A stretch of 36,977 nt of DNA from a virus. The stretch is from positions 1-36,977 of IMG/VR virus record IMGVR_UViG_3300043409_001093; one strand, written 5' to 3'. The notes below the pieces were generated by a model. That model was not told the origin of the DNA, searched no databases, and saw only the letters and a program-made list of their open reading frames with translations. The position numbers were made by a program, and so were the translations under genes. Below, piece after piece: positions 1 through 36,977 of the stretch. Positions within the stretch are counted from its first letter, which is position 1; each line of letters opens with the position of its first letter.

Positions 1-486
1 CTTTCAGCAGCCGAAGTGAACAGATATCGCTCGCTGAATGAATATCAGAGTCTTCTAAATGGCACCACTCCCGTCCCGAGTGCGCAACAATATCAGGCGT
101 ATTCTCAACAAGGTCAAGTCGGTGGAGTTGACTATCTCGGCGCTGCGAATCTGAATCAGCAGCAAGCGCAAGCTCGATACAACGCTGGTGCGGCGAGTGC
201 GAATGCTACTAATGGCGCATTGGCCCAAGCCGCGACAATGGCTGCCCTTTTTGCCTTCGCCCCTTCTGACGAACGACTGAAGAAGAATGTCGAAAAGATC
301 GGCGAAACTGAATCTGGTCGCGATCTTTATCAGTGGGAGTGGAATGATACTGCGAAGAAGAAACTCGGCTTGACTGGTTCAGAATCCGGTGTGATTGCGC
401 AAGAGAACCGCGACATTTCAAAGAAGATGCCGAACGGCTTCCTGGCGGTCGATTATTCAAAGATCAATACGAAAAAGAAGAAATAA
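1..486 (+). CDS. C-terminal part of S74-domain virion protein (5' end outside window)
   Basis: The reading frame is open from the first base (L-S-A-A-E-V-N-R-Y...), so the gene starts upstream and the GTG at 16 is not a real start. Residues ~1-80 are Gln/Asn/Ala-rich helix; the end is a Peptidase_S74 / intramolecular chaperone domain beginning SDERLKKN (89th residue of the visible part) and ending ...GFLAVDYSKINTKKKK. In this family Ser and the Lys five residues later form the self-cleavage dyad, and both are present. The domain helps homotrimeric fibre-like proteins fold and is then cut off. It is a diverged allele or paralogue of the last ~160 residues of the protein at 33103-35997. Confidence 0.85.
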   Translation, partial: LSAAEVNRYRSLNEYQSLLNGTTPVPSAQQYQAYSQQGQVGGVDYLGAANLNQQQAQARYNAGAASANATNGALAQAATMAALFAFAPSDERLKKNVEKIGETESGRDLYQWEWNDTAKKKLGLTGSESGVIAQENRDISKKMPNGFLAVDYSKINTKKKK

Positions 487-514
487 AAAAGCCGGCTAAA
501 AGCCGGCTTTTTTA
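485..514. terminator. Bidirectional rho-independent terminator
   Basis: A-tract, GCCGGC (491-496), loop taaaa, GCCGGC (502-507), then T-tract. It ends the S74 gene on + and the GIY-YIG gene on -. Confidence 0.85.
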
Positions 515-1396
515 TTGTTCGAGAAGTTCTCTCGTCTCTTCGTTGAATGGAATCAGATTGAGCGATTTGTATTCAGACAGATCGAAGGATCGGAACCAGC
601 GGAAAGATTTGTGGGACTTTCGAGTTCCGGAAATACACTCTGAAATCACACCACGGTTGAAACCGTTTTCTTTCATTTGTTTCGCTCCGTCCAAGATGAC
701 AATTTGATTCTCATTCACTCCGATCGAATATCCTCTGAATACATTCGACTTGCTTCCAGTCTTACCAAATTCCGAAGAATTTGCTCCAGCCCGACCACGA
801 ATTTCCTGATCGCTCAATTCAGCTTCTTGAAGATCGTATTCTGCAATCAGATCCACAATTTCGTCGATATCCTCAAGTTGAACCACATCAAATCGAATCT
901 TCACTCCATTTTTGTGAATTCGTTTTGAAGTGAGATATTCGCGCTCTCCATTTTTGACTCTTGAGCAATCACCTGTATGAAAACCGTGTTTTTCCAGCTC
1001 AATTCCACCAGTCGAAATCCAATACAGATTCTCTTCCAAATTGAAAAAGAACCAATGTCCGGAAAAATTTGGATGCTGTTCCCCTGGCATAGATGGCCCG
1101 CCTTCGCCACCCGGACAAATATTCGTCAGATCCGGAAGCGCAGCGATCAGATTTTCTTCAATCCAATCTGCCATAGCCTTCGACTTCTTTTTGTAAATGA
1201 CTTCAATGTCGTATCCATTTTTCTCAACGACATTCCACCAATACCGATTTCTGCTCTTCTTGTCTTTCGGTCGATATGGCGTTCCCATTCCCACGTAAAA
1301 AATAGAATTATCTGTTCCTCTTCGATGAAGATAAACAACTTTATTTCCGCTTGAAAACCGTCGAAAAACAGCACCACTCGTCGAATATTTGATCAT
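512..1396 (-). CDS. Free-standing GIY-YIG homing endonuclease, allele 1
   Basis: 294 residues. The GIY-YIG core is VYLHR (21-25), FYVGMG (33-38), Arg in the RNRYWW stretch (~49-54) and the catalytic-type Glu in DWIEENLIA (~78-85). It is followed by a NUMOD-like G-P-S-M-P-G-E segment (~100-112) and two IENR1/NUMOD1-like DNA-binding repeats (~123-170 and ~228-275). Such enzymes cut an allele lacking them and spread by repair. It is convergent with the S74 gene across a shared terminator. The ATG at 1396 is preceded on the minus strand by AAAAGGAG. Compared with the copy at 36026-36880 it has a ~10-residue insertion around residues 205-218. Confidence 0.82.
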   Translation of the reverse strand: MIKYSTSGAVFRRFSSGNKVVYLHRRGTDNSIFYVGMGTPYRPKDKKSRNRYWWNVVEKNGYDIEVIYKKKSKAMADWIEENLIAALPDLTNICPGGEGGPSMPGEQHPNFSGHWFFFNLEENLYWISTGGIELEKHGFHTGDCSRVKNGEREYLTSKRIHKNGVKIRFDVVQLEDIDEIVDLIAEYDLQEAELSDQEIRGRAGANSSEFGKTGSKSNVFRGYSIGVNENQIVILDGAKQMKENGFNRGVISECISGTRKSHKSFRWFRSFDLSEYKSLNLIPFNEETRELLEQ

Positions 1397-1422
1397 ACGT
1401 TCTCCTTTTACATAGAACCCAC

Positions 1423-1451
1423 ATTTTACCGTGAGCCGGTGATTTCGTCCA
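1423..1451 (-). promoter_or_regulatory. Sigma70-like promoter for GIY-YIG gene
   Basis: Minus strand: TGGACG (-35, 1446-1451), 17-base spacer, TAAAAT (-10, 1423-1428), about 27 bases before the ATG. Conserved in the second copy at 36907-36935. Confidence 0.5.
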
Positions 1452-1493
1452 GCCTTGCCGGTTCCGCTGTAAATACATTTTTACAAAGGATCG
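1439..1493 (+). repeat. 55-bp exact match to the 3' end of the window
   Basis: Identical to 36923-36977, with a mismatch immediately upstream (1438 G versus 36922 T). It contains the TAAATAC hairpin element. The length and terminal position suggest an assembly-graph overlap closing a circle. Confidence 0.85.
1468..1490 (+). promoter_or_regulatory. TAAATAC hairpin element plus RBS
   Basis: TGTAAA (1468-1473), loop tacatt, TTTACA (1480-1485): perfect 6-bp arms followed directly by the ribosome-binding site AAAGGA and the ATG at 1497. Member of a family placed before late gene blocks. Confidence 0.7.
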
Positions 1494-1496
1494 AAT

Positions 1497-1763
1497 ATGG
1501 AAAATGCTCAACTTGGCGGACCAATGCCCGTTCCACAAACTGGTGGTTTCGGCAATAAGAAACTCACCGACGATGAAAAGCGAATGATTTCCGGGATGCT
1601 TCTAAACCAACAAGGCGGTTCTCCGCAAGCATCGGCGATCAATGCCGCGACTGGCATTCTGGGCGCATACCTTATGAACCGAAAGCCAAACTCACCTCAA
1701 ACTGCTGCGGTTTCCCCGGCTCTGGCTCTGCTCGGTAATGGTGGCAATTCTGATATGGCGTAA
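1497..1763 (+). CDS. Small hypothetical protein, first gene of the ejection-protein block
   Basis: 88 residues, Gly/Asn/Gln-rich N-terminus, then a helical alanine-rich part (INAATGILGAYLM) and a low-complexity end. Not recognised. AAAGGA lies 6 bases before the ATG, downstream of the hairpin element. It is 2 bases from the next gene, so surely cotranscribed with the two internal-virion genes. By position it could be a small internal virion protein like T7 gp14, but no sequence similarity is claimed. Confidence 0.7.
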   Translation: MENAQLGGPMPVPQTGGFGNKKLTDDEKRMISGMLLNQQGGSPQASAINAATGILGAYLMNRKPNSPQTAAVSPALALLGNGGNSDMA

Positions 1764-1765
1764 TC

Positions 1766-3280
1766 ATGGACTTCGAAAACATTTTCAATAAATTCAATCC
1801 TCAACAGTATTCGGCGGATGATTTCGACTATACAAACGCTGTTGAGGAAAACAAGCGTAAGCAACAACTCGCAAACGGTTTGATGAATTTCAATCCGGGT
1901 GGTCAGCAGCAAATGGTTTCTGGATATCTCGTCGGAGGTTTACGAAATCCCCTGCAAACTGTGATCGCGGCGCTTTCCGGTGTAGCTGGGGCGAAGCTTC
2001 AAGCGAATTCTGATCTTGAGCGAAAGAACATGAACGAATTAGGTCGTCAGGTTTATCGTGATGGAATTCAACTGGTGAAGAATAACGGCCAGGAAGATGA
2101 ACGTCGTTTGGCTGCTATTCAGCAAGATCCCGATCGTTTTGTTGGCCAGGATCTTTCGCAATACGGAATCAACGATACAACAGATGCCGATCGCGTCAAA
2201 CGTGGTGCTGGAGCCCAGGTTGAGGCAATCCGTTTGGCTCGTGCTGAAGGAATCGAAAAGCTGCGTCGTTCAGGTCCGGATGGTCAGTCGTTCGCAAAAC
2301 TGTTCGATCAGCAAGATGTGAAATCGGCATTTCCGCAAGAACGCCCAGGACTGCAGGTTCTGCAACAAGGAGCTGTCGCTGTTGATTCTCAAGGTCGTGT
2401 TGTTGCTAGAAACGATCCAAGGCAATCTGACATCAAGGTGATTGGCCAAACTCAAAATCCGACCACTGGAATGTGGGATGTCATGCTCTCAAATGGTGAA
2501 ACTCGTCAATCCCCGAATCCTGTTCGGATCGGCGATGTTGCGCCAGAAGCTCCGATCGTGCTTTCGCCCGGACAGGTCGTCGTTCGGCCTCAAGATGCGC
2601 GAACCGGCTATCAGGCACCACAAGCGCCCGAAGCGCCGAAGCCTTTCAGCCTGGGTCGTGATGAAGTTCGTTTTGATACTAATGGTCGTGAAATCGCTCG
2701 TGGTCCAGCATCTGGACCCAAGGGCGATAAGGGCGACAAGGATCGACAAATGAACTTGGTCGCTTTTCAATCTGCTCAACGTGGATTGGCGGAACTCCGT
2801 GATCTGTTGAAACGATATAAGGCGGAAGGAACATACGAAAAGGCGACTTCGGCGATTGGTTTGGCGGCTGACAAGATTTCATTCGGTATTCTTGGTGGTG
2901 GAAATGCTGCCGCCGCGAAGGAACTTGAAAAGCCAGGTTTGATTGCTATGGAGTTCATTCGCAATATCATGAAGGCGAACGGTCTGTCTCCGACACAACT
3001 GTCAAACACTCAAGGCGAACAGGCGAATCTTGCGGCTCGGTTCTTTTCGATCGATCCAGCGCAACAGTCTGCGGCTCAAGTCGAACGCGCGATGAACGAT
3101 GGTTTGGCGGCTCTCGAACGCGAAGCGCAGGATCTGGCCAATCGAGTAAAGGCTGGTGAATTTGATTCTCGCGGTTCCGGAACTCCTGGTCAACGTCCTG
3201 AAGGTGCTCTTGGTTCTGGAACATTTGGTGCTCTGCCGCCTTCTGGAATCGCTCCGTCATGGATGAAAGATAGAAAGTGA
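1766..3280 (+). CDS. Putative internal virion / ejection protein
   Basis: 504 residues, mostly helical and Gln-rich. A hydrophobic Ala/Gly segment (LQTVIAALSGVAGA, ~61-74) could touch membrane. Around residues 315-325 is a short collagen-like GPKGDKGDKD stretch. The C-terminal third is helical and ends Pro/Gly-rich. No catalytic motif seen. It sits directly before the transglycosylase-bearing protein (3-base gap), as core proteins do in T7-like podoviruses; the role is inferred from this position and composition. Confidence 0.65.
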   Translation: MDFENIFNKFNPQQYSADDFDYTNAVEENKRKQQLANGLMNFNPGGQQQMVSGYLVGGLRNPLQTVIAALSGVAGAKLQANSDLERKNMNELGRQVYRDGIQLVKNNGQEDERRLAAIQQDPDRFVGQDLSQYGINDTTDADRVKRGAGAQVEAIRLARAEGIEKLRRSGPDGQSFAKLFDQQDVKSAFPQERPGLQVLQQGAVAVDSQGRVVARNDPRQSDIKVIGQTQNPTTGMWDVMLSNGETRQSPNPVRIGDVAPEAPIVLSPGQVVVRPQDARTGYQAPQAPEAPKPFSLGRDEVRFDTNGREIARGPASGPKGDKGDKDRQMNLVAFQSAQRGLAELRDLLKRYKAEGTYEKATSAIGLAADKISFGILGGGNAAAAKELEKPGLIAMEFIRNIMKANGLSPTQLSNTQGEQANLAARFFSIDPAQQSAAQVERAMNDGLAALEREAQDLANRVKAGEFDSRGSGTPGQRPEGALGSGTFGALPPSGIAPSWMKDRK

Positions 3281-3283
3281 TTT

Positions 3284-6200
3284 ATGCTGAATGATGAAAA
3301 TTTTCTAAATCAGATCCTCGACGATATTGTGTATGGTGAGCGAAGCGGCGATAAAGCCGTTTCGCCGAAGGGTGCGGTTGGTCGGTATCAATTGATGCCT
3401 GAAATTTCTCGTGCTTTTGGTGTTCAAGATCCGACTGATCCAGTTCAAGCGCGTGAAGGTGCGAAAAAGCTGGTCCAAGAGATTGGTGGTCGTGCTTTGA
3501 AAGCCAAACCTGACATCGATCCTGAAACTTTACGTCGAACCATTTTCGCCGGGTATAACGGTGGTATTGCCGCAGAGAGAGCAATTCTCGCAGGCGCTCA
3601 ACCTCCTGCCGATGAAACGCGGAATTACCTTCAGCGTATTTCAACTCGTGGCCAATCTCAACCTCTTATTTCATCCGACCTTACTGCGAAGTATCAAGAT
3701 CAAATTCAGTGGGCTCGTTCACAAGGATTCTCCGATCAGCAAATCCTGAACAATATTCGGGCCGATGAGCGTGAGAAGAATCAGCGTGAAGCCGCCATTG
3801 CGAATACTGTTGTGAATCGGCAACGATTGTTGAAAGAAGCACTGCCATCACTGAAAGTTGAGATTGCGAAGAATGGCGACGTGTCGAAGGCTCTCGATCA
3901 GATTGCTGCTCTGGATGGCGGGAAAGCGAAATTCAAGGAAGATATTGAATTTTTCCGTCAGCAAGGAATTCCAGACAATCAAATCCTGCTGGAACTGGCG
4001 CCTCAATTAGAAGTGCCACTGAATGCGAATGTTCGTCGATCTAAAAAATCTTTCGTAGACAACACTCTGGATGGCATCAAATCAGGCATTGAATCGGCTG
4101 GTTTGGGATTAGCCCAAGTTGTTGCTCCAGTTGCTGGTGCTATTCAGAATCGAATTGACGGGACGAATATCGATTACGGTCAAGGTCTGCGAAGGGTGGA
4201 AGCTCAACGTCGTCAAGATCCAGATCAAATCGCTCTCGGTGAAACAGTCGGCGGAACGATTGGCTCCATGCTGCCCGAAGTCGCTGTTGGTGCTGCTACC
4301 GCTCCAATCGGCGGCGGTCTGGCTCTTGGTGGTCGTCTGTTGGCGCAAGCTGGCGTGAATGCTCTGACAAACTCTGCTTTGAGTCCTTCCACTTCTACGG
4401 CGGAAACTCTTGCGAATGCTGGGATTGGTGCGGCTTTCGGTGCCGGTGGTGAACTGATCGCCCCTGCTGCGAAGAAGATCGCTCAATCGCGTGCCGGACA
4501 ATCAGTAGGCCAAGTCGCTGATATGATTGCCGATTCTAAAATTGTTCGCGGGTTTTCAAATCTCAAAGACAATGTTTTCGGCAAAACAGACACTCTGATT
4601 GCTCGATCTGATCACGAAGCTGCCCAAATCATCACTCGTCAAATTGGTGAAGAACTCGGGGTTGATACAACGCCATTCACCCAAAACGGCGTGTTTCAGC
4701 ATGGCGACGACACCGTGCCGGGCATGACTCAATTTTATGATCAAGTCAAAACAAAGGCCGGCGAGAATTACAACAGCATTCTGCGCGATCGAACCGCCAC
4801 TGTCGATGATAAGGCAATCAAGCAGATTGATACATTGATTTCAGATCCAAGTGTTGACCGCGAAATTGGGAATGAAATTGAGAATCTGTTCAAGATTGAA
4901 AAAGAAGTTCCAGATACAATTGACGTGAATGGTGTTCCAGTCCAGAAGCAGAAAGGAATCTCTCTGCGTCGTGCCGCGAATCCTGAACGTGAATTGAACA
5001 TCCTCGATCGCGAGATTCAACAGTTCAAAGATACGATTGACGGCAAGTTCTCGGGGACGAATTACAATCAATTCATTTCTGCTCAACGTCGTTTGGATTC
5101 GATTGATCGTGTTCGCAAGATGGTTCTCGGTTCTGATGCTCTGCTCGTCAAGACAACCAAAACCGCTGTTCCGAACTCAAAAAATGTGGTGAATGCCGAT
5201 GCGACGAAGTTGTCATCGATCATCGCCAAAAAGAACCGTCAGTTGGAAGCGATTGTTCCAAAGGAAGGTGGCGAACTGACTGCGGCTCAAAAGAAACTGA
5301 AAGAATCCCTCGAAGCTGATTTGAAGGATCTTGAAACTGTTTTCAAACTGAATTCCGCGAAAAAGATTGATGATCTGGATCGTCTGAAGAAGTTTGAAGA
5401 AGAAGATTTACAAGTATTCATCAAACAGAAGATCGCCCAGGCGAAGAATGAACTGGAACGAAAGCTCATCCAGCGCGATAAGGTCGCAGCGAAGAAATTC
5501 CAGTCAGAACAAGTCGGGTTGGTCGGTCAAACGAAGAAGGTGAAAGAGAATCGCAAACAGATCAAGATGACGGATCTGAATGACGTTCTGAACAATGTTG
5601 AAGATCGAATCTTTTCCGCTACTCAAGGCCAGTCGATCGATTACGCCCGTTTGAGCAAGCTGCAAGACATTCGGAATCGGATGCGTGAAATCCTTGATTC
5701 AAATCTCGGAGATACCGACAAGGCCAAATTTAGAGATGCCGATGAATATTACGGAAAATTCAAGGTATTCGAGAAGTTGATGTCCAAAACGAACAAGGAT
5801 CCGCTTGCGATTGCTGATCCTGCGAAATGGAATTCCGTCATCAATAGTGCTCAATATCGTGGCCGTGCTCTGAAAGACGAAGCTCCGCTTCAGAATGTTC
5901 AGGATGCTCTGGCCAAACGTGATCGTCGAATCACTCTGGCGAAACAGCTTTCCGGACAAACGCAGGAGGTGTCCGCTCTGCGGGATGCTGCGCTGATTGG
6001 CGGTCTCGGTGGCGGTTCGACTGGCTTTATTTTTGCTCGTGGTGCTCGTGCTCTGGATCGCGTTCCTCTGAATAAGGCGGTTCAGTCGATGCCCGAACTC
6101 GATGAACTTGTCGCACAGAAGGCGAAACGTTCTGTTTCTGGAGTTGTGGCGCGAGGATCGAAAACTGTATCGAATCAGGCTGCGGATGAAATCGAAAAGA

Positions 6201-6397
6201 AATTGATCGAAGAGGAAAAGAGAAAGATTCGAGAACGCGCGAAAGCTTTCATCAAGAACAACAATGTTTACGGTGAAAGACGTTCAGGCCCTCGTGGAAT
6301 TCAATTGAAGAAAGAACAAGCAAAACAGTTCATTCGAGATGAAAATCTGGATGGACAAGCACTAGCGACAATCTTGCGAGAGTATTTCACAGACTAA
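3284..6397 (+). CDS. Internal virion protein with N-terminal lytic transglycosylase (T7 gp16-like)
   Basis: 1037 residues. The N-terminal ~115 residues form an SLT-type lytic transglycosylase: Glu19 in GERSGD as candidate catalytic acid, SPKGAVGRYQLMP (27-39) and AGYNGG (89-94). Ala/Gly-rich hydrophobic segments follow around residues 265-285, 320-360 and 375-395, which may insert in the host membrane. Then come long charged coiled coils (~530-860) and a basic C-terminus. Such proteins are ejected with the DNA, locally cut peptidoglycan and help form a conduit to the cytoplasm. The ATG at 3284 has only a weak upstream purine run, fitting coupled translation. A terminator follows. Confidence 0.85.
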   Translation: MLNDENFLNQILDDIVYGERSGDKAVSPKGAVGRYQLMPEISRAFGVQDPTDPVQAREGAKKLVQEIGGRALKAKPDIDPETLRRTIFAGYNGGIAAERAILAGAQPPADETRNYLQRISTRGQSQPLISSDLTAKYQDQIQWARSQGFSDQQILNNIRADEREKNQREAAIANTVVNRQRLLKEALPSLKVEIAKNGDVSKALDQIAALDGGKAKFKEDIEFFRQQGIPDNQILLELAPQLEVPLNANVRRSKKSFVDNTLDGIKSGIESAGLGLAQVVAPVAGAIQNRIDGTNIDYGQGLRRVEAQRRQDPDQIALGETVGGTIGSMLPEVAVGAATAPIGGGLALGGRLLAQAGVNALTNSALSPSTSTAETLANAGIGAAFGAGGELIAPAAKKIAQSRAGQSVGQVADMIADSKIVRGFSNLKDNVFGKTDTLIARSDHEAAQIITRQIGEELGVDTTPFTQNGVFQHGDDTVPGMTQFYDQVKTKAGENYNSILRDRTATVDDKAIKQIDTLISDPSVDREIGNEIENLFKIEKEVPDTIDVNGVPVQKQKGISLRRAANPERELNILDREIQQFKDTIDGKFSGTNYNQFISAQRRLDSIDRVRKMVLGSDALLVKTTKTAVPNSKNVVNADATKLSSIIAKKNRQLEAIVPKEGGELTAAQKKLKESLEADLKDLETVFKLNSAKKIDDLDRLKKFEEEDLQVFIKQKIAQAKNELERKLIQRDKVAAKKFQSEQVGLVGQTKKVKENRKQIKMTDLNDVLNNVEDRIFSATQGQSIDYARLSKLQDIRNRMREILDSNLGDTDKAKFRDADEYYGKFKVFEKLMSKTNKDPLAIADPAKWNSVINSAQYRGRALKDEAPLQNVQDALAKRDRRITLAKQLSGQTQEVSALRDAALIGGLGGGSTGFIFARGARALDRVPLNKAVQSMPELDELVAQKAKRSVSGVVARGSKTVSNQAADEIEKKLIEEEKRKIRERAKAFIKNNNVYGERRSGPRGIQLKKEQAKQFIRDENLDGQALATILREYFTD

Positions 6398-6401
6398 AAC
6401 G

Positions 6402-6426
6402 AAACCCGGCGAATGCCGGGTTTTTC
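6402..6426 (+). terminator. Rho-independent terminator
   Basis: CCCGGC (6405-6410), loop gaat, GCCGGG (6415-6420), then TTTTT, ending the ejection-protein block. Confidence 0.85.
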
Positions 6427-6448
6427 TTTTCTGGCATCATGAAAATTC

Positions 6449-6474
6449 TTGTAAATACACATTTACAAAGGATT
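6449..6474 (+). promoter_or_regulatory. TAAATAC hairpin element plus RBS (tail fibre)
   Basis: TTGTAAA (6449-6455), loop tacaca, TTTACAA (6462-6468): 7-bp perfect arms, then AAAGGA before the ATG at 6478. It shows the tail fibre is a separate unit and that the upstream ATG at 6439 is not the start, since it would place this element inside the gene. Confidence 0.7.
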
Positions 6475-6477
6475 TTT

Positions 6478-8868
6478 ATGGCACGAAACGGCTCTGGTGT
6501 TTACGAACTGCCGAATGAACCGGTAGTCCCGGGAACCGTCATTAGTTCAACACATTACAATTCATCATTGACTGATATCGCTAACGGTCTGACTGATTCG
6601 CTTCCTCGAAGCGGAGAAGCGCCGATGGAATCAACCCTGCGAATCGTTGACGGTGGACCGAACAATCCCGGCATTCAATTCAATTCAGAAGCGACTGGTT
6701 TATTTCGTCCAAGTTCTGGCATTCTTGGATTCTCTGTTGCTGGTTCTGAACGGATGCGGATCGTTGATGGTCGATTGATTCTGGCTTCCACAATTGACGA
6801 CGGCGCTTCTTCTCTTCAAGTTGTCGGCAATACCAAACTTCAAGGCGATCTGAACATCTTCGGTGGAATGAATCTTCTGAATGGTGCGACCATTTCAGGA
6901 ACAACTCAACTTCAAACTCTCGGTTTCATTGGCGGCACTGGTTCCACTCTTGATTTGAGTGGCGGGGCGACCGTCGGCGGATTACTGGCTGCTTCCGGTC
7001 TTGGTGTATCTGGTGATGCTGCGGTTTTAGGCGAACTTGCTGTTGGCGGCAACATTCTTGCTGCCGGTGTTGATGCCGGCCCTTCACAATTTGACAGTAT
7101 TACAACTCCAACAATTCAAGTTGATGGTGCTTCAAATCTTTCAACTCTTTCCGTATCTGGAACTTCAACATTCACCGGAACTGCTGGTTTTCAAACTGTC
7201 AATTCTGTTGCGGTCAATTCCACAACAGTCAATTCTGAAAACATTTCGGCAACTGCTTTCGTAAATGGTGCGGTCGGTCAATTCACGACTTCTGTTTCTG
7301 CGCCTCTTGTCCAAACTTCCGCCACCACCGGCACAAGTTCGATGAAAGTTGGCGTTGGTCGAACTGGCGATGGTGGTTCGACTGTTGAATTCCTGACTGT
7401 GAATGGCGGCACCACATACAACTTCCGGGTGAATCGTTCATCTGGCGTAAATGGCAACATCAACTTCGAGCAAACTGGAACCGGTAGATTCAATTTCTCA
7501 CTGGATACCGGAACTGAATTCAGATATTCGACAGGTTCGACTGGTGGCATCACGCAGCGAATGATTGCGGCTCTGGCCACTCCCAACAATGGAGTTTATT
7601 CCCAATCAATTTCTTCTGTGGGGAATCTGAACTTATCGATTTCCAATGCTGCGATCACTGCAACAAACAACTGGTTGAGCACTGCGAGAAATGCAACCGG
7701 TGGCATTTCGTCGATCACGTTCCGAACTGGTGGTGATGTCGATTCGTCAAACAGTGTCGCAACGGCTCTAACCATATCAGAAACTGCTGTAGTTCCAAGT
7801 TTACAGATTCAAGCGATTTCAGGCACCGCAACAGCGCCGGGATACTCGTTTGCTGGTGATTCAAACACTGGCATTCTGCGTTCATCTGCTGACAATCTGG
7901 ATTTTGCAACTGGCGGTTCGATCCGACTGAATATCGATTCATCCGGTCGTCTGAATGGCACTGCTACTGCTGCGGATGTAGTTTCTCTGAAAACAACTTC
8001 CAACAGCGCGGTTTTCAACGTTGATGCGACTACCGCCACAGCAAATCAGAACAATTTCTCATTCAATCTGACATCTGCTGGCACAGTGCAAATGCTGCTT
8101 CGGAATGATGCGAAAACTGTGGCCACTACGCCAATCAGCATCACGAGAAATGCAACGACTGGTGCGGCTGCTTTCGCCGTGCGACTTGGCGGAGATACGA
8201 ATTCTGCGGGTTCCGATTTCGAAATCTTCCGAGCGAATTACATCGACGGAACTGCACAAGGCCGTTTGATTGTTGGCCATACCGCCTGCGATTTGTATTT
8301 CTCGAACTCTGACACAACGATCACGCCGAATCTTTCCATTCATGCGGTAAAAACTGGCGCAACTGGCCCGGCCGCTTCTCTCGGTTCAGATGGTTCGCAG
8401 AATGGCATTCTGTCGTTCAGTAGAACGAACACTGCCAATAAGAGAATCATCGGTTCGACTGTGGAAGGGATATCAGTCTCGAACACAGCAGGCGCAGAAC
8501 GTGGACGTTTGGATTTCCGAACCAAAGCTGCTGCTGATTCAACGACTGTCAGCAGAGCGACGATCGATGAAGTTTCATTCACTTCAGCCGTTCCAGTCAT
8601 TGCGCCAAAATCAATCAATGCTGCACTGACCCTGAACAACGTGTTTTCAACTTCCGCAGGTTTCACAATCAATACCGGTTTGACGGTTGGCGAATACACC
8701 GTTTACAACAATTCAGCCGCTGCTATCACGATTACACAGGGCGCAGGTTTGACCTTGCGTCAAAGTGGAACCGCGAACACTGGAAATCGAACTCTGAACC
8801 AACGTGGTGTTGCTCGAATTCTGGTGATTTCTTCCACCGAATACATTATTGAAGGAGCAATTTCATGA
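6478..8868 (+). CDS. Tail fibre protein
   Basis: 796 residues from the ATG at 6478. The N-terminus (MARNGSGVYELPNEPVVPGT... then SSTHYNSSLTDIANGLTDSL) is the module that opens many phage tail-fibre proteins and usually anchors them to the virion. The rest is Ser/Thr/Gly-rich beta structure with recurring units of the form PGYSFAGDSNTGILRSS and SGRLNGTATA, as in fibres built of repeated beta modules. The C-terminus (~735-796) is a small beta domain. There is no S74 chaperone here. It should bind the host surface. The stop overlaps the next start (ATGA). Confidence 0.85.
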   Translation: MARNGSGVYELPNEPVVPGTVISSTHYNSSLTDIANGLTDSLPRSGEAPMESTLRIVDGGPNNPGIQFNSEATGLFRPSSGILGFSVAGSERMRIVDGRLILASTIDDGASSLQVVGNTKLQGDLNIFGGMNLLNGATISGTTQLQTLGFIGGTGSTLDLSGGATVGGLLAASGLGVSGDAAVLGELAVGGNILAAGVDAGPSQFDSITTPTIQVDGASNLSTLSVSGTSTFTGTAGFQTVNSVAVNSTTVNSENISATAFVNGAVGQFTTSVSAPLVQTSATTGTSSMKVGVGRTGDGGSTVEFLTVNGGTTYNFRVNRSSGVNGNINFEQTGTGRFNFSLDTGTEFRYSTGSTGGITQRMIAALATPNNGVYSQSISSVGNLNLSISNAAITATNNWLSTARNATGGISSITFRTGGDVDSSNSVATALTISETAVVPSLQIQAISGTATAPGYSFAGDSNTGILRSSADNLDFATGGSIRLNIDSSGRLNGTATAADVVSLKTTSNSAVFNVDATTATANQNNFSFNLTSAGTVQMLLRNDAKTVATTPISITRNATTGAAAFAVRLGGDTNSAGSDFEIFRANYIDGTAQGRLIVGHTACDLYFSNSDTTITPNLSIHAVKTGATGPAASLGSDGSQNGILSFSRTNTANKRIIGSTVEGISVSNTAGAERGRLDFRTKAAADSTTVSRATIDEVSFTSAVPVIAPKSINAALTLNNVFSTSAGFTINTGLTVGEYTVYNNSAAAITITQGAGLTLRQSGTANTGNRTLNQRGVARILVISSTEYIIEGAIS

Positions 8869-9089
8869 ACCTTGATTGGAAACAAGTTGTAGCAGCATTG
8901 GTGATTTCCGCAATTACTTGGATTGCCTCGCAATTTTTCTCTGCGCAGAGTTCAATTTCTCTTGTGAAATTACAGATGGATCAAATTGCGCTGATGTTGA
9001 AAGAAGTTCGAGATCAACAAAAAGATTACGCGCTCAAATCAGAAGTTGAGCGTCTTGAAAAACGAATTGAAAGATTGGAGCAAAAATGA
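8865..9089 (+). CDS. Small membrane protein with coiled coil, lysis cluster
   Basis: 74 residues: one N-terminal transmembrane helix (~8-26, VVAALVISAITWIASQFF) followed by a charged coiled coil (~35-74, EVERLEKRIERLEQK). The shape resembles small phage membrane proteins next to holins, and an i-spanin would also look like this, but no o-spanin partner was found. ATGA overlap with the tail fibre and again with the holin-like gene indicates coupled translation. Confidence 0.75.
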   Translation: MNLDWKQVVAALVISAITWIASQFFSAQSSISLVKLQMDQIALMLKEVRDQQKDYALKSEVERLEKRIERLEQK

Positions 9090-9283
9090 ATACTCAAAAA
9101 CTCAAAGGACTTTTGAAATCAAGAACGTTCTGGTGGAATGCCTCAACCATCGCAATTGAATCTGGCGCCTTACTCGGCGTTCTCGGCGTCCCTCCTGGCA
9201 CAATCACCGCGATTTCGGCACTCGGAAATATTGTGCTGCGAACACTCACTGTCGAATCACTAGAAGACAAAGGGGCGAAATGA
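9086..9283 (+). CDS. Holin-like small membrane protein
   Basis: 65 residues. SRTFWWNASTIAIESGALLGVLG, the Pro-containing turn VPPGTIT, and a second hydrophobic segment AISALGNIVLRTLT match a common family of short phage proteins annotated as holins. Two membrane segments (~17-34 and ~38-52) are expected. It would permeabilise the inner membrane for the endolysin, which here lies beyond the integrase at 11496. ATGA overlaps on both sides. Confidence 0.65.
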   Translation: MNTQKLKGLLKSRTFWWNASTIAIESGALLGVLGVPPGTITAISALGNIVLRTLTVESLEDKGAK

Positions 9284-9513
9284 AAGACGACGACGAACCT
9301 GACGTTTATTCAGAAGCAATGTTTCGCCTTCCAAATGGCGAAATCGTTCCCCTGAAATCGATCATTCCGGCAGAAGCTTTCAAAGCACCGAAGCTGATTC
9401 GACGATACAAGATTTACGGTTGCTGTGATGGATTCCATCGCGGATATAAATCGTATCAGTCTTTCATGCGTGATGAAAAAAAGAGACTCCGAGAATTTGG
9501 GGTGATCAAGTAA
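9280..9513 (+). CDS. Hypothetical protein, last gene of tail fibre-lysis operon
   Basis: 77 residues, acidic N-terminus (MKDDDEPD) and basic C-terminus, with paired cysteines (GCCDGFHRGY) in the middle. Not recognised. Overlaps the holin-like gene by ATGA and is closed by a terminator. Confidence 0.75.
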   Translation: MKDDDEPDVYSEAMFRLPNGEIVPLKSIIPAEAFKAPKLIRRYKIYGCCDGFHRGYKSYQSFMRDEKKRLREFGVIK

Positions 9514-9540
9514 AAAAGCCGGCGAATGCCGGCTTTTTGT
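9512..9540. terminator. Bidirectional terminator
   Basis: A-tract, GCCGGC (9518-9523), loop gaat, GCCGGC (9528-9533), TTTTT. Shared by the lysis operon (+) and the integrase (-). Confidence 0.87.
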
Positions 9541-11102
9541 TATTCAGCCCCCAACTGTCTGGCCTTGTATCTTGCTTTGTTTCCGATCTTCATTTTTATT
9601 TCTCTTCCGAAGATCGGGAATTCGTTGTTCTCGGAAATGATGTCGATCTGTCTGTATTGGATTGAACCATCAATTCTATGGGGAATTCTATCTACAATGA
9701 TTTTGGCCACGATCAACCGGATGGATTGAATCAGCTCTCTTCTGGCTTCATCCGATTTGATCGACTCCTTCCAGTTGTCGAACAGCTCTCGACGATCAAC
9801 AACGTGTTTCAATGCGACTTCACTTCCTTTTAGATCCGTGATCTGTTCTTGTATCTGCTTCCGTTCTTTCTCTTGCTCTTCGATCTTCTTCACCATCATA
9901 TTGATCACTGTTGGCGAATCAGCATTTTCAATCGCATCGGTGAAATTTTTGATCTTGGCGTCAATGGCGTCGATCTTGGCATTCAGCGAAAGCAGTTTTC
10001 CGGGACTTGATTTCTTCCCGAATCTTTGATTCAAATGAACATAGAGCAGATACAGAATTTCATTCTCAAAGTCTCCATACGGAACAACGATCGATTCACA
10101 GCCACCATGATCGCGAGTGTTCATACATTTCAACATTCTGGTGTCGTATCCATTTTCGTCAATTTCCCCTGCGAAAAACAAGCCAGCACCACAGCGGCAC
10201 GAAACAATCGAAGTAAAGAGATTTGAGGTCGTGAGCTTCGGATTCCTGTTCTGCTTTCTGGTTCGCATCTCGATGATCATTCTGACTTCACGAAACTCGT
10301 CTTCGGTGATGATCGGCGGATAGTAGTTTTCAATCCGTTCATCTTCTTTTGTAATGAGAACACCGAAAACTGCTTCATCGGCAAGAAACCGTTGAATTGT
10401 CGATTGAATCCATATCTTTCCGTCATCACGATGAAAGCCGGATCCGTGCTGGTTGAATGTCTGCGCGATTTTGTTGGCACCGTATCCGAGTTTGGCCAGT
10501 CGATACGCTTCCCGCACGATCTTCGCTCTCGATTCATTGATCGTGTATGTCTCGCCTTGATGCGGTCTGCCAGTGATCCAGAATGGATTTCGACCGGTGA
10601 AGCATTCATTCTTTTGCTTCTGTTGCTTGATCCAAGCCCGAGAACGATTTGATTTCTTTTCAGATTCATCTCTTCCGCGAATGAGCTGTCCGAGTGTGAT
10701 GAACAAGCATGCGGGATCTTGGTTCAGTCGTTCTTTAGAAAAATGCTGATTGTCCACGGTCGTAAAGATTTCGACGCCCATTGAAACAATTCTGGTGAGC
10801 AGCGAAAGCGCATCCAGTGGCGTGGCTCTTGTCAAACGATCAAGAGCTTCGATTACGATGATCGAGCTTCGTTCGATTTCTCCGATTTCAATGAGTTTGA
10901 TCAGTCTTCCGAGTCCGCGATTTTCTGACAAATTTGATGAATCATACGCAGAAACTCCGATATCACGGAACTTCCGATTTGAGAGGGTCCACCCCTTTTC
11001 TCTACAGATTCTTTCAGTTTCGGCAGTCTGTCGGCGGATACCGTCTCCATGAGCCTGAACAGCGGAGCTGATCCGAACGTATGAATATGCGACTTTTTCC
11101 AT
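9540..11102 (-). CDS. Large serine recombinase / phage integrase
   Basis: 520 residues from the ATG at 11102. Resolvase-type catalytic domain (1-~150): YVRISSAVQ with the nucleophile candidate Ser12 and Arg10, DIGVSAYDSS, and EALDRLTR. A Recombinase domain follows (~165-270: GRNPFWITGRP, IVREAYRLAKLGYGANKIAQTFN). Then a zinc ribbon (CRCG...C...C, ~305-345) and a long coiled coil (~380-440), the usual large serine integrase plan. It would integrate the phage between attP and attB. The GTG at 11147 is in frame, but using it would place coding sequence inside the attP candidate; the ATG at 11102 leaves attP free. Confidence 0.88.
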   Translation of the reverse strand: MEKVAYSYVRISSAVQAHGDGIRRQTAETERICREKGWTLSNRKFRDIGVSAYDSSNLSENRGLGRLIKLIEIGEIERSSIIVIEALDRLTRATPLDALSLLTRIVSMGVEIFTTVDNQHFSKERLNQDPACLFITLGQLIRGRDESEKKSNRSRAWIKQQKQKNECFTGRNPFWITGRPHQGETYTINESRAKIVREAYRLAKLGYGANKIAQTFNQHGSGFHRDDGKIWIQSTIQRFLADEAVFGVLITKEDERIENYYPPIITEDEFREVRMIIEMRTRKQNRNPKLTTSNLFTSIVSCRCGAGLFFAGEIDENGYDTRMLKCMNTRDHGGCESIVVPYGDFENEILYLLYVHLNQRFGKKSSPGKLLSLNAKIDAIDAKIKNFTDAIENADSPTVINMMVKKIEEQEKERKQIQEQITDLKGSEVALKHVVDRRELFDNWKESIKSDEARRELIQSIRLIVAKIIVDRIPHRIDGSIQYRQIDIISENNEFPIFGREIKMKIGNKARYKARQLGAE

Positions 11103-11131
11103 TTTTGGCGCCTGTTGATGCTGGATTTTAC

Positions 11132-11177
11132 CTGCGCTGATAGACACTTCGGGGAACCTGTGTGTCCGACAGCGCAG
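11132..11177. other. Candidate attP (nested dyad upstream of serine integrase)
   Basis: CTGCGCTG - ata - GACAC - 14-base centre - GTGTC - cga - CAGCGCAG: a 46-bp site with two nested perfect inverted repeats and equal 3-base gaps. The centre is the asymmetric pair GA (11154-11155). GATTTTACC flanks it as direct repeats (11124-11132, 11181-11189). Size, dyad form and position just upstream of the integrase start fit attP of large serine integrases. Confidence 0.6.
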
Positions 11178-11329
11178 ACAGATTTTACCTCAAGCTCGGG
11201 CGGTCGTGGTCGATACCCGGGGCATCTGGACTACTGGAGACGCACCGACAACCCTGCGAAGCTCATGGCGGGCCGATCAACTTGGCGAGACGGCTTGCTA
11301 TTCAGATCAGCCAAACGAAAGGATTCAAA

Positions 11330-11416
11330 ATGCGTTCCATTCAATATTGCTACGATTTACCAATCGTGGACGGAACACTGATTTCGTTTCTGCTGAATCA
11401 ATCGAATTGGATATAA
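11330..11416 (+). CDS. Possible 28-residue peptide
   Basis: The ATG at 11330 is preceded by a good ribosome-binding site (GAAAGGA, 7 bases) and encodes MRSIQYCYDLPIVDGTLISF... ending SNWI, followed by a terminator 30 bases later. Such spacing suggests a small transcription unit between attP and the endolysin. Too short for a homology judgement; it could be a leader peptide or chance. The rest of 11178-11329 shows no gene, tRNA or convincing promoter. Confidence 0.35.
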   Translation: MRSIQYCYDLPIVDGTLISFLLNQSNWI

Positions 11417-11445
11417 TTCGACAATCTGGTTTTCAATCAGATTTA

Positions 11446-11471
11446 GGGCGCTTCGGCGCCCTTCCCTTTTT
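11446..11471 (+). terminator. Rho-independent terminator (UUCG loop)
   Basis: GGGCGC, loop ttcg, GCGCCC (11456-11461), then TTCCCTTTTT. Lies directly before the endolysin promoter element and insulates it. Confidence 0.8.
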
Positions 11472-11493
11472 GTAAATACCTCTTTTGAGGTAT
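11471..11493 (+). promoter_or_regulatory. TAAATAC element with RBS-containing hairpin (endolysin)
   Basis: TGTAAATACC runs into the hairpin ATACCTC (11476-11482), loop tttt, GAGGTAT (11487-11493). The 3' arm contains the ribosome-binding site GAGG for the ATG at 11496. Confidence 0.65.
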
Positions 11494-11495
11494 GA

Positions 11496-12053
11496 ATGGG
11501 ATTCGATGATGCTATAAATCTGACGATGCGTTTCGAAGTTGGCGCTTGGTTCGATCCGAATCATCCGGCTTGTGTTTCTGGTTCAATCAAAACTGCTGCG
11601 GATCGCCGAGCCACTGGCTATGTGAATGATCCTGATGATTCAGGCGGTGAAACAAAGTTCGGTGTTGCGAAGAATGCCAATCCTGATCTTGATATTGATT
11701 CATTGACATTCGCCGCAGCTAAACGAATCTATTTCAAGAAATACTGGCTCGCTGGTGATTGTGCTGATTTGCCAGAAAAGATCGCCCTCGCCCATTTCGA
11801 TGCTTGTGTTCATCATGGCATTGGCAGAGCGGCCAAAATGCTTCAGGAAGCTGTAGGAGCAACGATTGATGGTGATATCGGCCCGAAGACGATTCAGGCG
11901 GTTCGTAGTGCGAATGAAGCGGTTGTTCTGGCGAAGATGCTGGAGATTCGGAGAAGATTCTTTCGCGAGATCGTGAAGAACAGACCGACGAACGGGAAGT
12001 TTCTGAACGGGTGGATGATACGGGTTGATACGATTCAGAGAATACTCAAATGA
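11496..12053 (+). CDS. Endolysin, GH108-type muramidase
   Basis: 185 residues. The N-terminal domain has the GH108 pattern: Glu14 (MRFEVG) as candidate catalytic acid and GYVNDPDDSGGETKFGV (41-57). The C-terminal part has a peptidoglycan-binding-3-like segment (GATIDGDIGPKTIQAV, 121-136). It cleaves peptidoglycan glycan strands at lysis. The family usually reads E-G-G after the acid; here it is E-V-G. No signal peptide, so it needs the holin. It lies apart from the holin (9086) because the integrase/attP module is inserted between them. Confidence 0.88.
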   Translation: MGFDDAINLTMRFEVGAWFDPNHPACVSGSIKTAADRRATGYVNDPDDSGGETKFGVAKNANPDLDIDSLTFAAAKRIYFKKYWLAGDCADLPEKIALAHFDACVHHGIGRAAKMLQEAVGATIDGDIGPKTIQAVRSANEAVVLAKMLEIRRRFFREIVKNRPTNGKFLNGWMIRVDTIQRILK

Positions 12054-12080
12054 AAAAAGGCTCCGAATTGGAGCCTTTTG
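12053..12080. terminator. Bidirectional terminator
   Basis: AAAAAA, GGCTCC (12059-12064), loop gaatt, GGAGCC (12070-12075), TTTTG. Shared by the endolysin (+) and the antirepressor operon (-). Confidence 0.8.
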
Positions 12081-12082
12081 TT

Positions 12083-12337
12083 TTAGAACTTGAATTTGGC
12101 AGTCTTGAACTTGGCCTTGGTCAGATTCTTTTTATTCGCAACACACCATTCACGAACCATTTGAAGGAATTCACCGAAGTATGGAGATTGCGGATCGAAC
12201 AATGGCTTCAAATGCTCTTTTGAATTTTGAATGGTCGTCCTGTGAATTTGAATCATATCACCGAATTTCTTTTTTCCAAGCTGCGACACTTCTCCGGATT
12301 GATTGAGATATCCATAGAATCTCAAACAAGCATTCAC
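12083..12337 (-). CDS. Hypothetical protein downstream of antirepressor
   Basis: 84 residues from the GTG at 12337, whose GTGA overlaps the TGA of the antirepressor gene, the same kind of coupling used elsewhere in this genome. An in-frame TTG at 12367 would add ten residues (MYNLAPSTHD). Helical, basic C-terminus (KAKFKTAKFKF). FGDMIQIHRTTIQNSKEHLKPL could be a DNA-binding helix pair but I do not recognise a family. It might be a displaced C-terminal domain of the antirepressor. Confidence 0.65.
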   Translation of the reverse strand: MNACLRFYGYLNQSGEVSQLGKKKFGDMIQIHRTTIQNSKEHLKPLFDPQSPYFGEFLQMVREWCVANKKNLTKAKFKTAKFKF

Positions 12338-12744
12338 GTCATGGGTTGATGGCGCCAGATTATACAATTCGTCATCATCGCGATTTCCTTCGCAGCATCT
12401 GGTGAGAGGTGGTATTCGATGCGTGGCCGACCGCCTGACGAGTTTTTCACGGATTCATGATAAACCTCGAAGTCCAGTTTTTCGGTCAGACCAGCACGAT
12501 CAATCGCATCCTTGGCCCAGTCGGCGAAATGCTTTGGTGTTTCCAGCCACGCATGAAGATCCCGAGCATTGATTGCCTTGATCGAACCGTCTTCGTTCTT
12601 GATCGGCGCAAGCGCCTCTTGGATTCGTTGGAATTCGTAGTTTGATAAGCGCAGACCTTCGATTTCCTGTTCAACAGGTTCAACGCGACTGATCGAATTT
12701 CCGAGCTTCTTCGCGAAGGTAAAGACTGACAGTTGAGTGTTCAT
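12334..12744 (-). CDS. AntA/AntB-type antirepressor
   Basis: 136 residues. Residues ~57-125 match the AntA/AntB domain: INARDLHAWLETPKHFADWA, then a variable loop, GGRPRIEYHLSPDAAKEIAMMTN. These phage proteins relieve repression of lytic genes. The family normally continues beyond MMTN; here it stops ten residues later (CIIWRHQPMT) where the next gene overlaps in another frame, so it is a single-domain form or truncated. Ribosome-binding site AAAGGAG on the minus strand. Confidence 0.82.
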   Translation of the reverse strand: MNTQLSVFTFAKKLGNSISRVEPVEQEIEGLRLSNYEFQRIQEALAPIKNEDGSIKAINARDLHAWLETPKHFADWAKDAIDRAGLTEKLDFEVYHESVKNSSGGRPRIEYHLSPDAAKEIAMMTNCIIWRHQPMT

Positions 12745-12837
12745 AAAATTTTCTCCTTTGATGTAAAAAACGTGGTTTAGAGCAATCCGAACATCCGCAC
12801 GAGGATTTTCCGCGATCGTGGCTTGTAGGGGCTGTAT

Positions 12838-13074
12838 TCAAGCCGTAGAGGCATTCTGACGTGCTTGCCAATACGCTTTGATCAGATCGTCTTGGATCGT
12901 CGACAAGTGCTTGTAGAAAATGGTGATCTGGAATTCCAGATCGGTGATGATGCTGGCCTTGTCGCGGATCGGCATACGGTTCGCAGCTTTGTATTCAGAA
13001 ACATATTTCTGAAGATTTCGTTTACAGATTTGATATTCTTCTTCCAGAACTCTGATCTTTTGGTGCGGTTTCAT
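12838..13074 (-). CDS. Small coiled-coil protein, first gene of antirepressor operon
   Basis: 78 residues, almost wholly helical and charged (KIRVLEEEYQICKRNLQKYV...). The ATG at 13074 has the strong site AAGGAG 5 bases upstream and a sigma70-like promoter behind it. Not recognised; a regulatory role is only suggested by operon position. Confidence 0.75.
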   Translation of the reverse strand: MKPHQKIRVLEEEYQICKRNLQKYVSEYKAANRMPIRDKASIITDLEFQITIFYKHLSTIQDDLIKAYWQARQNASTA

Positions 13075-13124
13075 ATTTCTCCTTCATAACGTCAACGATA
13101 CGAGCCTGACGGCCCGATGAATGT

Positions 13125-13153
13125 ATTGTGCGATGGCCCCCGAGTTTCGTCAA
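13125..13153 (-). promoter_or_regulatory. Sigma70-like promoter of antirepressor operon
   Basis: Minus strand: TTGACG (13148-13153), 17-base spacer, CACAAT (13125-13130), about 50 bases before the first start codon. Confidence 0.55.
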
Positions 13154-13360
13154 GGGTTTGGATCTGGAGATATATTTCGGATTGATTTCGTGAATTCTAT
13201 TATTAGAAAAGTTGTTTTGGAATGATTTATACTACGAAAAAGGAAGCGACATATACCCAAATACACCTTCTCTCCCCCCACTGTTTTGTCGCCCGCTTCG
13301 CAGGCTCCGAATACCTCAACCAGTTGGTTTTCTATTTCAGTGATCTGTGCAAGGTGTGGA

Positions 13361-13425
13361 TCATGGCATTTTTTAGTTCCTAAAATTAAGAGAAGAATAA
13401 CTTTAGGAAGTAAAAAATGCCATGA
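13361..13425. repeat. Long hairpin A
   Basis: Arms of 24 bp (13361-13384 and 13402-13425) with one mismatch and a 17-base loop. The arm contains TGGCATTTTTT and TTCCTAAA. Confidence 0.85.
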
Positions 13426-13807
13426 ATGAGTTTTCGTGCGGTGAGCGAAGCGAAGCCGCTGAAAGAACTTGATGAGATATGCGTGAATGATCCGGCTCAA
13501 TGATCACTCGTCGCAGACGGAAGACGGTCGCAGAATGAGCAGTTGTCGAATGAGCCGCAGGCGAATGAAGATCAACTGACGAAGTTCTGTCGATCCGTCC
13601 CAAGAAGACAATGGCACCTTGTTAGATCACGAACTCGGTCGTTCGACCTCATTCGCAACTCGCTGATCCATTCGCATCGCAAGCGATGTCTCATAGATCA
13701 ACTCGTTGTTTCGCCGATGAATCGGATTGATCTTGAGCGAATGATCCAGCTCAATGAATCAACGGTTCTTCAGCCGTCTGCGCGCTGCGCGCTTGACGTG
13801 CTCACCG

Positions 13808-13861
13808 TGGCAAAAAGTTTGCCTAAAGAAATACAAATTCATTTAGGAAAATTTTTTGCCA
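13808..13861. repeat. Long hairpin B
   Basis: Arms of 20 bp (13808-13827 and 13842-13861) with two mismatches and a 14-base loop. Arms (TGGCAAAAA...CCTAAA) resemble those of hairpin A. The outermost arms of A and B also share the flank TGTGGATC in opposite orientation. Confidence 0.82.
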
Positions 13862-13947
13862 GGATCCACATCTGCAGACCCTCACGGATCATCGCGAAAT
13901 AGAAAACCATCTGTTTTGTCTGTAAATAGCAGAGCAGTCCGCGAACC

Positions 13948-13977
13948 TTGACGAAAGCAGAGATTCGATCGTAGACT
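13948..13977 (+). promoter_or_regulatory. Possible sigma70-like promoter
   Basis: TTGACG, 18-base spacer, TAGACT, about 75 bases before the gene at 14052. Confidence 0.35.
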
Positions 13978-13987
13978 GAAAAAAGAA

Positions 13988-14018
13988 CGCCCCGAAACTG
14001 CGGGAACAGCTCGGGGCG
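13988..14018. promoter_or_regulatory. Stem-loop in leader of gene 14052
   Basis: CGCCCCGA (13988-13995), 15-base loop, TCGGGGCG (14011-14018). On the minus strand it is followed by TTCTTTTTT and would act as a terminator of antisense transcripts; on the plus strand it lies in the leader with no T-tract. Confidence 0.5.
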
Positions 14019-14051
14019 GTATATCAACATCAAAACAAAGGAAGCCAATCC

Positions 14052-14714
14052 ATGTCTGACGCAACAGTATTTACGAATTCTAAACTACATCCTGCTATCA
14101 TTCAAGGCCAAAATATCAGAGCAAAAATGACGAAACATTTGACTGCCCCAAAAAGAGAAGATTACGACCGAGAACAGCGATTCCAAGCGGCTTTACGAAA
14201 GCATCGTGATTACGTCGCACGTTTGACGAAAGTGATCGTTATCGTTATTCGCGAGCACATTCGAGCTTGCGCAAAAGCAGAACTGTATCCGAACACCGAG
14301 TTTCTGCACTCCATTTGTTTGACGAAGCTTTACTGCATCATGGCTGGCGGTGGTCGATATGTTCAACGGTCCGCTGACGATCCGACGATGCGCATCGTCC
14401 CACTGTCCAGCACATACAATGACGACGTGCGAATCATCGTCGAGGCATTCTTTGATCATCGTCTTCGTGGGACCAATCGAACCGGTTCATCGAAGTGGAC
14501 ACCGAAACAAGTTCCAAAGTTTGGATCGGAATTCATCCTCTCACTGCTACTGATCTACGAAGAGAACAAAGCTCAATTCGACGTGATTCTTGAATTTTTG
14601 AAGAAGAGTGATTCTGATGAAGAAGGAATCTTTGAAGACGAGTTCATCTTCGAGATATCGGAAACAGTTTCAGAACAGATTTCTGAACGCCTGCTGAACG
14701 TCATCAACGCTTGA
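14052..14714 (+). CDS. Hypothetical protein
   Basis: 220 residues, AAAGGA ten bases before the ATG. Mixed helical protein with a basic N-terminal half (APKREDYDREQRF..., LRKHRDYVARLTKVI), a central ICLTKLYCIMAGGGRYVQR segment and an acidic tail (EFLKKSDSDEEGIFEDEF). Not recognised. As one of few medium-sized genes outside the virion block with its own promoter, it is a candidate for replication or late-transcription control, but no motif supports either. Confidence 0.7.
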   Translation: MSDATVFTNSKLHPAIIQGQNIRAKMTKHLTAPKREDYDREQRFQAALRKHRDYVARLTKVIVIVIREHIRACAKAELYPNTEFLHSICLTKLYCIMAGGGRYVQRSADDPTMRIVPLSSTYNDDVRIIVEAFFDHRLRGTNRTGSSKWTPKQVPKFGSEFILSLLLIYEENKAQFDVILEFLKKSDSDEEGIFEDEFIFEISETVSEQISERLLNVINA

Positions 14715-14747
14715 CATACTCGACCCAATCGGATAAACTTCATTCTG

Positions 14748-14791
14748 TTGAGTGATCGCAGTTTCTCTCTCCTTTCAAGGCGATCGCTCAA
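14748..14791. repeat. Inverted repeat
   Basis: TTGAGTGATCGC (14748-14759) and GCGATCGCTCAA (14780-14791), 11 of 12 pairing plus one G-T, loop 20. Between the end of the 14052 gene and the terminator. Confidence 0.6.
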
Positions 14792-14818
14792 CTCTCCTTT
14801 TAGATACGCAAAGTTTTG

Positions 14819-14853
14819 AACGCCGGGATAGAAATATCTCGGCGTTTTTTTTC
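14819..14853 (+). terminator. Rho-independent terminator
   Basis: CGCCGGGATA, loop gaaa, TATCTCGGCG (14835-14844), then eight T. Ends the 14052 transcript. The 14715-15039 gap otherwise holds no gene. Confidence 0.85.
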
Positions 14854-14975
14854 GTCCTGGCGTCATTCCCGTCCAAATTCGTGGACAGCAAGCAGTAAAT
14901 ATCAGACCGACAGGGTGTGTCAAAGTGGCACCCCCTTCAAGTATTGCCTTGTATCGAAATGTATCGTAGAATGAC

Positions 14976-15009
14976 GATATTCCAGCAGATGAGCTGCTGG
15001 ATATTTTTG
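14976..15009 (+). terminator. Terminator-like hairpin before HNH gene
   Basis: CCAGCAG (14982-14988), loop atgag, CTGCTGG (14994-15000), then ATATTTTTG, 31 bases before the HNH start: a second terminator or an attenuator. Confidence 0.5.
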
Positions 15010-15039
15010 AAAAACTTTTTGAATCTATGGAGAAACTGT

Positions 15040-15765
15040 ATGACAAAATTTGTTAGAAATCTGAAGAGTGAGAATGGCAGAAATATTCAGAAGTTGCCAA
15101 GCGTGGAACGTCTGAATGAGCTGTTTGAATACATTTCGACGACTGGTGATCTTGTCCGGAAGATCGGTCGTGGTGGTGCGAAACCCGGCGAGGTCGCAGG
15201 AACGATCAACAAACACGGATACCGTGTCATCGGCGTTGATGGAAAGCTGTTCGTCGCACACAGAATTGTTTGGAAGATCCTCAAGAACGAAGAGCCTCCT
15301 GAAATTCTGGATCACATTGACAATGATCGCCTGAACAACCGTATTGACAATCTTCAGGAAGCATCGAATGCGCAGAATACGCGAAAGCAAGAACGTGATT
15401 CGATTTTGGTTCATGATGGCGAAGCGGTTCCGAATGGAATTCAGATTCAAGGCAAGAAATTCTATATTCAGTTTTCGATCACTTCATACTGGCGCGCGGA
15501 TCATCAAGGAAACGGAACCATGATCAAGCTCACCACCGATTCACTCGATTCAGCACTGGGTTTACTTCGCGCGATATATCTGGTGAACCACGGAGACGAT
15601 TTCATCAAAGCTATGAACCTCAATGATGAAGACCGAACGATCGTCGAAGGATTGTATTCAGGCGAACTTCAAAAAACCACCCACTCAATTCGATTCACTT
15701 CGTTCACCGATCCAGTCTTACAAGCTGACCATGACGAAACACTGAAGATCCGCCAAGCCATCTGA
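15040..15765 (+). CDS. HNH homing endonuclease
   Basis: 241 residues from the ATG at 15040 (GGAG 8 bases upstream; longer frame upstream lacks an RBS and crosses a hairpin). NKHGYRVIGVDGKLFVAHRIVW (58-79) and DHIDNDRLNNRIDNLQEA (91-108) form the HNH_3 nuclease core with His74/Arg75, Asp91/His92 and Asn100. The C-terminal half (IQIQGKKFYIQFSI..., SALGLLRAIYLV) resembles the AP2-like DNA-binding part common in these enzymes. Free-standing selfish nuclease; no intron seen. Confidence 0.83.
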   Translation: MTKFVRNLKSENGRNIQKLPSVERLNELFEYISTTGDLVRKIGRGGAKPGEVAGTINKHGYRVIGVDGKLFVAHRIVWKILKNEEPPEILDHIDNDRLNNRIDNLQEASNAQNTRKQERDSILVHDGEAVPNGIQIQGKKFYIQFSITSYWRADHQGNGTMIKLTTDSLDSALGLLRAIYLVNHGDDFIKAMNLNDEDRTIVEGLYSGELQKTTHSIRFTSFTDPVLQADHDETLKIRQAI

Positions 15766-15880
15766 TTTCCGAGCCCTAATAAGAAGATTTTTTCCATTTG
15801 CTTTTCACCGCGTTGGTGAAACGGACATGAAATCGCGTGTGATTGGTTTTTTCAAATCTTCCACGAATTTCATTCAAAAA

Positions 15881-15906
15881 AAAGCCGGCGAATTGCCGGC
15901 TTTTTT
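15881..15906. terminator. Bidirectional terminator
   Basis: A8, GCCGGC (15884-15889), loop gaatt, GCCGGC (15895-15900), T7. Any open frame crossing it on the plus strand is spurious. A small inverted repeat TTTCACC/GGTGAAA lies just upstream (15803-15821). Confidence 0.83.
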
Positions 15907-16306
15907 ATTCCTCAAAGAAACAAGTGGCCCAGCGTATCACGCGATCGTCAGCGCCATCATCAGAATCACCAACAATCCAAAGCTCACAGGCAAGCGAAAC
16001 CATCGATCCAGTCCGGCCAGTCTGATGACGAACCGCACCAAGCCAGCAAAAATCGATATCGTTCCCTGCCTCATCCTGGCGGACCTGAAAGTCCGGATCC
16101 TGGCGGATGAATTCAAGGAATTCCCGATGGCCGTCAAATTCCGCGTATCGCTTCGTGGGCGCATCGTAAATAAGGATCGACTGATCATTATCGAGAAAAT
16201 TCAGCTCGGCATTCAGAAGGCCGGAATGGGCGAGATGGTATTGAACGCGAGTATCAACCGGCGCAGGTTCGCTCAAATGGCGCTTCACGATAGAATTCGG
16301 AGTCAT
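15905..16306 (-). CDS. Hypothetical protein
   Basis: 133 residues from the second ATG (16306, MTPNSIVKRH). By alignment with other TAAATAC elements, TGGAT (plus 16312-16316) is its ribosome-binding site; the first ATG (16321) lies where the hairpin 3' arm should be. Acidic, WLGAVRHQTGRTGSM in the middle. Not recognised. Only minus-strand gene of this operon with its own TAAATAC element. Confidence 0.65.
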   Translation of the reverse strand: MTPNSIVKRHLSEPAPVDTRVQYHLAHSGLLNAELNFLDNDQSILIYDAPTKRYAEFDGHREFLEFIRQDPDFQVRQDEAGNDIDFCWLGAVRHQTGRTGSMVSLACELWIVGDSDDGADDRVIRWATCFFEE

Positions 16307-16311
16307 TGAAA

Positions 16312-16340
16312 ATCCATTCATAAAAATGTATTTACGAACG
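16312..16340 (-). promoter_or_regulatory. TAAATAC element on the minus strand
   Basis: Minus strand GTAAATACATTTTTAT with 5-bp arms (one G-T pair) and the same tacatt loop as the element at 1468, then TGGAT and ATG. Confidence 0.6.
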
Positions 16341-16370
16341 AAAAAAGCCGGCTAAAAGCCGGCTTCGTTC
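16341..16370 (-). terminator. Rho-independent terminator
   Basis: Minus strand GCCGGC, loop ttttа-like (5 bases), GCCGGC, TTTTTT. Same stem as at 485-514. Ends the 16391-17091 pair. Confidence 0.78.
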
Positions 16371-16390
16371 GTTGGGGAATAAAAATAAAA

Positions 16391-16789
16391 TCACACGGGT
16401 TCGCGGTAGATAAAAATCCACGGTTCGTCGCGCTCTTCCCATTCGAGCGAATCCAGATCATCCGCATCTTCTGGAACTCCAATCGCTTGCCAAACCGGAA
16501 CCGACAGAACGTGATGAATGATTCCTTCAATTCGGAATCCTGCAATGGAAAATTCGTTCATGGACGGGGCGACCCAGTAAGCCGGAAGCCCTCCATTGTC
16601 CTGCCATTCTGTCGCATGCCAGCAATCCGGAAGCGGAGTGAATTCACCAATGACCCGATAAACGAGCCGATTCGCTTCTTCGATCATTCGAGCGAATACC
16701 GGATCATCAGTGAATTCCAACTGATTCCGAACAGAATAAAGCTTGTCGAGAACATCAGCGTCGAGCGTCGAATTATTGTAAATCATCAT
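16391..16789 (-). CDS. Hypothetical protein
   Basis: 132 residues. AAGGAG lies 8 bases before the ATG at 16789 on the minus strand. Tryptophan-rich, acidic (PDCWHATEWQDNGGLPAYW, LEWEERDEPW). No family recognised. It follows the 16807 gene by 17 bases, so same operon. Confidence 0.72.
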   Translation of the reverse strand: MMIYNNSTLDADVLDKLYSVRNQLEFTDDPVFARMIEEANRLVYRVIGEFTPLPDCWHATEWQDNGGLPAYWVAPSMNEFSIAGFRIEGIIHHVLSVPVWQAIGVPEDADDLDSLEWEERDEPWIFIYREPV

Positions 16790-16806
16790 GTTGAATGCTC
16801 CTTGAA

Positions 16807-17091
16807 TCAGTATTCGTAGTTCATCAGAACCGTGGTATTAGAACGATCCCATTCGGTGATAACGTAAACCATGTCGTCGCCGAATTTATAGAAGGAATGA
16901 ATCGAATCCCCATTCCGAACAGCATCAGTGTTCGCCTGCGCATCGTCAGTGCAGACATCGCCCCAATCGCCGGACACGTGCCGAGACAGCATCTTGCTGA
17001 TTCCATCCGCCCCGACACGCTCAAAGGCTTCGACGGTAAGGCTGATATCACCCAGGGCGAACAGCATACGTTCAGCATTCACATTCAGCAT
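16807..17091 (-). CDS. Small protein of a plasmid/mobile-element family
   Basis: 94 residues. The pattern ALERVGADGISKML-like...RHVSGDWGDVC...NTDAVRNGDSIHSFY...VITEWDRSNTTVLMNYEY resembles a short protein of unknown function common on plasmids and integrative elements (R-H-x-x-G-D-W-G-D and I-T-E-x-D-R-S-x-T-T are typical). This is from memory of the family. GGAG lies 8 bases before the ATG at 17091; the promoter is at 17151-17178. Confidence 0.75.
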   Translation of the reverse strand: MLNVNAERMLFALGDISLTVEAFERVGADGISKMLSRHVSGDWGDVCTDDAQANTDAVRNGDSIHSFYKFGDDMVYVITEWDRSNTTVLMNYEY

Positions 17092-17150
17092 TCTAAATTC
17101 TCCATTCGTTGATTACACATTTATCGGCATTCACTCAACCGATGAATGCT

Positions 17151-17178
17151 ATTCTACCCGTTCGGCGCTGATCGTCAA
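17151..17178 (-). promoter_or_regulatory. Sigma70-like promoter
   Basis: Minus strand TTGACG (17173-17178), 16-base spacer, TAGAAT (17151-17156), overlapped and flanked by GAATG words; drives the 17091-16391 genes. Confidence 0.62.
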
Positions 17179-17218
17179 GCGTCCAGCCATTCTCCGCCTT
17201 CACAGAATGGGCATTCAA

Positions 17219-17234
17219 TCTTTCACGTGGAATG
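17219..17234. other. parS-like site, degenerate copy
   Basis: TCTTTCACGTGGAATG: core TTTCACGTGGAA as in chromosomal parS variants, flanked by GAATG words like the tandem pair at 19192-19245. Confidence 0.4.
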
Positions 17235-17305
17235 CTTATTCACTGAATGGCTCTGAATAGACATTCACACATTGAACGTGAGTAGAACCGTCCCGGAACA
17301 TAGGC

Positions 17306-17340
17306 GTAAAAAAGCCGACTGGCTTTCGCACAGTCGGCAA
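17306..17340 (-). terminator. Rho-independent terminator
   Basis: Minus strand GCCGACTG, 9-base loop, CAGTCGGC, TTTTTTAC. Ends the 17370-18356 gene. Confidence 0.8.
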
Positions 17341-17369
17341 GATCACAGGGGATGTTCGTATTTAGCGGA

Positions 17370-18356
17370 TCACTCTTTCCGTGGCGGATCAAGCTTCGCG
17401 ATCAGGTCGGCGATCTCCTGGGGCGTCGTCTTCCCCTGCTTCACCGCGTCCGAAGCACCTCGACCGCGCACAGTCCAGCCGCCTGCCTTCGTGGGGCTGA
17501 CTGGAATCACGCGACCGCTGGCCGTAGTGATCTGATCCCATAGCACGCCACGGGTCGACGCATCTTTACGTGTAGCAGGACCGCGCACGTCGTCAGCGCC
17601 ATTATTCAGGCCCGCACGGATCATCAGCCAGTTTTTCAATTTTTCGCTCTGACCGGGCGACAGCCATTCTGGAAGCTCGGGCGAGTTCCCAAAGGCGTCA
17701 TACATCGCCGAATAAACATCCGTCATCGTCGCAGGCGTATCGCCCATTCCATGATCGCTCATCACTGCGACAATAAATTCAGGATCTAAATCCAGTTCAG
17801 TCTTCCCGTCGAATACCAGCTTCGACAATTCCTGTATGACAATTTTCTGAATGCCTTTCGGGAACTCGTCTTTCGACCAATGTTCGAGCTGCTCTTTAGC
17901 CGCAGCAAGCATCTGATCCGATGGCTTGTTCTTCGTGGACAGCCGGATCTCGTTTACGAGTTCTTCATACTCAGCTTCAATCTGTTCCAGCTCGGCGCGC
18001 AATTCCGCCCGACGCAAATAGAGGTTCATTTCTGCGCTATTCGTATTCGGGCGTTCCGCGAACACGTTCACGACAGGTTCAGCCACAGGCACAGGAGCAG
18101 GCACAGGAGCAGGCACAGGAGCAGGCACAGGAGCAGGCACAGGAGCAGGCACAGGAGCAGGCACAGGAGCAGGTTCGGCCTTCTTCGCCTTCGTTTCGGC
18201 CTCTCGTTGTTCGCGCAAGATCGCCGCACGCGAACTCATCAATCGTCTCGGGCTCACCTCCACACCGTCGAGGTATGCCTTTCCATCTCGCGTCTCAATC
18301 CGCGCATTTTCTTCGGCCGTCAGCAGCGGCTGAGCTTGTTTCTTCGCTTCGCTCAT
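17370..18356 (-). CDS. Hypothetical protein with PAPV repeat
   Basis: 328 residues from the ATG at 18356 (AAGGAG 7 bases upstream; the in-frame GTG at 18359 is less well spaced). Basic N-terminus (~1-60), then seven PAPV units forming a rigid linker (~62-92), a charged helical part (~100-160) and a C-terminal domain (~165-328) with SDHGMGDTPATMTDV and ELPEWLSPGQSEKLKNWLMIRAGL. The final ~60 residues are basic and Gly/Thr-rich. No family recognised. The 12-base DNA repeat may change copy number. Confidence 0.78.
   Translation of the reverse strand: MSEAKKQAQPLLTAEENARIETRDGKAYLDGVEVSPRRLMSSRAAILREQREAETKAKKAEPAPVPAPVPAPVPAPVPAPVPAPVPAPVPVAEPVVNVFAERPNTNSAEMNLYLRRAELRAELEQIEAEYEELVNEIRLSTKNKPSDQMLAAAKEQLEHWSKDEFPKGIQKIVIQELSKLVFDGKTELDLDPEFIVAVMSDHGMGDTPATMTDVYSAMYDAFGNSPELPEWLSPGQSEKLKNWLMIRAGLNNGADDVRGPATRKDASTRGVLWDQITTASGRVIPVSPTKAGGWTVRGRGASDAVKQGKTTPQEIADLIAKLDPPRKE
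18088..18171. repeat. 12-bp tandem repeat, seven units
   Basis: Seven exact GGCACAGGAGCA units coding (minus strand) for PAPV. Opposite-strand open frames here are shadows of it. Confidence 0.92.
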
Positions 18357-18432
18357 CACATTTCTCCTTCAACAGTTCACACACACAAGTTTCGGCGCTG
18401 TTCTAAAAATCTTGAGTGGTTCGCGCCATCAA

Positions 18433-18540
18433 CCACCACAACTGAATTCTGCCATTCAATTCGCCATTCGTCAATCCCCATTCAATCACCATTCAGCGAA
18501 CAGGGTTGAATGCCATTCATCCGAATACATTCATGATCAA
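18433..18540. repeat. CATTC-rich intergenic cluster
   Basis: Seven CATTC/GAATG words within roughly 90 bases between the recombinase end and the PAPV gene start, several as CCATTCA. Confidence 0.65.
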
Positions 18541-19050
18541 TTCGCATTGCTGATCTTCATCAAATCCACAATACATTCGCGTTATGGCAATCGAACTATG
18601 CCCATACAGCTCACAGATCGCCTCAATCGACACGCCATTTTCCCGCAGTTTCCGACCGTAGCATTTCCGTAAAGAGTGCGAAGCGAATTCCGCATCATCC
18701 AGTCCGAAGGAACTACAAGCCTTCTTCAATTTTCTATTGTAGGTCTTGTTCGATGGTGGCAATTCCGGATCACCAAAAACGAATTCTGATCTTGATGGTA
18801 AATCATCAATCACAGCTCGCATTCTGGGGGTCATGACACAACGACGTTTCTTCTTCGTCTTTATCTGATCTACAAAAAAGATCGATCCAATTCGCACATC
18901 AGCAAGATCACTCTTTTTCAAATGTTCAATCTCACTGTATCTCAATCCACATTCTACCATGAAGACAGTAATCGCACTGTAAATGCGATCATCGAATTCA
19001 TTGAGGATCAATGGATAAAAATCAGTTGGCAATGGTCGTTTAGCCTCCAT
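18517..19050 (-). CDS. Small tyrosine recombinase (catalytic domain only)
   Basis: 177 residues with the complete tyrosine recombinase set: Arg37 (ECGLRYSEI), Lys near 64 (QIKTKKKRR), His125-x-x-Arg128 (SHSLRKCYG), His151 (GHSSIAITR) and nucleophile Tyr160 (RMYCGF). It lacks the N-terminal SAM-like core-binding domain of lambda-type integrases, so it is closer in size to FimB-like or resolvase-type enzymes. Since the phage already has a serine integrase, a role in dimer resolution or a DNA switch is possible. AAGGAG before the ATG; promoter at 19084-19111. Confidence 0.85.
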   Translation of the reverse strand: MEAKRPLPTDFYPLILNEFDDRIYSAITVFMVECGLRYSEIEHLKKSDLADVRIGSIFFVDQIKTKKKRRCVMTPRMRAVIDDLPSRSEFVFGDPELPPSNKTYNRKLKKACSSFGLDDAEFASHSLRKCYGRKLRENGVSIEAICELYGHSSIAITRMYCGFDEDQQCELIMNVFG

Positions 19051-19083
19051 TCGTTCTCTCCTTGTTTCGTTTCCATGGGGTGA

Positions 19084-19111
19084 ATCATAGCACGTTCACG
19101 CCATTCGACAA
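19084..19111 (-). promoter_or_regulatory. Sigma70-like promoter of tyrosine recombinase
   Basis: Minus strand TTGTCG (19106-19111), 16-base spacer, TATGAT (19084-19089), about 33 bases before the start; GAATG words overlap the upstream side. Confidence 0.55.
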
Positions 19112-19191
19112 GCCCATTCAGCAAGTGTGGTGAATGCTCATTCAATCTGATGGATCACGCAAAAACGATTCAGGGAATGACAATCGAATCA

Positions 19192-19245
19192 TGTTTCACG
19201 TGGAATGTTCATGAATGGTGTTTCACGTGGAATGCTCATGAATGG
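19192..19245 (+). repeat. Tandem parS-like repeat pair
   Basis: Two head-to-tail 27-bp units (19192-19218, 19219-19245) differing at one base, each starting TGTTTCACGTGGAATG and ending TCATGAATGG. Confidence 0.85.
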
Positions 19246-19886
19246 GAATAGCATTGAGGGCGCATCGGATGCGCTTCGGGATGCTCTCGCGCGCGTATGC
19301 GTGCGTGTATGTGTATGGACAGCCAGGAACGGAAGGACAGCCAGGAAGAGCCAGGAACGGAAGGACAGCCAGGAACGGTGAGGAACGCGAGCATGGGGGC
19401 GCACCAGCGCGTCGGGATGCTGGCACGGAGCGAGCCGCAGGCGCGGGGGATGTGCTTCGCGTGTAAAAAAGATCAATAAAATCAATGACTTACGAGCGCC
19501 TTCCGGGACGCGCCCGTAATACAAAAGCTCACGGTAGGCTCGGCGATGTGTCATTTTTTCTCTATTCGTCCACTAAATGCAGCGATCTCCCCTCAATTTC
19601 GCTCATCTGCTGCCATCCTCGCCGATCTTCTCAATCTGATAGAGTCCAACTCCTACATTGACTGACATTTCCAGTTCCGGCATCCAACACTGATGAAGCT
19701 GGCAACTCTGATAAATACTCCCACGTTTCGCCGGTTCGGTCCCGTTCCGTTCCACCAATCTGATAAAAATGATAAATTGGCAGGGATTTTCAAATTTGCA
19801 AGCTGGGGAGTTGGAACCGGGGGGTATCAAAAACGGCGCACAATTCGGTATATGTTTTCGCCTAGAAAAATTTCAGACAAAACAAA
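19246..19886. other. Gene-free region upstream of terminase side
   Basis: No credible gene in ~640 bases. The first half (19250-19470) is GC-rich with imperfect repeats. The second half has three TCTGATA words (19634, 19708, 19759), the last within CCAAT...ATTGG. A packaging site near the small terminase is conceivable but unproven. Confidence 0.55.
19318..19390 (+). repeat. Imperfect tandem repeats GGACAGCCAGGAACG
   Basis: GGACAGCCAGGAA begins at 19318, 19335 and 19363, with an extra partial unit AGAGCCAGGAACGGAA between the last two. Confidence 0.8.
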
Positions 19887-19908
19887 ACCCGCCTTCGGCG
19901 GGTTTTTT
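19887..19908. terminator. Bidirectional terminator
   Basis: AAAA, CCCGCC (19888-19893), loop ttc, GGCGGG (19897-19902), TTTTTT. Serves the minus gene 19908-20291. Confidence 0.8.
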
Positions 19909-20291
19909 CATGTCTTTTTCCGTTTCCGATCTTCTTTTCTGAATCCTCTTCTCGCGGTGAATAGAACATTTCTCGTTCCGCGACCCCAAACAGCACCGTT
20001 GCTGAATTTCTGCTGAACCACCCACAAGCATTCTAAAAAGTTTGGGGGATCAATCTCTTCTCCTCTCGCCTGCGCATCATGGAACGGCTTCCTCAATTCG
20101 TAGAATGGCGAGTTCTTGAATTCTTCGGGATTGTTTACTTCCCATTCGTAGAATTGTTTTTGAAGCTCTACAAAATTCTTTTGAAGCTCCACAGCCTTTT
20201 TCATCTGTGCTAACAGAAGATCCCTTCTGCCGTAGATATATGGCAATCTTCGATTTGCCAAAAAAACTCGGAGTTGTCCGCCTGTTGCCAT
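19908..20291 (-). CDS. Hypothetical protein divergent from terminase
   Basis: 127 residues; AGAAAGAAG precedes the ATG at 20291 on the minus strand. Helical middle (KKAVELQKNFVELQKQFYEWEV), very basic C-terminus (RRGFRKEDRKRKKT). Not recognised. It shares a palindromic control region with the terminase small-like gene, so both are probably regulated together. Confidence 0.7.
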   Translation of the reverse strand: MATGGQLRVFLANRRLPYIYGRRDLLLAQMKKAVELQKNFVELQKQFYEWEVNNPEEFKNSPFYELRKPFHDAQARGEEIDPPNFLECLWVVQQKFSNGAVWGRGTRNVLFTARRGFRKEDRKRKKT

Positions 20292-20322
20292 AAATACTTC
20301 TTTCTAAAATAGGTATTTATGG
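20288..20322. promoter_or_regulatory. Divergent TAAATAC palindrome spanning two start codons
   Basis: CCATAAATAC (20288-20297), 15-base loop, GTATTTATGG (20313-20322). TAAATAC occurs on both strands, and each arm contains the start codon of one divergent gene (CAT 20289-20291, ATG 20319-20321). Confidence 0.68.
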
Positions 20323-20723
20323 GCAAGCAAAGAGAAATTCAACAAATTGACGATCAAACAATTCTGACCGTTGAACTTGATGGCAAGAAGGCACTTCAAC
20401 AATTCAATGACGATTTGATGCGGCTTGGTATTCGTGATCAGGCCGATTACGTGTTCAAGGCTGTCGATCGCGAGGAACTTCAGAAGGTAAACACTGCCAT
20501 CTTTTCAATGATCGGCGGACTGCCTTCATTCGCAATCTGGGCTTCGCAGAATCCAACAGATTTTTACAAACTGTTCCAACACAGCATCAATCACTCGACG
20601 AATTCAATCAACGTCAATCAGAACGGCCAGGGCGGGTTGACGATCATCACTGGCATACCTGAATCAAATCTCGACGATTCTGTTCTTGACGTTCAGGGGA
20701 AGATCATCGACGGAGAAGAGTGA
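20319..20723 (+). CDS. Putative terminase small subunit
   Basis: 134 residues; the AGG-type ribosome-binding site is weak. Middle part IWASQNPTDFYKLFQHSIN and a Gly/Asn stretch, then an acidic tail DSVLDVQGKIIDGEE, resemble small proteins just upstream of podoviral terminase large subunits. Assignment rests on position plus this general look. It would recognise phage DNA for packaging. TGATG overlap with the large subunit. Confidence 0.6.
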   Translation: MGKQREIQQIDDQTILTVELDGKKALQQFNDDLMRLGIRDQADYVFKAVDREELQKVNTAIFSMIGGLPSFAIWASQNPTDFYKLFQHSINHSTNSINVNQNGQGGLTIITGIPESNLDDSVLDVQGKIIDGEE

Positions 20724-22081
20724 TGGCTCTTTCACTCGATTATTCTCCGAGACGGTATTTTCTTGACTACCACAAACGTCGGCAACGTTTCGCGATGCTG
20801 GTGGCTCATCGGCGAGCTGGCAAAAGCTATTGTCTTGTTGGAGACATGATTGCGAAAGCTCTTGCTTGCCAAAAGCCGAATCCGCAATACGGATATATTG
20901 CGCCGATGCTGTCTCAAGCTCGGTCGATCGCGTGGAAGGCATTCAAGCGAATTCTTGGTGATGGAATTCTGAAACTGTGCAAGGTATCAGAGACAAGGCT
21001 TTCCATCACTCTTCCAAACGGTGCTGAAATGCGTCTGTTCGGTCTGGACAATCCTGAATCCCTGCGCGGTCTGTATTTCGACGGGGTGGTGCTTGATGAG
21101 TGCCAGGACATTCAAATTGAACTGCTGTCCACGGTGCTGATTCCTGCTCTGACGGATCGCCGGGGATGGCTCACGTTCTCTGGGACGCCCAAAGGCCAGC
21201 AATCAACATTCTACGAATACTACAAGACTGCGCAAACGAACAAGGAATGGTTTTTAGAAACGCTCACTGTTGACGACACCAACATTCTCACGGAAGACGA
21301 TTTAGAAACAGCTAAATCGCAGATGTCGGATGAAGATTTCGAGCAGGAATTTCGTTGTTCATGGACTTCCCACAATCGTGGCTCAATTTTCGCGACTTAC
21401 TTGGAAAACGCTGTCTTCCAAGATTTCACCCCAGATCCGAAGATCAAGGTCCATTGCGTATTCGATCTTGGATTCAGTGATCAAACATCCGTGTGGATGT
21501 ATCAACTGAAGAATGGATTAGTGGATGTAGTTGATTTCTATTCTGCGACAGGGAAATCAATCAAGACGATCATGACCGAATTGAATGACTTCGCCAGTCT
21601 TCGCAGGTATGAATACGGTGATTTCTTCTTCCCACACGATGCTTACAACAAAAACATTCAAACAGGGAAAAGTGTAGTTGAATTGTTGTGGGCCGATGGC
21701 TACTCATGCAAAAAGATTCCTGATCTGTCGGTTGCCCAGGGGATCAACTCGGCGAGAGATTTTTTCTCAAAGTGTCGTTTTCACCCAAACACTACGCAGG
21801 GCGTCGAATACTTGAGAAATTACAAATTCACCTTCGACCGGAAGAAAGAGATTTACTCCAGAACTCCAAGGCACGATATCAATTCACATGCTTCTGACAG
21901 TTTCAGGTATCTTTCGCTGGTTGTGTCTGATTTCGATCTTCAAATGTCTTATCAGATCACCCCGAGAACTGTAGAGAATCCATTTCTTCCGAAAGAATAC
22001 ATGGAGGCTCATCCTGAAATTTTTTCAAAAGATCATATTGATTTCTTTTACGGCCAGGAGGATGAAGATTTCTTTCTGTGA
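20723..22081 (+). CDS. terL: Terminase large subunit
   Basis: 452 residues from the ATG at 20723 (GGAG upstream; the preceding GTG is inside the overlap). ATPase: Walker A AHRRAGKS (28-35), Walker B VVLDE (122-126), coupling motif SGTPKG (153-158). RNase H-like nuclease: Asp248 (FDLG), Asp306 (PHDAYN) and Asp392 (HASDSFRYL). It powers DNA packaging through the portal and cuts the DNA. Length is typical of podoviral large terminases. Confidence 0.94.
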   Translation: MALSLDYSPRRYFLDYHKRRQRFAMLVAHRRAGKSYCLVGDMIAKALACQKPNPQYGYIAPMLSQARSIAWKAFKRILGDGILKLCKVSETRLSITLPNGAEMRLFGLDNPESLRGLYFDGVVLDECQDIQIELLSTVLIPALTDRRGWLTFSGTPKGQQSTFYEYYKTAQTNKEWFLETLTVDDTNILTEDDLETAKSQMSDEDFEQEFRCSWTSHNRGSIFATYLENAVFQDFTPDPKIKVHCVFDLGFSDQTSVWMYQLKNGLVDVVDFYSATGKSIKTIMTELNDFASLRRYEYGDFFFPHDAYNKNIQTGKSVVELLWADGYSCKKIPDLSVAQGINSARDFFSKCRFHPNTTQGVEYLRNYKFTFDRKKEIYSRTPRHDINSHASDSFRYLSLVVSDFDLQMSYQITPRTVENPFLPKEYMEAHPEIFSKDHIDFFYGQEDEDFFL

Positions 22082-22123
22082 TGTCATTCCCAGCTAAATA
22101 CACTTTTATACTGGGAATGACAT
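22081..22123 (+). promoter_or_regulatory. TAAATAC element inside a 13-bp stem (portal)
   Basis: ATGTCATTCCCAG (22081-22093), a 17-base loop carrying CTAAATACACTTTTATA, CTGGGAATGACAT (22111-22123). The 3' arm includes GGGA as likely ribosome-binding site and the first two bases of the portal ATG (22122); the 5' arm begins at the last base of the terminase stop. Confidence 0.72.
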
Positions 22124-24320
22124 GGAAAAATACGATTTAGCATTCTGGAAGAAAGAAATTTCGGATGCGAAGAAGTCGCGTAAACAGTGGCTGGAGATTT
22201 CAGAGAAAATTTACAAGATTTATCTTCCGAAGAAGACGGATACGAATAGTTCTCGCAATCAGAAAAAGATCAAATACAACATTTTCAATTCAAATGTTGG
22301 CGTTCTTGAATCTGCTCTGTTCTCACGAGTTCCGAAGCCAACAGTCGTCAGGAAGTTCAGTGATCCGAACAATCAAATTGCTCGGGTTGCTTCACTTATT
22401 CTTGAACGCATTCTCACGTCGGAACTGACTGCGAACACAAATTTCAAATCTGCGACCAAGAGAATGATCAAAGACTTTCTCGTCGTTGGTCTTGGCGCTG
22501 CGTATGTTCGTTATGACGCTGATGTCAGCAATCCTGTTCAGTTGAGCACGGACACCGAAGATTTAGCCGCTGAAACATCCGAAGTTATTCGATTCCAGAA
22601 TACTGATATTGAGCACATTCTTTATAAAGACTTCTTCCACGCGGATGCAGATTCATGGGAAAACGTCTCATGGGCGGCTCGTCGAGTTTACATGACGAAA
22701 GAGGAAGTAGAACGTCGGTTCGGAAAAGATAAAGCCAAGATTTGCAATTATTCAAAATCTGACGATGGTGAATTTTTCTCTGACGAAGAGGAAACAGTCG
22801 GCCAAGCGGAAATTTTTGAAATTTGGTGTAAGGAATCGAAGCGAGTTTACTTCGTCGATCTTTCGGCAGATGAGATGCTGGAAGACACTGAAGATTTCCT
22901 TCAGTTGAAAGATTTCTTCCCCTTCTGCACGCCCTTGTTGGCGAATACAAACACAGAAGATTCCCTGTGCCCGGTTTCTGATTTTGAACTGCTGGAATCT
23001 CAATACAAGCAGCTCGATACTCTGAACAACCGAATCAATCGACTGACGCAAGCGTGCCGACTGGCCGCAGTTTATTCGAGCGAACATGCCGAAGTGAAGC
23101 AACTGCTAGAATCAACTGGCGATTCTGTTGCTATCCCGATGCGAAACTATCAAGCGTTCGTTTCTCAAGGTGGTCTCGGCAATGCGGTTTCGTTCATGGA
23201 CATCACAGCGATTGCGAATGTTATTGCTCAACTGCGACAAGAGAAAGCCGAAGTCGAACGCCAAATTGAAGTGATTTCAGGCATTTCTGACGTGCTTCGT
23301 GGTTCAGGTGGGAATCCGTATGAATCGGCCGCTGCCTCACAGATCAAGGCTCAATCAGCAGGCGTGAGACTGGCACAACGACAGATGCAAGTTGCTGATT
23401 CTATCGCGGAACTGATCCAGAAACGTGCTGAATTGATCTGCCGGTTCTACACGCCTGATCAAATGCTGCTGAAGATCGGCGAGCTTGCCCAGGAGGATCA
23501 ACAGTATCTTCAACCTGCGATTGCGATGCTCAAAGACGCAGTTATGGCGAATTTCTCGATTACGGTGTCTGTCGATGCTCTCACGGCTCCCGAATTCCAG
23601 AACATCGCCCAGGAACGCCAACTGGTGATCCAGTCGATCAGCCAACTGATCCCACAAGCGATCCAAGGAGCAACCCAGTTCCCCGAACTCGGCCCGGCTT
23701 TCCTCCAGTTGATGAAGTGGGCGGTCAGTGGCCTGAAGGGCGCGGCCGAAATCGAAGGCGTGCTTGATACCCATCTGACGAACCTGCTACAGCAGCAGCA
23801 AGCACAAGTCGGTCAGCCGAAGGAAGAAAAACCGGATGTCGCGATGATGCAAGTTCAGCTCCAACAACAACAGGCCGCCGAGAATTCCCAGGTGAAGCAA
23901 GTTGAACTCCAAATTCAGCAACAGAAGATTCAGATGGATCAGCAAATCAAAATGGCTGAATTGGAGCTTCAGAAGCAGAAGATGGACCTCGAATTCCAGA
24001 AGATACAGTTAGAACAACAGAAGCTTCAACTGGAAGTTCAAAGAATTGAATCTGACAAACAGATCAAACTGGCGCAAGTTCAATCTCATCGCGAAATCGA
24101 AGAGCTGAAACTTCAGCAGGAGGATGAACACTTTTTCATGCAACTTCAATCTGATGAGCAAATTCAACCAGTCGCACCAATTCAAGACGGAATTCCAGTT
24201 CAGGACGCTGCTTCATTGATTCGCGATTCGATCATGTCGATTGGTGATCTGGCAAGTCGCAAACAAACAATCAACGTGGTTCGCAATCCAGATGGTTCAT
24301 TGAGTGGGGAGATTGAGTGA
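22122..24320 (+). CDS. Portal (head-tail connector) protein
   Basis: 732 residues. N-terminus (WKKEISDAKKSRKQWLEISEKIYKIYLP, VGVLESALFSRVPKP), central VVGLGAAYVRYDAD and DFELLESQYKQLDTLNNRINRLT, and GISDVLRGSGGNPYESAAASQIKAQSAGVRLAQRQ are typical of podoviral portals. From ~555 to ~690 there is a long Gln-rich coiled coil (QIQQQKIQMDQQIK...), probably the internal barrel or crown. It forms the dodecameric DNA entry ring. Position directly after terL supports this. Confidence 0.88.
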   Translation: MEKYDLAFWKKEISDAKKSRKQWLEISEKIYKIYLPKKTDTNSSRNQKKIKYNIFNSNVGVLESALFSRVPKPTVVRKFSDPNNQIARVASLILERILTSELTANTNFKSATKRMIKDFLVVGLGAAYVRYDADVSNPVQLSTDTEDLAAETSEVIRFQNTDIEHILYKDFFHADADSWENVSWAARRVYMTKEEVERRFGKDKAKICNYSKSDDGEFFSDEEETVGQAEIFEIWCKESKRVYFVDLSADEMLEDTEDFLQLKDFFPFCTPLLANTNTEDSLCPVSDFELLESQYKQLDTLNNRINRLTQACRLAAVYSSEHAEVKQLLESTGDSVAIPMRNYQAFVSQGGLGNAVSFMDITAIANVIAQLRQEKAEVERQIEVISGISDVLRGSGGNPYESAAASQIKAQSAGVRLAQRQMQVADSIAELIQKRAELICRFYTPDQMLLKIGELAQEDQQYLQPAIAMLKDAVMANFSITVSVDALTAPEFQNIAQERQLVIQSISQLIPQAIQGATQFPELGPAFLQLMKWAVSGLKGAAEIEGVLDTHLTNLLQQQQAQVGQPKEEKPDVAMMQVQLQQQQAAENSQVKQVELQIQQQKIQMDQQIKMAELELQKQKMDLEFQKIQLEQQKLQLEVQRIESDKQIKLAQVQSHREIEELKLQQEDEHFFMQLQSDEQIQPVAPIQDGIPVQDAASLIRDSIMSIGDLASRKQTINVVRNPDGSLSGEIE

Positions 24321-25123
24321 TGGCGCAGCTTTTTTCAAACAATGCTCTTACTGTCTCATCAACCGCCCTCACGTCGTTCGCGGATCAAACGATCAGTGTC
24401 CGCACAGGGACGGGCGATCTGTTCCCGAACATCATCAATCCCGAAGATTACTTTCTGATCACTCTGGAAGATGCCAAAGGATCAAAAAGAGAGGTGATTT
24501 CGATTACTGCCAGAAATGGCGATGTGCTGACGATTGGTTCTCGCGGTGTTGAAAACACTCGGCCGATCGCTGACTGGCCAATTGGAACGATCATCGAGCT
24601 TCGTCTTACTGCCGGCTTCCTGAATTCCCAGAATTCGGCACTACACGTCCTATCCAATCAGATCCAATCTCTTTCGGCGAGCAATGAAGCACTGTCAAAC
24701 CAACAGAATGACATCATTCAAAACGTAGTTGATGAAGTTCAAGTTTCTAATGCCATTCTGATGGACGTTGAAACGAAGATTGATGATTCAAACACGAAGC
24801 TCGATGCTGCTATTTCTGTTCTTCAGCAGCAACTGGCAGCACTTCAAGCGAGTGGAGGCGAACAACCGACACTAAATACAGAAGTTCTTGAATCGATTCT
24901 CGACACACTGATCATTCTCCAAAACAAACCAGTCGGAAGATTTGACGTTTCTGGTAGAACCGTGATTGATGCTTCAGAGACACTTGTGAAACTGGACAAT
25001 ACGACACCATTTGCGGTTTCAGGCTCATTCAGTGGAACGACCATCGGAACAACAACATATTCAAATGCGCTGGACGTTTTTTCAACCACGCGAATTTTAT
25101 ACAACCAAATTTCTGTGAGCTAA
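24320..25123 (+). CDS. Virion-associated protein (N-terminal beta module, coiled coil)
   Basis: 267 residues from the ATG at 24320, TGATG-coupled to the portal. Residues ~15-100 (FADQTISVRTGTGDLFP, YFLITLEDAKGSKREVI, TIGSRGVENTRP) form a small beta domain often found in phage structural proteins. A coiled coil (~105-170) and a second beta part follow. Probably a head decoration or fibre-like virion protein; exact role unknown. Confidence 0.72.
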   Translation: MAQLFSNNALTVSSTALTSFADQTISVRTGTGDLFPNIINPEDYFLITLEDAKGSKREVISITARNGDVLTIGSRGVENTRPIADWPIGTIIELRLTAGFLNSQNSALHVLSNQIQSLSASNEALSNQQNDIIQNVVDEVQVSNAILMDVETKIDDSNTKLDAAISVLQQQLAALQASGGEQPTLNTEVLESILDTLIILQNKPVGRFDVSGRTVIDASETLVKLDNTTPFAVSGSFSGTTIGTTTYSNALDVFSTTRILYNQISVS

Positions 25124-25127
25124 AAAT

Positions 25128-26612
25128 ATGCCAACAACTTCAAAAATTCGTCCAATTCTCCATTTGCCGTCGTGGGAACTCGTAGGAACAAACACGTTCA
25201 CTCCAACTGCGCCGAGCACCGCCGATCCGCTGTTTGGATTTGACAGTCCATACTTCGACAAAGATTTGTTTTTCCATTGGCCTGATTTCAGATCAAACAC
25301 ATTGCATCGGTTTTCCGCGAAACAGAATGCTTGGGACAACAATCTCGCATCAACAGTTGGACTTTCAGGCATCGGAAGTCCTGGCACCGGAACCATGGTT
25401 CTCGAATATGCTGCGCCTGCTGGAACAATTCTGTTATCAGCAACTGCTGGAACCACGAATTCAATTACTACTTCTCTGCAAATCAAAGAGAACATTGTTG
25501 GGCGAACCGTGCGCATCATCGAAGGCCCAAATGCCGGCCAAGATTTCATCATCAAGCATTACACGACTGGAACGAATTCAGTTCTGACGTTCACCACAGC
25601 AGGAACAGCTTTCAACGCGACAACGAAATTCCACCTCCTGACGGGATCGATTTGGTATTGCCATGGTGGTTCGGGTGTTGGAGTGATGGACATTGCTACA
25701 CGCAATCACGTCGCACGCAGTAGCACCAACGTCGGCGGATCTCCCTCGACCGGATCCACTTCAGCACTGATCCCACTACACCGCGCTGACGACAACTATT
25801 TTTCCGGAAATGTAGTTGTTTCAACGGCGACCAGTGCGACTTTGCCTGCGGGAGTGGCGAATTACAATTTTACCAACTACGAAATTTTTATCGTCAGTGG
25901 AACAGGTGCCGGACAAATTCGAAAGATTTCAGCACACGCGGCCAACACGATCACAATTTCCCCAGCGTGGACGGTCAATCCCGACACCACTTCTGTATTC
26001 AAGATCCGTGGTGATTCTGACGCGATTCTGTTTTTCACAACGAACACCACGAACTCATATAAATTCAGTATCTCGGCGAATACCTGGACTTCTTTCGTTC
26101 CAACGCCCGCACGTGGATTGACGTATTCAAACCCGGCTCATGGCGATTGGTCTCTGATCCGCGAGGGCTGGACCGTTCCGGATGTCGGTGCCAACAAAAT
26201 GGGCGGTCAAAATGGGCGATTCATTTTCAGTGTTCGTCCGAGTGGTTCATCTCGAACAACTGGAACAACGGTCGGCGGGATCGACGTGTTCGACATCTGC
26301 ACGAACGGATGGACCAACCACAACGATGTTTACTACGGTGGCCAGCCAACGGCGAATAGCTGTTTTTATTCTGACGGTCGATTTGTCTATCACATGGAGG
26401 CGCTTACCGGCCGGTATTGGCGTTTCGATCCAACAACTGGATTGAACAAACTTCTGACCACTTGCCCATATCCACACGGAACCGGCACGACTGTTTACGG
26501 AACAAGAATGTGGATCGTGAAATACAACGATGGTGGAGATACTTTCACATATCTCTACACTCGTTTATTCGGCGGAAAAAACGAATACCTCCGACTACTG
26601 ATTCAAGAATGA
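25128..26612 (+). CDS. Putative virion decoration protein, beta-rich
   Basis: 494 residues, Thr/Ser/Gly-rich and almost all beta. Recurring segments such as GRTVRIIEGPNAGQDFIIK, YEIFIVSGTGAGQIRKI and GTVYGTRMWIV-like strands suggest a propeller or repeated beta fold with a surface role. No clear ribosome-binding site before the ATG (GAGCTAAAA), so translation is probably coupled to the previous gene. Not assigned to a named family. Confidence 0.7.
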   Translation: MPTTSKIRPILHLPSWELVGTNTFTPTAPSTADPLFGFDSPYFDKDLFFHWPDFRSNTLHRFSAKQNAWDNNLASTVGLSGIGSPGTGTMVLEYAAPAGTILLSATAGTTNSITTSLQIKENIVGRTVRIIEGPNAGQDFIIKHYTTGTNSVLTFTTAGTAFNATTKFHLLTGSIWYCHGGSGVGVMDIATRNHVARSSTNVGGSPSTGSTSALIPLHRADDNYFSGNVVVSTATSATLPAGVANYNFTNYEIFIVSGTGAGQIRKISAHAANTITISPAWTVNPDTTSVFKIRGDSDAILFFTTNTTNSYKFSISANTWTSFVPTPARGLTYSNPAHGDWSLIREGWTVPDVGANKMGGQNGRFIFSVRPSGSSRTTGTTVGGIDVFDICTNGWTNHNDVYYGGQPTANSCFYSDGRFVYHMEALTGRYWRFDPTTGLNKLLTTCPYPHGTGTTVYGTRMWIVKYNDGGDTFTYLYTRLFGGKNEYLRLLIQE

Positions 26613-26980
26613 ACAACACCGGTTTCAATGTAGTTGGCTTCAACACTAAATTTGAAGCACGAATTGAAGTTTTGAAGAGTGATCCGTCTTGGATCACTCC
26701 AAAGCTGATTGACGATCTCCCAAAGATTGCTGAAGTCCTTGATGACACAACAATTCAAACAATCATGGAAAAGCCAAGGGATGAATCAATTCAAGAGATT
26801 GCTTCGTTCCTGCAACAAAGTCGAGAAGACATTGTTAGAGAATTCGACAATTCAACTCCAATCATTCGAGCTGACGTTTTTAGAGTTGTTCGGATGGACA
26901 TCCAAGATCGACTGATGCGAGAGGAAGAAGAAATTTTCATCATTCTGCTCGCTCTACTATCAAGAAAGAGATTTATATGA
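26609..26980 (+). CDS. Hypothetical virion-block protein
   Basis: 123 residues from the ATG at 26609 (ATGA overlap); the longer frame from 26417 runs inside the previous gene. Acidic, helical (SWITPKLIDDLPKIAEVLDD, EIASFLQQSREDIVREF). Not recognised; by place likely a structural or assembly accessory. Confidence 0.68.
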   Translation: MNNTGFNVVGFNTKFEARIEVLKSDPSWITPKLIDDLPKIAEVLDDTTIQTIMEKPRDESIQEIASFLQQSREDIVREFDNSTPIIRADVFRVVRMDIQDRLMREEEEIFIILLALLSRKRFI

Positions 26981-27267
26981 GCGCAAATTTTTACCTGTCA
27001 TTGCTACAACGTGCGCGGATCATCCCGAGAATCGTAGATGGCCACACCAATTCGATTGTCAAACGAAAGATTGCCGAAGTAGCTCACGCTGGCGCAATTG
27101 CCGGAGTGAGCCAGCAAACGATTGATTCATTGAATTTGATCATTGATGAGAATCTAAACCTTTATTTCAACGGTCAGATGAGTTCTGAATTGGTGTCGCT
27201 ATTCACCGCGTATGCCTCAACATCAATCGAAACATTGCCAAATTCTCTTACGTCGCTGATCTTCTGA
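26977..27267 (+). CDS. Small hypothetical protein
   Basis: 96 residues, ATGA-coupled to the previous gene. Helical, moderately hydrophobic (AHAGAIAGVSQQTIDSLNLIIDENLNLYF). No family recognised. Last gene of the terminase-portal block. Confidence 0.68.
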   Translation: MSANFYLSLLQRARIIPRIVDGHTNSIVKRKIAEVAHAGAIAGVSQQTIDSLNLIIDENLNLYFNGQMSSELVSLFTAYASTSIETLPNSLTSLIF

Positions 27268-27282
27268 AAATCTTCCTCTCTC

Positions 27283-27319
27283 GTGAACGTAAATACATTT
27301 TTACGTTCACAGGGGAAAG
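27283..27319 (+). promoter_or_regulatory. TAAATAC hairpin element, 11-bp arms
   Basis: GTGAACGTAAA (27283-27293), loop tacatt, TTTACGTTCAC (27300-27310): perfect arms with the same loop as at 1468 but a different outer stem, i.e. compensatory change. AGGGGAAAG then leads to the ATG at 27320. Confidence 0.75.
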
Positions 27320-27670
27320 ATGCCGACTTATTCAGTCAAATGCCCAAATTGCGGATCGCGTTCATCATTTGTTTCAAACATTGAAAACAGAAATTTGACG
27401 CCAGTTTGCCCGATGTGCGGAACCATTACAGAAAGAATGCTCGACACTCCGATGATTCAAGCCCAAACGATCAGCGGTTTGATCCAAGACGGGAATGGAA
27501 ATGTGTTCGAGGGAAAGAATCAGTTTGAGAAGCACATGAGAGACAATGATTTGATTTCAGCAAGCGAATCTTTTGCTGAATCTAAAATCCAAAAAGAGAA
27601 TCGAATTGCGGAGAAAAAGAAAGAGATTCGCAATTCAGTAGAGAAAATTGTAAATGACACAGGAGTATGA
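27320..27670 (+). CDS. FmdB-like zinc-ribbon protein
   Basis: 116 residues. MPTYSVKCPNCGSRSSF and VCPMCGTITERMLDTP give a Cys4 zinc ribbon (Cys8, Cys11, Cys30, Cys33), the pattern of FmdB/regulatory zinc-ribbon proteins. The C-terminal half is a charged helix (ENRIAEKKKEIRNSVEKI). Similar small proteins sit before scaffold/capsid genes in some phages; function in assembly is unknown. Confidence 0.75.
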   Translation: MPTYSVKCPNCGSRSSFVSNIENRNLTPVCPMCGTITERMLDTPMIQAQTISGLIQDGNGNVFEGKNQFEKHMRDNDLISASESFAESKIQKENRIAEKKKEIRNSVEKIVNDTGV

Positions 27671-27671
27671 A

Positions 27672-28565
27672 ATGGATGATGAAGTTCAAGGTAGTGAAGA
27701 AGTAAATGACGATCTGTCGTTAGAAGAGGTGCTTTCTCGGGCATTCGATGAAGCGTCAAACGAAGAAATCTCTGATTCTGACATTCAAACCGATGGTGAA
27801 GTTCAGGAAGAGGCGACCGAAGTCCTTGCTGAAGATCCAGATCAAGTGAAGCAGGAAGTCGAAGCAGAAGAGCAAAAATCTGACGCGGTTCAAACCGAAA
27901 TTCCCGATGAAACTCGCCAGTATATCGAAACGCTGGAGCAAGAGCGAACCGTTTCAGAGGCATTCCGCAGCATTGTTGATCCGCATTTTGAGTTTATCGA
28001 GGCGATCGGCTCAAACCCATTCGAGCACGTTTCACAACTGCTGGATTTGTCTCGCGCCCTCCATACCGGCGACGACGATTCACGTGCTGCGATTCTGGCC
28101 GATCTGTTCGAGGGTTTCGGTGTATCTGTTGAAGCAATGGAAAAAGCACTGAATGACAAGATTCTCGCCCCGAAGCCGGATCCAATTCAACAGAAGATGA
28201 TCGAGAAGCTGGAACGACTGGAGCGGAATCAAGTTCAGCAGGCTCCGAAGCCCCAGCAAGCTCCAGCCCCAGATCAGAAAATGATCGCCCAGGTTCAAGA
28301 ATTCGCATCAAAGAATGAATTCTTTGAAACTGTCAAACAAGACATGGGCATTCTGATTCAATCAGGTCGAGCTTCAAATCTGCAGGAAGCATACAAAATG
28401 GCATGTCGAATGAACGATCAAGTTCAGAAGACGATCCGTGAACGAAACACTTCAGCCGCGAAAGCAGCTAAACCCAAGTTGAGCGGATCAAAACCAAAGG
28501 CGCCTGTATCCAGTGGCGACGATCTGCGCTCTATCCTCGCAAAAGCATACGACGAAAGTGAATGA
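27672..28565 (+). CDS. Scaffolding protein
   Basis: 297 residues from the ATG at 27672, which has AGGAG 6 bases upstream; the ATG at 27654 lies inside the previous gene. Very acidic N-terminal third (SEEVNDDLSLEEV..., EDPDQVKQEVEAEEQ), helical middle, Pro/Gln linker and basic C-terminus (AAKAAKPKLSGSKPKAP) before RSILAKAYDESE. Composition and position just before the capsid gene are those of podoviral scaffolds, which shape the procapsid and bind capsid protein through the C-terminus. Confidence 0.85.
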   Translation: MDDEVQGSEEVNDDLSLEEVLSRAFDEASNEEISDSDIQTDGEVQEEATEVLAEDPDQVKQEVEAEEQKSDAVQTEIPDETRQYIETLEQERTVSEAFRSIVDPHFEFIEAIGSNPFEHVSQLLDLSRALHTGDDDSRAAILADLFEGFGVSVEAMEKALNDKILAPKPDPIQQKMIEKLERLERNQVQQAPKPQQAPAPDQKMIAQVQEFASKNEFFETVKQDMGILIQSGRASNLQEAYKMACRMNDQVQKTIRERNTSAAKAAKPKLSGSKPKAPVSSGDDLRSILAKAYDESE

Positions 28566-28762
28566 AAATGATTGGCGCATCAATTCTGATTGGTGGAATT
28601 CTGCAAGTTCCGTCTGATCGAAATACAACTCCTGCCGAACTTTCGGCAAAACTTGAAGCAGAAAAGAAGGAAATTGAGATGAATAAGGAAATTTCCGAGA
28701 ACTCTGTAAATAAAATGAATCCATCCAATTTAGAGGAAACAAATGGCAAATCCGAACTATGA
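28562..28762 (+). CDS. Small overlapping protein between scaffold and capsid
   Basis: 66 residues; the ATGA at 28562 overlaps the scaffold stop, and the end overlaps the capsid start by 20 bases. Short hydrophobic N-terminus (IGASILIGGILQV) then a charged helix. Coupled start is convincing, but the gene could be chance; not recognised. Confidence 0.5.
   Translation: MKMIGASILIGGILQVPSDRNTTPAELSAKLEAEKKEIEMNKEISENSVNKMNPSNLEETNGKSEL
28705..28716 (+). promoter_or_regulatory. Possible TAAATA-type promoter of capsid gene
   Basis: TGTAAATAAAAT 27 bases before the capsid start. It matches the TGTAAATA core but lacks the hairpin. Confidence 0.35.
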
Positions 28763-29711
28763 CACTCTTTTATCAGTGGCGATCGAGAACCGCTCAAGCA
28801 AGGTGAATGACACTCTGTCAAATCACAACGCTCTGCTGTGGGTTCTGAAGGACAAGGGAATGGTCAAACCCTTTGACGGCGGCACCAAGATTCTGGAAAA
28901 CGTCCGTTATTCAGCTCCTGGCGCAAATGCCACTTCTTATTCAGGCTACGATGTTCTGCCCACTCTGACCGGTGAGCATCTGACTGCTGCCGAATTCCGT
29001 ATCTCTCAATACCACACTTCCGTTTCAATTTCCGGTCTGGAGATGATTCAGAACGCTGGTAAGAGCCGCGTCATCGATCTGATTTCAGACCGTGTTGAAG
29101 CTGCTGAATCCGATCTGATGAACCTGATCTGTGCTGATCTGTATGGCGACGGCACCAACGCCAAGAGCCTGATCGGCCTGCAAGCCATGCTGCCTGCTGC
29201 TGGCACCACTACCGGCGTTTACGGTGGCATTGATCGTGCGACCAATTCATTCTGGCGCCACAAGAGCGTGGACGGAACCGTGATCACTGACGCCAACGTG
29301 TTTGATCGCTTCCTGGCCCTGCAAACTCAACTGGTTCGCGGCACTGACAAGCCTGATGTCATTCTGTCATGCGTCGCCCATTACAACGCTCTGGTCAAGT
29401 CAATGCGCCAAGACCAACGCTTTGAAGGCACCAGTTCAGCCAAGATGGCCAATGCTGGTTTCGCCAACGTGATGTTCATGGGAGTGGCTGTCGTTTGCGA
29501 ACACTCAACCGGTTCCACCCCTGCCGAAATGCCGGACGACGTGAGCTATTTCATCAATGCCTCATCCGTCAAGTTCCGTCCTTTCAAGACTGAAGCTCTG
29601 CGCCAAATCGACGCTCCTGTCACGGCCCAAGATGCCAAGGTCAAGCGCATGCTTTGGGCTGGCCAACTGGTTTGCGGCAACATCGCTCTGAACGGCGTGG
29701 TCCAAGGCTAA
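28743..29711 (+). CDS. Major capsid protein
   Basis: 322 residues. NHNALLWVLKDKGMVKPFDGG, SYSGYDVLP, AAEFRISQYHTSVSISGLEM and WAGQLVCGNIALNGVVQG at the end match a podoviral major capsid family with the HK97 fold. AGAGG 9 bases upstream of the ATG. It follows the scaffold gene and is closed by its own terminator. Codon use is much richer in C/G-ending codons (GGC, GCC, ACC, CTG, AAG) than its neighbours, as expected for the most abundant protein. It forms the capsid shell. Confidence 0.92.
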   Translation: MANPNYDTLLSVAIENRSSKVNDTLSNHNALLWVLKDKGMVKPFDGGTKILENVRYSAPGANATSYSGYDVLPTLTGEHLTAAEFRISQYHTSVSISGLEMIQNAGKSRVIDLISDRVEAAESDLMNLICADLYGDGTNAKSLIGLQAMLPAAGTTTGVYGGIDRATNSFWRHKSVDGTVITDANVFDRFLALQTQLVRGTDKPDVILSCVAHYNALVKSMRQDQRFEGTSSAKMANAGFANVMFMGVAVVCEHSTGSTPAEMPDDVSYFINASSVKFRPFKTEALRQIDAPVTAQDAKVKRMLWAGQLVCGNIALNGVVQG

Positions 29712-29744
29712 ATTCAAATCTAATCTCTTTCTCCGAGTGTAAAT

Positions 29745-29776
29745 AAAGGGAGTCCAGAAATGGATTCCCTTTTTTA
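29745..29776 (+). terminator. Rho-independent terminator after capsid gene
   Basis: GGGAGTCCA (29748-29756), loop gaaa, TGGATTCCC (29761-29769) with one G-T pair, then TTTTTT. A TGTAAATAAA lies at its left foot. Confidence 0.85.
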
Positions 29777-29792
29777 TTTCACAGGAGAAACA

Positions 29793-30368
29793 ATGTTAGA
29801 AAATATTCCACGCAATCAATTCGGCCGGATCAAAGGTGATGAACATCTGATCGTCGAATTTATGAATGAACCCGTCGAGAAGAAGAACGCCAATGGTGAT
29901 CTGATTTGGGTTGATACGCCATTCGTCAAGATCAGTATTCCTGGCGATCGTAGCGCCGAAATCTTCCGGCCAGTCAACAAGATTGATCCACATCGATTCA
30001 TCCGCGAATGGGAACAATTTCAAGCTGGCGAAAAGAACGAAATCGTCGGTTATCCCGTTTCACAAGCTGGGTTCCTTCAGCAAGGACAAGTCAGAACCCT
30101 GAAGTCGATCAACGTCCATACGGTCGAGCAGCTTGCCGATCTTCGCGATGATATTTGTATGCGATATCAAATGAGTGCCGCGAAGCAAAAAGCAATTCTG
30201 TTCCTCGAATCAAAGAAGGAAACCGATCTGGTTTCAAAGATTCAAGCCGAACGAGAAGCGAATGAAGAAAAGATCAAGGCAATGGAACAGCGAATTTTAG
30301 AAATGGCGAAGCTGCTGGAAGTTCAGCCAGAAAAGAAGGTCGGTCGCCCGCCAAAGACCGAAGTATAA
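29793..30368 (+). CDS. Virion-block protein with HhH-like and AT-hook-like motifs
   Basis: 191 residues from the ATG at 29793, with AGGAG 6 bases upstream; the ATG at 29760 is in the terminator. Beta N-terminal half (FVKISIPGDRSAEIFRP), then a helix-hairpin-helix-like stretch (LKSINVHTVEQLADLRDD, ~105-122), a coiled coil (~150-178) and a basic end KKVGRPPKTEV resembling an AT-hook. Similar proteins follow capsid genes in podoviruses; DNA contact is possible, role unknown. Confidence 0.75.
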   Translation: MLENIPRNQFGRIKGDEHLIVEFMNEPVEKKNANGDLIWVDTPFVKISIPGDRSAEIFRPVNKIDPHRFIREWEQFQAGEKNEIVGYPVSQAGFLQQGQVRTLKSINVHTVEQLADLRDDICMRYQMSAAKQKAILFLESKKETDLVSKIQAEREANEEKIKAMEQRILEMAKLLEVQPEKKVGRPPKTEV

Positions 30369-30386
30369 ATCCAAGAGGAACACTGA

Positions 30387-31085
30387 ATGAAAAAATCTCT
30401 ACTCGATATTGTCAAGCAAGTCATGGCTGAAACTTCATTCAGCGTTCCGACTTCTGTTTCATCATCAAACGACACGCTGGTTCAACAGGTCGCCGCACTG
30501 GTTCAATCAGCATGCGAAGAGCTGTCTTATGAATTCAACTGGCAATCACTGATTCGTCAAGGTCAGATCACATTCGATGGCAGCACATCGTATGAACTGC
30601 CAGCAGATTTTGATCGAATGATTCCAGATTCATACGTGATCACTGGAATGGGCGGTTTCTCGTATGCCGTTGATGGCGCAATGAACCCTGGCGAGTTCCT
30701 TCAAATTTCAACACCACCAACATCCGGAACAACTGGTTTCACCCTATCGTTCCAAGTGATCGGTGATCGTTTTTATCCGTATCCGATTCAGCCATCTGGC
30801 ACCCTGAAATTTGTCTATGTCTCGAACAAATTCATCCGCTCCGCTGCTGGTGAATGGCAATCAACCTTCATCCAAGATTCTGACATCCCTTTATTCAATG
30901 CGCGATTAGTGGTGAATCTCGTCAAAGCCAAGCTGCTCGCTTCAAAGGGATTGAACAATGGATACGTCGTTGATGAATACCTGCGCCTGCTCGAACAAAT
31001 CAAGGGCTCGGATGTTCCTGCGAAATCAATTTGTCTGTCAGGCGGCCAAACATACAATCCAGATCAATTTGTCATGGTGTCGTAA
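30387..31085 (+). CDS. Head-tail adaptor / tail tubular protein A-like
   Basis: 232 residues. LLDIVKQVMAE at the start, SACEELSYEFNWQSLIRQGQITFDGSTSYELPADFDRMIPDSY in the middle, and NLVKAKLLASKG near the end are typical of podoviral adaptor proteins (T7 gp11 / tubular A class) which join portal and nozzle. AGAGGA upstream. The stop abuts the nozzle start. Confidence 0.85.
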   Translation: MKKSLLDIVKQVMAETSFSVPTSVSSSNDTLVQQVAALVQSACEELSYEFNWQSLIRQGQITFDGSTSYELPADFDRMIPDSYVITGMGGFSYAVDGAMNPGEFLQISTPPTSGTTGFTLSFQVIGDRFYPYPIQPSGTLKFVYVSNKFIRSAAGEWQSTFIQDSDIPLFNARLVVNLVKAKLLASKGLNNGYVVDEYLRLLEQIKGSDVPAKSICLSGGQTYNPDQFVMVS

Positions 31086-32663
31086 ATGATCAAAACCAAT
31101 CAAGTTTCAATCACAACTTCAATCCCGGCTCCAAATCTGGGACTGAATAGCAAGGCGCCATTGTCGAATATGGATCCAGCGTTCGCACTACAAGCGACGA
31201 ATTTGATCGCCACGCCAATGGGTATCGAGAATCGAAAAGGTTCAAAAGCATGGACGACTGGATTCACTTCTACACTTCGATCGATCATTCCATACAATTC
31301 CGGAATCAAAACTGAAGACAAACTGTTTGTGTCCGATGATTCCGCAATCTATGACACCACCGAACAAGGCGGAAATTCTGTCGTTTATACCGGCCTGACT
31401 TCCGGAAAATTTCGATACGCCCAACTATCCACACAAGGCGGAAATTTCCTGATCCTGGCGAACAGTCAGAACAAACCGATCATTTACAACGGAACAACAT
31501 TCATCACAACTTCTCTGGTTGCTTCGCCTGCGGCAATCGGCCAATTCTCAATGCCTGCCGGGTATGTTCTGGAAGGTCTCGGCAATCCGACAATCCACCA
31601 ACGTCGTATTTGGTTCAAATACACGAATTCAACTCGGATCTTTTACACTGAAATCAATTCTCTCGGTGGTGAAATCAAGTCGTTTGATCTCGGCGCTCAA
31701 TTACCACGAGGCGGCCGTATCGTTGATCTGATTTCGTGGACTTCTGGCGTGGCTGGAACTGGATTGAGCAATCGACTTGCCGTGATCAGTTCAGAAGGTG
31801 ATTGCGTGATTCTGGACGGAACCGATCCAGATGATGCGGCTTCATTTTCTGTTGCTGGTGTGTTCTCTCTTGACAAGCCGGCATACGATCAGCCATTCAT
31901 GATCTACGGTGGCGACGTGCTTTATTGGTCCAATTCCGGAGTTTATTCACTTTCGCAGTATCTACAGAATGGAACTTTGACAATTCCAGTTTCGGACAAT
32001 ATCAGCTCAACCATTTCAGAAATCACCCGAGCTTACAAGGGAATTTACGGATTCGACATCTGTGCGATCGACGCTGACGATATCGTGATCTTCAACGTCC
32101 CTCAAATCAGTTCAAGCGGGAATTTTCAATTCGTGTTCCACAGAAAAACAGCAGGATGGACGATCTTCACTGGAATCCCAGCAATTCAATGGGCGAATTT
32201 CAACGAGAAGACGTTTTTCATCACGTCCGATGGCATTTATCTCGCATTTCACGGATATCGCGATCTGGCTGATTCATCTGGCTCTGGTGGCAAATCATAC
32301 ACTTGTATCTGCCAATCAGCTTTCACGACGCTTGGCACCAGTGGCAATATCAAACACGCCAAATTGGTTCGAGCAAATCTCTTGTCAAAATCAACGGCGA
32401 CAAACCTGCGGATTTCTGTGCGCTCCGACTTCAACACGACGGTTCCGCTGAATGTTTCTAACGTGGCTTCAACTCCCGTAGCTCTATGGGATGCGGCAAA
32501 TTGGGACGAATCTTATTGGTCGAGTGAAATTGTTTCAATTCAAAAATGGAACGGATCCAATACGATCGGCACTTATCTTTCAATCGTTTTGCTTTTCGTT
32601 GCTGCCGACCAAACAATTTGGACAAGCTCGGATCTTGTGATCGAAGGAGGCGGCATTCTATGA
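31086..32663 (+). CDS. Tail nozzle / tail tubular protein B-like
   Basis: 525 residues, beta-rich. PLSNMDPAFALQATNLIATPMGIENRKGSKAW, then FVSDDSAIYD, LANSQNKPIIYNGTTF, INSLGGEIKSFDLG and FIMRGGDVLYWSNSG-like strands fit the propeller-containing podoviral nozzle family, which forms the tip of the short tail and carries fibres. No gap after the adaptor gene; ATGA overlap with the next. Confidence 0.8.
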   Translation: MIKTNQVSITTSIPAPNLGLNSKAPLSNMDPAFALQATNLIATPMGIENRKGSKAWTTGFTSTLRSIIPYNSGIKTEDKLFVSDDSAIYDTTEQGGNSVVYTGLTSGKFRYAQLSTQGGNFLILANSQNKPIIYNGTTFITTSLVASPAAIGQFSMPAGYVLEGLGNPTIHQRRIWFKYTNSTRIFYTEINSLGGEIKSFDLGAQLPRGGRIVDLISWTSGVAGTGLSNRLAVISSEGDCVILDGTDPDDAASFSVAGVFSLDKPAYDQPFMIYGGDVLYWSNSGVYSLSQYLQNGTLTIPVSDNISSTISEITRAYKGIYGFDICAIDADDIVIFNVPQISSSGNFQFVFHRKTAGWTIFTGIPAIQWANFNEKTFFITSDGIYLAFHGYRDLADSSGSGGKSYTCICQSAFTTLGTSGNIKHAKLVRANLLSKSTATNLRISVRSDFNTTVPLNVSNVASTPVALWDAANWDESYWSSEIVSIQKWNGSNTIGTYLSIVLLFVAADQTIWTSSDLVIEGGGIL

Positions 32664-33079
32664 ACACGATTCTTTTCGATGGTGAATACGCTGTTGATCT
32701 TGCCAATCAAATCGCTCCGTATGGTGGAAATTTCATCATAAATGACACCATCGTTCTGGTTGCCGAAAAGGATGGTGATGTTCGAGCCGCCGTCATACTC
32801 AATCGATTTGAAGAACATTCAGTTGAAGCGAGTGTTGTCAGCTCCGGCAGATACGTGAATCCGAAGTTCATCCATCTGGTTTACAAACATATTTTTGAAG
32901 ATCAAGAAAAACAAGCACTGATCATGTGGACAAGTTCAGAAAACGAAAGAATGAACAAGATCCACGAAAAATTGGGCCATTCTAAATCTGGAACTTGCCC
33001 GAATAAATTCGGTGGTGAAGACGGAATTCTGTGGACGTTCACTAAAGAACAGTGGAAACGAAATTCCAAGTATTCATAA
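32660..33079 (+). CDS. GNAT-fold virion protein (T7 gp13 class)
   Basis: 139 residues from the ATG at 32660 (ATGA overlap). VEASVVSSGRYVNPKFIHLVYKHIFED, IMWTSSENERMNKIHEKLGHSKSG and ILWTFTKEQW follow the GNAT acetyltransferase layout seen in small proteins between nozzle and ejection genes of podoviruses. The canonical acetyl-CoA loop (Q/R-x-x-G-x-G/A) is not evident, so it may be structural only. The stop TAA is part of the next TAAATAC element. Confidence 0.7.
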   Translation: MNTILFDGEYAVDLANQIAPYGGNFIINDTIVLVAEKDGDVRAAVILNRFEEHSVEASVVSSGRYVNPKFIHLVYKHIFEDQEKQALIMWTSSENERMNKIHEKLGHSKSGTCPNKFGGEDGILWTFTKEQWKRNSKYS

Positions 33080-33097
33080 ATACACTTTTACAAAGGA
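33077..33097 (+). promoter_or_regulatory. TAAATAC element (S74 protein gene)
   Basis: ATAAATACACTTTTACAAAGGA: short 4-bp arms TAAA/TTTA around tacact, then AAAGGA before the ATG at 33103. Weakest hairpin of the family but conserved sequence. Confidence 0.62.
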
Positions 33098-33102
33098 AAT
33101 AT

Positions 33103-35997
33103 ATGGCCAGTTCACCAAAAGCACCAGCGGCCGTCGATACGACTGGCGCGGCCCAAGCTTCGGCGCTATCGAACTTGAATTTCGCGAATATCACCACTGC
33201 GGCAAATCGCGTGAATCAAGTCAATCAGAATGGAACCGTCAAATGGACGAGTGAAGATTCTTACGATCAGGGCGCCCACGCTCGCGCACTTGCGGATTGG
33301 GAAAAAGCTGATCCGAAGACCCGGGGAAATGCTCCGACGAAAAATGAGTTTATTTCTAAAACTTGGACACAAACCGAAAGCCCGAATGCGACATTGCGGA
33401 AAACTGCCGCAGATCAGCAGGCGGCCGGTGAATATCTGGCATCTGCTGCTCGCGATAAGGCAAATCAGGCTCGAAACAGTCTGAAGACCACGTTCAACGC
33501 TCCGCAGTTGAGCAACTACATGAAGAACGTGCCAGGACTGGATACCTCGAAAATAAATCAGGTCAAGGCATACGATTCTAATGCGAAGCTGTCCACGGAT
33601 CTGGCGGGTGGTTTAGATCGTCTGAATGTCAAGGATACACAGAAAGTCGGCGCATTCCAGTCAAATGGAACGAACCTCGACACTGATTTTTCCAACAATG
33701 CCAAGACTGCCGGAACGATCAAAGATTTCGCAAAGCAAGCCGCCGCCTTCAAATCGAATGCCAAGGTTGACACCTCTGTAAATGACAATCTGAAGAACGT
33801 TGGTTCAGTCCAGAACGTCGGAACGAATGTTTCCGCCTTCAAATCAAACGCGAATCTTGACACCAATATTTCCGACAACATGAAGAACGTCGGAAATGTC
33901 GAATCTTACAACAAGATGAACGCAGATTTTGCAAGTAAAGCGAAGTTGAATACAGATGTCAACGGCGCATTTGCTGGCGTCAAGGCGCTGAACCAGAATG
34001 GTGCCGGCACTGTCGGAGATTTCCAATATTCAGGCCCAGGTGTTCAGACCAAACTGAATTCAAATGCGAAGATCGATACCAATCTGAACGATAACCTTTC
34101 TCGGAATGGGGTTTCTATGAAACAAGCCCAATTCGATGACGGTGGTGATCGTGTTAGAACCAATGCTCCAAGGTTTGACGAGAAAAACGCTGATCGATAC
34201 GCAAAAGCTGCGTATGAATCACAAATGGCTTTCCAGCGTGGAGATATGGAGCGGGACATTCAACGCAGTCAAAACAAGTTGGCTCTTCAAGGTCTCGGCG
34301 TCGATTCAGAAGCGGCGAGAGCGTCTATGGGCGAGATTTATGATTCCCAGGCGAAAGCTCGAAACCAGTTGTCAAATCAGGCTCTTCTGACTGGTGCGGA
34401 CATTGCCAGAAACAACTACGCATCACAACTCGCCGGATTTGCTGCCGGGAACGATGCCGAAGCACAAAGATTCGCTCAAGAGCAATCAGCTTTCGGAACA
34501 AACCAAGCTGCGAATGCCCAGGCTTTCTCACAGAACCAAGCTGCGTTCCAAGCTCAAAACCAAGCGAATCTGTCTCAATTTGGCATGGATCAGGCCCGGG
34601 CTGAATTCGCGAATCAAGCCCAGAATCAGAAGTTCGCTCAAGCTGCTGACGCATACAAGAACACTCTTGCCGGTCGTCAAACGAATCAACAGATCATTGA
34701 TTCAACAAACCAAGCTCGTCAAGCTGCGTTCGGTCAAGCTGCGCAAAAGTTCGATCTGTCCAATCAGGCACAGAAAGATCAGTTTGCGATGGATACTGCA
34801 AGTTTCAACAATCGTATTGCCGGAAATGCCGCAAATGCCGATCTTGTTGCTCAACGGAATGCCGCACAGAATCAGCGATACAGCCAAACTGCGCAGAACT
34901 TCCAGCTTCAAAATGCTGCGAATCAAGCTCAATTCGGTCTCGATGATGCTCGCTATCAGAATGTTCTGGATGCCCAACGCCAGCAAGCCGATCTGGTGGC
35001 AATGAACAATGCGAACCAAAATCAGCGATTCAATCAGGCGACGAATGCTTTCCAACTGAATAACGCTGCTGCGGCCCAACAGTTTGGACAAGATGATTCC
35101 GCGTATCAGAATCAATTGGCTCAACTTCAATCGAATCTCGGTATCAATCAGGCGAATAATCAGAATCAACAAGCTCGATATAATCAGGCCCTTCAATCGT
35201 TCAACGCTTCAAATGAAGCGAAGAATGCGATGTTCGCTCAAAACGTTCAGCGATTTGATCAGAATGTGAATCGTGCCACTACAAACGCGAATCTACAGGC
35301 AATGGACAATCAATTTGCCATGCAGCAACAGGCTTGGAAGCAGAACAATCTGAACTTTGCCAATAACGCGAAACTTCAGCAGGAAGACATCAATCAGCGT
35401 GATTTCCAGAATCAGCTTCAGGCCCAGGCTGCGAATATGAATCTGCGTAATGCCAACAATGATATTCGTTCGCAATCACTGGCTGAACAGTATCAAAGAT
35501 ATGGTGCTGATTTGAGTGCTGCTGAAACGAACCGATATCGTGCGCTGAATGAATATCAGAGCCTCCTGAATGGCACCACTCCCGTCCCGAGTGCGCAGCA
35601 ATATCAGAGTTATGCACAACAAGGCCAAACTGGTGGAGTTGATTATCTCGGCGCTGCGAATCTGAATCAGCAGCAGGCGCAAGCTCGATACAACGCTGGT
35701 GCTGCGAGCGCGAATGCTACTAACTCGGCACTCTCCCAGGCCGCGACAATGGCTGCAATGTTCGCATTCGCCCCTTCTGACGAAAGATTGAAAAAAAATG
35801 TTCAGAAGATTGGGGAGACTGATTCAGGTCGTGATCTGTATTCTTGGGATTGGAACAAGACTGCAGAAAAGCATCTTGGATTGACTGGTTCAGAATCCGG
35901 TGTGGTTGCGCAAGAAAACCGCGACATTTCAAAGAAGATGCCGAACGGGTTCCTGGCTGTCGATTATTCAAAGATCAATACGAAAAAGAAGAAGTAA
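33103..35997 (+). CDS. Long repeat-rich virion protein with C-terminal S74 chaperone domain
   Basis: 964 residues from the ATG at 33103. Residues ~150-340 contain repeats of the form FKSNA-x-x-DT-x-x-x-DN-x-KNVG. Residues ~355-850 are Gln/Asn/Ala-rich helix in ~45-residue repeats (QNQRYxQxxxxFQLxNAA, QFGxDDAxYQN). The C-terminus from Ser892 (SDERLKKN, Lys897) to GFLAVDYSKI is a Peptidase_S74 intramolecular chaperone, normally self-cleaved after trimer folding. Position after the nozzle and GNAT-like genes suggests a tail appendage or ejected protein; a long helical trimer is the likely shape. Confidence 0.82.
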   Translation: MASSPKAPAAVDTTGAAQASALSNLNFANITTAANRVNQVNQNGTVKWTSEDSYDQGAHARALADWEKADPKTRGNAPTKNEFISKTWTQTESPNATLRKTAADQQAAGEYLASAARDKANQARNSLKTTFNAPQLSNYMKNVPGLDTSKINQVKAYDSNAKLSTDLAGGLDRLNVKDTQKVGAFQSNGTNLDTDFSNNAKTAGTIKDFAKQAAAFKSNAKVDTSVNDNLKNVGSVQNVGTNVSAFKSNANLDTNISDNMKNVGNVESYNKMNADFASKAKLNTDVNGAFAGVKALNQNGAGTVGDFQYSGPGVQTKLNSNAKIDTNLNDNLSRNGVSMKQAQFDDGGDRVRTNAPRFDEKNADRYAKAAYESQMAFQRGDMERDIQRSQNKLALQGLGVDSEAARASMGEIYDSQAKARNQLSNQALLTGADIARNNYASQLAGFAAGNDAEAQRFAQEQSAFGTNQAANAQAFSQNQAAFQAQNQANLSQFGMDQARAEFANQAQNQKFAQAADAYKNTLAGRQTNQQIIDSTNQARQAAFGQAAQKFDLSNQAQKDQFAMDTASFNNRIAGNAANADLVAQRNAAQNQRYSQTAQNFQLQNAANQAQFGLDDARYQNVLDAQRQQADLVAMNNANQNQRFNQATNAFQLNNAAAAQQFGQDDSAYQNQLAQLQSNLGINQANNQNQQARYNQALQSFNASNEAKNAMFAQNVQRFDQNVNRATTNANLQAMDNQFAMQQQAWKQNNLNFANNAKLQQEDINQRDFQNQLQAQAANMNLRNANNDIRSQSLAEQYQRYGADLSAAETNRYRALNEYQSLLNGTTPVPSAQQYQSYAQQGQTGGVDYLGAANLNQQQAQARYNAGAASANATNSALSQAATMAAMFAFAPSDERLKKNVQKIGETDSGRDLYSWDWNKTAEKHLGLTGSESGVVAQENRDISKKMPNGFLAVDYSKINTKKKK

Positions 35998-36000
35998 ACA

Positions 36001-36027
36001 AAAACCCGGCGAATGCCGGGTTTTTTC
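36001..36027. terminator. Bidirectional terminator
   Basis: AAAA, CCCGGC (36005-36010), loop gaat, GCCGGG (36015-36020), TTTTTT. Same place as the GCCGGC-taaaa terminator of the other allele at 485-514 but a different stem type. Confidence 0.85.
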
Positions 36028-36880
36028 ATTGTTCGAGAAGTTCTCTTGTCTCTTCGTTGAACGGGGTCAGATTGAGTGATTTGTATTCGGATAGATCGGT
36101 TGATCGGAACCAACGGAACGATTTGTGGGATTTACGCTTGCCGAGAATGCATTCTGAAATATTGCCTTGGCTGAATCCAAGCTCTTCCATCTGCTGCCTC
36201 CCAGCAAGTATCACAATTTGATTTTCGTTCACTCCGATTGAGAATCCTTTGAAACGCGAATTGTTTTCTCCACCCTGACCACGAATTTCCTGATCGCTCA
36301 ATTCTACTTCTTGAAGATCATATTCAGCAATCAAATTCACGATCTCGTCGATGTCATCAAGTTGTATCACGTCAAATCTGATCTTTACGCCATTTTTGTG
36401 AATTCGTTTTGAGGTGAGATATTCTCGTTCTCCGTTTTTTACTTCGGAGCAATGTGCGGGATTGAATCCGTGTTTTTCAAGTTCAATTCTACCAGTCGAA
36501 ATCCAATACAGTTTCTCTTCTAAATTGAAAAATAGCCAGTGTCCGGAAAAATGCGGGCTCTTCTCCCCTGGCATAGATGGCCCACCTTCGCCACCCGGAC
36601 AGATATTCGTCAGATCCGGAAGCGCAGCGATCAGATTTTCTTCAATCCAATCGGCCATGATCTTCGATTGATTTTTGTAAATCACTTCAATGTCGTATCC
36701 GTTTTTCTCAACGACATTCCACCAATACCGATTTCTGCTCTTTTGATCCTTCGGCCTCTTCGGAACGCCCATTCCCACGTAAAAAATAGAATGATCTGTT
36801 TTTCTTCTATGAAGATATACGACTTTATTTCCGCTTGAAAACCGTCGAAAAACCGCACCACTTGTCGAATACTTGATCAT
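36026..36880 (-). CDS. Free-standing GIY-YIG homing endonuclease, allele 2
   Basis: 284 residues, same domains as the gene at 512-1396: VYLHR (21-25), FYVGMG (33-38), RNRYWW (49-54), catalytic-type Glu near 80-81, NUMOD-like PSMPGE, and two IENR1-like repeats. Differences are scattered, with a ~10-residue deletion around 205 (GQGGENNSRFKGFSIG). Both versions look intact, so both are probably functional alleles. ATG at 36880 preceded by AAAAGGAG. Confidence 0.82.
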   Translation of the reverse strand: MIKYSTSGAVFRRFSSGNKVVYLHRRKTDHSIFYVGMGVPKRPKDQKSRNRYWWNVVEKNGYDIEVIYKNQSKIMADWIEENLIAALPDLTNICPGGEGGPSMPGEKSPHFSGHWLFFNLEEKLYWISTGRIELEKHGFNPAHCSEVKNGEREYLTSKRIHKNGVKIRFDVIQLDDIDEIVNLIAEYDLQEVELSDQEIRGQGGENNSRFKGFSIGVNENQIVILAGRQQMEELGFSQGNISECILGKRKSHKSFRWFRSTDLSEYKSLNLTPFNEETRELLEQ

Positions 36881-36906
36881 ACGCTCTCCTTTTACATAGA
36901 ACCCAC

Positions 36907-36935
36907 ATTTTACCGTGAGCCTGTGATTTCGTCCA
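36907..36935 (-). promoter_or_regulatory. Sigma70-like promoter, second copy
   Basis: Same TGGACG - 17 - TAAAAT arrangement as at 1423-1451. Confidence 0.48.
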
Positions 36936-36977
36936 GCCTTGCCGGTTCCGCTGTAAATACATTTTTACAAAGGATCG
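36923..36977 (+). repeat. Terminal 55-bp exact repeat of 1439-1493
   Basis: Exact identity to the last base of the window. It includes the TAAATAC hairpin element (36952-36969: TGTAAA, tacatt, TTTACA) and the RBS AAAGGA (36969-36974). The next gene would be the one at 1497. Confidence 0.85.

Follow-up and report, generated by a model that had tools for sequence, protein, structure and literature searches.

Candidate −10-only late promoters within hairpins predicted to hide translation starts in an Mx8-like podovirus genome

Our analysis of IMG/VR virus record IMGVR_UViG_3300043409_001093, which at its full 36,977 bases is the window referred to throughout, revealed a shared core sequence, a common position and spacing ahead of the genes that it precedes, inverted-repeat arms matched to each other, and, by computation, a burial of the start site that is relieved when the RNA begins at the element. 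From these features we infer promoter activity, the position of the transcription start and an effect on translation, and we consider it probable that the elements are −10-only late promoters lying inside hairpins that hide the ribosome-binding site, such that only locally started mRNA is translated.

We propose the following model. Each element would be a −10-only late promoter, TAAATACNNNTTT, set within an inverted repeat, with the Shine-Dalgarno (SD) sequence and/or the AUG located in the 3′ arm. A transcript arriving from further upstream, whether it began in a different late unit, in an early unit or, in a lysogen, in host DNA, would contain both arms, and with both arms present the RNA would fold and hide the start site. 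A transcript begun at the element would lack the 5′ arm and would be translated. One short sequence would gate the first genes of late blocks twice, through promoter recognition and through exclusion of read-through RNA.

A recurrent core ahead of late genes

The original prediction described a recurrent TAAATAC element directly before the first gene of late blocks, and this is borne out, since all the sites that it named carry the motif. TAAATAC occurs 14 times in the window against 0.89 expected, a count reached in none of 100 shuffles, and ranks first among 7-mers counted upstream of genes. The sharper constant part is TAAATACNNNTTT, with 10 matches (9 independent) against 1 for a reversed control; it is identical throughout the nine independent sites and comprises ten invariant positions. 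When columns −60 to +36 were aligned over these sites, invariant ones lay only in the core, and a nine-site profile scanned over the genome scored 19.2–26.2 bits at the sites and 13.7 bits at the best non-site. The start codon lies 23–30 nt downstream of the element at all nine, on the assumption that translation of the 16.3-kb minus-strand gene begins at ATG 16306. The headed genes belong to late (structural or lysis) units or are the two short orphan genes on the minus strand; none of the recombinase, antirepressor or homing-endonuclease-like genes is preceded by an element, and no identifiable early or lysogeny gene is headed by one.

A tenth copy at the contig end (36952–36977, plus strand), which had been listed as a site of its own, is a copy of the first element and not an independent case: positions 7–1493 are 83.4% identical to 35517–36977, and the last 55 nt of the window exactly repeat 1438–1492. 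Sites 1468 and 36952 are counted once because these end repeats point to circular permutation. The TAAATAC copies at 14067, 17358, 19712 and 24873 have neither the TTT nor a hairpin and are treated as background. The major capsid gene (28743) and the gene that follows it (29760) are preceded by sequences of the form TGTAAATAA, at 28700–28720 and 29740–29750; without the element's C and TTT, these may be weak variants or chance matches.

Inverted repeats matched site by site

Palindromic flanks surround seven of the sites, and their sequence, length and centre vary by site. Element 1 (1468–1496, plus strand; core 1470–1482), with arms TGTAAA (1468–1473) and TTTACA (1480–1485) and AAAGGA as SD, heads genes at 1497–6397 for tail or internal proteins, including a transglycosylase-domain protein. 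Its hairpin is weak and not significant alone (p=0.15 against shuffles). Element 2 (6439–6480, plus; core 6452–6464; inner arms 6449–6456 and 6461–6468; p=0.002) follows closely on a terminator (6401–6424) and has an extended helix that covers the SD and AUG of gene 6478–8868. In element 3 (11473–11498, plus; core 11473–11485), the arms ATACCTC (11476–11482) and GAGGTAT (11487–11493) bury the SD of the endolysin gene (11496–12053); a terminator ends 11 nt upstream, and part of the hairpin's stability (p=0.002) is that of the terminator stem. Element 4 (16304–16342, minus; core 16334–16322; arms 16342–16331 and 16324–16313; p=0.002), with a terminator end 10 nt upstream, heads an orphan gene (16306–15905) whose start is presumed to be ATG 16306.

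Elements 5 and 6 share a single palindrome, CCATAAATAC/GTATTTATGG, at 20288–20322 on both strands, with back-to-back cores at 20291–20303 (plus) and 20319–20307 (minus) and hairpin p values of 0.004 and 0.07, respectively. Both start codons lie within the palindrome: on the plus strand ATG 20319, which opens the gene that precedes the large terminase, and on the minus strand ATG 20291, which opens orphan gene 20291–19908. The two genes diverge, and reverse-complementing the promoter core of either one yields the start region of the other. Element 7 (22081–22124, plus; p=0.002) holds its core (22095–22107) in the loop between arms ATGTCATTCCCAG (22081–22093) and CTGGGAATGACAT (22111–22123), and its 3′ arm region contains the start of the portal gene (22122–24320). 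Element 8 (27283–27322, plus; core 27290–27302; p=0.002) has arms GTGAACGTAAA (27283–27293) and TTTACGTTCAC (27300–27310), with an outer CCUCU paired with the SD AGGGG, and heads 27320–33079, which comprises FmdB-like, scaffold-position, major capsid and tail genes. Element 9 (33077–33105, plus; core 33077–33089) has no stable hairpin (p=0.29) and heads a fibre gene with an S74-type C-terminus (33103–35997); the TAA of its core doubles as the stop codon for the acetyltransferase gene upstream.

Compared with shuffles of both flanks, six of eight independent sites fold more stably (p≤0.004; Fisher 2e-10), and shuffling of the upstream flank alone gives a Fisher value of 5e-9. When 3′ arms were exchanged between sites, stability fell from −14.7 kcal/mol with the own arm to −9.4 kcal/mol with a foreign one (p=0.0012), a loss of about 5 kcal/mol on average, which indicates that the arms are matched site by site. 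The predicted hairpins are thus upheld at most sites but not at 33077 or, taken alone, at 1468. Likewise, the view that the stems differ while staying paired holds for the arms of each site; however, the palindrome centre is shifted relative to the motif at 11471, 20288 and 22081, and there is consequently no single conserved stem. The changes had been called compensatory, a term that here denotes different matched arms at sites within one genome and is not equivalent to covariation between species. With element 9 lacking a hairpin and element 1 having a weak one, gating appears to be frequent but not universal, and we count both sites as points against the model.

Burial and release of the start sites

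In read-through RNA, the SD or AUG is predicted to be paired at seven of nine sites, the pairing being weak at element 1 and absent at 33077. When read-through RNA is modelled from 60 nt before the ATG, opening the start region costs 13.8 kcal/mol on average; 26 genes of this genome used as controls average 6.9 kcal/mol (p=5e-4), and for the elements the cost drops to 4.0 kcal/mol in RNA beginning at core +12. These folding energies are thermodynamic and ignore co-transcriptional folding and ribosomes. By site, the cost falls from 9.9 to 4.3 kcal/mol (element 1), 15.1 to 2.6 (element 2), 16.1 to 2.3 (element 3), 9.8 to 5.2 (element 4), 13.8 to 1.2 and 14.0 to 2.7 (elements 5 and 6), 17.2 to 4.0 (element 7) and 23.1 to 7.1 (element 8), and goes from 5.8 to 6.5, without relief, at element 9. 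When the 5′ end was moved stepwise, burial persisted until the 5′ arm was cut and was lost at the expected start. The arm of element 3 lies within the core (+3 to +9), so only a start beyond about +8 would free the SD; the expected start does lie beyond +8.

As a positive control, the same calculation was applied to 21 T4 genes behind TATAAATA. It flagged I-TevII (13.6 to 0.4 kcal/mol) and both promoters of gene e (15.4 to 3.9 kcal/mol and 14.4 to 1.5 kcal/mol), and did not recover soc with the short upstream stretch used. Relief of at least 5 kcal/mol was found at 7 of the 21 T4 sites, compared with seven of nine sites here (p=0.02).

Evidence for promoters and alternative explanations

At 6452, 11473 and 16334 (minus strand), a strong intrinsic terminator stops short of the element by 28, 11 and 10 nt, respectively, so downstream transcription must begin at or very near the element, and there is no room for a −35 at these three. 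A scan of all elements found no sigma70-like promoter or pair overlapping any of them, the late half contains 10 sigma70-like matches where 19.9 were expected (s.d. 4.2), and upstream of the core a single weak column is the only conserved one. T4 late promoters typically consist of a −10 element only (PMC2988020), and the gp36 promoters of phiEco32 are −10-only with starts 6–8 bp downstream of the element (PMC8948821). Applying this spacing here places the expected transcription start about 6–8 nt beyond the C, coinciding with the TTT or immediately following it. The terminators also supply a point against the model, because read-through is already limited at these three sites and what the hairpin would gain there is less clear.

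The elements might be promoters only, the palindromes having arisen from an AT-rich core (TAAA...TTTA) and chance, with no translational role. The core itself implies TAAA/TTTA pairing at six sites, and elements 9 (33077) and 1 (1470) have no significant hairpins, as such an origin would allow; it does not fit the upstream-only shuffles, the arm exchange or an opening cost exceeding that of control genes, and we consider it unlikely. The original prediction had left open a promoter, a translational operator or both, and it is the last of these that our analysis supports, with the operator part as a cis-acting, ribosome-binding-site-hiding hairpin and not as a protein-bound RNA. Were the element a translational operator of the latter kind, transcription would start upstream and every mRNA would include the hairpin, which a UAAAUAC-binding phage protein would open or close. 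The element does always adjoin or overlie the start region; however, the structural setting of the constant letters varies (loop at 22095, partly stem at 1470, wholly stem at 20291), which would be hard for an RNA-binding protein to accommodate and makes such an operator unlikely, the palindrome centre moves by about 7 nt relative to these letters, and the three terminators 10–28 nt upstream leave little space for an earlier start. We accordingly give this explanation very little weight. A DNA operator for a dimeric repressor or activator is the least probable reading, for although inverted repeats at promoters are typical operators and elements 1, 2, 4 and 8 (cores 1470, 6452, 16334 and 27290) have one symmetry centre in common, the arms, of 6–13 bp, share no half-site, which makes a dimer operator unlikely, and the centre is displaced at 11473, 20291 and 22095.

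Three further candidates were rejected. No Rfam family match overlaps any element at E≤1, which speaks against a curated Rfam cis-regulatory RNA, and the stems are not intrinsic terminators, as no T run follows them. The N4 virion RNA polymerase uses hairpin promoters of a fixed small stem-loop geometry and is itself very large; here arms and loops vary, and the longest ORF encodes 1037 amino acids with a transglycosylase-like domain.

Relation to known systems

The closest parallel to late promoters set within hairpins comes from T4, in which the helix that hides the SD/AUG in longer transcripts contains a −10-only late promoter within its 5′ portion, and a local start leaves that portion out (PMC3014915, PMC2988022). 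This arrangement has been described for e, soc, 49 and I-TevI (PMC3014915), and the same control has been reviewed for I-TevII, I-TevIII, segB and mobE (PMC2988022). In our energy test, T4 e and I-TevII are flagged together with the elements described here, and a local start is predicted to free the start site in this genome as well (4.0 kcal/mol at core +12, for a start at the expected position). The systems differ in that a minority of the tested late genes show such relief in T4 and seven of nine sites do so here, and in that the window has a different promoter core in an unrelated, small, podovirus-type genome without gp55.

Likeness to the gp55-dependent late promoters of T4, as originally noted, extends to TAAATA (nine of nine sites), the absence of a −35 and an AT-rich start region (PMC2988020). 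It does not extend to the TA at −13/−12, which is missing at all nine sites; the TATAAATA octamer is not found, and T4 sites lack the window's invariant C and TTT positions. In the T4 relative Aeh1, −13/−12 may differ from TA (PMC2988020). Given the missing TA, the additional C and TTT, and the lack of a detectable gp55, clamp or sigma region 2, the elements are not T4 late promoters by definition. The middle and late promoters of phiEco32 resemble them in being single-element promoters of a podovirus with starts 6–8 bp downstream; their consensus is tAATGTAtA, as opposed to TAAATACNNNTTT here, no gp36-type sigma or sigma region 2 match was detected in the window, and the available text of the phiEco32 report describes no hairpin over the ribosome-binding site (PMC8948821).

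The observation that no T4-type sigma is visible stands. Searches of the window gave no match for the gp55 sigma and gp45 sliding clamp (phrog_234, phrog_223) and none for Sigma70_r2, and family scans of its proteins found no T4-type or other sigma factor, although the genome seems nearly complete. A very diverged factor of the gp55/gp45 type may nevertheless be encoded, or the core may be recognised by one of the phage's orphan proteins or by a factor that the host or another, co-infecting phage supplies. A 220-aa orphan (14052–14714), considered as a possible sigma factor, yielded an unusable structural model (pLDDT 41), and in a PF00940 search for a T7-type polymerase the controls themselves gave no match.

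What is the relevance of such an arrangement? The mechanism itself is established in T4; what appears to be new is that an Mx8-like podovirus would apply it to almost its entire late gene set. We advance only tentatively the wider picture of a phage of about 35 kb that employs some nine T4-like −10-only promoters, an unrecognised initiation factor and hairpin gating as a design rule for late units. If true, gating would be a general rule for late units rather than a device for a few dangerous genes. Applied to nearly all late units, it would insulate transcription units generally from read-through, which would benefit a prophage, since host transcripts straying into lysis or capsid genes would be harmful; in T4, the same gating shields a minority of late genes from early read-through. 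The late initiation factor implied by this picture would have a clear 10-base recognition sequence and should thus be straightforward to seek.

The genome and its relatives

Megablast of the window's first 20 kb gave no match among sequenced phages. The terminase, portal and major capsid proteins are about 23–41% identical to those of the Mx8/BUCT555/ppBjS10J-1 podovirus group, and Mx8- and BUCT555-like podoviruses also have a similar late gene order; the relatives examined lack a comparable multi-copy upstream motif or an enrichment of TAAATACNNNTTT. No close relative emerged from capsid scans (best major-capsid identity about 41%), from portal and capsid scans of GTDB genomes, or from scans of IMG/VR with the tail protein, the 220-aa orphan and the terminase. 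Upstream 7-mer counts in about 90 related loci gave no motif comparable to TAAATAC, and a search for the same motif elsewhere with the pattern GTAAATACAYWTTTACAAAGGA gave no match. The pattern TAAATACNNNTTTACAAAGG matched six IMG/VR loci; their whole records carry just one or two TAAATACNNNTTT each, and they were dropped as support for a T4-type link. Among 50 records checked whole after a looser promoter-plus-RBS pattern, the maximum was four TAAATACNNNTTT, in a 156-kb record, with at most three in the others, compared with 10 here. With so few copies per whole record, we regard the matches elsewhere as chance or isolated cases. One record, L061, has a hairpin-like TAAATAC at 1392, and its two TAAATACNNNTTT lie elsewhere.

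The window encodes a serine recombinase, a tyrosine-recombinase-like protein and an AntA-type antirepressor, which makes a temperate life likely. The large serine recombinase gene (9540–11147, minus strand), which has distant relatives only, lies within the late region, flanked on the opposite strand by small genes (8865–9513) and the endolysin gene. Both contig ends carry versions of a fibre-gene C-terminus and an opposite-strand gene for a GIY-YIG-like endonuclease, and joining the ends yields the BUCT555 gene order of tail protein, acetyltransferase, fibre gene and transglycosylase-domain protein. We infer that the genome is circularly permuted, measures about 35.5 kb and is nearly complete, one stretch being represented twice in differing versions; the ends look like two allelic versions of a circular genome and not a true duplication. 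The proteins scanned included no recognisable DNA polymerase, helicase or primase, even though the genome looks nearly complete.

Nearly 1 kb at 13100–14040 has no convincing genes and contains repeated or inverted segments (e.g., around 13340–13425 and 13845–13880); an inverted repeat in this region lies behind two meaningless sub-threshold Rfam miRNA matches. The early/regulatory region holds parS-like 16-mers at 17219, 19192 and 19219 (TCTTTCACGTGGAATG once, TGTTTCACGTGGAATG twice) with 3–4 mismatches to bacterial parS, and no ParB gene was noticed in the window. At 16001–20000, GAATG/CATTC pentamers reach 10–15 per kb, about twice the density of most of the genome, and are possible iterons or operators.
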